NCBI RefSeq assembly: GCF_001874645.1
Contig: NZ_CP017886.1
Location: 1,984,001 to 2,048,000, forward strand
Length of the DNA: 64,000 nt
Direction of reading: 5' to 3'
DNA from: Pseudomonas frederiksbergensis
Lineage (GTDB): Bacteria > Pseudomonadota > Gammaproteobacteria > Pseudomonadales > Pseudomonadaceae
In this document: positions 1-64,000 of the stretch, one piece after another
How the letters are laid out: each line of letters begins with the position of its first letter
How positions within the stretch are numbered: the stretch's first letter is position 1
Notes under the pieces: generated by a model
Databases searched by the model: none
Seen by the model: the letters and a program-made list of their open reading frames with translations, nothing else
Told to the model about the DNA's origin: nothing
Program-made: the position numbers and the translations under genes

Positions 1-696
<696 letters not shown>

Positions 697-701
<5 letters not shown>

Positions 702-1263
702 CCTGCTCGTCAATCGACGGCGAAACCGGCGCCGGAGCCTTGCTGACCACGACCATGGCCGGGCGCAGCAGACGACCATTGAGCATGTAGCCCTTCTGGA
801 ACACCTTCAGCACGCTGTTGGGTTCCATGTCGGCGCTTTCCTGCATGGCCATCGCCTGGTGGTGTGCGGCGTTGAACGGTTCACCTTCAGGATCGATCGC
901 TTCCAGCTGATAACGCTTCAGGGTGTCCTGGAACATTTTCAGGGTCAGTTCGATGCCTTCACGCATAGGGCGAATGCTTTCGTCGTCCGGGTTGGACAGC
1001 TCAAGGCCACGCTCCAGGCTGTCGATGATCGGCAGCAAATCGTTGGCGAATTTCTCCAACGCGAATTTGTGAGCTTTTTCTACATCCTGCTCGGCGCGAC
1101 GGCGGACGTTCTGCAGATCGGCAGCAACACGCAAAGACTGATCCTGCGCCCCAGCCAGTTGCTCTTCGAGCACTTGTACACGTGCCACCAGGTCTTCACC
1201 CGATGCTTCGGGAGCCTGATTGGCGTCTAGATTTTGCGTATCCAGCGTCTGTTCGTCAGCCAT
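697..1263 (-). CDS. grpE: GrpE nucleotide exchange factor
   Basis: A 188-residue GrpE, the exchange factor that releases ADP from DnaK. The N-terminal third is acidic and Gln/Glu rich, followed by a long coiled-coil helix (about residues 30-95, including [14 protein letters not shown]). The C-terminal beta domain carries the family signature [17 protein letters not shown] near residues 158-174. An AAGGAG-type ribosome site lies 6-13 nt upstream of the ATG (complement of 1270-1277). It sits just upstream of dnaK on the same strand and has its own sigma-32 promoter. Normal length for a gamma-proteobacterial GrpE. Confidence 0.97.
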
Positions 1264-1318
1264 AGATTTCTCCTTTCAAAATCGTGCGCGAACTCGACTC
1301 GCGCTTCTGCCCCGGTAT

Positions 1319-1344
1319 ATGGGGTCGCAATTTTCAGCTTCAAG
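1319..1344 (-). promoter_or_regulatory. Sigma-32 heat-shock promoter of grpE
   Basis: On the minus strand: CTTGAAG (complement of 1338-1344), a 13-nt spacer, then CCCCATATA (from 1324 down). This is a near-consensus RpoH promoter about 55 nt upstream of the grpE start codon. It has the same 13-nt spacing as the dnaK promoter. Confidence 0.85.
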
Positions 1345-1452
1345 GGCTGCCGGACCGCTGAATGCCATTACCCTTACAAAAACAGCTGATTTGACATTCC
1401 AGCGGGTTTTAAGAAAACAGCCTTACCAAGCAAATCGAGCTAAACACGGGCA

Positions 1453-1489
1453 TTGTCAGCCAGAAACAAAACACTGTATAAATAACCAG
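1453..1489 (+). promoter_or_regulatory. recN promoter overlapped by a LexA box
   Basis: TTGTCA (1453-1458) and TATAAA (1477-1482) with an 18-nt spacer form a sigma-70 type promoter. The sequence CTGTATAAATAACCAG (1474-1489) has the CTG-N10-CAG form of an SOS LexA operator and covers the -10 element. RecN is a classic SOS gene, so LexA repression is the expected regulation. Confidence 0.8.
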
Positions 1490-1513
1490 ACCTAAAGCCT
1501 GGGAGCGGCCTCT

Positions 1514-3187
1514 ATGCTGGTGCACCTGTCCGTACATAACTACGCCATCGTTGAACATCTTGATCTGGAACTCGATCGAGGGATGAGCGTGATCACAGGG
1601 GAAACCGGCGCCGGCAAGTCGATCATGCTCGACGCCCTGGGCCTGACCCTTGGCGATCGCGCCGACAGCGGCGTGATTCGCCCAGGCGCCGAGAAGGCCG
1701 ACATCCTGGCCACGTTCGACCTCGCCGATATCCCGGAAGCCAGTACCTGGCTGGCCGAGCGTGACCTCGATACGGATGGCCCGTGCATCCTGCGCCGGGT
1801 GATCACCGCCGAAGGTCGCTCACGCGGCTACATCAACGGCAGCCCCTGCCCACTGGGCGACCTCAAAGCCCTTGGCGAACTGCTGATCGATATCCACAGC
1901 CAGCATGAACACCAATCGTTACTGAAAACCGACACGCACCGCCGACTGCTCGACGAATACGCCGGCGCCACGGACCTCGCCCGCCAGGTGCAGCTTGCCG
2001 CCCAGCGCTGGCGACAAACCCGCCAGGAACTGGAACGACTCTCCAACTCCGGCGATGAACAGCGTGCTCGCCATCAACTGCTCAGCTATCAGCTCGAAGA
2101 GCTGGAAAACCTCGGCCTGGGCGAGAGTGAGCTGGAGCAACTGGAGCAGGAACACAAAAACCTGACCAACGCCGAAACCTTGCTCGGCATTTGCCGACAG
2201 GTGGTCGAGCAATGCAGCGAAAGCGATTCCGGCAATGTACTGAACGCCCTGACAGCCAGCCTCAATCGCCTGTCGAGCGTGAACAATTCAGTCGGCGCCC
2301 TGGGCGAAGCGACCAACCTGCTGACCAGCGCACAGATTCAGGTGGAGGAGGCCGTTGGCGAACTGAACCGCTTTCTCGACCACTTCGACGCCGATCCGGC
2401 GCGCCTTCAGCAACTGGAAGAGCGCCTCGACACGATCTATACCCTGGCGCGCAAACACCGGATCCAGCCCACCGAAGTCGCAGAGCTTCAACAAAGGCTG
2501 CTGGACGAGATCGAAACACTGAATGCCAACGACGAGTCCATCGAACGACTGAGCGAAGAGCTGGGCGCGTTTGCCCGGCACTATCAGGAAAAAGCCCGAG
2601 AACTGAGCGATCTGCGTCATCAAGCCTCGACCAGCCTGGCCAATGCCGTCGAACAGGAGATTCAACGTTTGGGTATGCCTGGTGGGCGCTTCACCATTGA
2701 GCTACGCCCCAACACCAGCACCGAACTGCTGCCCAACGGACTCGAACAGGTGGAACTGCTGGTCAGCGCCAACCCCGGGCAACCACTCAAGGCATTGGCC
2801 AAAGTGGCATCGGGCGGCGAGCTGTCACGAATCAGCCTGGCCATCCAGGTGATCACCGCACAAACCTCGCGAGTGCCAACACTGGTGTTCGACGAAGTGG
2901 ACGTTGGCATTGGCGGCCCGACAGCGGAAATTGTCGGCCAGCTCTTGCGCCGCCTTGGGGAACGCGGACAGGTACTAACTGTCACTCACTTGCCGCAAGT
3001 GGCCTCCCAGGGCCATCAGCATCTATTTGTCCACAAGGTACGCGGTGACGATGCCACGCACACCGCCGTGTCCAAGCTGAGTAAACATGAGCGGATTGAA
3101 GAAGTAGCGCGAATGCTCGGAGGGATCGACCTGACCAAGGAATCCCTGGCCCATGCAAAGAAAATGGTCGTGACTGCAAAAATTTAA
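1514..3187 (+). CDS. recN: DNA repair protein RecN
   Basis: A 557-residue SMC-like ATPase of recombinational double-strand-break repair. Walker A GETGAGKS lies at residues 29-36, followed by two long coiled-coil arms (about 160-220 and 290-370) around a hinge. The ABC-type signature ASGGELSRISLAIQ is near 431 and Walker B LVFDEVDVGIGG near 457. A GGGAG ribosome site sits 8 nt before the ATG. Full family length. Single-gene unit behind a LexA-controlled promoter, with a strong hairpin downstream. Confidence 0.97.
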   Translation: MLVHLSVHNYAIVEHLDLELDRGMSVITGETGAGKSIMLDALGLTLGDRADSGVIRPGAEKADILATFDLADIPEASTWLAERDLDTDGPCILRRVITAEGRSRGYINGSPCPLGDLKALGELLIDIHSQHEHQSLLKTDTHRRLLDEYAGATDLARQVQLAAQRWRQTRQELERLSNSGDEQRARHQLLSYQLEELENLGLGESELEQLEQEHKNLTNAETLLGICRQVVEQCSESDSGNVLNALTASLNRLSSVNNSVGALGEATNLLTSAQIQVEEAVGELNRFLDHFDADPARLQQLEERLDTIYTLARKHRIQPTEVAELQQRLLDEIETLNANDESIERLSEELGAFARHYQEKARELSDLRHQASTSLANAVEQEIQRLGMPGGRFTIELRPNTSTELLPNGLEQVELLVSANPGQPLKALAKVASGGELSRISLAIQVITAQTSRVPTLVFDEVDVGIGGPTAEIVGQLLRRLGERGQVLTVTHLPQVASQGHQHLFVHKVRGDDATHTAVSKLSKHERIEEVARMLGGIDLTKESLAHAKKMVVTAKI

Positions 3188-3202
3188 GATCACCAGAAAG
3201 CA

Positions 3203-3228
3203 CGAAGGCGACCCTCGGGTCGCCTTCG
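3203..3228. terminator. Hairpin between recN and fur
   Basis: A 12-bp perfect stem (CGAAGGCGACCC with GGGTCGCCTTCG) around a 2-nt centre follows the recN stop. The U-run is weak on both sides. It probably ends recN and, read from the other side, helps to end fur. Confidence 0.6.
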
Positions 3229-3235
3229 CTCGTTT

Positions 3236-3254
3236 CGCGGATCAAAAATCCGCG
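3236..3254 (-). terminator. Hairpin after fur
   Basis: CGCGGAT - CAAAA - ATCCGCG, a 7-bp stem starting 8 nt downstream of the fur stop codon on the minus strand. Together with the neighbouring 3203-3228 stem it forms a convergent terminator zone. Confidence 0.5.
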
Positions 3255-3262
3255 CGACATGC

Positions 3263-3667
3263 TTACTTTTTCTTGCGTACGTACAGCACCAGATTGTGAT
3301 CAACCATCTCGAAACCATACTTATCGACGATAGCCTTTTGCAGCCTTTCGATTTCTTCGTCGAAGAACTCGATCACTTCACTGGTCTCGACGTTGACCAT
3401 ATGGTCGTGGTGCTTGCCATCGTCGAGTTCAAATACCGCGTGGCCACCATCGAAGTTGTGACGGACCACAAGACCAGCCGCTTCGAATTGGGTCAGTACA
3501 CGGTAAACCGTGGCCAGACCGACATCCTCGCCAGCTTCCATCAGCGCCTTGTAAACATCTTCGGCACTCATGTGACGTTGCTCGGCGGAATCGAGCATTT
3601 GCAGAATTTTGACCCGTGGCAGGGTCACTTTGAGGCCGGCTTTGCGTAGTTCGCTATTTTCAACCAT
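3263..3667 (-). CDS. fur: Ferric uptake regulator Fur
   Basis: A 134-residue Fur repressor, which binds Fur boxes when loaded with Fe(II). The winged-helix domain covers residues 1-83, with the recognition region VGLATVYRVLTQF at 49-61. The metal-binding HHDHM motif is at 86-90, followed by the acidic EFFDEEIERLQ segment. The protein contains no cysteine, so it lacks the structural CxxC zinc pair of the E. coli type. Length is normal. Divergently arranged with bamE, with about 97 bp between start codons. Confidence 0.97.
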   Translation of the reverse strand: MVENSELRKAGLKVTLPRVKILQMLDSAEQRHMSAEDVYKALMEAGEDVGLATVYRVLTQFEAAGLVVRHNFDGGHAVFELDDGKHHDHMVNVETSEVIEFFDEEIERLQKAIVDKYGFEMVDHNLVLYVRKKK

Positions 3668-3764
3668 GGTCAGCTTTCTCGCGATGCTGCTTCGCAGCTT
3701 CTCTTAATGCGGGTATGATCGGCGTTTACGTTGTCCCAGCCAAGATAGTGGAAGTCGCCCACCG

Positions 3765-4292
3765 ATGCAAAACACCAAGCTCTTGCTAACCAGTTTCACC
3801 TTCGTGGGACTGCTCGCACTCGCCGGTTGTTCATTCCCCGGGGTTTACAAAATCGACATCCAGCAGGGCAATGTCGTCACGCAGGACATGATAGACCAGT
3901 TACGCCCGGGAATGACCCGTCGGCAAGTACGGTTTATCATGGGTAACCCTCTGCTGACCGACACGTTCCATGCCGATCGCTGGGATTACTTGTATAGCCT
4001 GCAGCCAGGCGGCGGTGAACGCCAACAGGAACGCATCAGCGTTATCTTCAACCCTAACGACCAGCTTGTCAGCCTGTCGGGCGATTTCATGCCTGGCGTG
4101 AGCCGAGACGAAGCGATTCTCGGCAAGGGCACCGGCACCACCGTAAGCGCCCCTGCTGAAAACGCCGAGAAGCCGAAGCCAGAGAAACCAGTAAAACCGG
4201 GCTCGCTGCTGGATCAGATCCAGAAGGACGTCGACAAAGTCGAAACCGTTCCGGTCCCGACGCCAGCACCGCTGGACACAACGCCGCAATAA
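3765..4292 (+). CDS. bamE: Outer membrane assembly lipoprotein BamE (OmlA/SmpA)
   Basis: A 175-residue lipoprotein of the Bam outer-membrane protein insertion machine. The signal peptide ends in LALAGC, with the lipidated cysteine at residue 22. The BamE fold follows at about 30-115, including [18 protein letters not shown] and the WDYLYSL strand. The C-terminal 50 residues are a Pro/Lys/Glu-rich tail typical of Pseudomonas OmlA. A likely -10 TATGAT is at 3714-3719. Divergent from fur, as in other pseudomonads. Confidence 0.95.
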
Positions 4293-4305
4293 AATGCGAC
4301 GCAAC

Positions 4306-4332
4306 AAAAAGCCCGGCATGTCCGGGCTTTTT
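4306..4332 (+). terminator. Rho-independent terminator of bamE
   Basis: AAAAAGCCCGG - CATGT - CCGGGCTTTTT, an 11-bp stem that is A-rich on one side and T-rich on the other. It can act in both directions, so it may also end the rnfH-side transcript. Confidence 0.85.
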
Positions 4333-4353
4333 GTCGTCTGTCACCAAGGAAAT

Positions 4354-4671
4354 CTACTGATCCCTAGCCTTGGCCTGCGCCGCAGCCTTGGCCGCCCGCA
4401 ACCGACGAACCTCTTTTGGATCCGCCAGCAACGCTCGATAAATCTCGATGCGGTCACCCGCCTGAACCTGACGGCTCTCGGGATCGGCAATCACCTTGCC
4501 GAAAACCCCTACCGGGCACGCTACCAGGTCCAGCTCGGGAAACAGCTCGGCAATGCCTGATTCAGCCAGTGCCGCTCGTAAAGTAGTGCCCACGGGCACC
4601 GCCACCTTGAGCAACACCTGGCGGTCGATGGCGGCATACACCACCTCGACGTCAATCACCGACTCAACCAT
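4354..4671 (-). CDS. rnfH: RnfH family ubiquitin-like protein (UPF0125)
   Basis: A 105-residue protein with the beta-grasp RnfH signature: VEVVYA near the N terminus, a PVGTTLRAALAESGI helix and VGVFGKVIADPESRQVQAGD in the middle, then a Lys/Ala-rich tail. The biochemical role of the family is not settled; it is conserved next to ratA. Its start codon lies inside the end of ratA (8-nt overlap), so the two are translationally linked. Confidence 0.9.
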   Translation of the reverse strand: MVESVIDVEVVYAAIDRQVLLKVAVPVGTTLRAALAESGIAELFPELDLVACPVGVFGKVIADPESRQVQAGDRIEIYRALLADPKEVRRLRAAKAAAQAKARDQ

Positions 4672-5098
4672 GCAACTGCTTGGCGCGCTGACAGAACGCG
4701 TCCACCAGCGTGTTCGCCGCCTGATTGAACAACGGCCCTAGCGTCGCCCGAACAATCGGCCCAGCATAATCGAACGACAGGTCCAGACTGATCTTGCAGG
4801 CCTTCTCGCCCAACGGCTTGAATACCCAAACACCATGCAGTTGATTGAACGGCCCCTCTTCGAGATTCATCTCGATCGAATGCCCAGGCACCAGCGTATT
4901 GCGCGTCACGAAATGCTGGCTTAACCCGCCCTTGGCCACACCCACGCTCGCGCGCATGTGCTCGGCAGAGCTTTCCAGCACTTCTGCCTCGGAACACCAG
5001 GGCAAAAACTCTGGATAGCGCGCCACGTCATTGACCAGGTCATACAGCGCTTGCGCGGGATACGGCAACAGGGCCGAACGTTGAATATGTGTCGTCAT
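4664..5098 (-). CDS. ratA: RatA/COQ10 family START-domain protein
   Basis: A 144-residue START-like (polyketide cyclase/COQ10) protein. The ATG at the complement of 5096-5098 is chosen because the protein then begins MTTHIQRSALLPYPAQ, as in the family; upstream in-frame codons give an unlikely extension. The motif ARYPEFLPWC is diagnostic. In E. coli RatA is described as a toxin blocking ribosome subunit joining, while the COQ10 relatives bind ubiquinone; sequence alone does not decide. Overlaps rnfH. Confidence 0.9.
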   Translation of the reverse strand: MTTHIQRSALLPYPAQALYDLVNDVARYPEFLPWCSEAEVLESSAEHMRASVGVAKGGLSQHFVTRNTLVPGHSIEMNLEEGPFNQLHGVWVFKPLGEKACKISLDLSFDYAGPIVRATLGPLFNQAANTLVDAFCQRAKQLHG

Positions 5099-5105
5099 GT
5101 CAGCG

Positions 5106-6509
5106 TCACTTCCACAGCTGGGCGGCAAACACTACAAGAATGCCAATAGGCGCCACATAGCGCATCAAGAACAAAGTCAGAGCAAACAATGCCGGGCTGC
5201 GCATCGACAATTCGTCGCGTACCGCCTCACGGCCCATCACCCAACCGGCGAACACCACAAAACACAAACCACCGAGTGGCAACATGATCCGCGAGGTGAA
5301 AAAGTCGATCACGCCAAAGAAATCCAGACCGCCTTGCGCGCCCCATTGGTACAGGTGAAACGCACCGCCATCATTCACGAAAAACTTGGCCTGTTTCCAG
5401 ATATTGAAGGAAAACACCGTTCCCAAGCCAACAAACCAGCAACTGAACGCCAGCCAGAACGTCACCCAGCCACGACGGATGTTGGTCCGCTCAACCAGGT
5501 AGGCCACCATCGGCTCCAGCAAGGAAATCGCCGAACTCCAGGCCGCTATCGCCACCAGCACGAAGAACACCACGCCCATCAACTGGCCGAATGCGACGTT
5601 ACCAAAGGCAAATGGCAGGCTGACGAACATCAATCCAGGCCCTTCGCTTGGGTTCAAACCTGCCGCAAACACAATCGGAAACAACGCCAGACCAGCCAGC
5701 AACGAAACAAAGGTATCCAGTAATGCAACGCCAACAATGGTCCCGGAAATCGACGAATGCTTAGGCATATAAGCACCGTAGATCATGATCGAACCAACAC
5801 CGACGCTCAGGGAAAAAAACGCATGTCCCATGGCCGGCAGCAAGCCGTCCAGCAACTTGTCCGGGTTGAAGTCGAACATGAAGTGCACGCCCTCCATGAA
5901 ATGCCCGGTAGTCAGGCTGTAGCCCAACAGAATCACCAGCATCACGAACAGCAACGGCATCATGATCCGCAAGCTGCGCTCTAGCCCCGCGACTACGCCT
6001 TTGGCGATAACGAATGCCGACAACAACATAAAGAGGGTGTGCCACAACGTCAGGCGCCAAGGGTCGGCGATCACCCCACCAAAATAGGCGCCGACCTGAT
6101 CGGCCGTCACGCCCTGGAAGTCACCGCGCCCCATGTCGATGATGTAATCCAGCGACCAGCCACCCACCACACTATAGAAAGACAGAATCAGCAGTGCCGT
6201 GATCATCCCGGCAAACGCGCCCCAGGACCATTTCGCCGAATGACCGGCTTCAAGTGCCAGCACCTTCAAGGCATTTGCCGGACTGTGCCGGGCACGACGA
6301 CCAATCAGGGTTTCGGCCAGCATCACCGGCACGCCAATCAGCGCGATACACGCCAGAAATACCAACACAAACGCGCCGCCGCCATAGACGCCGACCATAT
6401 AGGGGAATTTCCAGATACTACCCAGCCCCACGGCTGAACCGGTCGCAGCGAGTATGAAAACCCAACGGCTAGCCCAACTGCCGTGGACTGAAACCTTGTC
6501 TGACGACAT
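5106..6509 (-). CDS. Sodium:neurotransmitter symporter family (NSS/SNF) transporter
   Basis: A 467-residue LeuT-fold inner-membrane transporter with about 11-12 hydrophobic segments. The unwound TM1 sodium/substrate site reads [17 protein letters not shown] near residues 20-36, the counterpart of LeuT GNAVGLGN. The start at 6507-6509 (MSSDKV) is preferred; an upstream in-frame ATG would add 17 residues that do not look like family sequence. Members import amino acids with Na+; the substrate cannot be read from sequence. Convergent in function with no neighbour. Confidence 0.9.
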
Positions 6510-6612
6510 CCTTAACACGCCCAACCGATCAAAAAAGAGGGCGCATTGTCCGGGATTCACTCAATGCGCTCAAGCACGCAGGTTCACCGTAGCCGACTCG
6601 CGCGCAACTCCC

Positions 6613-6627
6613 TATAATGCCGCCCCT
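6613..6627 (+). promoter_or_regulatory. Consensus -10 element directly at the smpB start codon
   Basis: TATAAT at 6613-6618 ends only 9 nt before the smpB ATG (6628). A transcript starting 7-10 nt downstream of this box would have almost no 5' leader. The -35 region at the normal spacing is poor. No Shine-Dalgarno-like sequence is present in the 30 nt before the ATG. Confidence 0.6.
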
Positions 6628-7110
6628 ATGGCTAAACAGAAGAAACACCCCGAAGGGACCATCGCGCAGAATAAAAAGGCGCGACACGATTACTTCATCG
6701 AACACCGGTTCGAGGCTGGCATGGTCCTGGCCGGCTGGGAAGTAAAGAGTTTGCGTGCAGGCAAGGCGCAACTGGTCGACAGTTATGTGCTGCTCAAGGA
6801 TGGCGAGGCCTGGCTGCTCGGCAGTCATATCACCCCGCTGACCACCGCCAGCACCCACGTCATCGCCGACCCGACGCGTACGCGCAAGTTGCTGCTCAAC
6901 CAGCGTGAGCTGGAGAAGCTGTTTGCCGCTGTGCAACAGAAGGGTTACGCCTGCGTCTGCCTGTCGTTGTACTGGAGCAAGCACTTGATCAAGTGCGAGA
7001 TCGCTCTGGGCAAGGGCAAGAAGGAATACGACAAGCGTGATACCGAGCGCGAACGCGATGCCGGTCGCGAGCTGCAGCGCGCGGTGCGGAACAAGGGTAA
7101 GGAAGATTAA
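6628..7110 (+). CDS. smpB: SsrA-binding protein SmpB
   Basis: A 160-residue SmpB, the tmRNA-binding partner for trans-translation ribosome rescue. It starts [20 protein letters not shown] and carries the family core [20 protein letters not shown] and [11 protein letters not shown]. The basic C-terminal tail ([15 protein letters not shown]) is the part that enters the mRNA channel. The start was chosen by family comparison; longer in-frame starts upstream give non-family residues. Its RNA partner ssrA lies about 9.3 kb downstream. The mRNA may be leaderless. Confidence 0.96.
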
Positions 7111-7140
7111 TCTTCCAGCCTGAGTTTTGTGGCGCGAGCG

Positions 7141-7215
7141 AAAAGATCGCAGCCTGCGGCAGCGCCTACATCGATACGCGATCTATGTAGGCGCTGCCGC
7201 AGGCTGCGATCTTTT
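7141..7215. repeat. REPIN palindrome (copy 1)
   Basis: A long imperfect inverted repeat: AAAAGATCGCAGCCTGCGGC... mirrored by ...GCCGCAGGCTGCGATCTTTT around a short centre. The same core recurs at 45445, 47959, 51256 and 58586. It sits between the convergent smpB and lldR genes and could fold as a transcript-end hairpin. Confidence 0.9.
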
Positions 7216-7229
7216 GCGTTTAAAAACGA

Positions 7230-7997
7230 TCACATCCCCTTGCGCCGCTCCGCACGAGCCATGCGCTGCATTTCCTGACGCACCTCTTCGAGCACCTCCT
7301 GCACATACAAAATGTGCCGGCTGGAGATTTCTCGCGCCTGCTCTGCGTGCCCTTCGATAATCGCCTGATACAAATCCCGGTGCTGACTGATCAGCATGTC
7401 GCGGGTTTCGGTGCGCTGTTTGTACATGCCACCGATGTTGGTCACCACGTTGCGTTTGAGCAGATCGAACAACCCGCGAATGGTGTGCAGCAACACCGCG
7501 TTGTGGCTCGCCTCGGCAATGGCCAGGTGAAACTTCGCGTCTGCCGCGCCCTCTTCCGCCCGGCTCACTTGATCATGGCGCGAATAGCAGTCTTGCAACT
7601 CTTCGAATGCCGCAGTCAGTCGCTCGCGGTCAACATCCGTCGCGCGCAACGCGGCGTAATAGGCACATGAAGCTTCCAGCGTATGGCGAAACTCCAGTAG
7701 ATCACGCTGGGCTTCGGGATTGCTTTCCAGCAGGTGCAACAATGGATCGCTGAAGGTTGAACCGAGCGATTCAACCACATAGTTACCGCCGCCCTGGCGA
7801 CTGACCAATAGCCCTTTGGCCGCCAGCTTCTGGATCGCTTCTCGCAATGAAGGGCGCGACACTCCGAACTGCTCAGCCAAGGCACGCTCTGCCGGCAATC
7901 GCTCACCAGACTTCAGCGTGCCCTCAAGAATCATCCCCTCGAGCTGCTCGACAATATCGTCAGACAAACGGCGCTGACGAATCTGATCAAACCCCAT
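7230..7997 (-). CDS. lldR: Lactate-responsive GntR/FadR-type regulator LldR
   Basis: A 255-residue FadR-subfamily regulator. The N-terminal winged helix (about residues 10-75) contains ERLPAERALAEQFGVSRPSLREAIQ. The C-terminal FCD ligand domain (about 85-235) has the metal/ligand histidines in KFHLAIAEASHN and SQHRDLY. It is divergent from lldP, and a perfect 17-bp palindrome with a TGGT-N3-ACCA core lies between the two genes, so it most likely represses the lactate operon until lactate binds. Full length. Confidence 0.92.
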   Translation of the reverse strand: MGFDQIRQRRLSDDIVEQLEGMILEGTLKSGERLPAERALAEQFGVSRPSLREAIQKLAAKGLLVSRQGGGNYVVESLGSTFSDPLLHLLESNPEAQRDLLEFRHTLEASCAYYAALRATDVDRERLTAAFEELQDCYSRHDQVSRAEEGAADAKFHLAIAEASHNAVLLHTIRGLFDLLKRNVVTNIGGMYKQRTETRDMLISQHRDLYQAIIEGHAEQAREISSRHILYVQEVLEEVRQEMQRMARAERRKGM

Positions 7998-8189
7998 AAC
8001 TCATTCTCCACGATCCCGACGGCTCGCCGGGCTCTCTATTCTGGCCTATTGACGTCGCGCCAGCACCTACCAGACAGCGTTTGATCGAACAGATCAGATG
8101 ACCTCTGCACCGCTCATTCGACGAAAGTTTCAGGGCGACAAATTGACACACCGCCCCCAAGGCTTTTACCCTAGCCGACAGCGATTGTA

Positions 8190-8206
8190 AATTGGTATTA
8201 CCAATT
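8190..8206. promoter_or_regulatory. LldR operator in front of lldP
   Basis: AATTGGTATTACCAATT is a perfect palindrome (8 + 1 + 8) with the TGGTNNNACCA core used by FadR-family regulators. It lies 52 bp before the lldP ATG and about 190 bp before the lldR ATG. Assignment to LldR is inferred from position. Confidence 0.85.
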
Positions 8207-8258
8207 ATCCAAGAACGCTGACCAGTGCCTGACCAACAACAATTAGGGGCCACCCCAT

Positions 8259-9947
8259 ATGCAAACCTGGCAACAGCTTTACAGCCCGCTCGGCAGTCTC
8301 GGCTTGTCCGCGCTCGCGGCCGTTATCCCCATCGTATTTTTCTTCCTGGCTCTGGCCGTGTTCCGCCTCAAAGGACACGTCGCCGGGAGCATCACGCTGG
8401 CGTTGTCGATTCTGGTGGCGATCGTTGCCTTCCAGATGCCTGTCGACATGGCCTTCGCCGCGGCTGGCTATGGATTTGCCTACGGACTGTGGCCAATTGC
8501 CTGGATCATCGTGGCGGCGGTGTTCCTCTACAAATTGACAGTCAAGAGCGGCCAGTTCGAAGTGATCCGCAGCTCGGTGCTGTCGATTACCGACGACCAG
8601 CGCCTGCAAGTGCTACTGATCGGTTTCTGCTTCGGCGCGTTCCTGGAAGGTGCCGCCGGATTCGGCGCACCCGTGGCGATTACCGCCGCGCTGCTCGTAG
8701 GACTGGGTTTCAACCCTCTGTACGCCGCCGGCCTGTGCCTGATTGCCAACACTGCGCCCGTGGCTTTCGGCGCACTGGGAATTCCGATCATCGTCGCCGG
8801 CCAGGTAACGGGCATCGACGCGTTCAAGATCGGTGCCATGGCGGGCCGCCAACTGCCGCTGTTGTCGGTGTTCGTGCCGTTCTGGCTGGTGTTCATGATG
8901 GACGGCCTGCGCGGCGTCAAGGAGACCTGGCCGGCAGCATTGGTGGCGGGGTTGAGCTTTGCCGTCACCCAGTTCTTCACCTCGAACTTCATCGGCCCCG
9001 AACTACCGGACATCACCTCGGCACTGGTCAGCCTGATCTGCCTGACCCTGTTCCTCAAGGTCTGGCAGCCCAAGCGCTCGTTCGCCGAAGCGACCGCCAG
9101 CGTCGGTGCCGCAAGCGTGAGAAGCGTCGGAGGCTTCGGTCAACCGCGTACGACCCAACCTTCACCGTACAGCTTCGGCGAGATCTTCAAGGCCTGGTCG
9201 CCGTTCCTGATCCTCACCGCGCTGGTCACCATTTGGACCCTCAAGCCTTTCAAGGCAATGTTCGCCGCCGGCGGTTCGATGTACAGCTGGGTGTTCAACT
9301 TCGCCATCCCGCACCTTGATCAACTGGTGATCAAGACCGCCCCGATCGTAGCCGCCCCGACCGCCATTCCCGCGGTATTCAAACTCGACCCGATTTCGGC
9401 GACCGGCACGGCGATTTTCTTCTCCGCACTGATCTCGATGCTGATCCTGAAGATCAATTTCAAAATTGGTATTACCACCTTAAAAGAAACCTTCTTTGAG
9501 CTGCGCTGGCCTATTCTGTCGATCGGCATGGTGCTGGCCTTCGCCTTCGTCACCAACTATTCAGGTATGTCGTCGACCATGGCGCTGGTGCTGGCAGCCA
9601 CCGGCGCGGCCTTCCCGTTCTTCTCGCCATTCCTCGGTTGGCTGGGTGTGTTTCTGACCGGTTCGGACACCTCGTCCAACGCCCTGTTCAGCTCGCTGCA
9701 AGCGACCACTGCACACCAGATCGGCGTTAACGACGTGCTGTTGGTGGCGGCGAACACCAGCGGTGGCGTGACCGGCAAGATGATCTCGCCACAATCGATC
9801 GCCGTGGCCTGCGCCGCGACCGGCCTGGTGGGCAAGGAATCCGATCTGTTCCGCTTCACCCTCAAGCACAGCCTATTCTTTGCCACTATTGTTGGCCTGA
9901 TTACGCTGGCCCAGGCCTACTGGTTTACCGGCATGCTGGTGCATTAA
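8259..9947 (+). CDS. lldP: L-lactate permease LldP
   Basis: A 562-residue LctP-family lactate/proton symporter with about 12-14 membrane segments. Family landmarks include [21 protein letters not shown] (near 125-145) and [14 protein letters not shown] near 470. First gene of the operon with lutABC and dld, reached through a 150-bp gap, while the later genes overlap. A weak AGGGG ribosome site precedes the ATG. Carries an operator-like 14-mer inside its coding sequence. Confidence 0.96.
9464..9477. promoter_or_regulatory. Second LldR-operator-like sequence inside lldP
   Basis: AATTGGTATTACCA, identical to 14 consecutive bases of the operator at 8190-8206, lies about 1.27 kb downstream inside lldP. 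It encodes KIGIT, so codon constraint could explain it; a role as an auxiliary operator is speculative. Confidence 0.3.
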
Positions 9948-10097
9948 ACGCTACACGAAACACCGAAAAACCGACGCTGGGCTTTGACCCTGGCGTCAGC
10001 GACTCACCACCCGGTCTGCAAGGCTGCTGAAAGCTTCCCGCTTTATAGTCAGCAGCCTCAGCAGACGGATAACCGGGACCACCCGGAGACACGCCTG

Positions 10098-10922
10098 ATG
10101 AGCGAGCTTTTTTACAACGCTGTGCCGAACGCGACCCGAGTCGCCCCGCCACTGCCTGAACCGCGCCAATACCCCAGCGAGAAACCGCAGCGGGTCTACC
10201 TGTTTGGCACGTGTGTGGTCGACCTGTTTTATCCCGAAGCCGGGATGGACGCGATTCACTTGCTCGAACGCGAAGGCATTCGCGTGGAGTACCCGCAAGG
10301 GCAAAGCTGCTGCGGACAACCGGCTTACACCTCGGGTTACACCGAACAGGCCCGGACCGTGGCGCGCTCGCAATTGGCGCTGTTCGCCGGAGACTATCCG
10401 GTGGTGGTGCCTTCGGGCTCCTGCGCGGGAATGCTCCGTGAACATTACGCTGACTTATTCAAGGACGAGCCGGACACGTTGAAACAGGTCCAGTCCCTGG
10501 CGGCGCGGACCTATGAGCTGGCCGAGTTTCTGCTGTTCGTCTGCAAGGTGCAGCTCAAGGACAGCGGCGAGCCGGTCAAAGTGGCGCTGCACACCTCGTG
10601 CTCGGCACGGCGTGAGATGAACACCCACTTGCATGGCCGCGAGTTATTGTCGCAGCTGAGCAACGTGGAACGGGTTGATCACGACCACGAAAGCGAATGC
10701 TGTGGCTTTGGTGGGACATTCAGCGTCCGAATGCCAGACATTTCCGGTGCGATGGTCGCTGACAAGACCAAAGCCCTGAAGGAATCCGGCGCACACACGG
10801 TGCTAAGTGCCGACTGTGGCTGTTTGATGAACATCAACGGTTCGTTGGAAAAACAGAACGAAGCGTTGCGCGGTCAACATCTGGCCAGCTTCCTCTGGCA
10901 GCGTATTGGAGGTGCTTCATGA
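10098..10922 (+). CDS. lutA: L-lactate dehydrogenase complex subunit LutA (LldA/YkgE)
   Basis: A 274-residue protein with two cysteine-rich CCG domains: GQSCCGQPAYTSGY near residue 73 and ECCGFGGTFSV near 205. With LutB and LutC it forms the cytoplasmic iron-sulfur enzyme that oxidises L-lactate to pyruvate. The start at 10098 follows a GGAGAC ribosome site; it removes a non-conserved upstream extension. It overlaps lutB by 4 nt (ATGA). Confidence 0.93.
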   Translation: MSELFYNAVPNATRVAPPLPEPRQYPSEKPQRVYLFGTCVVDLFYPEAGMDAIHLLEREGIRVEYPQGQSCCGQPAYTSGYTEQARTVARSQLALFAGDYPVVVPSGSCAGMLREHYADLFKDEPDTLKQVQSLAARTYELAEFLLFVCKVQLKDSGEPVKVALHTSCSARREMNTHLHGRELLSQLSNVERVDHDHESECCGFGGTFSVRMPDISGAMVADKTKALKESGAHTVLSADCGCLMNINGSLEKQNEALRGQHLASFLWQRIGGAS

Positions 10923-12376
10923 GCACGCCTACGCTGATTCCGACTGTTGCCGTGTCGGAAGATTTTCGCACCCGGGCTCACGAGGCGTTGGGTGACACGC
11001 AACTGCGAAACAACTTTCGCAGTGCGATGGATTCACTGATGGCAAAGCGGGCAGCGTCTTTCAGCGATGCCTTTGAGCGAGAACACTTACGCGCCCTGGG
11101 CAATGCTATTCGTGCCCGCGCGTTATCCAAGTTGCCCGACCTGCTCGAGCAACTGGAACAGAACCTGACCCGCAACGGTGTGACAGTGCACTGGGCGGAA
11201 ACGGTGGACGAGGCCAATGGCATCGTCTTATCGATCATCCGTGCTCACGAGGCGCGGCAAGTGATCAAGGGCAAATCGATGGTCAGCGAAGAGATGGAGA
11301 TGAACCATGTCCTCGCTGAACAAGGCATTGAATGCCTTGAGTCGGACATGGGCGAGTTCATCGTCCAGCTCGACCACGAGAAGCCTTCACATATCATTAT
11401 GCCGGCGATCCACAAGAATGCCGGTCAGGTCGCGTCCTTGTTCCACGACAAACTTGGCGTGGAGTACACCAAGGACGTTGACCAACTCATTCAGATTGGT
11501 CGCAAGGTCTTGCGGCAGAAATTCTTCGAAGCTGACATCGGCGTCTCTGGCGTCAACTTCGCCGTGGCCGAAACCGGCACCCTGCTGCTGGTGGAAAACG
11601 AAGGCAACGGGCGCATGTCGACCACAGTGCCGCCGGTACACATCGCCGTCACCGGGATCGAGAAAGTCGTCGAAAATCTGCGGGACGTTGTACCGCTGCT
11701 ATCGCTGCTGACACGCTCGGCCCTCGGCCAGCCAATCACCACCTACGTCAACATGATCTCCGGCCCGCGCAAAGAACATGAACTCGACGGCCCGCAAGAA
11801 GTGCACCTGGTATTGATCGACAACGGTCGCAGCCAGGCCTTTGCCGACAGCGAACTGCGCCAGACCCTGAACTGCATCCGCTGCGGTGCCTGCATGAACC
11901 ATTGCCCGGTTTACACGCGCATCGGCGGTCATGCCTATGGCGAAGTTTATCCAGGCCCGATCGGCAAGATCATCACCCCGCACCTGGTCGGCCTGGCGAA
12001 AGTCCCGGACCACCCGAGCGCCTCGTCGCTGTGCGGTGCCTGCGGTGAAGTCTGCCCGGTAAAAATTCCGATCCCGGCACTGCTGCGCCGCCTACGCGAA
12101 GAAAACGTCAAAGCCCCTGACAGTCCTCATCAAGTGATGCGCGGCCAGGGCAGCAAGTACTCGCGCAAAGAGCGCTTCATCTGGAACGCCTGGGCGAAGC
12201 TCAACAGCTCGCCGACGCTGTATCGGCTATTCGGTTTCTTCGCCACTCGCCTGCGCGCCCTCACGCCAAACAACATTGGCCCGTGGACGCAAAACCACAG
12301 CGCACCGAAACCCGCCGCTCGCTCACTGCACGACATGGCCCGTGAGCATCTGGCCAAACAGGGAGATCGCCGATGA
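10919..12376 (+). CDS. lutB: L-lactate dehydrogenase complex iron-sulfur subunit LutB (LldB/YkgF)
   Basis: A 485-residue LutB. The N-terminal LUD domain (about 60-290) is followed by two 4Fe-4S motifs, CIRCGACMNHCPVY (near 318) and CGACGEVCPVKIP (near 370), and a C-terminal DUF3390-type helical region. It is the electron-transfer subunit of the LutABC complex. It starts in the lutA stop (ATGA) and ends in the lutC start, so translation is coupled. Confidence 0.94.
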   Translation: MSTPTLIPTVAVSEDFRTRAHEALGDTQLRNNFRSAMDSLMAKRAASFSDAFEREHLRALGNAIRARALSKLPDLLEQLEQNLTRNGVTVHWAETVDEANGIVLSIIRAHEARQVIKGKSMVSEEMEMNHVLAEQGIECLESDMGEFIVQLDHEKPSHIIMPAIHKNAGQVASLFHDKLGVEYTKDVDQLIQIGRKVLRQKFFEADIGVSGVNFAVAETGTLLLVENEGNGRMSTTVPPVHIAVTGIEKVVENLRDVVPLLSLLTRSALGQPITTYVNMISGPRKEHELDGPQEVHLVLIDNGRSQAFADSELRQTLNCIRCGACMNHCPVYTRIGGHAYGEVYPGPIGKIITPHLVGLAKVPDHPSASSLCGACGEVCPVKIPIPALLRRLREENVKAPDSPHQVMRGQGSKYSRKERFIWNAWAKLNSSPTLYRLFGFFATRLRALTPNNIGPWTQNHSAPKPAARSLHDMAREHLAKQGDRR

Positions 12377-13040
12377 GCGCCAAGCAAAACATCCTCGCCA
12401 AGCTGCGCAACAGTCTGACCGGCACCACACCAGTGCCTGACAACTTCGATGAAACGCTGGTGACCGAGCCTTATACCTACCCCCCAGAGCAACGCATCCC
12501 GCAACTGCGCAAACTGATGGAAGCGGTGCACACCGAAATCCACCTGACCAGCGAGCAAGGCTGGCCTGAGTTGCTCGCGCAATTGCTGCGCGACCGTCAG
12601 TTGCCGAGCCTGCTGATTGCACCGACTACGCCGCACGGTCAACGTGTCACGCAGCATTGGGCAAACAATTCTGACCTACCCACACTGAAGGCCTACGACC
12701 GTCCGGTCGAAGAGTGGAAGGCCGAACTGTTCAACGACACCCCGGCCAGCCTGACCACCACCCTCGGCGCCATCGCCGCCACTGGCAGCCTGATCATCTG
12801 GCCCACCCGCGAAGAACCACGACTGATGAGCCTGGTGCCGCCGGTGCATTTCGCCCTGCTCAAGGCCAGTGAAATTCGCGACAACTTCTATCAGGTCCAG
12901 CAAGAGTACGAGTGGGCCCAAGGCATGCCGACTAACGCTTTGCTGGTGTCCGGCCCGTCGAAAACCGCCGACATCGAGCAAGTCCTGGCTTACGGCGCCC
13001 ACGGCCCGAAAGACCTGGTGGTGCTGATCCTGGAGGACCA

Positions 13041-13044
<4 letters not shown>
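12373..13044 (+). CDS. lutC: L-lactate dehydrogenase complex subunit LutC (LldC/YkgG)
   Basis: A 223-residue LUD-domain protein, the third subunit of the LutABC L-lactate oxidation complex. It shows the family strand/loop LTTTLGAIAATGSLIIW and RLMSLVPPVHFAL, parallel to the LUD domain of LutB. Coupled by 4-nt overlaps to lutB and dld. Exact catalytic contribution of this subunit is not established in the family. Confidence 0.92.
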
Positions 13045-15851
<2,807 letters not shown>

Positions 15852-16016
15852 TACATACGCCATCCAGCAAGGGGCACTTCGCTCCTTTGCTGTACTCTCC
15901 TGCCGACGAAAAACAACGCTATTTTTCCCGCTTCACAAGAACCCTTGTGCGCCGCTACAGTCTATCTGTTAAGCCCAAACACCCTGGGTTCCCGACGCTG
16001 TTCAAGGAGAAACCCC

Positions 16017-16292
16017 ATGAAGCGATCCGCCCTGTCCGGACTGCTTATCTGCGCAACACTGACAACCTCCCACGCCTTTGCCTCAAGCGAGGGCGATCTG
16101 TGTGCGAGGAACCTTCAAACACTCACCAGCGAACTGGCCAATGCGACCAAGCTGGATGCCGCCACACAAAGCGACGCCACGAGCAAACTCCAGCAAGCCA
16201 AATCTGCCTATGACGCGAAAAACGACAGGGAATGCGTAGCCCTGACGCAGCAGGCGCTGCAGTCCGTTCAAAGCCACAAAAACAGCCAGTAA
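16017..16292 (+). CDS. Small secreted protein, unknown function
   Basis: A 91-residue protein with an N-terminal signal peptide (MKRSALSGLLICATLTTSHA, probable cleavage after AFA near residue 23). The mature part is Lys/Gln/Ala rich and helical, with two cysteines (CARNLQ and ECVALTQ) that could form one disulfide. AAGGAG ribosome site at 16004-16009 fixes the start. Lies between dld and ssrA. Periplasmic location is inferred; no family recognised. Confidence 0.75.
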   Translation: MKRSALSGLLICATLTTSHAFASSEGDLCARNLQTLTSELANATKLDAATQSDATSKLQQAKSAYDAKNDRECVALTQQALQSVQSHKNSQ

Positions 16293-16323
16293 CCCGGCCC
16301 TGACACGCACGCTGGACAGAAGG

Positions 16324-16352
16324 TCGACTCGCTACGCGCATTGGCGTACACT
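16324..16352 (+). promoter_or_regulatory. ssrA promoter
   Basis: TCGACT (16324-16329), a 17-nt spacer and TACACT (16347-16352) form a plausible sigma-70 promoter about 33 nt upstream of the mature tmRNA 5' end. The short leader contains a CTGCTG/CAGCAG hairpin (16361-16380) next to the expected RNase P cut. Confidence 0.6.
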
Positions 16353-16384
16353 ACGCAAACCTGCTGGTTACACACAGCAGGTTC

Positions 16385-16778
16385 GGGGCCGTTTAGGATT
16401 CGACGCCGGTTGCGAAACTTTAGGTGCATGCCGAGTTGGTAACAGAACTCGTAAATCCACTGTTGCAACTTCCTATAGTTGCCAATGACGAAACCTACGG
16501 GGAATACGCTCTCGCTGCGTAAGCAGCCTTAGCCCTTCCCTCCTGGTACCTTCGGGTCCAGCAATCATCAGGGGATGTCTGTAAACCCAAAGTGATTGTC
16601 ATATAGAACAGAATCGCCGTGCAGTACGTTGTGGACGAAGCGGCTAAAACTTACACAACTCGCCCAAAGCACCCTGCCCGTCGGGTCGCTGAGGGTTAAC
16701 TTAATAGACACGGCTACGCATGTAGTACCGACAGCGGAGTACTGGCGGACGGGGGTTCAAATCCCCCCGGCTCCACCA
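16385..16778 (+). ncRNA. ssrA: Transfer-messenger RNA (tmRNA)
   Basis: About 394 nt. The 5' GGGGCCG pairs with 3' CGGCTCC next to the encoded CCA (16776-16778), giving the tRNA-Ala-like acceptor arm. The 3' T-arm has GGTTCAAATCC. The internal reading frame encodes the tag ANDETYGEYALAA ending in TAA. Together with SmpB it rescues stalled ribosomes and tags the product for proteolysis. The 3' end serves as the attachment site of the following mobile island, which leaves the CCA end intact. Confidence 0.98.
16481..16522 (+). other. tmRNA tag-peptide frame (ANDETYGEYALAA, stop)
   Basis: The resume codon GCC at 16481 begins 13 codons that end with the C-terminal ALAA degron recognised by ClpXP, then TAA. 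Confidence 0.9.
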
Positions 16779-16780
16779 AA
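16754..16780. other. Left attachment core (attL) in the ssrA 3' end
   Basis: The T-arm and acceptor segment from GGTTCAAA to CCACCAAA is the usual crossover site of tmRNA-integrating elements. An integrase gene starts 165 bp downstream, and a diverged copy of the same segment closes the island at 26557-26582. Confidence 0.6.
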
Positions 16781-16820
16781 TACTAGTTTCCACATGTTCC
16801 CACATGACTCGGAAACACCC

Positions 16821-16850
16821 CAAGAAGCCCGCCCCGCGCGGGCTTTCTTG
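16821..16850 (+). terminator. Terminator after ssrA
   Basis: AGCCCGC - CCCGC - GCGGGCT with flanking AAGA/TTCTT forms a GC-rich hairpin followed by a T-rich stretch 43 nt after the tmRNA. It lies on the island side of the crossover, so it replaces the original ssrA terminator, which may be the one at 26591-26621. Confidence 0.7.
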
Positions 16851-16892
16851 TGTCTGGACATCCCCGAATGAACCCACACAGCATTGCACCCC

Positions 16893-16914
16893 GTGTATGC
16901 CTGCTTGTATGCTC
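16893..16914. repeat. Left pair of 12-bp-spaced GTGTATGCC repeats (candidate integrase arm sites)
   Basis: GTGTATGCC at 16893 and TTGTATGCT at 16905, exactly 12 bp apart; an inverted copy (GGCATACAC) follows at 16934-16942. The same motif pair with the same 12-bp period occurs near the other island end (26485, 26497). Arm-type integrase or excisionase sites are the natural reading, inferred only. Confidence 0.45.
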
Positions 16915-16944
16915 GCCTTAAATTTGAAACTGGGGCATACACGC

Positions 16945-18186
16945 ATGAAGCGTTCGGAGATTAAGCGCCGTCCGATGGCAGACACCACCCTGGCCAGCCT
17001 TGAGCCTGAAGCCAGCACCTACCGTGAACTGGATGGCGCCGGGCTCTATCTGCGAGTGAAGCCCACTGGCCAGAAATCCTGGGAGCTGCGTTACAAAAAA
17101 GCCGATGGCAAATGGTCCTGGCTAGGCTTGGGAGGCTACGGCAAGGGCAGCCACCAGTTGACCGGCGAACAGGCACGCCAGAAGGCGGCAGAGCTGCGCG
17201 ACAGCACAATGAAAGATGGCAGCATGCTCGCCACCCAGCGCGCCCAAAAGGCAGCGGAGCGCGAAGCCGCCAATAACACTTTCGAACATCTGGCACGCGA
17301 GTGGTACGCCAACAAGCGCAAAGGCTGGAGTGCGGGTACTGCAACCCGAACCATTGGCGCCCTGGAACTGCATGTGTTTCCGGTCTTCGGCAAGCGGCCC
17401 TATCAGGGTGTTCTGCCAATGGAATGGATGGAGTTCCTGCGCGGTATGGAACAATCCGGGATCGTCGAGCAGACCAGCCGAGTACGTGGCATGTGCAGGG
17501 AAATTTACGACCTGGCTCGCGTCACCGGCCGCGCCACTCACAATCCGCTGGAAGGATTGCACAAGTTCCTGCTGACCAAGCCAGCCGAGAACTATGCCCA
17601 CGTTTCAATCGACGAATTGCCGCCTCTATTGCGAGCTATCAGAGCCTACCCAAGCGCGGTAGACGTTCGTATCGGCTTACACCTGCTGTCTATGCTCGCC
17701 TGTCGACCGTCTGAGCTGCGAGAGGCCCGGTGGTCTGAGTTCGATTTAGATGGGGGCCTGTGGACTGTTCCCGCCGAACGAATGAAGCGCCGTCGTGAGC
17801 ATGTGGTTCCCTTGCCGCGCCAATCCGTCGAACTGCTGCACAATCTGCACAACCTCACCGGCGCTTACCTCCTGCTGTTCCCAGGTCGTAGCGACACCAC
17901 CAAGCCGCGCTCAAATACCGTTTTTCTGATGGCCCTGCGTCGACTGGGCTACGAAGGGCGGCAGACCGGCCACGGATTCCGTCATATCGCCAGCACGATC
18001 CTCAATGAACACGGTTTCGATGAAAACCACATTGAGGCCCAGCTATCGCACGTTAAAGACGGGATTGCAGGGGTGTACAACAAGGCCCAATACCTGGCCC
18101 AGCGCACGACCATGATGCAGTGGTATGCCGACCACCTAGACAAGCTGGCAAACGGCAATGTTGTAGAAATGAGCAGGCGAGCTTAA
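16945..18186 (+). CDS. int: Tyrosine site-specific integrase (P4-type)
   Basis: A 413-residue tyrosine recombinase. It has an N-terminal DUF4102-like arm-binding domain (residues 10-95, ELDGAGLYLRVKPTGQKSWELRYK), a SAM-like core-binding domain (about 115-205) and a catalytic domain. Catalytic residues are visible: Arg in LACRPSELREARW, HxxR in GHGFRHIAST, His in LSHVKDG and the Tyr in GVYNKAQY. The start at 16945 removes a non-family N-terminal stretch. Position next to the ssrA 3' end and domain type identify it as the enzyme that integrates the island there. Confidence 0.93.
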   Translation: MKRSEIKRRPMADTTLASLEPEASTYRELDGAGLYLRVKPTGQKSWELRYKKADGKWSWLGLGGYGKGSHQLTGEQARQKAAELRDSTMKDGSMLATQRAQKAAEREAANNTFEHLAREWYANKRKGWSAGTATRTIGALELHVFPVFGKRPYQGVLPMEWMEFLRGMEQSGIVEQTSRVRGMCREIYDLARVTGRATHNPLEGLHKFLLTKPAENYAHVSIDELPPLLRAIRAYPSAVDVRIGLHLLSMLACRPSELREARWSEFDLDGGLWTVPAERMKRRREHVVPLPRQSVELLHNLHNLTGAYLLLFPGRSDTTKPRSNTVFLMALRRLGYEGRQTGHGFRHIASTILNEHGFDENHIEAQLSHVKDGIAGVYNKAQYLAQRTTMMQWYADHLDKLANGNVVEMSRRA

Positions 18187-18225
18187 TTCAAACTCACATC
18201 CATCAACTCAGTTCTGGAGGCCCGA

Positions 18226-19104
18226 TTGCACACCAAGAATGTGAAGTACATAAGTGAGCAAGAGACCTGTAAGCGTCTCAGTAAGGATATTGGTAGGGAA
18301 ATTTCGAGGGAAGAAATAATCGAGCTTTCTGAGGCTGGTGTCATTCCGGCTTATATGGAATTTCGTCCAACTGATAGCCGAGCTTTTCCGGAAAAACGAT
18401 TCTACTTTGTCCATGCATTAGAGGAAGACGTTTGCATCGGAAACGGATTTGAAACCGAGTTAAAAGCCTTGCCGTTTCCTCTTCGGGAGGGAGGAATATT
18501 CAGAGCTGCTGAATGGGCGTTTCATGGTAATAGCAGGCTTCCAACGCTTCAGACAGTGGACTATAAGGTCTTTGCAAAACATATTGAAGGCCATCTTGAA
18601 CCGATAAGTGAGGATCATTTTGTACGAGTCTACGCGCCGCTTGAAGTCAAACCTTCCAGCGTCAAAGTGAAACGGTACTTTAGTAACAAGATGGTTGAGC
18701 CTACTATCCACGGCTACTGCAATGCATTTGCAGGTTTCGATATTGAGACAGTAGGAGAATGGCGGGGAATGAGTCCCTTCACGGACGACCCTGATTATCT
18801 GAATCCTGACAGAAGGCGCCCTAACAGGAAGAGTGCAAACGAGCCAAGCGAAAGCATGGGGATGGAGTTGATAATTATCTCTGCGTTAAAGCAAATAGTG
18901 GAAACGTTGAGTGCACAAAAAGGAAGTAAGAAGTATACACAGGGAGATATTGCCAGAATGATCGAGGATATCTATCCATCCTGCATTAGTGATACCACAA
19001 TCAATAATATTTTTTCCGCCGCGAACAAAAAGCGGCTTGAGGTGATCGCACGGGCAAAGCAGAAGCAAGCCGACGATGCCAAGCTGATGAAGGATGCATT
19101 TTAG
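18226..19104 (+). CDS. Unknown island protein, 292 aa, AT-rich
   Basis: Starts at TTG with a strong GGAGG site 5 nt upstream (18216-18220). No family recognised. The first 40 residues (EQETCKRLSKDIGREISREE) look like a short helical DNA-binding-type segment. The middle is a mixed alpha/beta region with FDIETVGEWRGMSPFTDDPD near 175-195. The C-terminal 90 residues are helical, with YTQGDIARMIEDIYPSC and DTTINNIFSAANKKR resembling a helix-turn-helix, and a Lys/Ala-rich end. Base composition is visibly AT-richer than all neighbours. In P4-like satellites the place beside the integrase often holds cargo such as phage defence; that is context, not evidence of function. Confidence 0.7.
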   Translation: MHTKNVKYISEQETCKRLSKDIGREISREEIIELSEAGVIPAYMEFRPTDSRAFPEKRFYFVHALEEDVCIGNGFETELKALPFPLREGGIFRAAEWAFHGNSRLPTLQTVDYKVFAKHIEGHLEPISEDHFVRVYAPLEVKPSSVKVKRYFSNKMVEPTIHGYCNAFAGFDIETVGEWRGMSPFTDDPDYLNPDRRRPNRKSANEPSESMGMELIIISALKQIVETLSAQKGSKKYTQGDIARMIEDIYPSCISDTTINNIFSAANKKRLEVIARAKQKQADDAKLMKDAF

Positions 19105-19179
19105 GAATTTTGCAATTGCAATGACTCTGCTTCGTCGTGTGCATAACGTGGCAAGCCTCAATCGTATGGAGGCAAGTGA

Positions 19180-19434
19180 ATGCACCCGAACACTCCCCAC
19201 TCAAGCAAAGGGCTGATCCGTCAGCCCGCCCTCTGCCTATGGCTGGACGTGACCCGTTCCGGTCTCGCCAAGCTCAGAGCAAAAGACTCCTCATTCCCAA
19301 AGCCCATCAAGGATGGCGACTCGCGACAAGCTGCCGCTTATTACGTCGTGGCCGAGGTGGAAGCCTGGCTGCAATCCAAGATTGCCGCCCGAGACAAAGC
19401 CCAAACTTGTGAGAATGAGGATGCGAAACAGTGA
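19180..19434 (+). CDS. AlpA-like small DNA-binding regulator/excisionase
   Basis: An 84-residue protein with the AlpA/MerR-like helix-turn-helix layout: CLWLDVTRSGLAKLRAKDSSFPKPIKDG, then AAAYYVVAEVEAWLQSKIAAR (residues about 20-72). AlpA-type proteins in satellites activate integrase transcription or act as excisionases. GGAGG ribosome site at 19168-19172, 7 nt before the ATG. It lies between the unknown AT-rich gene and the left 74-bp repeat. Confidence 0.65.
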   Translation: MHPNTPHSSKGLIRQPALCLWLDVTRSGLAKLRAKDSSFPKPIKDGDSRQAAAYYVVAEVEAWLQSKIAARDKAQTCENEDAKQ

Positions 19435-19455
19435 GCAGTCCGAACGTTATGTGCT

Positions 19456-19529
19456 CCAGTCGTGCCCTTTTTGTGCAGTCGTGCCCATGCCCAAGGGTGG
19501 GCACTACTGAGGGCACAAGGGCACGACTG
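19456..19529 (+). repeat. Left copy of a 74-bp inverted repeat with five GGGCAC hexamers
   Basis: Runs from CCAGTCGTGCCC to GGGCACGACTG. It matches the reverse complement of 25986-26059 at 70 of 74 positions by eye. Inside are GTGCCC at 19462 and 19481 and GGGCAC at 19499, 19511 and 19519, so the unit is itself palindromic. It lies just after the AlpA-like gene. Confidence 0.9.
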
Positions 19530-19577
19530 CCGAAATTTTCGCTTGCCAGTGACAGGTTTGACGGTTATGGTTTCGCC

Positions 19578-19664
19578 GTCGCTGCAAATTCAGCGACCGG
19601 GCTTGGTAACCCGATCAGCAAAAGGCGCAACAGCGCCCCCATTACGATTGCAGGCGCTTTTTTT
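19578..19664 (+). promoter_or_regulatory. Structured leader with terminator upstream of the C4-like RNA
   Basis: Three successive hairpins: GTCGCTG/CAGCGAC (19578-19597), CGGG-CTTGGTAA-CCCG (from about 19598), and AGCGCC/GGCGCT (19632-19658) followed by seven T residues, a good intrinsic terminator. The arrangement resembles the P4 early leader, where transcription stops unless repression by the small RNA is absent. Confidence 0.55.
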
Positions 19665-19667
19665 ACG

Positions 19668-19765
19668 TCCGCATTTCCGTTTTATGGCGGCTGTGCGTGG
19701 GAGACCCTCGGGTCTGCCGGGTTCCTTTTGCCCCGGTTTACCAACCCGCGTACAGCTGCCACCCA
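19668..19765 (+). ncRNA. C4/CI-type antisense RNA candidate
   Basis: A 12-bp closing stem (19690-19701 with 19745-19756, two G-U pairs) encloses two hairpins: AGACC-CTCG-GGTCT (19702-19715) and CCGGG/CCCGG (19717-19736). This two-hairpin fold, and the sequence around TTTATGGCGGC and GGGTCTGCCGG, resemble the C4 antisense RNA of P1/P7 and the CI immunity RNA of P4. The 3' flank AGCTGCCA is complementary to TGGCAGCT at 19784-19791, just before the ribosome site of the next gene, as expected for an RNA that blocks leader translation. Overlapping frames here would code for Ash-like peptides and are not annotated. Confidence 0.6.
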
Positions 19766-19791
19766 TTCGCTTGGTAACGAATGTGGCAGCT
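19754..19791 (+). promoter_or_regulatory. Hairpin competing with the C4-like closing stem
   Basis: AGCTGCCA (19754-19761) pairs with TGGCAGCT (19784-19791) and CATTCG with CGAATG, around the loop CTTGGTAA. The first 3 nt overlap the closing stem of the small RNA, so the two folds exclude each other. The loop CTTGGTAA and the following CAGCAAAAGG repeat those at 19602-19626. Confidence 0.5.
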
Positions 19792-19814
19792 CCTCAGCAA
19801 AAGGAGCGTCACCC

Positions 19815-19997
19815 ATGCTTACCCGTCTTTTCAGCCTCACTCCGTCCGAAGTCCAGAACAAGGTCGAGCGTCACCGTGCTCGCGCTGTCGCCCAGCTCAA
19901 GAGCCAATCCAGCCTCAAAGTTCGCCACCAGCGTTACAACGCCGAAATGGCCCGCGCCCGCTTCTTTGAAGCCATGTTGGCTGGAGGCGCACAATGA
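19815..19997 (+). CDS. Small basic island protein, 60 aa
   Basis: Begins at ATG 19815 with AAGGAG at 19801-19806, 8 nt upstream; ends overlapping the next start by ATGA. The protein is Arg/Ala rich and helical (NKVERHRARAVAQLKSQ, YNAEMARARFFEAMLAGG). No function recognised. As first gene after the C4-like leader it is the likely direct target of that RNA. Confidence 0.65.
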   Translation: MLTRLFSLTPSEVQNKVERHRARAVAQLKSQSSLKVRHQRYNAEMARARFFEAMLAGGAQ

Positions 19998-20284
19998 AAC
20001 ATCTAACTACTACCGAAGTTCGTTTTATCTCTCCTGCCCACGCACACAAAAAACAAGAATTGTTTAGGGTGAACCCTGACATTAATGTTCAAATCGCTTT
20101 GCATATCGCCTCGGATCTTCTTGCCAGTGTGATGGACAGCCTCGCTGATGCAGCTTCTGGGGGAATTCCACTTGAGGGCAATAACGCTTTTATGGTGACC
20201 CACACAGTTGAAAGCGCCCGAGCTGCGCTTAGTTCAGTGTTAGGGAAGTTTGAAAAAATTAACGACCTCAATCTAGGGGCGTAA
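19994..20284 (+). CDS. DUF3077-like protein
   Basis: A 96-residue helical protein. The core LFRVNPDINVQIALHIASDLLASVMDSL (split over residues 23-50) matches the DUF3077 pattern common in Pseudomonas, where a short F-x-V-N/P segment is followed by an Ala/Leu-rich helix pair. No biochemical role is known for the family. Coupled by ATGA overlap to the upstream small gene and 2 bp from the next start, so part of one operon. Confidence 0.55.
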   Translation: MKHLTTTEVRFISPAHAHKKQELFRVNPDINVQIALHIASDLLASVMDSLADAASGGIPLEGNNAFMVTHTVESARAALSSVLGKFEKINDLNLGA

Positions 20285-20286
20285 TC

Positions 20287-20697
20287 ATGAAAACTTCAAA
20301 TCAGCGCCAAGTTGCGCTGGCGGGATCGGCTTGCCTGGATAAAGTGCTTAGTTGTCTCGACAAAGTTAAATCGGCTGGCACTAACAAGTGGAAAGCATGC
20401 TGCCCGGCACATGACGACAAGTCTCCGAGTTTGGCAATTAGTGAAACATCAGACGGTACTGTGTTGCTTAAGTGCTGGAGCGGCTGTACGGCTCAGGACA
20501 TTGTTTCGGCTGTCGGGTTGGAGTTGCGCGATCTATTCCCAGGTGTAAAGCGCGAACGCCGCGGCCCCAGTGCTGCTGCGATCAAGCATGAGCGCGCTGT
20601 ATATCTGATTGGAAAGTCGCTGCTCGAAGACGGAAAGTTGTTTGGCGACGATCTACAGCGCTTCAACCTCGCCAAGCAGCGCCTGGGGGTCAAATGA
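20287..20697 (+). CDS. Primase-type zinc-finger protein
   Basis: A 136-residue protein. Residues 37-75 form a CHC2-like zinc ribbon: W-KACCPAHDDKSPSLAI then LLKCWSGCTAQDIVSAVGL, as in the N-terminus of P4 alpha/phage primases. The rest is a helical tail without a TOPRIM or polymerase domain, so it is a stand-alone finger that presumably works with the helicase encoded next door, which it overlaps by 4 nt (ATGA). Confidence 0.75.
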   Translation: MKTSNQRQVALAGSACLDKVLSCLDKVKSAGTNKWKACCPAHDDKSPSLAISETSDGTVLLKCWSGCTAQDIVSAVGLELRDLFPGVKRERRGPSAAAIKHERAVYLIGKSLLEDGKLFGDDLQRFNLAKQRLGVK

Positions 20698-21869
20698 ACG
20701 CTCAAGATCGCTTTGCGGACCAGTGGGCGAAAAGCGATAGCCCCGCCGTATGGAAGGTGAACGCCGTGAGTGCCGCGAGCATCAAGCCGGTGGCCATTCG
20801 TTGGCTGTGGCCTGGCTGGCTAGCCAAAGGAAAGTTGCACATTTTGGCTGGCGCTGGCGGCACGGGGAAAACCACGCTGCTGATTAGCCTGATCGCAACC
20901 ATCACTACCGGTGGGCGTTGGCCGGACGGCACCCGTTGCAGTGAGCCAGGTAACGCCCTGATATGGTCGAGCGAAGATGACCCAGCCGACACGTTAGTAC
21001 CTCGATTGGCTGCTGCTGGGGCCGACCTAAACCGGGTTCACATCATCCAGGGCCGTATTAATGCCCAGGGAGAGGCTGACCCGTTCGACCCGGCCAACGA
21101 CATTGCTTTGCTGAGGGCCACTGCAAACGAAATTGGCGGTGTGTCGCTACTGATGCTCGACCCCATCGTCAGCGCGGTGAAGGGTGATATGCACAAAGCC
21201 AATGACGTGCGTCGAGCCCTGCAAGGCGTGGTGGACTTTGCCGAACAAAATCTTTGTGCGGTGGTGGGAATCTCCCACTTTGCCAAGGGCGGTGCGGGAT
21301 CTTCACCGGCAGATCGAGTGATCGGTTCACAGGCATTCTCAGCGCTGGCCAGGACGGTGCTCGTGGCAGCCAAACAGGAAGGCACCGACATGCGAGTGCT
21401 GGCCCGGGCCAAGTCCAACATCGGCACCGATGAGGGTGGTGTCTCTTACACCATCGAGCCTTGCGACATCGGCGGCGGGATCGAGGCCACCCGTGTGGTG
21501 TGGGGGGATGTTATCGAAGGGAGTGCTCGCGACATCCTCGGCGACGCCGAAGCCTGCGACGAAGAACGCCTGGATGACAGCGACAATCCAGCGGAGGCCT
21601 TGCGAAGAATCCTCAGCGCTGGGCCACTGACGGGAAAAGAAGCGAAAAACCTGATGGTGGGCAACGGGTATACACAAAAGCAGATCAGGAATGCACGAGA
21701 AAATCTATCGGTCACTACTGCCAGGGCTGGGTTTGGTGCAGACACCGTGGTCACCTGGTCACTTCCTCAAGCGACGGGTGATTACGCGGCCTTTCCTCAC
21801 AGGGAAAAAAGGCCAGCAATGGAAGCCCCCGTGGAAGCCGAGCTGAGTGCGGATGAGGTGGCGATATGA
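20694..21869 (+). CDS. RepA-like hexameric replicative helicase (AAA_25)
   Basis: A 391-residue RecA-fold ATPase of the RSF1010 RepA type. Walker A GAGGTGKTTLL lies near residues 54-64, Walker B SLLMLDPIVSAV near 152-163, and the QAFSALARTVL/ARAKSNIG region follows. The C-terminal 110 residues include a helix-turn-helix-like KEAKNLMVGNGYTQKQIRNARENL. Such proteins unwind the origin of satellites and plasmids. Overlaps the zinc-finger gene upstream and the next gene downstream by ATGA, so replication genes are co-translated. Confidence 0.85.
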   Translation: MNAQDRFADQWAKSDSPAVWKVNAVSAASIKPVAIRWLWPGWLAKGKLHILAGAGGTGKTTLLISLIATITTGGRWPDGTRCSEPGNALIWSSEDDPADTLVPRLAAAGADLNRVHIIQGRINAQGEADPFDPANDIALLRATANEIGGVSLLMLDPIVSAVKGDMHKANDVRRALQGVVDFAEQNLCAVVGISHFAKGGAGSSPADRVIGSQAFSALARTVLVAAKQEGTDMRVLARAKSNIGTDEGGVSYTIEPCDIGGGIEATRVVWGDVIEGSARDILGDAEACDEERLDDSDNPAEALRRILSAGPLTGKEAKNLMVGNGYTQKQIRNARENLSVTTARAGFGADTVVTWSLPQATGDYAAFPHREKRPAMEAPVEAELSADEVAI

Positions 21870-22162
21870 GCACCGCCATCGACTATTTAGCGCAGCACGG
21901 CCTGTCAGCACGCCAGAAGGGAAATCGGGTGGTGGTATCGCCCAGGTCGCGGGTCACGGATGACCTGCAAAAATATATCCGCGCTCATCGTCTTGAGTTG
22001 CTGGCCGAACTGGCAGCGAATGATGGGATTGAGCGCCGCTGCCACTGGAGAGTAGTTCGCGGTGAAAGACCTATATGCACGATGGTGGGTGTTCCCGTTA
22101 CGCGTAACGAAGCGTTGGCTGAGGTTCGTTGGCGCTGGCCTGATGCGGAGGTGGCGCCGTGA
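21866..22162 (+). CDS. Unknown small protein, TubC-N-like start
   Basis: A 98-residue protein. The first 55 residues (YLAQHGLSARQKGNRVVVSP ... LQKYIRAHRLELLAEL) resemble the small TubC-N-like fold found at the C-terminal side of many phage primase/helicase genes. The remaining part is Arg/Trp rich (RVTRNEALAEVRWRWPDAEV). Probably an accessory of the helicase. Overlaps both neighbours by 4 nt. Confidence 0.55.
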   Translation: MSTAIDYLAQHGLSARQKGNRVVVSPRSRVTDDLQKYIRAHRLELLAELAANDGIERRCHWRVVRGERPICTMVGVPVTRNEALAEVRWRWPDAEVAP

Positions 22163-22386
22163 GTATTGAGGAAGAAATCTACACCCGTTTGCAGCAGATG
22201 GATGTGGTTCCCCTGCTCGGCGGCCTAGTGCCGGAGAACGCCACCGCCAAGCTGTTGGGATACACACCTTCATACTTCCGCCAAATGGCGTCGGCCGGTC
22301 AATCACCGCTTTCGTATGTCCGACGAGGTAATCGAAGGTTTTATAAAATCGCAGATATCAGCAAATTCGTTACGGAAACCGCATAA
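22159..22386 (+). CDS. Small helix-turn-helix-like protein
   Basis: A 75-residue protein starting at GTG inside the upstream stop (GTGA). ATAKLLGYTPSYFRQMASAG followed by PLSYVRRGNRRFYKIADISKF matches the excisionase/MerR-like layout of a short HTH plus wing. Candidate excisionase or regulator. Last gene of the overlapping replication operon. Confidence 0.5.
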   Translation: MSIEEEIYTRLQQMDVVPLLGGLVPENATAKLLGYTPSYFRQMASAGQSPLSYVRRGNRRFYKIADISKFVTETA

Positions 22387-22420
22387 AAACGAAGATTTAC
22401 CGCGTTGAGTGACCATGGCC

Positions 22421-22491
22421 GTTTCTCCAATGTGTGCGTTCTCACATTGCTGACATTTATCAGCAGTTCAGAAAGCTCACGGAGAAACCCT
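22421..22491 (+). promoter_or_regulatory. Multi-stem RNA element that can sequester the ribosome site of the capsid operon
   Basis: GTTTCTCC (22421-22428) is the exact complement of GGAGAAAC (22481-22488), which contains the Shine-Dalgarno sequence of the next gene (ATG 22492). Between them are two further stems, AATGTG/CACATT (22429-22448, 8-nt loop) and GCTGA/TCAGC (22449-22464, 6-nt loop), stacked directly on the outer stem. The geometry of a three-way junction suggests translational control. Inferred from complementarity only. Confidence 0.5.
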
Positions 22492-22719
22492 ATGACAGAA
22501 AAACGCATGACCATTCACCTGGACGAGGGCTGTATCCGCGACCTCGAACAACTCAAACGCCGCCTTGATGCCGAAGCCGGAGAGCATGCCCCAATGTTCT
22601 CCCTGCCTGCCCTGGCTCGCCACGCTATCCGCAAGTGGTGTGACCATGTCGCCGCCCCCATGCCCCGTGCCTGGGAACAACAGCCCGCCAGCGATGACGA
22701 CGCCAGCAACGAGGGCTAA
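22492..22719 (+). CDS. Ribbon-helix-helix-like small protein
   Basis: A 75-residue protein: MTEKRMTIHLDEGCIRDLEQ gives a beta strand and helix as in ribbon-helix-helix regulators, followed by LPALARHAIRKWCDHV and an acidic tail. Start set by GGAGA 11 nt upstream. It ends 2 bp before the protease-capsid gene, so the two share a message. Could autoregulate capsid expression. Confidence 0.6.
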   Translation: MTEKRMTIHLDEGCIRDLEQLKRRLDAEAGEHAPMFSLPALARHAIRKWCDHVAAPMPRAWEQQPASDDDASNEG

Positions 22720-22721
22720 GC

Positions 22722-24563
22722 ATGGACCTTCAAATCTACGACGTGATCGACGAAGTCACCGCTCAAAAGGTCAAGGCCATGGTGGTCGGCCAACTGCCGC
22801 TAACCGTCCATATCAATAGCCCTGGCGGCAGCGTAACCGACGCCCTGGCGATCTACAGCATCCTGAATAAGCACCAGGGCCATGTCACTGCCGTCGTCGA
22901 TGGTTTGTGTGCCAGTGCGGCCACAATCGTGGCTCTGGCCGCCGATGAAATCGTGATGGCCGAGCACAGCTTGATGATGGTTCACAACCCGTGGACCGTT
23001 ACATCTGGCGATGCCACCCAGATGCGCAAAACTGCCGACACCCTTGACATGGCCAGCCGCGAAATGGCCGCGCTTTATACCGCGCGAACGGGCCTGAGCG
23101 GAGAAAAGGTCGTGGCAATCATGAGTGCCGAAACCTGGTTCAACGCCTATGAAGCCGTCGACGCTGGTTTTGCCCATCGTGTAGATAACGCCGAGCGCAG
23201 CAAGCCACGTTTGGCAGCGACGGCCATGTCATTCCTGGCCACCGTTGTTCAGGCGCCAGAAGCCGCAACGCAATCTCTCCAGCGGCTAACCGACAGCCGC
23301 GAAGCCCACCGCCAAAAGCTCAACGCACTTATCGGGTCTTTTGCAGGCCACGAAAGCATTCAGCGTCTACAAGCGAGTAAAGAATTCATGACCTACACCA
23401 CCGCGCAAGTCCGCGAAAAACTGCTGGTTGCGTTGGGCGAAGGAACCACTCCAACCGGTGGCCTACGTACCGACACGTTCGTCCATGCCGGTAACGGCAA
23501 CATCGTGCGTGACGGTATGGTCGATGCGCTGAGCACTCGTCTCGGTATCGCTCAAGCCCAGGATGCCAACAACCCGTATCGAACCATGACCCTGGCTGAG
23601 ATGGCTCGCGCGTCTCTCACCGAGCGTGGCGTAGGTGTGGCCAGTTACGGCACGAAAATGCAGTTAGTAGGCGCGGCCTTTACCCACACCACCAGCGACT
23701 TCGGTAACGTACTAATGAGCGTGTCCGAGAAAGCCATGCTGCGCGGCTGGGAAGCCAGCGGCGAGACGTTCCAACGCTGGACCAAAAAAGGCTCACTGAG
23801 CAACTTCAACCCCGCGCGCAGAGTCGGCATGTCCGGCTTCCCAACGCTGCCTAAAGTCCTCGAAGGGGCTGAGTACAAATATGTTACCTGCAACGACCGG
23901 GGCGCACCGATCGCTCTCGCGACCTATGGCGGACTGTTCAGCATTACCCGTCAGGCGATCATCAACGATGATTTGAGCGCATTCAGCGCGCTTCCTGCTC
24001 ACCTGGGCCGTTCGGCGAGCCGCACCATTGGCGACCTGGTTTATTCGGTGTTGACCAGCAACGCGGCTTTCGTCGACGGCAAGCCACTGTTCAGCGCCGA
24101 GCACGGCAACATTGACGAAACCGCTGCCGCGATGTCCCCTGATAGCCTGGGCGAACTGCGCTGCAAGATGCGCCTGCAGAAAGATGACTTCGGTACAGCG
24201 CTGAATATCTCGCCCGCGTTTGTCATTGTCCCCGCCGGCCTTGAGTCAGCCGCCATGCAGGTGCTCAACAGCACATCGATTCCTGGCGCAAACATGAATA
24301 GCGGCATTGCCAATCCTGTCAGCAAAATGGGCCAGCTCATCGTCGAAAGCCGCTTGGATAGCGCACCTACACCTTATTGGTACGTGGCTGCCGAACAAGG
24401 CGCCGATACCATTGAAGTCGCCTACCTGGACGGCGTCGATACCCCTTATCTCGAAGAACAGCAAGGGTGGTCCGTGGACGGTATTAGCCTCAAGGTGCGT
24501 ATCGACGCGGGTGTGGCCCCACTGGACTATCGCGGTCTAGCACGCGCCAAGGCCAACGCCTAA
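22722..24563 (+). CDS. ClpP-like prohead protease/major capsid protein fusion
   Basis: A 613-residue two-domain phage head protein. Residues 1-165 are a ClpP-type serine protease: INSPGGSVTDALAIY (oxyanion loop), catalytic Ser65 in GLCASAAT, His88 in MMVHNPW and, by alignment to ClpP Asp171, Glu137 in SAETWF. About 166-225 form a charged helical delta/scaffold-like segment. From about 226 (FMTYTTAQVREKLLVALGE) an HK97-fold major capsid domain follows, with the typical FGNVLMSVSEKAMLRGWE and PLFSAEHGN motifs. Such fusions cleave themselves during head assembly. No portal or terminase gene accompanies it. Confidence 0.85.
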   Translation: MDLQIYDVIDEVTAQKVKAMVVGQLPLTVHINSPGGSVTDALAIYSILNKHQGHVTAVVDGLCASAATIVALAADEIVMAEHSLMMVHNPWTVTSGDATQMRKTADTLDMASREMAALYTARTGLSGEKVVAIMSAETWFNAYEAVDAGFAHRVDNAERSKPRLAATAMSFLATVVQAPEAATQSLQRLTDSREAHRQKLNALIGSFAGHESIQRLQASKEFMTYTTAQVREKLLVALGEGTTPTGGLRTDTFVHAGNGNIVRDGMVDALSTRLGIAQAQDANNPYRTMTLAEMARASLTERGVGVASYGTKMQLVGAAFTHTTSDFGNVLMSVSEKAMLRGWEASGETFQRWTKKGSLSNFNPARRVGMSGFPTLPKVLEGAEYKYVTCNDRGAPIALATYGGLFSITRQAIINDDLSAFSALPAHLGRSASRTIGDLVYSVLTSNAAFVDGKPLFSAEHGNIDETAAAMSPDSLGELRCKMRLQKDDFGTALNISPAFVIVPAGLESAAMQVLNSTSIPGANMNSGIANPVSKMGQLIVESRLDSAPTPYWYVAAEQGADTIEVAYLDGVDTPYLEEQQGWSVDGISLKVRIDAGVAPLDYRGLARAKANA

Positions 24564-24595
24564 CCTGCGGCCATCAGTAAAGGAAGCTAGACACC

Positions 24596-25969
24596 TTGAC
24601 CATTTCAGAGCCGAAAACTCTGACGGTGGTGATCAGTGACATCGAGATTCGCCGCCATGCTGGCGGCGAAACTCGTCAACTGCGCGACATCCGTCACCCC
24701 GAACTCAGATTCCGCTACTCCACCTCCGACCGCAACAAGGGCGCCTGGCATGTCGTAGTGCGCGGCAAGTGGGGCAAAGCCGGTAATTATCCCAGCATCA
24801 ATGCCAAACTGATGATTAGCACTCTGCCGACGATCCTGGCACGACGTGCGGTCGACCCCAAGGCAGCCTCCACCACCACCGCTTGGCACACCGTAGGCGA
24901 AGTGCTGAACTGGTACGCCGATCGTATGGGCCGGGACCGGGGGTTGTCGGACAAACGCAAAGCCAGTGCGCAATCAGCGTTGCGTTGCCACCTGACTCCA
25001 CGTCTTCAAGATGTAACGTTAGCAAGCCTTGACCGTGCCAGCCTCGACCGTCTGCTGATGTGGCCCATGCAAGAGCGTTACGCGTTGTCATTCGTGCGTT
25101 CGGTGTATGGCGTGCTGGCGGTCGCCTTCCGCCAAGCCATGCGCCTTGGTCTGATCACCGTCAATCCCATGGCCGACCTCAAGTACACCGACTTCGTACA
25201 GACCCGAATCAAGCCCAAGCCCGCCCGGTTACGCGGTGACGACCTACCAACGCTACTGCACGACCTGACCGAACGGATCGAGCATGCGCCGTTGGAATCG
25301 ATGCTCGCGCTGATGATGCTCTGTCATGGCACCCGACTGGGCGAAACGCGGCTGGCTCGCTGGAAGAACCTCAACCTCACCACCCGCCAGTGGTTTATCC
25401 CCGCCCCGGACACCAAGACCAAAGCCGAGCACACGCTGCCACTGACCGAGCAAACCTGCGCCCTGATCGAGCGCTACCGGTCTATGCAGCAAGCAGCAGG
25501 GTATCAAGGGCCACTCCTGTTCCCTGGACGCTCTGGTACGGCTATCAGTGCGACAAACGCCAGCACTCTGTTTGCCGGCTTGGCCAAGGGGGCATGGTCG
25601 AGCCATGACCTGCGCAAAGTGGCTCGTACTGCCTGGGCTGATCTGGGCGTGGATTACATGGTGGGCGAAATGCTGCTGAACCACGCCATGAAAGACCTGG
25701 ACGCGACTTACATCCACACCACCGCCGAGGGCATGAAACGCAAGGCCTTGGAGACGTGGCACCAGCACCTTGATCGCCACGGCTTCGATGCCTTGCACGG
25801 TGGGACATATCCGGGACAAGCGGCAGACCCATCACCTGCGCAGACCACGAACAACGGGGCCTGTAGCGATTCCCCGCATCCATCCCAAGGGAGGATTCAG
25901 AACGATAGCGCCCGGACGGGTCAGCCCCCAGCGCTTTGGGGACAGTTCACCCAATGGACGGCCGATTGA
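24596..25969 (+). CDS. Second tyrosine recombinase
   Basis: A 457-residue phage-integrase-family protein, unlike the first in its N terminus (no DUF4102 module; begins MTISEPKTLTVVISDIEIRR). The start is TTG with AAAGGAAG 9 nt upstream. Catalytic residues are present: Arg in CHGTRLGETRLARW, Lys in DTKTKAEHTLPL, HxxR in SSHDLRKVAR, His in LLNHAMKDL and Tyr in DATYIHT. The last 55 residues are a Pro/Ser/Gln-rich low-complexity extension. It closes the island operon 32 bp behind the capsid gene. Both enzymes look intact. Confidence 0.88.
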   Translation: MTISEPKTLTVVISDIEIRRHAGGETRQLRDIRHPELRFRYSTSDRNKGAWHVVVRGKWGKAGNYPSINAKLMISTLPTILARRAVDPKAASTTTAWHTVGEVLNWYADRMGRDRGLSDKRKASAQSALRCHLTPRLQDVTLASLDRASLDRLLMWPMQERYALSFVRSVYGVLAVAFRQAMRLGLITVNPMADLKYTDFVQTRIKPKPARLRGDDLPTLLHDLTERIEHAPLESMLALMMLCHGTRLGETRLARWKNLNLTTRQWFIPAPDTKTKAEHTLPLTEQTCALIERYRSMQQAAGYQGPLLFPGRSGTAISATNASTLFAGLAKGAWSSHDLRKVARTAWADLGVDYMVGEMLLNHAMKDLDATYIHTTAEGMKRKALETWHQHLDRHGFDALHGGTYPGQAADPSPAQTTNNGACSDSPHPSQGRIQNDSARTGQPPALWGQFTQWTAD

Positions 25970-25985
25970 GCCAAACGCTTTTGCC

Positions 25986-26059
25986 CAGTCGTGCCCTTGT
26001 GCCCTCAGTTGTGCCCACCCTTGGACATGGGCACCACTGCATAAAAAGGGCACGACTGG
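25986..26059 (-). repeat. Right copy of the 74-bp inverted repeat
   Basis: Reverse complement of 19456-19529 with 4 differences by eye. Contains GTGCCC three times and GGGCAC twice. It starts 17 bp after the stop of the second recombinase. With the left copy it brackets 6.6 kb holding the C4-like leader, replication genes, capsid gene and second recombinase. Confidence 0.9.
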
Positions 26060-26100
26060 GGGAAAGTTGCACCCATGGATGACTGCGAAGAAGACTTGAG

Positions 26101-26190
26101 TGGCTGGCCGGGGTCGTCCCGCCAATTTTCAAAAGGTACTCCCGGACTCCACCCCCATAGGGGGTAATTCGGGCCCCGCTCGTTCGCTAT
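26101..26190 (+). other. GC-palindromic stretch, possible packaging (cos-like) site; rest of 25970-26825 without genes
   Basis: Contains ACCCCC-ATA-GGGGGT (26151-26165) followed 6 bp later by GGGCCC (26171-26176), within a block rich in G/C runs. Nested GC palindromes of this sort are seen at cohesive-end sites, and a satellite packaged by a helper would need one. This is a guess from context. In the remaining gene-free part (26191-26480 and 26631-26825) I see no convincing gene or RNA. Confidence 0.2.
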
Positions 26191-26484
26191 GTATGACCTT
26201 ATTTCGGTGGTTGGTTGTTGTTTAGTTAAAGCAACCAAAGCCCCAGCCAATAAGGGTTTCACCCCAGATTCGATGTAACGGAGACTGAATCTGCCCCGCT
26301 GACACCACAACCGACAGGTTGGTCTGAGTTGGTTTGCACGTTACGCAAGGCAGTTTTGAAATGTTGGACGCGGGTTCAGATGCTCACCGAGGATTCCAAC
26401 CGCCAGCGTTACGCATAACGATCAGATACAGGAATGTGAACACTAGTCATTTTTCTTGGCTGACAGGGCACAGCAACCAGCAGC

Positions 26485-26505
26485 GTGTATGCCACTGTGT
26501 ATGCC
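26485..26505. repeat. Right pair of GTGTATGCC repeats (candidate integrase arm sites)
   Basis: Two exact copies of GTGTATGCC at 26485-26493 and 26497-26505, 12 bp apart, 52 bp before the right core. Same motif, same spacing and same orientation as the pair at 16893-16914. Confidence 0.5.
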
Positions 26506-26556
26506 TTGAGTCACGCCACCACGCCAACCCCAATGTTTACTGGAACATTAAAGGCC

Positions 26557-26582
26557 GGTTCAAACGTCCCCGGCCCACCAAA
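26557..26582. other. Right attachment core (attR), diverged copy of the ssrA 3' end
   Basis: GGTTCAAA, CCCCGGC and CCACCAAA are shared in order with 16754-16780, with three substitutions and one missing base between them. It is directly followed by a strong terminator like that expected behind a native ssrA. The imperfect match lowers confidence that this is the partner created by the last integration. Confidence 0.5.
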
Positions 26583-26584
26583 CG

Positions 26585-26630
26585 AAGCATCAACAAAGCC
26601 CGCCTAGTGCGGGCTTTGTTGCATCTGGGG
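26585..26630 (+). repeat. 46-bp direct repeat, copy A, containing a terminator
   Basis: Matches 27721-27766 at 43 of 46 positions. The inner part, CAACAAAGCCCGC - CTAGT - GCGGGCTTTGTTG (26591-26621), is a strong intrinsic terminator and may be the original ssrA terminator displaced by the island. Confidence 0.85.
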
Positions 26631-26825
26631 TTTGAGCTTTCTAGCCTGTTATGCAGTGCCCCCCAACCCAGAGCCTGTCAAAAACGCTCAAACACAGCAC
26701 AAAGCCGGCAGACAGTCCGTCGCTAAAGTGCTTCGAACCTCCCTCGGCGAATGCCAAAATCCCCACAGGCCCATTAATAAACATTACCATTTGCGACGTA
26801 ATAGTCGAAAACGATGGGGAATCGA

Positions 26826-27680
26826 ATGCGCAGGTCGGCTGTAATTCTTTTGGCATCCATGCTGACAGCGTGTGGGACTGGGCTGCCCGTCGAGAAAACG
26901 AAAGCAGTGGAGAGCGTAGCGTCCGAGAATGGGCACACCCCACTGGAAATGGATGGTTATACCGCTAGCAAACTGGATGCCCTGCTCAAAGAACGCTCAG
27001 CGACCAACCCCGATGACATAGGGCAGATGAACAATCTGATTTCACGAGAGTTTTTGGGGCTGCCCTATTCCGCGAACAGGTTGCAGGGCTCTGCTACCAC
27101 GCCGGAAGAGTTGGTAGTCGACTTCAGGGGCCTGGACTGTTTCACCTATCTGGATTATGTCGAAGCGTTGAGAAAGTCCACCAATGAAGCCGACTTCGTG
27201 AAGAGCCTCATTCAGACCCGTTACGTGAACGGCAATCTCAATTTCCTGCATCGCCGGCACTTCTTCACAGACTGGTCGCAGGCGGAGCAAAAACTGGCCG
27301 ACGACGTCACCGCTCAAATCAGCCCTCATGCGGTAACCGTGGTGAAGCGCCTCAACCGAAAAGCAGATGGCAGCGCCTACTTGCCGGGCGTGCCCATGAT
27401 CGAGCGCAGTATTACCTATATCCCTAGCGCTTTTATTAACGACCACGTGATCAGCCGCTTGCAGACTGGCGATTACGTTGGCATTTACACCCAACTCGCC
27501 GGCCTGGACGTCACCCATACAGGGTTCTTTATCAACAAAGACGAAGGGCCAGTGCTGCGTAATGCCTCTTCGAAGAAAAAGAACAGAGAAGTCGTCGACT
27601 CTCCCTTCAAGGACTACATCGCGAAGACGCCAGGGATCGTGGTGTTACGGGCACGGCAATCTGTGCCTGAGAATCAATGA
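26826..27680 (+). CDS. DUF1460 lipoprotein, N-acetylmuramoyl-L-alanine amidase-like
   Basis: A 284-residue protein of the NlpC/P60-superfamily DUF1460 group. The signal peptide MRRSAVILLASMLTACG has a lipobox (LTAC) with lipidated Cys16; this start has GGGGA 5 nt upstream, whereas the ATG 12 nt earlier has none. The catalytic cysteine lies in RGLDCFTYLDYVEAL; the partner histidine is probably in DVTHTGFF near residue 235. Related enzymes cut the MurNAc-L-Ala bond of peptidoglycan. The gene sits between two 46-bp terminator-containing direct repeats, so it may be a separate inserted cassette. Confidence 0.8.
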   Translation: MRRSAVILLASMLTACGTGLPVEKTKAVESVASENGHTPLEMDGYTASKLDALLKERSATNPDDIGQMNNLISREFLGLPYSANRLQGSATTPEELVVDFRGLDCFTYLDYVEALRKSTNEADFVKSLIQTRYVNGNLNFLHRRHFFTDWSQAEQKLADDVTAQISPHAVTVVKRLNRKADGSAYLPGVPMIERSITYIPSAFINDHVISRLQTGDYVGIYTQLAGLDVTHTGFFINKDEGPVLRNASSKKKNREVVDSPFKDYIAKTPGIVVLRARQSVPENQ

Positions 27681-27720
27681 AATCTGGTTCGCCCCTCTTA
27701 TGCGAGCCCTCTGCATCCTC

Positions 27721-27766
27721 AAGCACCAACAAAGCCCGTCTTGTGCGGGCTTTGTTGCATCTGGGG
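27721..27766 (+). repeat. 46-bp direct repeat, copy B, terminator of the DUF1460 gene
   Basis: CAACAAAGCCCG (27727-27738) pairs with CGGGCTTTGTTG (27746-27757); the downstream GCATCTGGGG is also shared with copy A. It ends the DUF1460 transcript and, from the other side, the MHS transporter transcript. Confidence 0.85.
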
Positions 27767-27788
27767 GCTTTGTCTATCACTCACGAGC

Positions 27789-29129
27789 TCAAGGCGCGGC
27801 TGCCAACCCCAGATCGGCACGCCCAACACTCGGCACCTCGGCGGGACTGGCGCAGGCGACAAAATCCTCCTTGCGCAGTAGCACCAGCGCGATCAGCGAC
27901 ACCACCCCCGTGCCGATGTAAAAGTACCAGGGCGACGTAATGTCTCCGGTCACCTTGATCAGCCAGGTGGAAATCAGCGGTGCGCTACCGCCGAATACTG
28001 CTACCGGAATGTTGTACGCCACCGCGATACCGGTGGAGCGGATTCGGGTGGGCAACAACTCGCTCATCAACGCGTAAGTCGACGAGGCATACAGCCCGAA
28101 CAGGATTGCCACCGCCATCAACGGGTAGATAAACGAAGCAGGCGTCGCCGTGGGTGCCGATGTGAAGAGCCAGTACATCGCCAGGGTTGCCAGGGTGCCG
28201 ACCACCAACAAAAACGGCTTGCGCCCATATTTATCCGTGAATGCGCCGCCGAATGGCATGACGACTGCGGCCGAGAGGCTGGCAACGAAGACGTAGAGCA
28301 AGGTCGTGCCGCTGTCGAACTTGAGAATGCTCGACATGTAGGTCGAGGCAAAGGTCAGCACCAGATAGAAGATCGAGCTGTGCAGGCTAATGATAAAGAA
28401 CACCAGGGCAATCGCCCGTTTCCACTGCCAAACTTCTCGCAGAGGGGCCTTGGAGGTTTCCCCCGCGCGCTGCAACGCCAAGAACTCGGGACTGTCTTCG
28501 AGCTTCAGGCGGATGTACATCGAAATCAGGCCCAGAGGCGCCGCAATCATAAACGGAATGCGCCAACCCCAGGCTTGCATCAGGTCCGCGCCCATTACCC
28601 AGGTCATGCCGTTGGCCACCGCGCCGCCCAGCAACAAGCCGAGCACCGCCGTCACCATCAACCAGCATGTGGCGAAGCCACGTCGCCCGGGCCCGGCGTA
28701 TTCGGAGATGAAGCTGGTGATGGTGCCGATCTCGCCACCCGCCGAGAAGCCCTGTACACAGCGGATCAACACCAGAATGATCGGCGCTGCGATCCCTATC
28801 GAGGCATAGGTCGGCAGCAGCCCCAGTAAAAAGGTGGAGCCGGCCATCATCACCAACACCGTGATCAGGGTTTTGCGCCGGCCGATCCTGTCCGCCAGCG
28901 GACCGAAGAACAGTCCCCCCAGCGGCCTGATGAAAAAGCTCAAGGCAAACGCCGCAAAACTGGCGAGCAGGCTGGTGGTCGGGTCGTCGGAGACGAAGAA
29001 CGCCTTGCCAATATAGACGGCGAGGAAACCATAGACGCCGTAGTCGTACCACTCGATCAGGTGGCCGGACGTTGCACCGATAAACGCCCGACGCCGTTGC
29101 CGGGCCGGGTTTTTCTGTTGAATGCCCAC
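27789..29129 (-). CDS. MFS transporter, metabolite:H+ symporter (MHS) family
   Basis: A 446-residue, 12-segment inner-membrane symporter. MHS hallmarks are visible: SGHLIEWYDYGVYGFLAVY in the first helix, GPLADRIGRRKTL in the 2-3 loop and CVQGFSAGGEIGTITSFISEYA in helix 4. GTG at the complement of 29127-29129 is chosen as start because AGGAG lies 8 nt upstream; an ATG at 29157-29159 would add 10 residues without a ribosome site. It would import an organic acid for the ligase/thiolase pair encoded upstream on the same strand; substrate unknown. Confidence 0.85.
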   Translation of the reverse strand: MGIQQKNPARQRRRAFIGATSGHLIEWYDYGVYGFLAVYIGKAFFVSDDPTTSLLASFAAFALSFFIRPLGGLFFGPLADRIGRRKTLITVLVMMAGSTFLLGLLPTYASIGIAAPIILVLIRCVQGFSAGGEIGTITSFISEYAGPGRRGFATCWLMVTAVLGLLLGGAVANGMTWVMGADLMQAWGWRIPFMIAAPLGLISMYIRLKLEDSPEFLALQRAGETSKAPLREVWQWKRAIALVFFIISLHSSIFYLVLTFASTYMSSILKFDSGTTLLYVFVASLSAAVVMPFGGAFTDKYGRKPFLLVVGTLATLAMYWLFTSAPTATPASFIYPLMAVAILFGLYASSTYALMSELLPTRIRSTGIAVAYNIPVAVFGGSAPLISTWLIKVTGDITSPWYFYIGTGVVSLIALVLLRKEDFVACASPAEVPSVGRADLGLAAAP

Positions 29130-29171
29130 GTGAGGGACTCCTGTCTGATTTCTATCCATGGAAAACACAAC

Positions 29172-30713
29172 TCAAGGAACTGCAGTGCCGTTCGCGACCC
29201 CCTTCAACCAGAGGCGCAGCTCGGTCTTGAGAATCTTGCCGTAACTGTTCTTGGGCAGCTCGGTGCGAAACACGTACTTCTTCGGTTTTTTGAACGACGC
29301 CATGCGTTCGACGAACCAGGCATTGAGCAAAGACGCGTCGAGCCCCCCTGCACTGCGGGGAACGACGAACGCTACCACCGTTTCCCCCCACTGCACATCC
29401 GGCTCGCCAACCACGCAGACTTCAAATACTTGCGGGTGTTGCGCCAGCACTTCCTCGACTTCCCGTGGGTACACGTTACAGCCGCCGGAAATGATCACAT
29501 CCTTGGAGCGATCGGTGAGCGTCAGAACACCCGCGTGGTCAAGAAAGCCGATGTCGCCGGTCAACAGCCAGCCATCCACCAAGGTCTCGCGAGTCGCGGC
29601 GTCGTTACGCCAGTAGCCCTGCATGACAGTGGGACCACGCACGGCGATTTCCCCCGACTGGCCGGGCGGCAGTGGCCGGTGCTCAGGGTCAAGAATCCTG
29701 ATGTCCACGCACGAATGTGCCCGCCCCACGGAAGCTGCCAGAGATGCCCAGTCGGGACGGTTTCGATCCGCGATCAACTCACGCGACAAAGCGCTGATCG
29801 TCATCGGGCTCTCCCCCTGGCCATAGATCTGCACCAGCCGCGCGCCAAAGGTCTCGACCGCATCTTGCAGATCCGCCAGGTACATAGGCGCGCCACCGTA
29901 GACGATGGTTTTGATCCCGTCGCCGCCATAGCCTTGGCGACGAGCCTGCTCGACCATGCGCTTGACCATGGTCGGCGCGGCGAACAACGTGATGTTGCGC
30001 AACCCGCTCGCCAGCTCGAACAGCTCGTCGGCCTTGAAGCCACGGGACTCGGGGACAACATGGCGAGCACCGCAACGCACATGGATAAAGTTATAGAGGC
30101 CGGCGCCATGGGACATCGGGGCCGCGTACACCACCGCGTCATCCGGGCTGACCGGATCAACGTCGAGCGGATAACACAGCGACATGGCCGTCAGGTTGCC
30201 GTGGGACAGCATCACCCCCTTGGATCGCCCGGTGGTACCGGAGGTATAGAACAGCCAGGCAAGGTCATTGGCATCCCGAGAACAGGGATCTTCCAACATC
30301 GTCGTATCGACCGAAGCGCACGCCACACTGTCCGCCACATTCAGTTCTCGACAGCCCTGCGGCAACACCTCGGGCGAGAACACCTTGCCACCATCAGTGA
30401 AAATCAGCCGGGCTTGCGCATCGTCGACAATCCAGTCGGCTTCAACAGGGTGCAGCTTGCAGTTGATCGGCACCGCAACCGCGCCAATCCACCAGACGGC
30501 ATAGAGTAATTCGAGGTATTCACAACTGTTCTTCATGAACAGCGCCACACGGTCGCCGGGCGCAATGCCCTGCTCGCCCATGAGCTGCGCGGCACGACTA
30601 CGGACACGGGCGGCAAACGTGGCGTAGTCGGCGACTTGCCGCTGCCCCTCAAACAACGCTGGACGTTCTGGCCAGCGTCGACCGGCGTCGTTCAGCCAAT
30701 TGGCAATGTTCAT
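29172..30713 (-). CDS. AMP-dependent acyl-CoA synthetase
   Basis: A 513-residue ANL-superfamily ligase that activates a carboxylic acid to its CoA thioester. The phosphate loop LFYTSGTTGRSKGVMLSH lies near residue 160, the A5 motif QIYGQGESP near 290, the hinge TGDIGFLDHAG near 385 and the catalytic Lys in PKNSYGKILKTELR near the end. The ATG (30711-30713) follows directly on the thiolase stop. The substrate cannot be read; cinnamate/benzoate-like or medium-chain acids are common for close relatives. Operon with thiolase and MHS transporter. Confidence 0.88.
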   Translation of the reverse strand: MNIANWLNDAGRRWPERPALFEGQRQVADYATFAARVRSRAAQLMGEQGIAPGDRVALFMKNSCEYLELLYAVWWIGAVAVPINCKLHPVEADWIVDDAQARLIFTDGGKVFSPEVLPQGCRELNVADSVACASVDTTMLEDPCSRDANDLAWLFYTSGTTGRSKGVMLSHGNLTAMSLCYPLDVDPVSPDDAVVYAAPMSHGAGLYNFIHVRCGARHVVPESRGFKADELFELASGLRNITLFAAPTMVKRMVEQARRQGYGGDGIKTIVYGGAPMYLADLQDAVETFGARLVQIYGQGESPMTISALSRELIADRNRPDWASLAASVGRAHSCVDIRILDPEHRPLPPGQSGEIAVRGPTVMQGYWRNDAATRETLVDGWLLTGDIGFLDHAGVLTLTDRSKDVIISGGCNVYPREVEEVLAQHPQVFEVCVVGEPDVQWGETVVAFVVPRSAGGLDASLLNAWFVERMASFKKPKKYVFRTELPKNSYGKILKTELRLWLKGVANGTAVP

Positions 30714-30715
30714 GC

Positions 30716-31894
30716 TCAAGCCCTGCGAGCCTGAAGCACCGAGGCATAATTGGCGACCGCCATGCCGCCCATGTTGAACAACAGACCGAACTCGGGATTC
30801 GGCACGGCCAAGCCAATGGGGTCGCCCGTCAACTGCCGAAAGGCCATAGCGTGCATCGACACCCCCGTGGCGCCCACGGGATGCCCTTTGGCCTTGAGTC
30901 CGCCAGACAGGTTCACCGGCAGACGTCCGCCGGCCCGCACGATACCGTCATCCAGCGCCCGATGCCCCTCGCCTTTAGGTGCCAGGCCCATGGCTTCGTA
31001 GATCAGCAGTTCGGCGATGGTGAAGCAGTCATGGACCTCGGCAAAGCTCAGGTCGGCCAGGGTGATATTGGCCCCGCGCAGGGCCGAATGGATCGCACGC
31101 TGCGGGCCTTCAAACGCGAGGATGTTGCGCTGGGCAATCGGCAGGAAATCGTTGACCTGAGTCACCGAGCGAATCAGCACATCACGACGAAACTGCCTGG
31201 CACGCTTGGAGGAGGCCAGCACAATGGCAGCAGCCCCATCGCTGATCAACGAACAATCGGTCAGGCGCAGTGACTCAGCCACATAAGGATTGCTCTTGGA
31301 CACGTTGTTACAGTGTTCGAAATCCATGACCCGGTGCATCTGCGCCAAGGGGTTGGCCATGGCGTTGGAGTGATTCTTGGTGGCGATGGCGGCCATCGAT
31401 GCCATCGGGCACTGGTAGCGGTCACGGTACTGTTGCGCCGCCAGGCCGAACAACTGCGGAAAACTGAGCCCGGCCTCTTCGACGTCGTTCTGATAACCGG
31501 CACCGGCCAGGGCTTTGGTGACCTCGGCTGTGGAGTTGGAGGTCATCTTCTCGGCGCCGACGATCAATACCAGCTCAGCAGAGCCTGAGAGGATCGCGTT
31601 GATCCCCGCGTGAATCGCCGCCGAACCCGAGGCGCAGGCGTTTTCGCAACGAACCGCAGGCTTGAAGCGCAAGCCTGGGTCGGCTTGCAGCATCAATGAA
31701 GCGGGAAAACCATCCGCAACCATCCCCGAATTGAAATGCCCGAGGAACAGGGCGTCGACTTCTGAGGCGTCGATGGCGGCATCCGCCAGGGCTTCGCGGG
31801 TGACCTGCACGATAAGATCTTCCAGCGTGGAACCGTCCAAACGGCCAAAACGGGAGTGAGCGGCAGCGACGATGGATACGGAATCATGGGGCAT
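30716..31894 (-). CDS. Thiolase family acetyl-CoA C-acyltransferase
   Basis: A 392-residue thiolase-fold protein of the SCP2/acetyl-CoA acetyltransferase-like branch. The nucleophilic Cys is in RCENACASGSAAIHAG near residue 85, the HDCFTIAELL segment (His/Cys) near 290, and GGLKAKGHPVGATGVSM near 342 supplies the second catalytic His. It differs from FadA in its asparagine/histidine pattern. It is the first gene of the minus-strand operon and is divergent from the PAS-LuxR regulator. Confidence 0.87.
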   Translation of the reverse strand: MPHDSVSIVAAAHSRFGRLDGSTLEDLIVQVTREALADAAIDASEVDALFLGHFNSGMVADGFPASLMLQADPGLRFKPAVRCENACASGSAAIHAGINAILSGSAELVLIVGAEKMTSNSTAEVTKALAGAGYQNDVEEAGLSFPQLFGLAAQQYRDRYQCPMASMAAIATKNHSNAMANPLAQMHRVMDFEHCNNVSKSNPYVAESLRLTDCSLISDGAAAIVLASSKRARQFRRDVLIRSVTQVNDFLPIAQRNILAFEGPQRAIHSALRGANITLADLSFAEVHDCFTIAELLIYEAMGLAPKGEGHRALDDGIVRAGGRLPVNLSGGLKAKGHPVGATGVSMHAMAFRQLTGDPIGLAVPNPEFGLLFNMGGMAVANYASVLQARRA

Positions 31895-31958
31895 GGTGAT
31901 TTTCTTCTGTGCTTGGATCAGGCATTCCTTACAATGACCTACCGCCCGGACCGCTCGC

Positions 31959-31973
31959 TAGTTCGTGCAACTA
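31959..31973. promoter_or_regulatory. Palindrome between the thiolase operon and its divergent LuxR gene
   Basis: TAGTT - CGTGC - AACTA, a 15-bp inverted repeat in the 151-bp gap between the divergent start codons. A binding site for the PAS-LuxR protein is a reasonable guess. Confidence 0.35.
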
Positions 31974-32045
31974 CGTACACGGATAAGTAACCGCACTGAC
32001 CCACAGTGTCGTCAGTAGCGGATTTAAATCGAGGCAGGATGCCCA

Positions 32046-32618
32046 ATGACCGTCTTCGCAAAGCAACTGAAAGACCTTGAGCGTCTGGCGTTCCAGGTGT
32101 CACCCGCCCCGCAGCTCATCACCGGCAACCGTGTGATGCTCGACTGCAACGAAGCATTCCTGGAGTTGTTTGGCTACGAACGCGAAGAGCTTCTGGGTCA
32201 TCTGACCCTGTTGATCTACCCCTCCCAGGCGGACTACAAGACTATCGGCAATCGCAGCCAGAACTGGTTGCGTAACAGCCAGAGCGGCTCTTACTCCGAT
32301 GAGCGCTTCATGCAACACAAAAGCGGTGAGGTGTTCTGGGCCAGGTCGCACGGCTACAGCCTGACCCCGGACGATCCGTTCAAACTGATGGTTTGGCACT
32401 TCGAACGCATGGACCGGCCGCACCACGCGACGGTAAACCTCACGCCCCGCGAACGCGAAATCTCGATGCACATTGTCAACGGCCTGACCTGCAAGGAAGT
32501 GGCAAAAAAACTGGCGATTTCCCACAGAACAGTGGAAGTCCATCGCGCACGCCTGATGAAAAAGCTGCAGGCCAAGAACAGTGCGGAGCTGGTCTCGAAG
32601 ATTATTGTTGTGAGTTGA
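32046..32618 (+). CDS. PAS-domain LuxR-type transcriptional regulator
   Basis: A 190-residue regulator. A single PAS domain covers residues about 20-120 (MLDCNEAFLELFGYEREELLG), and a C-terminal LuxR/FixJ helix-turn-helix about 128-188 (LTPREREISMHIVNGLTCKEVAKKLAISHRTVEVHR, split). No phospho-receiver domain, so it probably senses a small molecule or redox state through PAS. Divergent from the thiolase-ligase-transporter operon, its likely target. Confidence 0.85.
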   Translation: MTVFAKQLKDLERLAFQVSPAPQLITGNRVMLDCNEAFLELFGYEREELLGHLTLLIYPSQADYKTIGNRSQNWLRNSQSGSYSDERFMQHKSGEVFWARSHGYSLTPDDPFKLMVWHFERMDRPHHATVNLTPREREISMHIVNGLTCKEVAKKLAISHRTVEVHRARLMKKLQAKNSAELVSKIIVVS

Positions 32619-32770
32619 CGGACAAGGCCCTCCAGACAAGCCACAAAGAGAAGTCGTTTCCATACTCGCGCAGAGGTCGAGAGCCGAGGAAGTACGATCA
32701 GGGAACTCCCCGCAAAAGCCGCCAGTCACAGCTGTATGTGGCATCCAGCCGCCTCGTGGAGCCAACAACA

Positions 32771-34066
32771 ATGAACAACGAAGAGCTCGTCTCCAAGCCA
32801 GCGGTTGCTGCTCATGGTTCGTGGCTGAAAAAGCTGGGACCGGGGCTGATTACAGGCGCCGCCGACGATGACCCCAGTGGTATCGCAACCTACTCGCAAG
32901 CCGGCGCGCAGTTTGGCCTGAACACGCTCTGGACATTGTTACTGACGTTCCCCCTGATGGTCGGCATTCAGATCATCAGCGCCAAAATCGGTCGGGTCAG
33001 CGGTCACGGGCTGGCAACCAACATTCGTCGACATTACTCCAAGCCCTTTCTGCTCTCCATTGTCGGGCTATTGCTGATCGCCAATACCGTGAACATTGCC
33101 GCCGACGTCGCCGCAATGGGCAGTGCCACGAAGTTGCTGATCGGTGGGCCGTCTCATTTCTACGCCGTTGGCTTCGGGGTGGTTTCGTTACTGCTACAGA
33201 TGTTCATTCCCTACAGCCGCTATGTGCGCGTACTCAAGTGGCTGACCCTGGTATTGCTGGCTTACGTGGGCATTATATTTGCGGTGCAGATCCCTTGGGG
33301 CAAGGTGGCTCTGCAGACGGTATGGCCGCACCTGTCCTGGAAACCGGAATACATCACCATGGTCGTGGCCATTTTCGGCACAACCATCAGCCCCTATCTT
33401 TTCTTCTGGCAGGCCTCCCAGGAAGTGGAAGAAATGGAGGCTCGTCCAGACGCACGCTCGCTGATCGAGGCTCCAGAGCAGGCAAAGGTCAATTTCCGGC
33501 GGATCCGAACCGACACGATCATTGGAATGGCGTTTTCCAACATCATCGCGTTTTTCATCATGCTGACCACGGCCGTCACGCTTCACATGCACGGCATGAC
33601 CGATATCCAGACCTCTGCACAAGCGGCGAGCGCCCTGCGTCCCATCGCCGGAGAGTTTGCCTTCTGGCTGTTCAGTGCCGGCATCATCGGCACCGGTTTG
33701 CTGGCTATTCCCGTGCTGGCAGGTTCCGCCGCCTACGCAATGGCCGGGGCATTTCAATGGAAAAACAGCCTGGCAGACGAGCCAAAAACCGCCAAAGGCT
33801 TCTACGGCGTCATTGCCGCGGCAACGTTGCTGGGCGTTCTGCTGTGCTTTGCGCCCATTGACCCGATCAAGGCGTTGCTGTGGAGCGCCGTGATCAACTG
33901 CGTCATGGCCGTGCCGATCATGTTCACCATGATGTTCATGGCATCGCGCAAGGACATCATGGGCAACTTCGTCATTCGACCAAGCTTGCGGCTTCTGGGC
34001 TGGAGTTGTTCGCTGGCGATGGCATTGGCTGTCGTCGCGATGTTTTGGGGAATGCTCGCCGGTTGA
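32771..34066 (+). CDS. Nramp-family-like metal transporter with altered metal-site motifs
   Basis: A 431-residue, 11-segment Nramp/MntH-type protein. The TM1 motif is DPSG (residues 34-37) instead of DPGN, and the TM6 region reads TTISPYLFFWQASQE where canonical Nramps have a MPH motif, so the metal-coordinating methionine is missing. Such variants occur in Nramp-related magnesium-type transporters and uncharacterised branches; manganese/iron specificity should not be assumed. The start ATG 32771 is based on family alignment; the ribosome site is weak. About 150 bp after the PAS-LuxR gene. Confidence 0.8.
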   Translation: MNNEELVSKPAVAAHGSWLKKLGPGLITGAADDDPSGIATYSQAGAQFGLNTLWTLLLTFPLMVGIQIISAKIGRVSGHGLATNIRRHYSKPFLLSIVGLLLIANTVNIAADVAAMGSATKLLIGGPSHFYAVGFGVVSLLLQMFIPYSRYVRVLKWLTLVLLAYVGIIFAVQIPWGKVALQTVWPHLSWKPEYITMVVAIFGTTISPYLFFWQASQEVEEMEARPDARSLIEAPEQAKVNFRRIRTDTIIGMAFSNIIAFFIMLTTAVTLHMHGMTDIQTSAQAASALRPIAGEFAFWLFSAGIIGTGLLAIPVLAGSAAYAMAGAFQWKNSLADEPKTAKGFYGVIAAATLLGVLLCFAPIDPIKALLWSAVINCVMAVPIMFTMMFMASRKDIMGNFVIRPSLRLLGWSCSLAMALAVVAMFWGMLAG

Positions 34067-34521
34067 GCCTATTCAGCACCCACGAAAAGTGGGCCGATCT
34101 ATTGTCGAGCATTCGACTCAAATCAAGATAAATCAGCCCCTTTCCGTTCAGCACCTCTTCGTCTGCCCAGTTGCTGGAAAACGTCGCCACCGGCGAGGGG
34201 ATTCACAGTGAACTGGCGCGTGCGCTGGTGGTTTCACTGCGCGATGGTTGCGATTTGCTGGATGTTGTTGGGCGACGATTGCAGGCGCAGGTTTTGTTGT
34301 CCTGAGGAAGACACGCTTCGGACTCAACGGAAGGTTTCACTTAACGTAACTTTCTGTAGATCAAACCAGCTGCTTATCACCTCTCATATGAAGGTCTGAA
34401 AAAGCCCCAACCGCTGGCTTTCACAAGGATTCCTGCTAGCTTTTCAAACGGGTTCTACACTTCGCCAAGCGGCGCCTTTCCTGTCTGCGCCAGCCTTTCA
34501 GCCCACCTCGAAAGGAACCTC
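34067..34521. other. Gene-free stretch
   Basis: 455 bp between the Nramp-like and DUF2252 genes. Only short open frames without ribosome sites or family likeness. One frame ending at the TGA near 34305 (reading GEGIHSELARALVVSLRD) could be the tail of a lost gene. A weak AAAGCC/GGCTTT stem lies near 34399-34420. Confidence 0.4.
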
Positions 34522-35430
34522 ATGACCACCCTCAAAGACCGTCTGAAGCAGGGCAAGGATGCTCGCAAGCAGTGCTCCCGCAACGCTCAGGCGATGCACG
34601 GGAAGACTGATCGCGACCCGCTGCCCTTGATCAAAGCCTCCAGTGCAGGGCGAATCCGCTCGCTGAACGAATTGCGCTTCGGGCGCATGCTGGTTTCGCC
34701 TTTCGCCTTCTATCGCGGCAATGCCCTGCTGCACGCCCACGACCTGTCCGGTACGCCAGACATGGGGCTGCATTCAACCATTTGCGGCGATTGTCACCTG
34801 ATGAACTTCGGTGGTTTTGGCACGCCGGAACGCAACCTGCTGTTCAGCGTCAACGACTTCGACGAAGTTCACCCTGGCCCCTGGGAGTGGGACCTGAAAC
34901 GGCTGGTGGCAAGCTTCCTGGTCGCTTTGCTGACCGACGATCAGGAGCGACCGCTGTTTTTGCAGCTCAAGGAAGCACGCCGCTCGGTGCTCGCCGATTA
35001 CGTCAAAGCCAAATCGCGGATACGCCATAACGGCCAGCGCGTGGTTGAAGGCCAGCGCCTGATGCAGTCGGCCAGCGATCTGTTTCTCGGTTGGACCACC
35101 AGCCCCAATGGCCAGCACTTCTACGTGCGCCAGCTACGGGACATGAAAATATCGGCGGAGCTGGAAACCTTCGATGCCGAAACTTTTTCCGCGTATGGCC
35201 ACATCTGTGGCAAAGCCCTGGCTCGAGCCCACGCCAAAGCCAGCGGGCAAGCGGCGCAGATCAGCGGTTACATAGGCAAGAGCGACGTCATGGCCGATGC
35301 ACTGTTCAAGTACGCCAAGGCCTACTCCGACCAGAACAAGCGCGACTTCGAACGCTTTCAACAGGCCTGCCGCAAAGGCAAGCTACAGGCCCGCTCGGAA
35401 GCCGACTTTGCCGCGGATCATCTGCCGTAG
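34522..35430 (+). CDS. Short DUF2252 family protein
   Basis: A 302-residue DUF2252 protein, a kinase-like-fold family of unknown role. Recognised by FGRMLVSPFAFYRGNALL (about residue 54), ICGDCHLMNFGGFGTPERN (about 87) and VNDFDEVHPGPWEWDLKRLVAS (about 109). C-terminal part with YGHICGKALARAHAKASG. Typical members run 400-480 residues; here the middle part between RRSVLADYVKA and the SDLFLGWTT/VRQLRDMK region is missing, so this is either a compact subfamily or an in-frame deletion. AAGGAAC site upstream of the ATG. Confidence 0.82.
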   Translation: MTTLKDRLKQGKDARKQCSRNAQAMHGKTDRDPLPLIKASSAGRIRSLNELRFGRMLVSPFAFYRGNALLHAHDLSGTPDMGLHSTICGDCHLMNFGGFGTPERNLLFSVNDFDEVHPGPWEWDLKRLVASFLVALLTDDQERPLFLQLKEARRSVLADYVKAKSRIRHNGQRVVEGQRLMQSASDLFLGWTTSPNGQHFYVRQLRDMKISAELETFDAETFSAYGHICGKALARAHAKASGQAAQISGYIGKSDVMADALFKYAKAYSDQNKRDFERFQQACRKGKLQARSEADFAADHLP

Positions 35431-35591
35431 ACACACTCGTCATATGATGCAAAGGGTGACCAACCCGGTTCTGCCGAGCTTTAAACCGGTCATCCTTGTC
35501 AATAATGTTTCCAATTCACATTTTGTTAAGAAGTGGCCTCGTATACTTCCGAGTCCTGTTTTAATCTCGGCCCTCATCCTTCGGTAGCCTG

Positions 35592-37052
35592 ATGCCTATG
35601 TCACGCCCTGCCCCACTCCTGTTGTTACTCACTTGCCTGCTGTTCTTCTTCGCCCTCGGCAATCACCAGTTGCAAGGTTCCACCGAACCCCGGGTTGCCG
35701 GGATTGCGATGGAAATGCACCTGGATAACGACTGGGTGACGCCGCGTCTGTTCGGTCAGCCCTTTCTCGAGAAACCGCCGCTGAGCCTTTGGCTCGATGC
35801 CGGGGCGATCCGTGCGTTTGGTGGCACACCATTGGCGGTGCGCCTGGCCTCGGCCTTCGCCGGGTTGTTCAGCGTGATGCTGCTGTACAGCATGCTGCGC
35901 CGATTCGGCCGTCCAACGACCATCGCCTGGGTCGCCGGGATCATGCTGGCAACCATGGCCAGTTACTGGGGCAACGTTCGCGGTGTTGGCGAAGACGCAT
36001 TGCTGAGCCTCGGCGTCACCCTGGCGCTGCTGTCGTTCTATCAGGCCCATCGCCAACAGGCCGAACAGCGTGGCGCCATGGGTAGCTGGCTGCTGTTCGC
36101 TGTCGGCATCGCCATCGCCACGTTGAGCAAAGGCGTGCTCGGTCTGGCAATGCCGGGCGTGGTGATCTTCGCCTATCTGCTGGCCGAAAGCCTGATCGAT
36201 AAACGCTTCAGCCTGCCGCGCTGGATGGGGCCTGCACTGGCGACCCTCCTCGGGCTGATCCCTTTGGTGATCTGGCTATTTATGCTCTATCAGCGCGGTG
36301 GTTCGCAGGCGCTGGCCGAGGTATTGCTGACCAACAGCATCGGGCGCTTCGACGGTTCGTTCGTTGAAGCGGGTCACTACGAGCCGTTCTATTACTACCT
36401 GGCCAAACTGCCGGAAGCCTTCCTGCCGTGGAACATCCTGGTATACCTGGGGTTGTGGCATTTCCGTAAGAGCCTGGCGAACAATCGCTACCTGCTGTTC
36501 TTTACGCTGTGGCTGCTCGCCCAGTTCTTAATGGTGAGCCTCGCGTCGAGCAAGCGCACGGTGTACCTGATGTCGCTGACACCGGCCGCCGCCGTACTGG
36601 CCGCGGAATATGCGGCCGTGCTGTACGAGCGCTTACGCCAGCACACCGAAGCATCAACGTTGCTCGGCAAAATCGCCCGCAATCGTCGCGGTATCGCGAT
36701 CGGTATCATCAGCGTGCTGATCGTCAGTTATCTGGCCGCTGCCCAATGGGTCGTCCCGCGTGCCGACCGCAAATTGTCGTTCCTGCCATTGACTGAGCAA
36801 ATCCAGACCATGCAAGCCAACGGCCAGGAAGTGGCGCTGTATCAGGCGAACGAACGGACCGCTGGGGCAACGGTGTTCTACACCCATACCCTGCTCAAGG
36901 ACTTGCAGACCGAAGCCGAGCTGACGGCGTTTCTCGCAGCCTCTCCCACGCATGTGGCGCTGATTGCCAGCGAGACTGAACCCAAGGCACCGTTGAAGGT
37001 TCTCAAGCAAATGCTGGTGGGACGTCAGGATTACTATTTCGTCGCGCACTAA
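35592..37052 (+). CDS. ArnT-like lipid-linked glycosyltransferase (GT83)
   Basis: A 486-residue inner-membrane protein with about 11-12 hydrophobic segments and the ArnT/PMT signature: first periplasmic loop with GSTEPRVAGIAMEMHLDNDW and FLEKPPLSLWLDA (catalytic acidic residues near 33-60). ArnT adds L-Ara4N from undecaprenyl phosphate to lipid A, but this protein stands alone, with no arnBCAD genes near it, and is shorter than ArnT (about 550), so another sugar or acceptor is possible. A terminator follows. Confidence 0.82.
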   Translation: MPMSRPAPLLLLLTCLLFFFALGNHQLQGSTEPRVAGIAMEMHLDNDWVTPRLFGQPFLEKPPLSLWLDAGAIRAFGGTPLAVRLASAFAGLFSVMLLYSMLRRFGRPTTIAWVAGIMLATMASYWGNVRGVGEDALLSLGVTLALLSFYQAHRQQAEQRGAMGSWLLFAVGIAIATLSKGVLGLAMPGVVIFAYLLAESLIDKRFSLPRWMGPALATLLGLIPLVIWLFMLYQRGGSQALAEVLLTNSIGRFDGSFVEAGHYEPFYYYLAKLPEAFLPWNILVYLGLWHFRKSLANNRYLLFFTLWLLAQFLMVSLASSKRTVYLMSLTPAAAVLAAEYAAVLYERLRQHTEASTLLGKIARNRRGIAIGIISVLIVSYLAAAQWVVPRADRKLSFLPLTEQIQTMQANGQEVALYQANERTAGATVFYTHTLLKDLQTEAELTAFLAASPTHVALIASETEPKAPLKVLKQMLVGRQDYYFVAH

Positions 37053-37062
37053 AACGGCCAGC

Positions 37063-37099
37063 AAAAAAAACGGCACCTGATGCAGGTGCCGTTTTTTAT
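37063..37099. terminator. Bidirectional terminator after the ArnT-like gene
   Basis: CGGCACCTG - ATG - CAGGTGCCG with a run of A before and six T residues after. Serves the plus-strand glycosyltransferase and the convergent histidine phosphatase. Confidence 0.9.
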
Positions 37100-37138
37100 T
37101 GTCTGGCGAAAGTGCCCAGGGAGAATCAACCCGTCAGG

Positions 37139-37822
37139 CTATTTGATATCGACCGATTGCCAATCAGAGGCTTCGATGAGCCCAAGTCGCTTCGGGTTGG
37201 TTTGCGCGGTATCAACCGTAAAAAACAGTGACGCACCATACCCCGGGGTCGGCGATGTCGGCAGCTTCAGTTCTTTTTCCAGTTGCGCCATGCACTCGCT
37301 GTGGGTGACCAGCACCAGGTTACGACCGGCGACCTTGTGCGCAAGCACGTCACGCAGCATCGTGCCTTTGCAGTTGAAGAGCCAATCCTGGGCGCTGCCG
37401 AGTGTGTTGAACATGTAGTGCGACGTTTGCACGGTCCGCGTCAACGGACTGTTGTAGATATCGGCGTTAGTCAGGCCCAGGTGGGCGAATTGCGAACCAA
37501 TCCCGACAGCTACCGCACGCGCGCGCTCGGTAATGCCATCGGCACTGTCCAGGCAAGGGGCACTGGAGTGGTCGCATCGCTCAACATGACGGATCAGCAC
37601 AATCGTATCGCCCTTGGCCCAACTGGCCGCCAAGGCCTTGTCCCCGGAAAAGTTGCCGTGGGCCAGGTCTGCCGGGCCGACGGGACGGAGCAGCCAGACC
37701 GTCAGCGCGATAACAAAGAGTGCCGCCAGTAACACAATGGCAATCCTTTTAACGCGAGTGAGCCCACCCACATTCAGTGAACGCTTGATACCCACAAGAC
37801 CGCGTCTTGACTCCACCTTCAA
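37139..37822 (-). CDS. Membrane-anchored histidine phosphatase (Ais/PmrG-like)
   Basis: A histidine phosphatase superfamily protein of up to 227 residues. An N-terminal membrane anchor (IAIVLLAALFVIALTVWLL, about 27-45) precedes the phosphatase domain with the phosphohistidine motif LIRHVERCDHS (about 75-85) and second-half VLVTHSECMAQLE. Members near lipid A genes remove phosphate from LPS core heptose. The start is uncertain: TTG 37822 with GAGG 4 nt upstream, or one of several GTG codons further in. Convergent with the ArnT-like gene. Confidence 0.78.
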   Translation of the reverse strand: MKVESRRGLVGIKRSLNVGGLTRVKRIAIVLLAALFVIALTVWLLRPVGPADLAHGNFSGDKALAASWAKGDTIVLIRHVERCDHSSAPCLDSADGITERARAVAVGIGSQFAHLGLTNADIYNSPLTRTVQTSHYMFNTLGSAQDWLFNCKGTMLRDVLAHKVAGRNLVLVTHSECMAQLEKELKLPTSPTPGYGASLFFTVDTAQTNPKRLGLIEASDWQSVDIK

Positions 37823-38074
37823 ACCACCTCTGACGCTCGAATGCCCGATTGTACGACGGACTTTAAACGTCGACGCATAAGTACCCAGTGAAACGAATGT
37901 GAAAAAATGTTCAACCGATGAGCATACCCCGTATTTTCTCGTTACAAAAAACGTTTCAGCTATGGCGTCTGCCGCCGATACCCCCCTACGAACTCAATTC
38001 TGCTGGCCTCTAAAAAAAACAATCTTCCAGCCAACTGACGATCAAGAAGCGCAACGTTCCTGGAGGAATTTTTG

Positions 38075-39994
38075 ATGAATAGCTGGTTCGCCAACATCAG
38101 CGTCAACCTGAAACTGGGCCTGGGTTTCGGCCTGGTGCTGGCCCTTACGTGCATTCTCGCCCTGACCAGCTGGACCAGCCTGAGTGGGCTGATCGACCGC
38201 AGCAACTGGATGAGCGATATCACTCAGCTCAACGCGGGTCTGACCAAACTGCGGGTTACCCGTTTGCAGTATATGCTGGCCGGCGGCGACGAAACCGTGG
38301 CGCAGACCGTGCAAACTGCCCTCGACGGCTTCAAGGCCCAGCAGCAAAAACTGCTGTCGAGCCTCAAGAGCCCGGAAAACCTCAAACTGCTCAATGAGCA
38401 GGGCACGGTCATCGATGCCTACCAGCAATCGTTGAACAAAATGCGCAACGCCTATCGGACCGTGAGCAACGAGCGTCAGACCATGGGTGAGAATGCCGAA
38501 AGCGCCAACACGCTGATCAGTGACATCGACACCCGCGTGCGCCAGATGCCCTTGAGCGATCAACGCTTCGAGCAGTTCCTGGCCATTACCGGGGCCAAGG
38601 AACAGTTTCAGCTCGCCCGCTACGAAGTTCGCGGTTACATCGATGACAGCAATCCGACCACCGAGCAAAAAGCCATCGCCCAACTGGACGCGGCCATCGC
38701 CAGCCTGAAAACACTCAACACGCATTTCGCCGACACCCAGCAAGATGCATTGCGTCAGCTGCAAAGCGCACTGCTCAATTACCGCAGCGCATTGCAGGCC
38801 TACAAAGCGGCCAACAGCGACGCGGTCCAGGCTCGCCAGGAAATGACCGTCCAGGGCAATGACATCGTTGCGCGCAGTGACGCGCTGTATCAGATCCAGC
38901 TTGATCGCCGTGATATCGAAAGCACCCAGGCACGCACCCTGCAACTGATCAGCACGCTACTGGCGTTGCTGGTCGGCGTAGTCGCGGCCGTGACCATCAC
39001 CCGGCAGATCACCCGCCCACTGCGCGAAACCCTGGCTGTGGTCGAGCGTATCGCCGGTGGCGACCTGACCCATGACGTCCACGTCACCCGTCGTGACGAA
39101 CTTGGCGTGTTGCAGCAAGGCATCGCACGGATGGGCGTCACCCTGCGCGACTTGATCAGCGGCATCCGTGATGGCGTCACACAGATCGCCAGCGCCGCTG
39201 AAGAGCTGTCGGCCGTGACTGAAGAAACCAGTGCCGGGGTCAACAGCCAGAAGATCGAAACCGATCAGGTCGCCACCGCCATGCACGAAATGACGGCCAC
39301 GGTGCAGGAAGTTGCACGCAACGCGGAAGAAGCGTCGCAAGCGGCAGCAGCGGCTGACGGTGAAGCCCGCGAAGGCGATAAAGTGGTCAACGAAGCGATC
39401 GCGCAGATCGAACGTCTGGCCAGCGAAGTGGTGCGTTCCACCGAAGCCATGACCGTGCTGCAACAGGAAAGCGACAAAATTGGCAGCGTCATGGACGTGA
39501 TCAAGGCCGTCGCCGAACAGACCAATCTGCTGGCGCTCAATGCTGCCATCGAAGCGGCGCGCGCCGGTGAAGCCGGCCGCGGTTTCGCCGTGGTCGCTGA
39601 CGAAGTGCGTGGCCTGGCCCAACGCACGCAGAAATCTACTGAAGAAATCGAAGGTCTGGTCGCCGGCCTGCAGAACGGCACCCAGCAAGTGGCCGCAGTG
39701 ATGAACAATAGCCGCAGTCTGACCAACAGCAGTGTCGAGCTGACCCGCAAGGCCGGCGTGTCACTGGAAAACATCACCCGCACAGTGTCGAACATTCAGT
39801 CGATGAACCAGCAGATCGCCGCCGCTGCCGAGCAGCAAAGTGCGGTGGCCGAAGAGATCAGCCGCAGCATTATCAACGTGCGCGACGTCTCCGAGCAGAC
39901 CGCCGCCGCCAGTGATGAAACCGCCGCGTCCAGCGTTGAACTGGCACGGTTGGGCAATCAGTTGCAGATGATGGTGAGTCACTTCAGGGTGTGA
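38075..39994 (+). CDS. Methyl-accepting chemotaxis protein with HBM-type sensor
   Basis: A 639-residue chemoreceptor. TM1 (about 12-32), a periplasmic all-helical region of about 245 residues (35-280) of the size and pattern of HBM domains that bind organic acids in McpS-type receptors, TM2 (about 290-312), HAMP (about 313-365) and the cytoplasmic signalling hairpin with [25 protein letters not shown] (split) near 475-500. GGAGG at 38062-38066 sets the ATG. No C-terminal CheR pentapeptide. Signals to CheA/CheY; ligand unknown. Confidence 0.92.
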
Positions 39995-40058
39995 TCGTTC
40001 ACATTGCGCAAACCGGCTCTCACGCATTTGCAGGAGCGGCCGGGCGGCGTTCTGTTTA

Positions 40059-40088
40059 CCAGCAATGGCGTCTGATCGCCATCGCTGG
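40059..40088. repeat. Degenerate REP hairpin between convergent genes
   Basis: CCAGCAATGGCG - TCTGAT - CGCCATCGCTGG, flanked by GCAGGAGCGGCC on one side and CTACAGG on the other. Probably a decayed REPIN of a different type than the five GATCGCAGCC copies; may end both convergent transcripts. Confidence 0.55.
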
Positions 40089-40116
40089 CAAGCCATGCAT
40101 CTACAGGTGAGCGGTC

Positions 40117-40485
40117 TCAAACACTGATCGCATTGGTAAACACCAACCGATTGCCGAACGGATCACTGATGGTCATGTCCTGGCTCCCCCAGGGCATGGC
40201 CTGAATCTGTGGATGAGCAAAGCGGTATTGCTTGGTCAGCAATTGCTCCTGGAATACTTCCAGCTCATCAGTCTCGATGCGCAGCGCCGAACCCGGCGTA
40301 GCGTCGCCGTGATGCTCGGACAGGTGCAGCACGCATTCACCTCGCGACACCTGCATGTAGAGCGGGAAGTTCGCCTCGAAACGGTGCTGCCAGTCGAGCG
40401 TGAAACCGAGGAAGTCGACGTAGAATTCCAGCGCCTTGGCTTCATCGAAGATCCGCAGGATCGGGGTGGTTTTACCGAAGCTCAT
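40117..40485 (-). CDS. VOC/glyoxalase-fold protein (bleomycin-resistance-like)
   Basis: A 122-residue vicinal-oxygen-chelate protein: PILRIFDEAKALEFYVDFLGF at the start and WGSQDMTISDPFGNRLVF at the end, the paired beta-alpha-beta modules of the family. The ATG at 40483-40485 has GGGAGAAG upstream. Relatives bind bleomycin or act as dioxygenases/lyases; the function here is open. Confidence 0.85.
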   Translation of the reverse strand: MSFGKTTPILRIFDEAKALEFYVDFLGFTLDWQHRFEANFPLYMQVSRGECVLHLSEHHGDATPGSALRIETDELEVFQEQLLTKQYRFAHPQIQAMPWGSQDMTISDPFGNRLVFTNAISV

Positions 40486-40609
40486 TGCACTTCTCCCAAA
40501 CTGAAAGGCCGCACTATAGGTGGGTTGCATGACAGCGCTTCGGCTTGGGGGAGCCTTTCTTTAATTGCACAGTGCCACTGTGAGACCTGGATCAAAAGAT
40601 CGTCAACAA

Positions 40610-42067
40610 TCAATGAAAGCCTGTACGCAAATCCCCTTCTCGCGCTAGAAAACGCCCAGCCCTGCTGTTGCTCGCCCTGCCCTCGCGGTAACTCAAGACC
40701 CCATTGACCCACACCCCGTCAATGCCTTCGGCCGAACGTTGCGGGTCGTTGAAATCCGCCACGTCGCGTACGCGCAACGGGTCGAACAGCACCAGATCCG
40801 CCCAATGCCCTTCGCATATTTCACCGCGTTCTTTCAGGCCGAAACGCGCCGCCGACAGCCCGGTCATTTTGTGCACCGCCGTGTGCAGCGGAAATAGCCC
40901 GAGATCCCGACTGAAGTGCCCAAGCACCCGTGGAAACGCGCCCCACAAACGCGGGTGAGGGAACGGGTCCTCGGGCAAACCGTCGGAGCCGATCATCGAT
41001 AACGGATGGGCCAGAATGCGCCGCACATCCGCCTCGTCCATGCCGTAATACACCGCCCCGGCCGGTTGCAGTCGACGGGCCGTGTCCAGCAGCGGCACAC
41101 CCCACTCGGCGGCAATGTCCAACAGGTCGCGGCCGCCCACTTCAGGGTGTGGCGTCGACCAAGTGATGGTGATGCGAAAGTCGTCGGTCACCTGTTTGAG
41201 GTCCAGGGTCGAGGAACTCGCCGCATAGGGATAACAATCGCAGCCCACCGGGTGGCTTTTCGCCGCGTGTTCAAGAGAGGCCAATAGCTGCGGACTGCGC
41301 CCCCAATTGCCGGCACCCGCGCATTTGAGATGGGAAATAATCACCGGACTTTTCGCGTGGCGAGCGATCTGGAATGCCTCGTCCATGGCCTCCAGCACCG
41401 GCTCGAACTCGCTGCGCAAATGGGTGGTATAAACCGCACCGAACGCCGTCAGTTCTTCAGTCAGTTGCATGACTTCGTCAGTAGACGCCGAGAAAGCACT
41501 GGCATAGGCCAGCCCTGTGGACAAACCCAACGCACCGGCCTCCAGGCTCTCGCGCAGTTGCTCACGCATGGCCGCAATTTCGCTGGGTGTAGCGGTGCGA
41601 AACAAGTCGTCCAGATGATTACTGCGCAGCGCCGTGTGACCCACCAACGCCGCCACATTCAAGGTTGGATTGGCCGCTTCGACTGCTGCGCGGTAGTCGC
41701 TGAAACGTGGATAAACAAAGGCTGCGGACGTGCCGAGCAGGTTCATCGGGTCCGGCGGATCACCGCGCAAGCTCACCGGCGAGGCGCTGATCCCGCAGTT
41801 GCCGACGATCACCGTGGTCACTCCCTGGCTGAGTTTGGGCAGCATCTGCGGTTGACGAATCACCACGGTGTCATCGTGGGTGTGCACGTCGATGAAACCC
41901 GGCGCGAGCACTCGTCCGGCCGCGTCGATTTCCTCATCGGCGCTGGCACCCTGCAAGTCACCAATGCGCTCGATACGCCCATTCATGATCGCCACGTCAG
42001 CGGGATAACCCGGCGTGTCGCTGCCGTCGATGATCACGGCGTTGCGAATCAACGTGTGGTAGTGCAT
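40610..42067 (-). CDS. N-acyl-D-amino acid deacylase (D-aminoacylase)
   Basis: A 485-residue amidohydrolase that removes the acyl group from N-acyl-D-amino acids. Metal ligands are visible: HTHDD (about 67-71), the Cys in GNCGIS (about 96), HLRSE (about 218), SHLKC (about 249) and the Asp in IGSDGLPEDPFPHPRLWG (about 365). Start at 42067 with GGGAG 6 nt upstream; the stop of the regulator gene is 2 bp before it. Last gene of the gntP-like/rpiR-like/deacylase operon. Confidence 0.9.
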   Translation of the reverse strand: MHYHTLIRNAVIIDGSDTPGYPADVAIMNGRIERIGDLQGASADEEIDAAGRVLAPGFIDVHTHDDTVVIRQPQMLPKLSQGVTTVIVGNCGISASPVSLRGDPPDPMNLLGTSAAFVYPRFSDYRAAVEAANPTLNVAALVGHTALRSNHLDDLFRTATPSEIAAMREQLRESLEAGALGLSTGLAYASAFSASTDEVMQLTEELTAFGAVYTTHLRSEFEPVLEAMDEAFQIARHAKSPVIISHLKCAGAGNWGRSPQLLASLEHAAKSHPVGCDCYPYAASSSTLDLKQVTDDFRITITWSTPHPEVGGRDLLDIAAEWGVPLLDTARRLQPAGAVYYGMDEADVRRILAHPLSMIGSDGLPEDPFPHPRLWGAFPRVLGHFSRDLGLFPLHTAVHKMTGLSAARFGLKERGEICEGHWADLVLFDPLRVRDVADFNDPQRSAEGIDGVWVNGVLSYREGRASNSRAGRFLAREGDLRTGFH

Positions 42068-42068
42068 A

Positions 42069-42929
42069 TCAGTCTCCCAGCGGCAGATGATCATCGCCGC
42101 CACGGTAGTCGTCGAGGGCAAGTTTGATCCGCCGCAGACGCTCTTGATTGTCTTCAGGTTGAGCCAGCGCCAGCTCGGTAGCCAGCACGTCGATCGCCAA
42201 CAGCATGCCGTAGCGCGCCGCCGTCGGTTTGTAGATGAACGAGGTTTCGGCGCTTTGCAGCGGCAGCACTACATCGGCCAATTGCGCCAGCGTTGAGTCG
42301 GCCAGGGTAATCGCCAGGATGCGGGTGCCGTAACTGCGCGCCAACTCGACAGCCTCCAGCAGTTCAGGGGTGATGCCAGTCAGCGAACAGACGATCAGCG
42401 CGTGCTCCGCGCCCAAGGATGCGGCGGTCACGCGCATCATCACCGGGTCATGACAGGCGGCAATCGGGTAGCCGAGGCGCACCAGCCGCACTTGCAGCTC
42501 ATCGCTACAGAGTGTCGAGCATCCGCCCATGCCGAACGCATGAATCATCCGCGCCTTGCCCAGCAACTTCACCGCATCGGAGAAACGCGACTCATCGAAC
42601 GCCGACAAATGCTGGCGCAGTGTCGACTCGATATCGCCGACGATCTGCCGATAAAACGCCGACTGTTCCGGCTTCCCCGCGGGGTCAAGGAAGCGGCTGC
42701 CGACCCCGCTGGCCTGGGCCAGTTGCAGGCGCAAATCACGCAGGTCACGGCAGCCGACACTGCGGGCAAACCGCGAGAGCGTCGCGCTGCTGACTTCGGC
42801 TCGCAGTGCCAGTTCGTCGAGGCTCGCCGAAGCGGCGAACCCCACATCGTCGAGCATCAATCGGGCAATCCGCCCTTCGCCGGCGCTGAAGGAATCCTGA
42901 CGTGCGCGAATCTGGTAGAGGATGTCCAT
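42069..42929 (-). CDS. MurR/RpiR family transcriptional regulator
   Basis: A 286-residue regulator: N-terminal RpiR helix-turn-helix (1-77, SLDELALRAEVSSATLSRFARSVG) and a SIS sugar-phosphate-type domain (about 125-260, MIHAFGMGGCSTLCSDELQ and ALIVCSLTGITPE). Located inside the operon between permease and D-aminoacylase, so it likely controls that operon. Its ligand may be a D-amino acid derivative rather than a sugar phosphate; inferred from context. Confidence 0.87.
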   Translation of the reverse strand: MDILYQIRARQDSFSAGEGRIARLMLDDVGFAASASLDELALRAEVSSATLSRFARSVGCRDLRDLRLQLAQASGVGSRFLDPAGKPEQSAFYRQIVGDIESTLRQHLSAFDESRFSDAVKLLGKARMIHAFGMGGCSTLCSDELQVRLVRLGYPIAACHDPVMMRVTAASLGAEHALIVCSLTGITPELLEAVELARSYGTRILAITLADSTLAQLADVVLPLQSAETSFIYKPTAARYGMLLAIDVLATELALAQPEDNQERLRRIKLALDDYRGGDDHLPLGD

Positions 42930-42945
42930 TTAGCGCACCTGCTGT

Positions 42946-44295
42946 TCAAAGCACATAGGAGAGCCCAAGCGTCAGGCCGAACGCGACCACCGAAATCAAA
43001 GTCTCTAGCACCGTCCAGGTCTTGAAGGTCTGGGTCACGGTCATATTGAAGTACTCCTTGATCAACCAGAAGCCACCGTCGTTGACATGAGAAAAGATAA
43101 CCGAGCCCGCGCCTGTCGCCAGCACCAGCAGTTCCGGATGGGGATACCCCAGACCAATCGCCACCGGCGCTACCACGCCTGAAGCGGTGGTCATGGCCAC
43201 GGTCGCGGACCCCGTGGCGATCCGCATCAATGCCGCGAACAGCCAGCCCATCACCAGCGGCGACAACTGAAATTCATGGGCCAGGCCGACGATCTGGTCA
43301 GTCACGCCAGCGTCCACCAGAATCCGGTTCAAGCCACCGCCAGCGCCCACCAGCAAGGTGATGCTGGCGGTTGGCGCCAGGCATTCGTTGGTGAACTTGA
43401 GGATCGATTCACGGTTGAAACCCTGGGCCAGACCGAGGGTCCAGAAACTCAACAACGTCGCCAGCAACAGGGCGATCACCGAATTGCCAATGAACAACAG
43501 GAGTTGGTTGAAACCGCTGCCCGGCGTGGAGATCAGGTTCGCCCAGCCGCCAATCAGCATCAGCACCACCGGCAGCAGAATCGTCGCCACGGTGATGCCG
43601 AAACCCGGTAAGCGGTCCCGTGGCTCACGGTCGATAAATTGATGTTCCAGCGGGTTTTCCGCTGGCAACTGAATGCGCGGCACGATGAACTTCGCGTAAA
43701 GGGGGCCAGCGATAATCGCAGTCGGGATGCCGATCAAAATCGCGTAGAGCAGCGTCTGCCCCACCGAAGCCTGATAGGCCTGCACCGCGAGCATTGCTGC
43801 CGGATGCGGCGGTACCAGCGCATGGACCACCGAGAGCCCGGCAACCATCGGCAAACCGACCATCAGAATCGACACGCCAACCCGCCGCGCCACCGTAAAG
43901 GCAATCGGCACCAGCAACACAAAACCGACTTCAAAGAACAGCGGCAGGCCCACCAGGAAGGCAATGCAGACCATCGCCCAGTGCGCGTTTTTCTCGCCGA
44001 AGCGCTCGATCAGCGTGCGCGCCATCTGCTCGGCACCACCGGACTCGGCCATCATCTTGCCAAGCATCGTACCCAGCGCCACCACCAGCGCGATGTGCCC
44101 CAGGGTCTTGCCGACTCCCGCTTCATACGCGCCCACCACACCCGACGGTGGCATCCCGGCGAGCAGCGCCAGACCAATGGAAACCATCGTGATGACAATG
44201 AACGGATTGAGTCGGTAACGGGCGATCAGAACGATCAGCGCAATGATGGCGATAGCGGCATAAACCAGCAGCCAATAGCCGAAGGACGGTGCCAT
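42946..44295 (-). CDS. GntP-family permease
   Basis: A 449-residue GntP/gluconate:H+ symporter family transporter with about 12-14 segments. Marks include GKTLGHIALVVALGTMLGKM (about 62-82) and the near-terminal GSVIFSHVNDGGFWLIKEYF (about 395-414). Family members move gluconate, but copies next to D-aminoacylases are thought to take up D-amino acids or N-acyl derivatives, which fits the neighbours here. First gene of the operon. Confidence 0.88.
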   Translation of the reverse strand: MAPSFGYWLLVYAAIAIIALIVLIARYRLNPFIVITMVSIGLALLAGMPPSGVVGAYEAGVGKTLGHIALVVALGTMLGKMMAESGGAEQMARTLIERFGEKNAHWAMVCIAFLVGLPLFFEVGFVLLVPIAFTVARRVGVSILMVGLPMVAGLSVVHALVPPHPAAMLAVQAYQASVGQTLLYAILIGIPTAIIAGPLYAKFIVPRIQLPAENPLEHQFIDREPRDRLPGFGITVATILLPVVLMLIGGWANLISTPGSGFNQLLLFIGNSVIALLLATLLSFWTLGLAQGFNRESILKFTNECLAPTASITLLVGAGGGLNRILVDAGVTDQIVGLAHEFQLSPLVMGWLFAALMRIATGSATVAMTTASGVVAPVAIGLGYPHPELLVLATGAGSVIFSHVNDGGFWLIKEYFNMTVTQTFKTWTVLETLISVVAFGLTLGLSYVL

Positions 44296-44361
44296 GCGGT
44301 ACTCCTCGAAAAAGGGTCACGTCGATGTGTTGTGAAACCCATAAATCATTTCGAGGAGAAG

Positions 44362-44388
44362 CTTTCAAACCTCATGAAAGTTATTTTC
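44362..44388. promoter_or_regulatory. Inverted repeats upstream of the gntP-like operon (candidate RpiR operator)
   Basis: CTTTCA-N7-TGAAAG (44362-44380) overlaps GAAA-N5-TTTC (44376-44388), 70-90 bp before the permease start. GAAA/TTTC half-sites are common for MurR/RpiR regulators. Assignment by position only. Confidence 0.4.
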
Positions 44389-44505
44389 GTATAGAGACAA
44401 GAAATGTCGCTGATGGATATGCCGTGTCGTGATTAATGAAAATGAGCAGTGAGTATTTTCATGAGACAGAACGTGAGCACCGACCGCTGCTCTCGATGGC
44501 CAGGA

Positions 44506-45417
44506 TCAGCCTTCAAACACCTCGTTCGCGTAACCGGCCAACTTGCCCTGGATGAAGTCCAGGAAGCACTGAATGCGCAGGGCCAGTTGTGAGTTGCGGT
44601 AGTACACCGCGTTGATCGGCTGGCGATAACCACTGTTGGCCTGCGCCAATAGCAGCTTCAGCCGCCCGGTCTTGATGTCATCGATGGTCATGAAGTGCGA
44701 CAGACAGACAATGCCCTGCCCCTCCAATGCCAGGTGGCGCAGGGTTTCACCGCTGGAGGCGCTGATGCTCGGCTGAATCTGCCAGCGGTCGCCGTGCACA
44801 TGGCGCAGCGGCCAGTGGTTGAGGCTTTCGGTCTGGGTGAAGCCGAGCAGTGAGTGATCGGCCAGTTCGGCAACGGAGGTCGGCGTGCCGTGTTTTTCCA
44901 GGTACGCGGGGCTGGCGAGGATGTGCAACGGGCTGCACCCCAAAGAGCGTGCGCGCAGGGTCGAGTCCACCAACGGCCCGATGCGGATCGCGATGTCGGT
45001 GCTTTGCTCCAGCAGGTCGATGATCAGGTCGTTGCTGTTGAGCTCCAGCTGGATGTCCGGGTACAAACGGCGGAACTCATCGATGTACGGCACGATGGCA
45101 TGCAGCATGAACGGCGACGCCGCGTTAATCCGCAGCCGCCCGGAAGGTATTTTGTGGCGCGAGGACAGACGCTCTTCGAGTTCGTCCATCTGGTCGAGAA
45201 TCCGCTTGGCCTGTTCGAAGAAGTACTTGCCCTCTTCGGTCAGGTCCATGCGCCGCGTGGTGCGGTTGATCAACGTGGTGTCGAGCTTGGCCTCCAGACG
45301 CGACAGCGTGCGACTGACCGCCGAGGGCGTTTGCCCAACCTGTTCGGCCGCCGCAGAAATCGAACCGCATTCGATCACGCAGACGAAAACCTGCAACTCA
45401 TCGGATCTGGCTTTCAC
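44506..45417 (-). CDS. LysR-type regulator (CrgA/AaeR-like branch)
   Basis: A 303-residue LTTR: HTH at 1-60 (SISAAAEQVGQTPSAVSRTLSRLEAKLDTTL, split), substrate-binding domain from about 90 (SGRLRINAASPFMLHAIVPYIDEF). Lies downstream of mdaB on the same strand with a REPIN between. LTTRs beside mdaB often control it in response to quinones; here inferred only. Confidence 0.88.
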   Translation of the reverse strand: MKARSDELQVFVCVIECGSISAAAEQVGQTPSAVSRTLSRLEAKLDTTLINRTTRRMDLTEEGKYFFEQAKRILDQMDELEERLSSRHKIPSGRLRINAASPFMLHAIVPYIDEFRRLYPDIQLELNSNDLIIDLLEQSTDIAIRIGPLVDSTLRARSLGCSPLHILASPAYLEKHGTPTSVAELADHSLLGFTQTESLNHWPLRHVHGDRWQIQPSISASSGETLRHLALEGQGIVCLSHFMTIDDIKTGRLKLLLAQANSGYRQPINAVYYRNSQLALRIQCFLDFIQGKLAGYANEVFEG

Positions 45418-45444
45418 GTGTGTCCTTGTATTCAGGTTTTTTTA

Positions 45445-45501
45445 AAGATCGCAGGCTCCTACGGTTTTTGCATTGTAGGAGCTGGCGAAGCCTGCGATCT
45501 T
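45445..45501. repeat. REPIN palindrome (copy 2)
   Basis: AAGATCGCAGGCTCCTAC mirrored by GTAGGAGCTGGCGAAGCCTGCGATCTT, a shorter-armed variant that lacks the CTGCGGCAG part on one side. Between mdaB and the LysR gene. Confidence 0.8.
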
Positions 45502-45522
45502 CCCCCCGATACTAGCTCATGC

Positions 45523-46113
45523 CTATACCTTCAGATCGAACACCTGCTTGAGGTGCTGCTCGTAGCGCTCGACGTCAGCTTCAATGTTCGGCCGCTTCAT
45601 CACGTCGACACACAGGAAGGTCGGCAGACCGCTCATGCCGAGGAAGGTGTTGGCCTTGTGGAACGGGAAGTACACCGCGTCCACACCCTTGGCCTCGAAG
45701 AAGTCGGTCGGGTCATCGAAGGCTTGCTGCGGCGCGTTCCAGGTCAACGACAGCATGTACTGTTTGCCCTGCAACAGACCGCCGCTGCCGTATTTCTGCG
45801 AAGCATCGGAACGGGTCCGGCCGTCACTGGCGTAGAGGCTGCCGTGGCCTTCGGTGAAGACTTCGTCAATGTACTTTTTCACGGTCCATGGCGCGCCCAT
45901 CCACCAGCCCGGCATCTGGTAAATGATCACGTCGGCCCAAACATACTTGGCGACTTCTTCAGCAATGTCGTAGCCCTCGTCGATGTGGGTCACCTTCACG
46001 TCGACACCGCCGCGATCCAGCACGCTCAAGGCGGCTTCGTGCAGGGTGGCGTTATAGCGACCGTCGGAGTGGGCGAATTTCTTGCCACCGTTGAGCAACA
46101 GAACTTTTTTCAT
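45523..46113 (-). CDS. mdaB: NAD(P)H:quinone reductase MdaB
   Basis: A 196-residue flavodoxin-fold quinone reductase: LLNGGKKFAHSDGRYNATLH (FAD/FMN phosphate loop) and YQMPGWWMGAPWTVKKYIDEVF, both diagnostic of MdaB. Two-electron quinone reduction protects against oxidative stress. Start at 46111-46113 with GAGG upstream. A broken YgiN-like quinol monooxygenase gene lies divergently beside it, echoing the ygiN-mdaB pairing of E. coli. Confidence 0.93.
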   Translation of the reverse strand: MKKVLLLNGGKKFAHSDGRYNATLHEAALSVLDRGGVDVKVTHIDEGYDIAEEVAKYVWADVIIYQMPGWWMGAPWTVKKYIDEVFTEGHGSLYASDGRTRSDASQKYGSGGLLQGKQYMLSLTWNAPQQAFDDPTDFFEAKGVDAVYFPFHKANTFLGMSGLPTFLCVDVMKRPNIEADVERYEQHLKQVFDLKV

Positions 46114-46317
46114 GGGAAGCCTCATCATCAGGGTCCGATGCGCGACGCTGTGGATAAGTCGCGAAATCGAGAAGTTTTAACGTTGATGGCGGCAGGTTAT
46201 CGATGACCTTTCCCATGAATAAGCCCGAAGTCGGCAAAATACATTTGATCAAAACGCACGAATCATCAGCAGATTGTTGCCATAGCATTTTCTCAACCCT
46301 GACTTGAGGAACTCTGC

Positions 46318-46459
46318 ATGAGCGAACAACACGGTTTCATCCTGCACGCCAAAACCCGCCCGGAAGCAGCAGTTTTTCGAGAACCGCATGGATTACCTGG
46401 AGCGCGACTTCGCTATCCGCCGCATCGACATGCTCAGCCCGTCTTCAGCTAGCCGCTGA
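46318..46459 (+). pseudogene. Remnant of an antibiotic-biosynthesis-monooxygenase (YgiN-like) gene
   Basis: Starts ATG with GAGG upstream and codes MSEQHGFILHAKTRPE, the usual N terminus of ABM-domain proteins. After codon 16-17 the frame shifts into QFFENRMDYLERDFAIRR and ends IDMLSPSSASR, a typical C terminus. The central 60 or so residues, including the whole beta-sheet core, are gone, so an internal deletion has fused the two ends out of frame. Cannot be functional. Confidence 0.75.
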
Positions 46460-46480
46460 TCAACAGATGGCCGCCGGCTC

Positions 46481-47893
46481 CTACGGAACCGGGACGTTGT
46501 CGAGAGTGCCGACCAATACCTTGGTTTTTCTGAAGAACAGAGCGTAGACCAACGACAGGATCAGCAGGAACGGCACACCAAATACCAGGGTCATTTTGAA
46601 GGCTTCGGTGAAGTAGGTGGTGATCATCACTGCGCCCATCAGCACCAGCCCCAGTAGCGTGGTGTAAGGGAAAAGACGCATGCGGAACGACAGTTTCCGC
46701 TCGCCGTGACGCTGGTGATAACGACGGAAACAGTAGTGCGTGAGAAAGATCATGAACCAGGTGAAGATCGCGCCGAACATGGAGATCGCCATCATCAAGG
46801 TGAAGGAGCTTTCCGGGTACATCACGTTCAGCAGCGTCGCCAGCGCAATGCCCGAACTCGACAGCAACAAGGCATTGAGCGGGATCCCGCTTTTGCTCAA
46901 CGCGCCCATCGCCTTGGGTGCGTAACCGCCACGGGACAGGCTGAACATCATCCGCGTGGTGATGTAGAGCTGACTGTTCATTGCCGACAAGGCGGCAATC
47001 AGAATCACGAAATTCATCACCCCGGTGGCGCCGGGAATGCCGATGGTTTGCATGACCGTGACGAACGGACTCTGCGCATGACCTGCCTGAACCCACGGCA
47101 CAATCGCCAACATCAAGGCCAGGGTCAGCAGGTAAAACACCACCAACCGCACGATGGTCGCGCGAAAGGCTTTCTTCACCGCCCGCTCCGGATCTTCTGC
47201 TTCACCGGCCGCTACCGCGATCATTTCCACGCTCAGGTAGCTGAAGATCGACACGATGACCGCCACCCACATCCCTTGCAGGCCATTGGGGAAAAACCCG
47301 CCATGGCGGGTGTAGTTATGCACGCCGTAATCCGGGTTACCGGAACCGAACACCACGTACACCGCAAGGATGATGAAGCCGACAATCGCGCCGATCTTGA
47401 TGGTCGAGAACCAGTACTCAAAGGTGCCGAAGGTCTTCACGCTGATGGCGTTGAGCACGATCAGCACACTGGAGAACGAGACGATCCAGATCCATTCGGG
47501 CACGCTGGCGAACCAGTACTTCATGTACATCGCGACCGCCGTCACCTCTGTGCCAACCGCCAGCACAATCGCCGCCCAATAGGCGTAGCGCACCAGGAAC
47601 CCGGCCAACGGGCTGACATAGAATTGCGCATACGCGCCGAACGAACCCGAGGTCGAGTGGGCGACGGTCATTTCCGCCAGACAGCCCATCAACAGCAGCG
47701 TGATGATCGCGCCAATCGCATAGCTGAGCAGCACGCTCGGCCCGGCATAGCCGATGGCGTAGGCGCTGCCCATGAACAGGCCAGTGCCTATCGCACCGCC
47801 AATCGCGATCATGCTCATCTGCCCCGACGTAAGCTGGCGCCTGAGGCCATGTTCACGCTTGGAGATGGTTTCAAAACCGGTGGCTTCGGTCAT
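46481..47893 (-). CDS. Amino acid permease (APC family, GabP/ProY-like)
   Basis: A 470-residue, 12-segment amino acid/proton symporter: MSMIAIGGAIGTGLFMGSAYAI (first unwound helix) and PERAVKKAFRATIVR in the 6-7 loop. Start at 47891-47893 with GAGGACAG upstream. Divergence from AroP-type sequence suggests a substrate other than aromatic amino acids, but its place beside kynU would fit kynurenine, tryptophan or alanine uptake. A REPIN separates it from kynU. Confidence 0.85.
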   Translation of the reverse strand: MTEATGFETISKREHGLRRQLTSGQMSMIAIGGAIGTGLFMGSAYAIGYAGPSVLLSYAIGAIITLLLMGCLAEMTVAHSTSGSFGAYAQFYVSPLAGFLVRYAYWAAIVLAVGTEVTAVAMYMKYWFASVPEWIWIVSFSSVLIVLNAISVKTFGTFEYWFSTIKIGAIVGFIILAVYVVFGSGNPDYGVHNYTRHGGFFPNGLQGMWVAVIVSIFSYLSVEMIAVAAGEAEDPERAVKKAFRATIVRLVVFYLLTLALMLAIVPWVQAGHAQSPFVTVMQTIGIPGATGVMNFVILIAALSAMNSQLYITTRMMFSLSRGGYAPKAMGALSKSGIPLNALLLSSSGIALATLLNVMYPESSFTLMMAISMFGAIFTWFMIFLTHYCFRRYHQRHGERKLSFRMRLFPYTTLLGLVLMGAVMITTYFTEAFKMTLVFGVPFLLILSLVYALFFRKTKVLVGTLDNVPVP

Positions 47894-47958
47894 TTGTCTG
47901 TCCTCTGAATATTGTTTTTTTTGAAGAGAGCACATCGTTCGTAAAACCGGGGGACCGT

Positions 47959-48025
47959 AAAAGATCGCAGCCTGCGGCAGCTCCTACGCAATGTGTGTAG
48001 GAGCTGCCGCAGGCTGCGATCTTTT
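47959..48025. repeat. REPIN palindrome (copy 3)
   Basis: AAAAGATCGCAGCCTGCGGC mirrored exactly by GCCGCAGGCTGCGATCTTTT with CAGCTCCTAC/GTAGGAGCTG continuing the arms. It ends 3 bp after the kynU stop codon, so it can act as the kynU terminator. Confidence 0.9.
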
Positions 48026-48028
48026 GTA

Positions 48029-49279
48029 TCAAGTGACGCTGTGGCGAACCTGGAACTGCGCTTGCGCCCAGGTTTTCTGATCGAGAATCTCGCCCAGGAT
48101 CTGCACCGCATCAAAGACTTCGGTGAAGCTCGTATACAGCGGCGTGAAACCGAAGCGCATGATCCGTGGCTCGCGGTAGTCACCGATCACGCCCCGGGCG
48201 ATCAAGGCCTGGATCACCGCATAACCTTGCGGGTGTTCGAAGCTGACATGGCTGCCACGCTTGGCGTGTTCGCGCGGGGTGATCAGTTTCAGGTCGTGAG
48301 CGGCGCAGCGCTGCTCGACCAACTGGATAAACAGATCGGTCAGTGCCAGGGATTTGCGGCGCAGGCTGGCCATGTCGGTCTGGGCGAAAATCTCCAGGCC
48401 GCACTCGACCATGGCCAACGAGGTGATCGGCTGAGTGCCGCACAAGTAGCGCGCAATGCCGCGGCTCGGCTCGTAACCGGAGGCCATGTCGAACTGTCGG
48501 GAATGACCGAACCAGCCGGACAGCGGCTGCGTGACCATATCGCACAGCGGTGGCGAAACCCAGACAAACGCTTGCGAGCCGGGGCCGCCATTGAGGTACT
48601 TGTAGGTGCAGCCGATGGCGTAGTCCGCGCCCGCCTGACGCAGGTCGACCGGAACCGCACCGGCAGAGTGCGCCAGGTCCCAGATCGCCAGCGCGCCACG
48701 CTCGTGGATCAGTGCGGTCAGGGCCTGCATGTCGTGCATGTAGCCGGTCTTGTAGTTGACGTGGGTGAGCATGACCACCGCAGTGTCCTGGTCAATCGCC
48801 TGCGCCAGTTCTTGCGGGCTGTCGACCAGACGCAAGCGGTAACCCTGCTGCAGCAAGTCCATCAACCCTTCGGCGATGTACAGATCCGTCGGGAAGTTGC
48901 TGGACTCACTGACAATCACTCGCCGCGTCGGCGCCCGCGTAGCTTGCACGCGCAAGGCCGCGCCGAGGACCTTGAACAGGTTGATCGAGGTGGTGTCGGT
49001 GACCACCACTTCGCCTTCACCGGCCCCAATCAGCCCAGCCAGCCGATTGCCCAGACGCTCCGGCAGATCGCGCCAGCCCGCGCTGTTCCAGCTACGGATC
49101 AAACCATTGCCCCACTCCTCGGCGATCACTGCTTGAGCACGCTCAAGCGCCGCAATCGGACGTGCGCCCAGGGAGTTGCCGTCGAGGTAAATCACGCCTT
49201 CGGGGAGCGCAAACTGCTGACGCAGATGAGCCAGGGAGTCTTGCGCATCGAGCGCCAGGCAATCGTTTCTTGTGGTCAT
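48029..49279 (-). CDS. kynU: Kynureninase KynU
   Basis: A 416-residue PLP enzyme that splits kynurenine into anthranilate and alanine. PLP lysine in [18 protein letters not shown] (about residue 228); [11 protein letters not shown] near 33 and [13 protein letters not shown] near 203 (Asp/His cofactor contacts). Full family length. Divergent from the Lrp-type gene kynR; with kynA and kynB about 8 kb away it completes the path from tryptophan to anthranilate. Confidence 0.96.
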
Positions 49280-49411
49280 TGTCGGTCCTGTTTTTTAGAT
49301 GACATGCCGCCGCAGGATGCGCTGCCTTGGGCACTTCTGTGCCGGCACAATGAGCAAATAATGAACGAAGCTTTGGAGAATTTTCGTGCAAAGTGGACGG
49401 CCATAGAGTAG

Positions 49412-49426
49412 TTATCTCGTAGATAA
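49412..49426. promoter_or_regulatory. Palindrome in front of kynR/kynU (candidate KynR operator)
   Basis: TTATCT - CGT - AGATAA, a perfect 15-bp inverted repeat 40 bp before kynR and 133 bp before kynU. A loosely similar GCTCGTATCATTC occurs on the minus strand upstream of kynB. Lrp-type proteins use such AT-rich palindromes. Confidence 0.5.
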
Positions 49427-49465
49427 TTCGAATCCAACTCCAAAAATCGCGGATTTATTCAAGCC

Positions 49466-49939
49466 ATGACGCTCGACTCGACAGACCTGCGGATCCTGCA
49501 CTACTTGCAGCAGGATGGGCGTATCAGCAATCAGGAATTGGCGGAGAAAGTCGCGCTCTCGCCGTCGGCTTGCCTGCGCCGTTTGCGGCTGCTGGAAAGT
49601 GAGGGAATCATCACCGGCTATCGCGCGGTGTTGAACGCCGAACGGCTGGGCATCGAGCTGGAAGCTATCGTCCATGTGTCGTTGCGACAGGACGTCGAAG
49701 ACTGGCACGAGACCTTTATCAAGAAGGTGCAAGAGTGGCCGGAAGTTGCCACCGCGTACGTGATTACCGGAGCCAGCAACTATGTGCTGCGGGTTCAGGC
49801 GCGCAACCTGAAACACTTCTCGGATTTCATCGTCAACAAGCTCAATCGCACCGCGGGGGTCACCGATATTCGCTCGGAAATCGTCCTGCAGAAAATCAAG
49901 GAACGAGACGACCTGCTCGATCTGGTCGCCCGTAAATAA
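49466..49939 (+). CDS. kynR: Lrp/AsnC-type regulator KynR
   Basis: A 157-residue Lrp-family regulator: HTH at about 5-55 (LQQDGRISNQELAEKVALSPSACLRRLRLLE, split) and RAM ligand domain about 70-145 (VHVSLRQDVEDWHETFIKKVQE, split; AYVITGASNYVLRV). Divergent from kynU exactly as the kynurenine-responsive KynR of P. aeruginosa, so kynurenine activation of kynU and kynBA is expected. Confidence 0.88.
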   Translation: MTLDSTDLRILHYLQQDGRISNQELAEKVALSPSACLRRLRLLESEGIITGYRAVLNAERLGIELEAIVHVSLRQDVEDWHETFIKKVQEWPEVATAYVITGASNYVLRVQARNLKHFSDFIVNKLNRTAGVTDIRSEIVLQKIKERDDLLDLVARK

Positions 49940-49961
49940 GCCGTTACTGACAGCCTCTGTA

Positions 49962-50975
49962 TCAAAGCCCGCGCAGGCGCCGTGCCTCATTACGCTGCAA
50001 GGTTGTGCTCGGGGCTTCGTCGAACAACTTGCGGTACTCGGCGGAAAAACGCCCCATGTGAGTGAAACCCCAGCCCATGGCAATCTCCGAGATATTGCGC
50101 GCCAGGCCATGTTCAAGAATGTCCTGGCGCACCGCATTCAACCGGTATTTTTTCAGATAGGCCATCGGCGACAGGGCGAAGTACTTTCTGAATGCCTCGA
50201 ACAGCTTGAACCGAGAAACCCCGGCCGCCGCTTCGATGTCTTCCAGGTGCAGCGCTTCGCGGGCGTTGTCGTGAATGTACTGTTTGGCCCTGACCAGGTA
50301 ATGCGGCAACTTCACGCCCAGCACGTCGCGCAGCTCATCGGAGTAATTGTTCGGCTGGGCGAGGATCAGGCCTTTGATCAACGAGCTTTCGATGTCCCGC
50401 GTGAAGGTGACCTGCTCAAACAGCGCGCTGCTGCGCTCCAGTTCGCCGATGAAATACCGCGCCATGCGCCACCACGAGGCCGACGCACCGTCCACTGCAT
50501 CCATTACCGAGTCGAAGCGCAGCGGTGCATCCAGTGGGCGCTGCAACATTCCCTCAAGGGATTCACTCATGGCGGCGCGGGTGATCACCACCTGGACTTT
50601 GCGACAGTCACCGGAGATCGCCAGCATCTGGTTTTCATTCGGGGAGATGATCACGCCTTGATCGCGATTGGATTTAAGTAGCGTGCCGTTCTTGCTCAGC
50701 TCTTGCTCACCAACCAACGGCAGGCTGAGGCTGTAGCTGCTGAAGTGCTCGGCGTCTTCGATATCGACGGTCACATCAGTGCCGTATTCAATCGTGCCCA
50801 GGGTCGTGGCCATCGACTTGAAGACATTGGCGGTGTGATGAAAACGGATCCGTTCGGGCGTCGCGGTTTCGAGACGGTGCGGCCCGCAGATACCCGACAT
50901 CCAGGTCCGCGCGCCCTCAAGGTCATAGCGATCGATACGAATATCGCGAAACTGCGGATCGGCTTTGCTACTCAT
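49962..50975 (-). CDS. antR: AraC-family activator of anthranilate genes (AntR)
   Basis: A 337-residue AraC/XylS-family protein with a C-terminal double HTH (about 235-330: HLEDIEAAAGVSRFKLFEAFRKYF and ISEIAMGWGFTHMGRFSAEYRKLF). The N-terminal 220 residues form a cupin-like AraC_binding_2 sensor. Divergent from antABC, as for the anthranilate-responsive AntR. Start ATG 50973-50975. Confidence 0.87.
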   Translation of the reverse strand: MSSKADPQFRDIRIDRYDLEGARTWMSGICGPHRLETATPERIRFHHTANVFKSMATTLGTIEYGTDVTVDIEDAEHFSSYSLSLPLVGEQELSKNGTLLKSNRDQGVIISPNENQMLAISGDCRKVQVVITRAAMSESLEGMLQRPLDAPLRFDSVMDAVDGASASWWRMARYFIGELERSSALFEQVTFTRDIESSLIKGLILAQPNNYSDELRDVLGVKLPHYLVRAKQYIHDNAREALHLEDIEAAAGVSRFKLFEAFRKYFALSPMAYLKKYRLNAVRQDILEHGLARNISEIAMGWGFTHMGRFSAEYRKLFDEAPSTTLQRNEARRLRGL

Positions 50976-51072
50976 CACGGCGCACCCACGGCAATTTTTT
51001 CAGCACGCTCTGATGGCGCGTCTCTGACTTGAGCCGAGCAAGTTCCAGACCACAAAACGCCTGCGCCAACCC

Positions 51073-51102
51073 AGTGGATAGCAATCATCGACTAAGTGGA
51101 TA
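51073..51102. promoter_or_regulatory. Direct repeats upstream of antR (candidate AntR sites)
   Basis: AGTGGATA at 51073-51080 and again at 51095-51102, start-to-start 22 bp, which is two helical turns as usual for AraC/XylS dimers. It lies 98-127 bp upstream of antR and about 350 bp upstream of antA. Confidence 0.4.
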
Positions 51103-51255
51103 ACGCGGAGGCTTTGATACCGGAGCACGCTCTCAAACTGTACTCAAGCCTGCTCAAGACAGTACCTCACCGCTGCAATCAAGGGCGACCGTTCATCGAA
51201 TGGTGCAGGGTCTTGAGTATTACCTGCCCACCTCGATACACGGGGTGTTACCCGG

Positions 51256-51328
51256 AAAGATCGCAGCCTTCGGCAGCTTCTACAGGTTTACGTATCCAGC
51301 GTAGGAGCTGCCGCAGGCTGCGATCTTT
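51256..51328. repeat. REPIN palindrome (copy 4)
   Basis: AAAGATCGCAGCCTTCGGCA mirrored by GCCGCAGGCTGCGATCTTT with a diverged left arm. It lies in the antR-antA regulatory gap (474 bp in all, 50976-51449), which holds no gene. Confidence 0.85.
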
Positions 51329-51449
51329 CGGCTTGACTGCCCCCCCTGACTTTGTGGACTGCCTTCGTCGACAAACCGGATAGACCCCTGCCCGCCCCAC
51401 TCTCTCTAATGAGTGCACCGATTGACCTGAATAAAAAAGGTGCACACCC

Positions 51450-52838
51450 ATGAGTGGCGAAAAAAACGTCGAGCAGTGGAAAGCGTTTATTGAAGGCTGC
51501 CTGGACTTCCGTCCGGCAGAAGGCGTGTTCCGGATCGCTCGGGATATGTTTACCGAGCCGCAACTGTTCGATCTGGAGATGGAGCTGATCTTCGAGAAGA
51601 ACTGGATCTACGCCTGCCATGAAAGTGAGTTGGCCAATAACCACGACTTCGTCACGATGCGCGCGGGCCGCCAGCCGATGATCATTACCCGTGACGGCGA
51701 CGGCCAACTCAACGCGCTGATCAACGCCTGTCAGCATCGCGGCACGACGTTGACCCGGGTCGGCAAAGGCAACCAATCGACGTTTACCTGCCCGTTCCAC
51801 GCCTGGTGCTACAAAAGCGACGGACGCCTGGTCAAGGTCAAGGCCCCCGGCGAATACCCGGAAGGCTTCGACAAAGCCACACGCGGCCTGAAAAAGGCCC
51901 GTATCCAGAGCTACAAGGGCTTCGTCTTCATCAGCCTGGATGTCCACGCTGACAACAGCCTCGAAGACTTCCTCGGCGATGCCAAAGTGTTCTTCGACAT
52001 GATGGTCGCCCAGTCGCCCACTGGTGAACTGGAAGTGCTGCCCGGCAAGTCGGCCTACACCTACGACGGCAACTGGAAACTGCAGAACGAAAACGGCCTG
52101 GACGGCTATCACGTCAGCACGGTCCACTATAACTACGTGGCCACGGTGCAGCACCGCCAGCAGGTCAACAGCGAGAACGGCACCCACGCCAGCGGCACGC
52201 TCGACTACAGCAAACTGGGGGCCGGCGACGCCACTACCGATGACGGCTGGTTCGCCTTCAATAACGGTCACAGCGTGTTGTTCAGTGACATGCCTAACCC
52301 GACGGTGCGCTCCGGCTACGCGACGATCATGCCGCGCCTGATCGAGGAGCACGGTCAGGAAAAAGCCGAATGGATGATGCATCGGCTGCGCAACCTGAAC
52401 GTTTATCCGAGCCTGTTTTTCCTCGATCAAATCAGCTCGCAGCTACGGATCATCCGCCCTGTGGCCTGGAACAAGACCGAAATCATCAGCCAGTGCCTGG
52501 GCGTGAAAAACGAATCGGATGCGGATCGGGAAAACCGGATTCGGCAGTTCGAAGACTTCTTCAACGTGTCCGGACTCGGCACGCCGGATGACTTGGTGGA
52601 ATTCCGTGAAGCCCAGCGCGGTTTCCAGGCGCGACTGGAGCGCTGGAGCGATATCTCACGCGGCAGCCACCAGTGGGCGACCGGCGCTACGCCTAATAGC
52701 GAGTCGATCGGTATCGCGCCGGCCATGACCGGCACCGAATTCACCCACGAAGGGCTTTACGTCAACCAGCACAGTCACTGGCAGAAATTTCTGCTCGACG
52801 GCCTGGACGCGAAATCCCTGAAACTACGTGAGGTGTGA
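51450..52838 (+). CDS. antA: Anthranilate 1,2-dioxygenase large subunit AntA
   Basis: A 462-residue ring-hydroxylating dioxygenase alpha subunit. Rieske 2Fe-2S ligands in CQHRGTTL and CPFHAWCY (about residues 90-115), mononuclear iron site in ENGLDGYHVSTVHYNY (about 213-228) with a third carboxylate further on. With AntB and AntC it converts anthranilate to catechol, CO2 and ammonia. Ribosome site AAAGGTG. The stop TGA lies just before the antB start. Confidence 0.95.
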   Translation: MSGEKNVEQWKAFIEGCLDFRPAEGVFRIARDMFTEPQLFDLEMELIFEKNWIYACHESELANNHDFVTMRAGRQPMIITRDGDGQLNALINACQHRGTTLTRVGKGNQSTFTCPFHAWCYKSDGRLVKVKAPGEYPEGFDKATRGLKKARIQSYKGFVFISLDVHADNSLEDFLGDAKVFFDMMVAQSPTGELEVLPGKSAYTYDGNWKLQNENGLDGYHVSTVHYNYVATVQHRQQVNSENGTHASGTLDYSKLGAGDATTDDGWFAFNNGHSVLFSDMPNPTVRSGYATIMPRLIEEHGQEKAEWMMHRLRNLNVYPSLFFLDQISSQLRIIRPVAWNKTEIISQCLGVKNESDADRENRIRQFEDFFNVSGLGTPDDLVEFREAQRGFQARLERWSDISRGSHQWATGATPNSESIGIAPAMTGTEFTHEGLYVNQHSHWQKFLLDGLDAKSLKLREV

Positions 52839-52840
52839 AC

Positions 52841-53332
52841 ATGAATCCGCAATTGCAGTACCAGATCGAGCAGTTTTTCTACCGTAAATCCGAACTGTGC
52901 GACGCCAAGGACTGGGACGCCTACCTCAAGCTCTTCGACGAACAGAGTGAATTTCACCTGCCGCAATGGGACTCCGAACACGTCTATACCCGTGACCCCA
53001 AGCGCGAAATGTCGTTGATCTACTACGCCAGCCGTTCAGGCCTGGAGGACCGCGTGTTCCGCTTGCGCACCGGTAAATCCGCGTCGGCCACGCCGATGCC
53101 GCGCACCCTGCACCTGATCAACAATGTGCGGATCAGCGAACTCGAAACGGGTGAGCTGGAGGTGCGGCTGAACTGGCACACCCTGTTCTATCGCCTGGCC
53201 ACGTCCGAGCAGTTTTACGGGAACGCGACCTATCGCCTCAAGCCTCATGCAGACAGTTGGGTGATTACCCGCAAACACGTGTTGCTGCTCAACGACACCA
53301 TCAACTCGGTGCTCGATTTCTACCACCTCTGA
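52841..53332 (+). CDS. antB: Anthranilate 1,2-dioxygenase small subunit AntB
   Basis: A 163-residue cystatin-like beta subunit (LQYQIEQFFYRKSELCDAKDW, DPKREMSLIYYASRSGLEDR, RKHVLLLNDTINSVLDFYHL). ATG 52841 with GAGG 7 nt upstream is preferred over the GTG two codons earlier. Structural partner of AntA in the A3B3 oxygenase. Confidence 0.94.
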   Translation: MNPQLQYQIEQFFYRKSELCDAKDWDAYLKLFDEQSEFHLPQWDSEHVYTRDPKREMSLIYYASRSGLEDRVFRLRTGKSASATPMPRTLHLINNVRISELETGELEVRLNWHTLFYRLATSEQFYGNATYRLKPHADSWVITRKHVLLLNDTINSVLDFYHL

Positions 53333-53350
53333 ATCCATGGAGACCGGGGC

Positions 53351-54373
53351 ATGAACCACAAGGTTGCGTTCAGTTTTGCTGATGGCAAAACACTGTTTTT
53401 TCCCGTGCAGGCCAACGAAGTACTGCTCGACGCCGCCCTGCGCAACGGCATCAATATTCCGCTGGATTGCCGCGAGGGTGTCTGCGGAACCTGTCAGGGT
53501 CGCTGCGAATCCGGCGACTACAGCCAGGATTATGTGGATGACGAAGCCCTCTCCAGCCTCGACCTGCAACAACGCAAGATGCTCACTTGTCAGACCCGAG
53601 TGAAGTCCGATGCAGCGTTCTATTTCGACTTCGCCTCCAGCCTGTGCAATGCCGCAGGGCCCGCGCAGCTCAGTGGTACGGTCACGCATGTGCGTCAGGT
53701 CTCGGCCAGTACCGCGATCCTGCATCTGGATTTGGGGGCGACCACCCAGCCACTGGATTTCCTGCCGGGGCAGTACGCCCGCCTGCTGATTCCGGGCACC
53801 ACGAGCAAACGCTCCTACTCCTTCGCTAACCGCCCGACCAGCAGCAATCAGCTGCAATTTCTGATTCGCCTGTTACCCGACGGGGTGATGAGCAATTACA
53901 TTCGTGAGCGCTGCCAGGTCGGCGATGAAATCGCTATGGAAGCACCGTTGGGCGCGTTCTATCTTCGCCACATCACCCGGCCGCTGATTCTGGTGGCCGG
54001 TGGCACCGGACTGTCCGCGCTGCTGGGCATGCTCGACGAAATCGTCGCGCGCGGTTGCGAACAGCCTGTGCACCTGTACTACGGCGTACGGGACGCTGCC
54101 GATCTGTGCGAAAGCGAACGCATTCATGCCTATGCTCAACGCATTCCGGGGTTTCGTTACACGCCAGTGGTGAGCGATCCCTCTGCAGACTGGGACGGAA
54201 AACGTGGCTACATCGCCGAGCATTTCGATGCCGGCGAACTGCGCGACGCCGCGGTCGACCTGTACGTCTGCGGGCCGCCGCCGATGGTCGAGTCGATCAA
54301 GAGCTGGCTGCAGCTCCAAACCCTGGATAACGTGCAGTTGTATTACGAAAAGTTCACCGAAAGTAACGTCTGA
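53351..54373 (+). CDS. antC: Anthranilate 1,2-dioxygenase reductase AntC
   Basis: A 340-residue electron-transfer subunit: plant-type 2Fe-2S domain (CREGVCGTCQGRC near 38-50, and the fourth ligand in MLTCQTRV), FAD-binding barrel (KRSYSFANRP near 157) and NAD-binding domain (VAGGTGLSALLGML near 216; YVCGPPPMVE). It passes electrons from NADH to AntA. GGAGAC site before the ATG; 18 bp after antB. Confidence 0.95.
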   Translation: MNHKVAFSFADGKTLFFPVQANEVLLDAALRNGINIPLDCREGVCGTCQGRCESGDYSQDYVDDEALSSLDLQQRKMLTCQTRVKSDAAFYFDFASSLCNAAGPAQLSGTVTHVRQVSASTAILHLDLGATTQPLDFLPGQYARLLIPGTTSKRSYSFANRPTSSNQLQFLIRLLPDGVMSNYIRERCQVGDEIAMEAPLGAFYLRHITRPLILVAGGTGLSALLGMLDEIVARGCEQPVHLYYGVRDAADLCESERIHAYAQRIPGFRYTPVVSDPSADWDGKRGYIAEHFDAGELRDAAVDLYVCGPPPMVESIKSWLQLQTLDNVQLYYEKFTESNV

Positions 54374-54450
54374 GGCTCACAAGCGCGCGGTAATTGAATA
54401 AGCTGTCGACCTGTAACAAAGCCTGACCATAAAAACGAGAAGGTATCCAG

Positions 54451-55851
54451 ATGGCGGATGAACAACTGCAACAGGGTGTACTGAAGCGGGGGCTGAAAAA
54501 CCGGCATATCCAGCTGATCGCACTGGGAGGCGCAATTGGTACAGGGCTGTTTCTCGGCTCTGCCGGCGTGCTCAAATCGGCAGGCCCGTCGATGATCCTC
54601 GGCTATGCCATTGCCGGTTTTATCGCCTTTCTGATCATGCGACAGTTGGGAGAGATGATTGTCGAAGAGCCGGTCGCCGGCTCCTTCAGCCATTTTGCAC
54701 ACAACTACTGGGGTGGTTTTGCCGGCTTCCTGTCCGGCTGGAACTACTGGGTGCTGTATGTGCTGGTGGGCATGGCGGAGCTGACCGCCGTGGGCAAGTA
54801 CGTGCAGTTCTGGTGGCCCGAGGTCCCGACCTGGGTCAGCGCGGCGGTGTTCTTCGTACTGGTCAACCTGATCAATACGCTGAACGTCAAAGTCTTCGGC
54901 GAAATGGAGTTCTGGTTCGCCATCATCAAAGTCGTGGCGATCATCGGCATGATTGCCCTGGGCTGTTACATGCTGGTCAGCGGCACCGGTGGCCCGCAGG
55001 CCTCAGTGAGCAACCTGTGGAGCCACGGCGGTTTCTTCCCCAACGGCACCCACGGTTTGCTGATGGCGATGGCGTTCATCATGTTCTCCTTCGGTGGCCT
55101 GGAGCTGGTCGGCATCACCGCCGCCGAAGCCAGCGAGCCGAGGAAGGTCATTCCCAAGGCGATCAATCAGGTGGTTTACCGCGTGTTGATCTTCTACGTC
55201 GGCGCACTCACCGTGCTGCTGTCGCTGTACCCATGGGACCAGTTGCTCCAGACATTGGGCGCCTCGGGCGATGCCTACAGCGGCAGTCCGTTTGTGCAGA
55301 TTTTCGCCTTGATCGGCAGCAACACCGCAGCGCAAATCCTCAATTTCGTGGTGCTCACCGCCGCGCTCTCGGTCTACAACAGCGGCGTCTACTGCAACAG
55401 CCGCATGCTCTACGGCCTGGCAGAACAGGGTGATGCCCCCAAGGCGCTGATGAAGCTGAACAAACAGGGCGTACCGTTACTGGCGCTGGGCGTATCGGCG
55501 CTGATCACGATGTTGTGCGTGGTGGTTAACTACGTCGCCCCGAATGAAGCGCTTGAATTGCTGTTCGCGCTGGTGGTTGCCTCGTTGATGATCAACTGGG
55601 CGATGATCAGCCTGACTCACCTGAAGTTTCGCAAGGCCATGGGCCAACGCGGCATCGTCCCGGGCTTCAAGGCATTCTGGTCGCCGTACACCAATTACCT
55701 GTGCCTGGCGTTCATGGCCATGATCATTTACGTGATGCTGCTGATTCCAGGGGTACGCGCATCGGTCTATGCCATCCCGGTCTGGGTGCTGATCCTGTTC
55801 GTGTTCTACCGGATTCGGGTCGCACGGACCCGCACGTTGTCGGTCGCTTAA
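54451..55851 (+). CDS. Aromatic amino acid permease (AroP-like)
   Basis: A 466-residue APC-family symporter: KNRHIQLIALGGAIGTGLFLGSA start, VAGSFSHFAHNYWGGFAGFLSGWNYW segment, ASEPRKVIPKAINQVVYR loop. Close in pattern to AroP/PheP, which import aromatic amino acids. Downstream of antC in the same direction and followed by kynBA: probable tryptophan importer for the pathway. AGAAGG site 6 nt before the ATG. Confidence 0.86.
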   Translation: MADEQLQQGVLKRGLKNRHIQLIALGGAIGTGLFLGSAGVLKSAGPSMILGYAIAGFIAFLIMRQLGEMIVEEPVAGSFSHFAHNYWGGFAGFLSGWNYWVLYVLVGMAELTAVGKYVQFWWPEVPTWVSAAVFFVLVNLINTLNVKVFGEMEFWFAIIKVVAIIGMIALGCYMLVSGTGGPQASVSNLWSHGGFFPNGTHGLLMAMAFIMFSFGGLELVGITAAEASEPRKVIPKAINQVVYRVLIFYVGALTVLLSLYPWDQLLQTLGASGDAYSGSPFVQIFALIGSNTAAQILNFVVLTAALSVYNSGVYCNSRMLYGLAEQGDAPKALMKLNKQGVPLLALGVSALITMLCVVVNYVAPNEALELLFALVVASLMINWAMISLTHLKFRKAMGQRGIVPGFKAFWSPYTNYLCLAFMAMIIYVMLLIPGVRASVYAIPVWVLILFVFYRIRVARTRTLSVA

Positions 55852-55871
55852 TAACCTTCAGCCAGACGACA

Positions 55872-55906
55872 AAAAGCCCCGGCATTCGATGAACGCCGGG
55901 GCTTTT
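55872..55906 (+). terminator. Terminator after the AroP-like gene
   Basis: AAAAGCCCCGGC (55872-55883) pairs with GCCGGGGCTTTT (55895-55906), a 12-bp stem with an 11-nt loop. Confidence 0.9.
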
Positions 55907-55911
55907 GCTTT

Positions 55912-56046
55912 CTGTAGCAGCTGGCGCAGCCTGCGTTCGAGCGCGCAGCGCTCGTAAATACAAACAACTGGGTGTGCCTGATGCACCTCAGCGGATGATT
56001 TTACGACTGCTGCGCAGCCGAACGCAGCCTTCGGCAGCTGCTACAG
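55912..56046. repeat. Large REPIN of a second type (copy with 80-bp centre)
   Basis: Outer arms CTGTAGCAGCTGGCGCAGCC and its near-complement ending GGCAGCTGCTACAG match at about 25 of 28 positions; the inner part adds CGAGCGCGCAGCGCTCG. Variant core (CTGCGTTCG) differs from the GATCGCAGCC copies. Lies after kynA. Confidence 0.8.
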
Positions 56047-56079
56047 GGTCCGTGCGCCGGGAATCCTCTAGCGCCTGGG

Positions 56080-56949
56080 TCAGAGGGTCGAACGCACGCG
56101 CCACAACTCCGGGAACAGCACGGTATCGAGCATCTTGCGCAGATAGCCGACACCTTCAGTGCCGCCGGTGCCCGGTTGGAAGCCGATAATCCGCTCAACC
56201 GTGGTGACATGGCGGAAGCGCCATTGACGGAATGAGTCTTCAAGGTCGATCAGTTTCTCCGCCAATTGGTAAAGATCCCAATACCGCGAAGGGTCGGTGT
56301 ACACCACACGCCAGGCCGCTTCGACCGAGGCGTCATAGGCGGTTGGACTCGCCGGATCGCGCTCGAAGCGCTGTGGGTCTATCGCCAATCCGGCGCTGAC
56401 CATCAATCGAATCGCCTCGTCATACAGCGACGGCGTAGCAATGGCCTTTTCAAGTTCCGCCAATAGCTCAGGCCGGTGGGCATGCGGACGCAACAGGGTT
56501 GCACTCTTGTTACCGAGGATGAATTCAATCTCACGATACTGAAACGACTGGAAGCCCGATGACTGGCCCAGAAACGGCCGGATCGCGTGGTACTCGGTAG
56601 GCGTCATGGTCGCCAGCACCGTCCAGGCATGCACCAGTTGATCGAAGATCCGCGACACCCGCGCCAGCATCTTGAACGCAGGCGGCAACTCTCCCAGCCT
56701 GACGTGTTCGCGAGCGGCCTTGAGCTCGTGCAACATCAGCTTCATCCACAGCTCGGACGTCTGATGCTGGATGATGAACAGCATCTCGTTATGGTCCGGG
56801 GACAAGGGGTGCTGAGCGCTGAGAATCTTCCCCAGGTCCAGGTAATCGCCGTAGCTCATGGACTCGGAAAAATTCAGTTCGGCGTTATGCCATTCTTCCG
56901 GCTGGTTTGAAGATGACTGATTTGAAGATGAATAGGGACATTGGCTCAT
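56080..56949 (-). CDS. kynA: Tryptophan 2,3-dioxygenase KynA
   Basis: A 289-residue haem enzyme that opens the indole ring of L-tryptophan to N-formylkynurenine. Family marks: [37 protein letters not shown] and [19 protein letters not shown]; proximal haem His in [14 protein letters not shown] near 240. The first 17 residues are a Ser/Gln/Asn-rich lead. Its start overlaps the kynB stop by 4 nt. Confidence 0.96.
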
Positions 56950-57611
56950 TGAGCAGGCTCCTCAAGTGGCGGTTTGTTCAGTGGCCGCAAAATTGCCCTG
57001 ACCGGACTCGCGTCCAGGTTGGCAAACCGCAGCGGCAGCGCAATCAGTTCATAGTCGCCTTCCGGCACGTCATCGAGCACGATGCCTTCGAGGATCGCCA
57101 TGCCATGTCGCGCCACTGCATTGTGCGAATCCATAGTCTTGGAGTGTTGAGGGTCCAGCGACGGCGTATCGATACCGATCAGCCGCACGCCAAGGCTCGA
57201 CAGCAGGTCGACGGTTTCCTTGGCCACAGCCGTGAAGTCCGGGTCCCAGGCTGTTAACGGCGCCTGTTGATAAGTGCGCAACAGGACGCGCTCGGGCAGA
57301 TCTGCAAGGCGCCCTTCCAGTTGCTCAGGCTGAACCAGCCGACCGCTGTCCAGACAATGCAGTACGCGACACGGACCGATGTAGACATCCAGCGACACAT
57401 CACCAATAGCCACACCGTCAGCGCTGTAATGCAACGGCGCATCGACGTGCGCGCCCGTGTGCGCAGACAAGGTGATGCGGCCGACATTCACCGGGCACTC
57501 GGGGCCGAAGGTCCAGACGCGTTCTTCCTGAAACGGCGTATCACCCGGCCACGTGGGAGTCTCGGTGCTCAAGGGCGGGCTGATATCCCACCACGACATT
57601 GTTTTTTTCAT
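56946..57611 (-). CDS. kynB: Kynurenine formamidase KynB
   Basis: A 221-residue cyclase-family metal hydrolase that turns N-formylkynurenine into kynurenine plus formate. The HxxxDxH metal motif is in [18 protein letters not shown] near 50-67. Translationally coupled to kynA. With kynA and kynU it forms the complete route from tryptophan to anthranilate, controlled presumably by KynR. Confidence 0.95.
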
Positions 57612-57668
57612 TGCATAGCTCTCAGCCTACTCACCCGTGAATGATACGAGCGATGCCTGTGAACATTC

Positions 57669-58130
57669 TTGCGAAAACCGTCAGGAGCGCTCAAATGTTT
57701 CGCACTTAATTCCAAGAACTTGACGTTTAGCGGGGGAAAATTTCAATGCGCGAAACAGGCAACTGAACGAAGCTTGACTCTGCCCCAAGGGTCCGACTTT
57801 ATCCTTGTCGTTTTGCTGCTCAACATCGGCCTCTTGCCGCCCGCGCAACGCCAAGGCAACTACCGCCTCTATGACCAACAGAGCGTCGAACTGCTGACCT
57901 TCATCAAATGCGCTCAGCAACTGGGGTTCAAGCTCAAGGAATTGCAGGCAATGCTTGAGGGCTACCGCGGACAGGCACTGCCGTGGAATCTGGCGCATCA
58001 GGCAATTGCCGATAAAAAGCAGGAGCTGACAGACAGAATCGCAGCATTGAACCGCCAATACGTGCAACTGACTGAATTCGAAGCCAGCCTCAAGCAGGCT
58101 CAATCCGACTGTCCGCTTGAGCGGGTTTGA
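57669..58130 (+). pseudogene. MerR-family regulator remnant lacking its DNA-binding helix
   Basis: From about NIGLLPPAQRQGNYRLYDQQ onward the reading frame is a normal MerR protein (wing, LTFIKCAQQLGFKLKELQAML, coiled coil to the stop). The 20-25 residues that should precede it, the helix-turn-helix and the YYER strand, are absent; instead the frame runs upstream through the promoter-like DNA. A MerR-style promoter, TTGACT (57774) with TTATCC 19 bp on, sits where the coding start should be, so a deletion has joined promoter to gene middle. Probably non-functional. Confidence 0.6.
57774..57804 (+). promoter_or_regulatory. MerR-type promoter fused to the remnant gene
   Basis: TTGACT (57774-57779) and TTATCC (57799-57804) are separated by 19 bp with a CCCCAAGGG centre, the over-long spacer typical of MerR-controlled promoters. 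Confidence 0.5.
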
Positions 58131-58234
58131 TCGATAGCGCGTTTCTGGATAGCTCAGTGTCGAGCACAGACAACTGACACCGTGCCGGGCGCTATAGGGT
58201 GCGACTTCAGTCCTGCCTAACGCTCGGAGTCAGC

Positions 58235-58579
58235 ATGTCCAAACCCATTACCGTTCTTCGCGATACCCACCCGCTGCCGGTGCTGGATGCCTGCAAATGG
58301 GAAAAACTCGAAGGTGACCCGCACACCGTCAACCTCAACGCCTACACCAGCGAAGACGGCAGCAAAATCATGGGCACCTGGATCTGCACACCGGGTAAAT
58401 GGCGAGTCGAATATGTGAAGTGGGAGTACTGCCATTTCCAGGAAGGCTACTGCGTGATCACGCCCGACGGCATGGAACCGATCCATCTGCGCGCAGGCGA
58501 TATTTTCGTCATCGAGCCGGGGATGACAGGCACGTGGGAAGTGGTCGAGACCGTGCGCAAGTATTTCGTGTTTGCCTGA
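58235..58579 (+). CDS. Cupin-domain protein (Cupin_3/DUF861)
   Basis: A 114-residue single-domain cupin: GTWICTPGKWRVEYVKWEYCHFQEGYCVITPDG and HLRAGDIFVIEPGMTGTWEV (each split around residues 50-105) form the two cupin motifs. ATG 58235 follows CGGAG. Similar small cupins stand near amino acid catabolic genes; function unknown. Confidence 0.85.
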   Translation: MSKPITVLRDTHPLPVLDACKWEKLEGDPHTVNLNAYTSEDGSKIMGTWICTPGKWRVEYVKWEYCHFQEGYCVITPDGMEPIHLRAGDIFVIEPGMTGTWEVVETVRKYFVFA

Positions 58580-58585
58580 TACAGC

Positions 58586-58661
58586 AAAAGATCGCAGCCT
58601 GCGGCAGCTCCTACAGAGCAATGATTACATCCGTAGGAGCTGCCGCAGGCTGCGATCTTTT
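58586..58661. repeat. REPIN palindrome (copy 5)
   Basis: AAAAGATCGCAGCCTGCGGC and its exact complement, with CAGCTCCTAC/GTAGGAGCTG in the arms. Seven bp after the cupin stop. Confidence 0.9.
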
Positions 58662-58680
58662 CTTTTCACCGAATAAAAAA

Positions 58681-58709
58681 CCGGGAACCCGCCCGACGCG
58701 GGTTCCCGG
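58681..58709 (-). terminator. Terminator of mmsAB
   Basis: CCGGGAACCCGC - CCGAC - GCGGGTTCCCGG, 12-bp stem; on the minus strand it is followed by TTTTTT. Nine bp after the mmsB stop. Confidence 0.9.
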
Positions 58710-58717
58710 AAAAACCC

Positions 58718-59605
58718 CTAGTGGGGTTTGCGATAGCTGTTAATGATCGCCGAGAAATCCTTATCGCCTTCACCACGCTGACTCATCGCCTGATACAGCT
58801 GCTGAGCCACCGCGCCGAGCATTACCGGTTGATGCGCCTGACGCGCGGCTTCAGTGGCCAACCCCAAGTCCTTGAGCATCAGTTCAGCACCGAAACCACC
58901 GGTATAACCACGCGATGCTGGCGCCGTTTCAACGATGCCAGGCCACGGGTTGTACATCTCCGAACTCCAGCAACGACCGGTCGAACTGTTGATGATCCCC
59001 GCCAGCACTTGAGTGTCGATGCCCAAGGCATCGCCAAGGGCCATGGCTTCGCTCACGCCGACCATGGAAATCGCCAACAACAGGTTGTTGCAGATCTTGG
59101 CGATTTGCCCGGTGCCGACTTCACCGCAATGCACGATGTTGCGGCCCATCTGCGCCAGTACCGGTTGCAGGGTGGCGAACAGCTCCGGCGTGGCGCCGAC
59201 CATGAAGGTCAGCGTCCCGGCCGTAGCGCCACCGGTGCCGCCGGAGACCGGCGCATCAGCCATGGTCACACCTTGCCTGGCCGCAGCGGCGGCGACATCG
59301 CGGGCGGTTTGCGGGTCGATGGTGCTGCAATCCACAGCAGGAACGCCCTTGGCGATCCCGGCCAGCACGCCGTCTTCACCCAGCCAGACACTGCGCACAT
59401 GGACAGCGGCCGGCAACATGGTGATCACCAGTTCCGCGCCTTGGGTGGCCTCACGCGCAGAAGCGCTGATGGTGCCGCCCAGTTGCGCCAACTCGGCGAG
59501 TACGGCTTTGTTCAGGTCGACCAGGTTCAACGAATGGCCAGCCTTGATCAGGTTGCGCGCCATCGGCGCACCCATGTTGCCGAGACCGATAAAAGCGATT
59601 TTCAT
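58718..59605 (-). CDS. mmsB: 3-hydroxyisobutyrate dehydrogenase MmsB
   Basis: A 295-residue beta-hydroxyacid dehydrogenase: NAD-binding FIGLGNMGAPMARNL at 4-18, substrate loop DAPVSGGTGGATAGTLTFMVG near 117-137, and catalytic Lys in GQIAKICNNLLL near 170. Oxidises 3-hydroxyisobutyrate in valine degradation to methylmalonate semialdehyde, the substrate of MmsA encoded 10 bp upstream on the same strand. Confidence 0.95.
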   Translation of the reverse strand: MKIAFIGLGNMGAPMARNLIKAGHSLNLVDLNKAVLAELAQLGGTISASAREATQGAELVITMLPAAVHVRSVWLGEDGVLAGIAKGVPAVDCSTIDPQTARDVAAAAARQGVTMADAPVSGGTGGATAGTLTFMVGATPELFATLQPVLAQMGRNIVHCGEVGTGQIAKICNNLLLAISMVGVSEAMALGDALGIDTQVLAGIINSSTGRCWSSEMYNPWPGIVETAPASRGYTGGFGAELMLKDLGLATEAARQAHQPVMLGAVAQQLYQAMSQRGEGDKDFSAIINSYRKPH

Positions 59606-59615
59606 GTCCGGCTCC

Positions 59616-61139
<1,524 letters not shown>

Positions 61140-61304
61140 GTTCGTCTCCTGGCTTCTGGTGACTGAAGCGGTGTTGTTATCTTGGGAGCGAAGGCGAAAA
61201 AGTCGCCTTGCGATGAGGCGTGTGTCGCAAATTGGTTGTCGGACTGTTTTTGGAGTATAGATGTGCAAACTTCTAATAAGAACGCACATAAAAGCCGGTC
61301 AAAC

Positions 61305-62252
61305 ATGCAAAAAAACATCACATCGTTAGGCTCTTTGAACTGGGACGACCTGAAGTTTTTCCTCGAGGTCGCCCGCACCCGCAAGGCCAGCACTGCCGCC
61401 AAACGCCTGGCCGTGGATTACACTACCGTGTCACGGCGGATCAGTTCGCTGGAGGGTGCGCTGGGGACGTTGTTGTTCGAGAAGTCGCGGACCAACGGCT
61501 TTGTATTGACCGCCGAAGGCCAGCGTTTGCTGGGTTATGCCGAATCCATAGAAAGCACGCTGCACATGGCGTGCGAGCAGGTGTCCGGCTCGGGCGTGGC
61601 GTTATCCGGCCATGTACGGATGGGCTGCACCGAGGGTTTCGGCAGCTTTTTCATCACTCCGCAGCTCAGCCACTTTGTCGATGCCTATCCGGCAATTTCG
61701 GTGGATATCCTGCCGCTGCCGCACTTCATCAGCCTGTCCAAGCGCGAGGCGGACATTGTCATCGCCCTGGAGCGCCCGGAACACGGCCCTTACGTCTGCT
61801 GCAAACTCTGTGACTACCGTTTGCAGCTGTACGCGACTCAGGACTACCTCGACCAACACCCGCCCATCCGCCGCCCGGCAGATTTGGGCAAGCATCAATT
61901 CATCAGTTATGTCGACGACCTGGCATTCAGTTCGGAGCTGTTGTATTTGGCCAATGTGCTGCCCGGCGCCAGCGCCAACCTGCGCAGCACCAGCGTGATT
62001 GCGCAGTTCGTGGCCGCGCAGCAAGGGCGTTCGCTGGCGATTCTGCCGTGTTTCCTGGCGGCCCAGGACCCACGACTGCTGCCGGTGCTGCCGAAGGAAA
62101 TCAACATCACCCGGCAATTCTGGATGTACTGCCGCGAGGACCTGCGCAAGCTCAAGCGGATTACCCTGTTGTGGGATTATATCCGCGCCGTGACCGAGCA
62201 GAATCAGGCGCTATTGATGGGGGAAACCCGAACGATGCACTTCGCCGACTAA
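61305..62252 (+). CDS. LysR-type regulator divergent from mmsAB
   Basis: A 315-residue LTTR: HTH about 10-70 (WDDLKFFLEVARTRKASTAA, VSRRISSLEGALGTLLFEK), ligand domain from about 95. Divergent from mmsA with 165 bp between the starts, so it likely controls mmsAB; in P. aeruginosa that role is held by the AraC-type MmsR, so the regulator has been exchanged here. Its stop overlaps that of the lipoprotein gene by 4 nt, tail to tail. Confidence 0.87.
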   Translation: MQKNITSLGSLNWDDLKFFLEVARTRKASTAAKRLAVDYTTVSRRISSLEGALGTLLFEKSRTNGFVLTAEGQRLLGYAESIESTLHMACEQVSGSGVALSGHVRMGCTEGFGSFFITPQLSHFVDAYPAISVDILPLPHFISLSKREADIVIALERPEHGPYVCCKLCDYRLQLYATQDYLDQHPPIRRPADLGKHQFISYVDDLAFSSELLYLANVLPGASANLRSTSVIAQFVAAQQGRSLAILPCFLAAQDPRLLPVLPKEINITRQFWMYCREDLRKLKRITLLWDYIRAVTEQNQALLMGETRTMHFAD

Positions 62253-62752
62253 TCGGCGATCACCACGATCGATACCCGGCGATTTTCGGTGCGTCCAACG
62301 GTGGTGGTGTTGGATGCCACCGGCTCGCTGCTGCCAAGACCGCGCAGCTGTATGTTCTCTTCGCGCAGGCCAATGCTGGTCAGCACCGCGCCGACACTCT
62401 TGGCGCGGCGAAGGGAAAGCTGCTCGTTATAGGCTTCTTTACCCGAGCCGTCGGTGTGGCCATCAACCCGCACGCGCTCAATGCCGACACCGCGCAACGC
62501 CTTGCCGATTCGCTCGACGATTTCGGTACTTTGCGCGTTCAGGTGATCAACGTCGCTGCCAAACAGCACCTTGCCCGACAAACCGAAGGCCCAGCCCTCC
62601 TCGGTCAATTCGAAACCCTGCTGTTTAAGCACCGCGATCTGCGCCGGGGTGAGGCCTTTTTGCGGTGCGGTTTGGCAGCCGCTCAATGCCAGCACGGCCA
62701 TGAACAAGGTAAAGGTGAAAAATCGCAGGGACCGCTGAGTCAGTGAAAACAA
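62249..62752 (-). CDS. yfiB: OmpA-domain lipoprotein, YfiB-like
   Basis: A 167-residue lipoprotein: signal peptide with lipobox LSGC (Cys26) and an OmpA peptidoglycan-binding domain (about 55-165, VDGHTDGSGKEAYNEQLSLRRAKSV, split). Starts at TTG with AAGG 8 nt upstream, 5 bp after the yfiN-like stop. In P. aeruginosa YfiB captures the repressor YfiR at the outer membrane and so frees the cyclase YfiN; gene order supports the same role here. Confidence 0.8.
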   Translation of the reverse strand: MFSLTQRSLRFFTFTLFMAVLALSGCQTAPQKGLTPAQIAVLKQQGFELTEEGWAFGLSGKVLFGSDVDHLNAQSTEIVERIGKALRGVGIERVRVDGHTDGSGKEAYNEQLSLRRAKSVGAVLTSIGLREENIQLRGLGSSEPVASNTTTVGRTENRRVSIVVIAD

Positions 62753-62757
62753 GACTG

Positions 62758-64000
62758 TTACCTTCTGGTTTGAACATTGGCGACAAAGTGCTCCGACCCT
62801 GCCGTAAATTGCCCGCCTCGAGAGAGACGTTTGGCCTGATACATTGCCGCATCGGCGGCATCGAGCAGGGTACCTGGTGTGGAGCCATGGTCAGGGTAAA
62901 TGGCGATGCCGACACTGAGTGAGCTCATGACCTGGGTATCGCCCGGCAACTGAACCGGCAGCTCCATGCTGGCGATGATCTTTTCAGCAATTCGTTCGGC
63001 GTCTTCGGTTGTGTGCAAGGGCGTCAACAGCACAGCAAACTCATCGCCACCCAAGCGAGCGACCAGATCCTCTTCACGCAATTGCGCCCGGACTCGGGTC
63101 GCCACGGCAACCAGCACTGCATCGCCAGCAGCGTGACCGAAGTTGTCATTGATACCCTTGAACCGATCGCTATCGATAAAGAGCACGGCAACCCGTTCAT
63201 CGTGTTTACTGGCGTTGCGCAATGCACGGATCAGCCGACCTTCGAAAAACGCCCGGTTCGGCAAACCGGTGAGGCTGTCATGGCTGGCTTGATGGGCCAG
63301 CGTTTCGTTTTCGTTTTGCAGGTGGGTTTGCCAGGACTCCAACTCATCAAGCAAGGCATTGAAGTCGTTGCCCAGACTGTCGAGTTCGGCAATTCGCGCT
63401 GGCGGCACGCGACGATCGAAGGCCCGCTCCCGACGTGCTGCGTGAGCAACCTCGGCCAGGCTGCGCAGTGGGCCGGTAATCCCTCGTAGTTGGCGTCGTG
63501 CCAGATACAGCGCGACCCAGGCGCTGACCGCCGTGCACAAGACAATTCCGGCCAGACCGCTGAGCAAAAAGCGCATCAGACTGCCGCCATGCCCGGTCAG
63601 CAGGATGCTGCCGACTTCCTGACCTTGATGGAGAATCGGCATGTTGATGGGTTTTTCCAGAAGCGTTCGGGCGATCTGAATTTCCAGCTCGGAAACCAGA
63701 CCGGTTTCCGGTCGCTGCCAACGAGCGAGCAGTTGGCGCTTTTCATCGAACACCTGAGCATCGGCCACTTCTTCCGTGGACGCGATCAGCGCGAGCGCTT
63801 CGGTCGCCGCCACGTTGTCGTTGAACACCACAGCGGCTTCCACGGTGTAACTGATCGAACGGGCAATCAGTTGCAGGTTGTGATCGGCATACACCCGCAA
63901 GGCCAGTACCCCAAGCAGGGTCAGGGACAGACTGGCCATGGCCACCCCAACCAGCGCGACAATCAGGTGTCCACGACCAATGACCGAACGCAAGGTTGGG
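62758..64000 (-). CDS. yfiN: Membrane diguanylate cyclase, YfiN/TpbB-like, 5' end beyond window
   Basis: At least 411 residues. TM1 (about 8-30), periplasmic PAS-like region (about 35-145, ISYTVEAAVVFNDN and VADAQVFDEKRQLLARW), TM2 (about 147-170), HAMP (about 170-230) and a GGDEF domain with intact GGDEF in ARLGGDEFAVLL. The frame stays open to the right edge, so the true start lies outside. It makes c-di-GMP; with the lipoprotein gene behind it, it forms the yfi-type control pair, yfiR expected upstream. Confidence 0.85.
   Translation of the reverse strand, partial: PTLRSVIGRGHLIVALVGVAMASLSLTLLGVLALRVYADHNLQLIARSISYTVEAAVVFNDNVAATEALALIASTEEVADAQVFDEKRQLLARWQRPETGLVSELEIQIARTLLEKPINMPILHQGQEVGSILLTGHGGSLMRFLLSGLAGIVLCTAVSAWVALYLARRQLRGITGPLRSLAEVAHAARRERAFDRRVPPARIAELDSLGNDFNALLDELESWQTHLQNENETLAHQASHDSLTGLPNRAFFEGRLIRALRNASKHDERVAVLFIDSDRFKGINDNFGHAAGDAVLVAVATRVRAQLREEDLVARLGGDEFAVLLTPLHTTEDAERIAEKIIASMELPVQLPGDTQVMSSLSVGIAIYPDHGSTPGTLLDAADAAMYQAKRLSRGGQFTAGSEHFVANVQTRR

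Follow-up and report, generated by a model that had tools for sequence, protein, structure and literature searches.

Satellites that encode a capsid homolog without a portal or terminase gene are already known among the cos PICIs of staphylococci (SaPIbov5, whose homolog is Ccm; PMC8569155, PMC5052747) and E. coli (EcCICFT073; PMC6092414), and the results from the two disagree on the role of the capsid protein. Ccm of SaPIbov5 occupies pentamers only and forms no shells by itself (PMC8569155); when expressed alone it blocks growth of the helper 10^3-10^4-fold (PMC5052747), and it seems to share about 19% identity with the phage counterpart and has no long N-arm. In EcCICFT073 the capsid gene was without effect on transfer and the packaged DNA was phage-sized (PMC6092414); this element has two cos sites without the phage cosB, and its Rpp protein retargets the terS of the helper (PMC6092414, PMC6739421). 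PmCI172 from Pasteurella has a major capsid homolog and small heads (PMC6092414), and P4 is without capsid, tail and lysis genes (PMC4936722).

The island described here lies in a chromosome of Pseudomonas frederiksbergensis (NZ_CP017886.1), within a window of 64,000 nucleotides to which all positions refer; its features are on the plus strand, apart from two repeat arrays to which no strand is assigned. It is 9,802 bp long and is inserted at the 3' end of ssrA, the tmRNA gene that serves as integration target (16385..16778; ARAGORN, Rfam RF00023), with an att core at each border. The attL core (GGTTCAAATCCCCCCGGCTCCACCAAA, 16754..16780) overlaps the end of that gene and the attR core (GGTTCAAACGTCCCCGGCCCACCAAA, 26557..26582) closes the element, which agrees with the borders, 16754 and 26582, given in a preliminary description of the locus. 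The two copies are imperfect, and decay of attR was rejected because the right core of the sister island L150 is the same. The tyrosine integrase that the preliminary description had named (int1, 16945..18186; Pfam PF00589, 2.3e-21, with the arm-binding domain PF13356) is 97% identical in L150, which uses the same site; its frame is open from 16804, and the likely start at 16945 was chosen by eye. No frame of the island has an internal stop, as had been claimed, and the island is a real bounded element with intact genes. A search with its DNA gave no match among plasmids, and an order-level genome search returned only its own genome.

Downstream of int1, a variable gene encodes a 292-aa protein of no family (18226..19104; 31% partial match in L150). 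The next gene (19180..19434) had been called AlpA-like, a label that can be kept as a prediction, to which a weak PHROG match (PHROG 4745, 'DNA binding protein', E 0.009) and relatives at 35-86% (86% in L150, 61% in L066) point. The C4-type RNA already proposed was recovered as a C4 antisense RNA of P4/P1-type immunity (19680..19766; Rfam RF01695, 89.7 bits, cut-off 45) together with its c4-a1b1 target (19565..19617; RF03163, 58 bits, cut-off 46.7). It is followed by a 60-aa protein (19815..19997; 90% in L150, 77% in L068 and 74% in L060, a cfPICI-like element resident in the same host genome) and a DUF3077-like 96-aa protein (19994..20284; PF11275, 8.6e-6). The zinc finger and RepA-like helicase of the preliminary description correspond to a DnaG-type zinc-ribbon protein, a primase fragment (20287..20697; PHROG 6088, 1.2e-15; PF01807, 3.3e-5, just under the cut-off), and an AAA_25 RepA-like replication helicase (20694..21869; PF13481, 1.7e-36). 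The replication cassette also holds a 98-aa protein (21866..22162; 67% in L060), and after it comes a 75-aa protein, winged-helix-like by eye (22159..22386), for which hhalign gave a probability of 30% in the comparison for a terS or Rpp mimic role.

The preliminary description had overlooked a second tyrosine recombinase, a cos site and a paired 74-bp array. The recombinase (int2, 24596..25969; PF00589, 5.2e-19; 89% in L150, 72% in L068, 50% in phage Solano) lies directly 3' of the capsid gene, and its kin are the recombinases adjoining the replicative helicase of lambdoid phages. Its reading as the integrase of a tandem second island was rejected, since three islands, with two int1 types among them, have it 3' of their capsid gene and since in Solano a gene of this kind is a second recombinase next to a helicase gene. 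Repeat analysis placed the arrays, which are 95% alike and inverted, at 19456..19529 (array A, with four AGTNGTGCCC motifs of which the first two are direct and the last two inverted) and 25986..26059 (array B). We take them to be iterons from their likeness to P4 ori/crr, and nothing was found to support an invertible segment. Array pairs are also present in L150 and, with three motifs per array, in L068, and our guess is that the replication origin probably lies at the arrays.

The single virion gene of the island (22722..24563) encodes a 613-aa fusion of ClpP-type prohead protease, scaffold and major capsid protein (NCBIfam NF045540, 702 bits, cut-off 475; PHROG 133, 2.7e-200; Pfam PF00574 and PF25209), as the preliminary description had recognized. 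Just upstream is a gene for a further 75-aa protein (22492..22719; 54% in L151, 49% in L087), of whose 52 homologs 11 have a longest contig equal in length to that of a capsid cluster, the lengths having been matched by eye. Family-library scans covering 11 of the 12 protein genes of the island (all except the 60-aa gene) with at least one library each found no terminase, portal, tail or lysis gene, and tblastn of terminase, portal, adaptor, decoration, tail, lysis and cfPICI head proteins matched only the capsid gene, besides integrase cross-hits, so that the absence of these genes claimed earlier was upheld by both approaches.

A predicted cos block lies downstream of int2 (26134..26224), comprising a cosQ-like AGGTACTCCC (26134-26143), a 12-nt cosN GGTAATTCGGGC (26163-26174) and a cosB-like part up to 26224, recognized by match to phage records, pattern scan and alignment. 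It matches 34 of 50,697 phage records (best E 7e-12), all from Pseudomonas phages of the F10/MD8 group, and adjoins terS in those records that were opened: the match reaches terS or stops 1-2 bases before it in Solano, CF79a and Riah, and begins at base 1 of MD8. Both the MD8 and F10 records carry GGTAATTCGAGC at their two ends. The island cosN is identical in 11 of 13 terS-side places of other Pseudomonas genomes. A 63-bp cos core scored 50-57 of 63 positions in 13 of the 14 phage-type loci compared and just 29 in MD8, whose record begins only within this core. The remainder of the window reached 34, and five shuffles gave 31-33; by these comparisons the predicted cos is not a chance match. 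The pattern scan returned 137 loci, which are not independent, many being near-copies of one phage. TerS was found by tblastn at 130, four were cut off on the terS side, and the three without terS are the window island, an island of genome G064 and G137:C20; the reversed pattern gave no match in 398 genomes. Eighteen of the 20 cos records listed are also among the 40 nearest phage capsid fusions listed (44-47% identity). Phages F10, MD8 and Solano have both the capsid fusion family and the cos in common with the island, but carry terS, terL, adaptor and portal genes between the two, none of which the island has. The host genome contains no second cos of the F10/MD8 type at up to two mismatches, and hence no candidate for a resident helper.

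The same plan recurs in four further att-bounded islands, and in each of the five the capsid gene is the sole recognized virion gene and a cos-like block follows it (window island, 9.80 kb; L150, 9.78; L068, 9.85; L151, 9.36; L087, 10.45). They occupy four target sites, ssrA included, and use two different replication modules, L087 having a P4-alpha-like helicase. The cos in L151 and L087 was recognized by alignment only, L151 matching phage records at E 0.01-0.1. L150, from genome G689, has the gene order at ssrA that the preliminary description proposed to look for, with a capsid 95% identical; it was searched for head, portal and terminase genes without success, and among the five bounded islands there were neither fuller loci with such genes nor stop-riddled copies. 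The island of G064 carries this cos but lacks a capsid gene, so cos and capsid can be separated. A further locus, L074 (607-aa capsid, P4-like helicase, contig ending early), was kept out of the set. Four other loci (L196, L197, L202 and L203) look cfPICI-like, as judged from frame sizes only.

Purifying selection acts on the capsid gene (dN/dS 0.093 and 0.077), which the preliminary description had named as a sign of a real element, and Ser65 and His88 are retained in 136 of 137 rows of the protein alignment, the remaining row being a partial protein. In this alignment, 13 prophage loci were tried, four of which (G256, G280, G214 and G016) had no frame passing the filter. In the capsid tree, from which the partial proteins P0009, P0056 and P0100 were excluded, a clade of 100 of the 134 rows (support 0.91) includes each of the five islands and not one confirmed phage; the capsid of L074 falls outside it. 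Among the named members of this clade are Pseudomonas monteilii, P. rossensis, Stutzerimonas degradans, Thiopseudomonas, Vreelandella and Halomonas. The island fusion is 46% identical to the phage protein over 97%, and its capsid domain (345-348 aa in islands, 344-352 aa in phages), protease and scaffold are all kept. The scaffold segment that links them is 103-110 aa long in the five islands versus 128-152 aa in ten Pseudomonas phages and prophages and 137 aa in mEp460. Linkers of 108-120 aa also occur in those full-length rows among P0098-P0120 that have an N-terminus of 19-21 residues, so a short linker does not prove that the shell is small. Searches with the capsid protein returned only relatives below 60% on plasmids, and 19 loci, matched mostly in the protease domain, among genome contigs. 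In IMG/VR, 131 loci were confirmed by alignment, only one of the 80 listed exceeding 52% identity in its best segment, and virus collections seem to contain few such islands. The best 60 of 113 matches to the fusion in the PDB were Clp proteases alone, and the AlphaFold model was weak (pLDDT 67.9, pTM 0.41).

Set against the described elements, the island resembles the cos PICIs and Gram-negative PICIs in its integrase, in defined att sites at one fixed place in the chromosome and in a helper cos without terS, and shares with SaPIbov5 and the other Ccm-bearing cos SaPIs of Staphylococcus the pairing of helper cos and capsid-protein homolog. SaPIbov5, of about 14 kb and with no island protease known, has been seen to make small shells (PMC8569155, PMC5052747), whereas our island, in Pseudomonas, encodes the full fusion; the protease-less, N-shortened form of Ccm is not matched, protease and scaffold being present and only the scaffold segment shorter. 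EcCICFT073 has an AlpA-type control gene, of which the AlpA-like gene of the island is a putative counterpart, and is similar in cos packaging without terS, predicted for the island, and in a capsid gene in the right part. Its capsid protein, however, is a 351-aa product that is not fused and is accompanied by a decoration protein, and BLASTP detected no similarity between that capsid and the island fusion. P4-like satellites share the C4 RNA with its target and, as predicted here, an AlpA-like gene; in place of the P4-type alpha primase-helicase and a borrowed capsid the island has a RepA-type helicase and a capsid gene of its own. The cfPICIs, which are known to borrow only tails, also have their own capsid gene. 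The resident L060 has zinc-ribbon, 98-aa and 60-aa proteins related to those of the island, but brings a portal, both terminase subunits, protease, HNH and connector genes, which the island does not, and its capsid is of another family (PHROG 617), without tblastn match to the islands. The intermediate satellite envisaged in the preliminary description stands as to an intact, self-processing capsid without portal or terminase, but not as an undescribed kind, cos PICIs with a capsid homolog being already in print. New here are a fusion that is complete and self-processing, a dedicated lineage of capsids and the naming of a helper group.

Since the island carries a phage packaging signal and a complete shell protein but nothing else of the particle, it probably makes a small shell of its own, with motor and tail borrowed from a phage. 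At rest it would sit in ssrA, held down by the C4-type antisense RNA, until a phage whose terminase is of the F10/MD8 type multiplies in the cell. It would then be excised through int1 and the AlpA-like protein and replicated by the RepA-like helicase, probably from the arrays; the phage terminase would cut and package it at its own cos, the fusion would form all or most of a presumably small shell around the helper portal, and helper tails would complete the particle. From the genes we infer this joining of a shell to a helper's portal and motor, and we give about an even chance to the island being a cos-type phage satellite with a shell of its own, dependent on a helper for portal, terminase and tail. 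That a satellite-borne capsid lineage, spread over several Pseudomonadales genera and two replication modules, forms shells wholly of island protein with a foreign portal and a foreign terminase recruited through a copied cos has, in our judgement, somewhat less than an even chance.

The island capsid could instead co-assemble with that of the helper at some positions, such as the pentamers, shrinking the shell and blocking the helper. This is the solved mechanism of Ccm (PMC8569155, PMC5052747), and 46% identity over 97% makes mixed shells plausible; we nevertheless think it rather unlikely, given that the island keeps protease, scaffold and a capsid domain of 345-348 aa, whereas Ccm seems far more divergent, has no long N-arm and comes with no known SaPIbov5 protease. 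It is improbable that the island rides in normal helper heads through its cos, with the capsid protein as an accessory: the EcCICFT073 report describes just such phage-sized packaging and tolerance of capsid gene loss (PMC6092414), and the G064 island does without the gene, but strong purifying selection acts on the whole fusion, which recurs with two replication modules, and the five lengths of 9.36-10.45 kb are as expected if a small head bounds them.

Ccm also shows that a satellite capsid homolog can block helper growth (PMC5052747), and the fusion might be an anti-phage factor that poisons helper assembly, island transfer being independent of it. In five islands, however, the capsid gene is followed by a conserved cos block, a tie to packaging that makes this account very improbable. 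Decay of a prophage or of a cfPICI through loss of portal and terminase genes, kept in reserve by the preliminary description, might be read from the differing attL and attR and from the full cfPICI-like element with related replication genes in the host. It is contradicted by five bounded copies of one plan, a window copy free of stops, dN/dS values under 0.1, the same imperfect attR in L150 and the different capsid family of L060, and we give it almost no weight.

Returning to the shell-supplying satellite, the capsid is complete, has its own protease and a helper-type cos nearby, and is found with two replication modules, so it would be well suited to show cleanly whether the shell of another replicon can be served by the portal and motor of a phage. 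The island is also suited to testing whether the scaffold segment sets shell size. A helper group has now been named for a set of Pseudomonas islands, and, if shells are indeed made wholly of island protein around a foreign portal, two replicons could divide shell, portal and motor between them.

The island lies between an attL core at the end of ssrA (16754-16780) and an attR core that forms its right border (26557-26582), a core-to-core length of 9,802 bp with both cores present in the sequence. Read from the left, it carries a tyrosine integrase (int1), a 292-aa gene that varies, an AlpA-like gene, an a1b1 target with a C4 RNA, and 60-aa and 96-aa genes; next come a zinc ribbon of DnaG type and an AAA_25 helicase resembling RepA, then three small genes, the protease-capsid fusion (22722-24563) and a second tyrosine recombinase (int2), 3' of which the right end is non-coding. 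The integrase, AlpA-like gene, C4 RNA, zinc finger, RepA-like helicase and one structural gene of the preliminary description are thus all present between the att cores. Its claim that terminase, portal, tail and lysis genes are missing also held, as tblastn with F10, mEp460, Riah and Solano phage proteins gave no terminase, portal, adaptor, decoration, tail or lysis match in this island and four related ones, and the head genes of a resident cfPICI-like element gave no match in the five. Integrase cross-matches aside, the sole match of phage or cfPICI head proteins was the capsid gene. Protein relatives mark the host as a Pseudomonas. Beyond the right border, two near-identical terminator copies of ssrA type flank a 288-aa gene (26814-27680), and this stretch (26583-27768) is perhaps a further small insertion.

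The same gene order at ssrA, for which the preliminary description had looked to related Pseudomonas, was found in genome G689 (island L150; int1 97%, RepA 91%, capsid 95% and int2 89% identical), together with an identical copy of the imperfect right att core. L068 (IMG/VR) shares the capsid (85%), RepA (83%), int2 (72%) and int1 (only 42%), has a target site that differs from ssrA, and is flanked by the two copies of a 13-bp repeat, which lie 9,845 bp from each other. In L151, from another genus, the island lies at tRNA-Phe between identical 19-bp repeats 9,364 bp apart, and no further gene is recognised between the capsid (67%) and the right end; host transporter genes come next. L087 (IMG/VR) occupies tRNA-Met, and the 87-bp repeats on its two sides are 98% alike and separated by 10,446 bp. 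It carries a P4-alpha-like helicase in place of RepA and a Q-like antiterminator; its capsid is 52% identical and the 75-aa gene just upstream 49%. The satellite is real and intact, and its kind recurs. Few species-level genomes contain close copies: with a limit of E <= 1e-155 the family search found 3 of 398 genomes, own included, and the order search the own genome only (1/390), while the genus search (398 genomes) gave, besides the own genome, no match above 54% identity. Three relatives (L199, L200, L201) have int1, zinc ribbon, RepA, a 98-aa gene and int2, with no capsid match. A short IMG/VR contig (L074) shows a P4-like helicase followed by a capsid fusion of 607 aa (45%) that falls outside the main capsid clade; the capsid-island plan may have arisen a second time here.

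The 613-aa fusion belongs to a known family of ClpP-like prohead protease/major capsid fusions (NF045540); 136 of the 137 rows in the alignment keep Ser65 and His88, and the exception is partial. In a midpoint-rooted tree of 134 rows, all five islands fall in a clade of 100 (FastTree local support 0.91) without a confirmed phage member. The best 97 of 2,349 relatives (120 listed) show 51-96% identity, a few being partial; none of 1,662 matching phage records reaches 60%, and the best phage capsid among the matches listed stands at 46.7%. The segment from protease to capsid domain spans 103-110 residues in the five islands versus 128-152 in ten Pseudomonas (pro)phages, and six residues precede the conserved Asp7 versus at least 42 (prophage start codons being putative). 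The corresponding values in mEp460 are 137 and 14, and rows P0098-P0120, with N-termini of 19-21 residues, also show short segments. Purifying selection on the capsid frame, which the preliminary description had expected of a real element, is evident from dN/dS values of 0.093 (versus L150) and 0.077 (versus L068). Against L150, dS is 0.05 over the first 205 codons (22722-23336) and 0.41 over the remainder, a contrast that is a sign of recent exchange inside the gene.

The island had been pictured without a packaging function, which needs correcting, as its non-coding right end holds a cos-type packaging block. The stretch 26070-26540 matched 34 of 50,697 phage records in a sequence search, all Pseudomonas phages, and 18 of the 20 listed recur among the 40 records listed in the capsid search. 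In the four records opened (MD8, Solano, CF79a and Riah) the match reaches up to or into terS; that in MD8 starts at the first base of the record, and both ends of the MD8 and F10 records carry GGTAATTCGAGC, as expected of a cohesive end. In the island, a cosN-like GGTAATTCGGGC (26163-26174) is preceded by AGGTACTCCC, and then come TATGTATGACC and GGTTGGTTGTTGTTT, the names cosQ, cosN and cosB being assigned by position after the description in section 12 of PMC6092414. A cos-like block lies 3' of the capsid gene in all five bounded islands, recognised in L151 and L087 by alignment alone. The pattern built from the block fits at least 120 IMG/VR stretches; among 398 Pseudomonas genomes it fits at 17 places, spread over 15 of them, and the reversed pattern at none. 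By tblastn, terS is present at 130 of the 137 loci listed, which are not independent cases since many IMG/VR loci are near-copies; four are cut off on the terS side, and three are without terS (the island described here, G137:C20 and one island of G064). The G064 island (L374; G064:C1:4132000-4151500) adjoins tRNA-Leu, has the same cos type at 7500 and encodes an integrase, an AlpA-like gene, a primase, an AAA protein and a 200-aa PHROG 7215 protein; no capsid gene was found in it. In L375 (G137:C20:5000-24500) the cos type lies at 9730 amid chromosomal-looking genes (LysR, MFS), and no terS or integrase was found. Other phages (L240, L243, L244, L308 and more) share the island-type cos and related terS/terL with a distant portal (~26%) and capsid (~32%), so that packaging and shell modules are swapped between phages too. 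Within the host genome no second cos of this type was seen at <=2 mismatches; hence a resident helper of the kind is not known.

Int2 probably does not act as the island's integrase: its Solano counterpart lies 3' of the replicative helicase in a phage that has a separate integrase, and in capsid-less island relatives int2 stands behind the same replication genes. An inverted pair of four-motif arrays (19456-19529 and 25986-26059) encloses 6.5 kb; L150 has such a pair too, and L068 a shorter version of it. Both arrays look like iterons. P4 has a two-part origin, and by analogy our guess is that the arrays might form one.

Sequence comparison shows that the right end matches a helper-type cos in sequence and place, and we infer that a helper terminase would recognise this cos, act on it and fill a shell. 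Since a portal is missing from the island, its shell must assemble on that of the helper, and the whole shell could be island-made, given the island's own protease and scaffold. Of the earlier proposal that an own shell combines with a helper's portal and motor, the missing portal gene stands, and the helper-type cos is an addition to it; the joining of a complete own shell to a foreign portal and motor is our best reading, at roughly even odds. Island lengths of 9.36-10.45 kb (five cases), versus 39.2 kb for F10, fit a small head. It is also possible that multimers are packaged in full-size heads. EcCICFT073 has a capsid gene, a decoration gene and cos sites, but its capsid gene was without effect on transfer and its packaged DNA was phage-sized (PMC6092414). 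The EcCICFT073 capsid is unfused (351 aa, inspected in its genome), whereas that of the island is a protease fusion, and BLASTP found no similarity between them. Next after the own-shell reading comes co-assembly of the island capsid with that of the helper, which we regard as rather unlikely; its model is Ccm of SaPIbov5, a cos satellite whose capsid homolog takes the pentamer positions and gives T=4 shells (PMC8569155, PMC5052747). PmCI172 has a capsid homolog and makes small heads (PMC6092414).

Further systems compared were the Rpp proteins (PMC6739421), the cfPICIs (PMC11389934) and the Pseudomonas helper-satellite pair AH14a/AH14b, whose satellite is without capsid genes (PMC4936722). 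A second, fuller, cfPICI-like satellite in the own genome (L060; G000:C1:2610000-2629000) ends beside a tRNA-Thr gene and carries integrase, capsid, protease, portal, HNH, both terminase subunits and head closure; it has in common with the island a zinc ribbon (76%), a 98-aa protein (67%) and a 60-aa protein (74%). Among the matches listed in our literature search, mainly of openly accessible papers, none describes the island's capsid-satellite family. The island is a new form among the cos satellites that have a capsid gene and lack portal and terminase.
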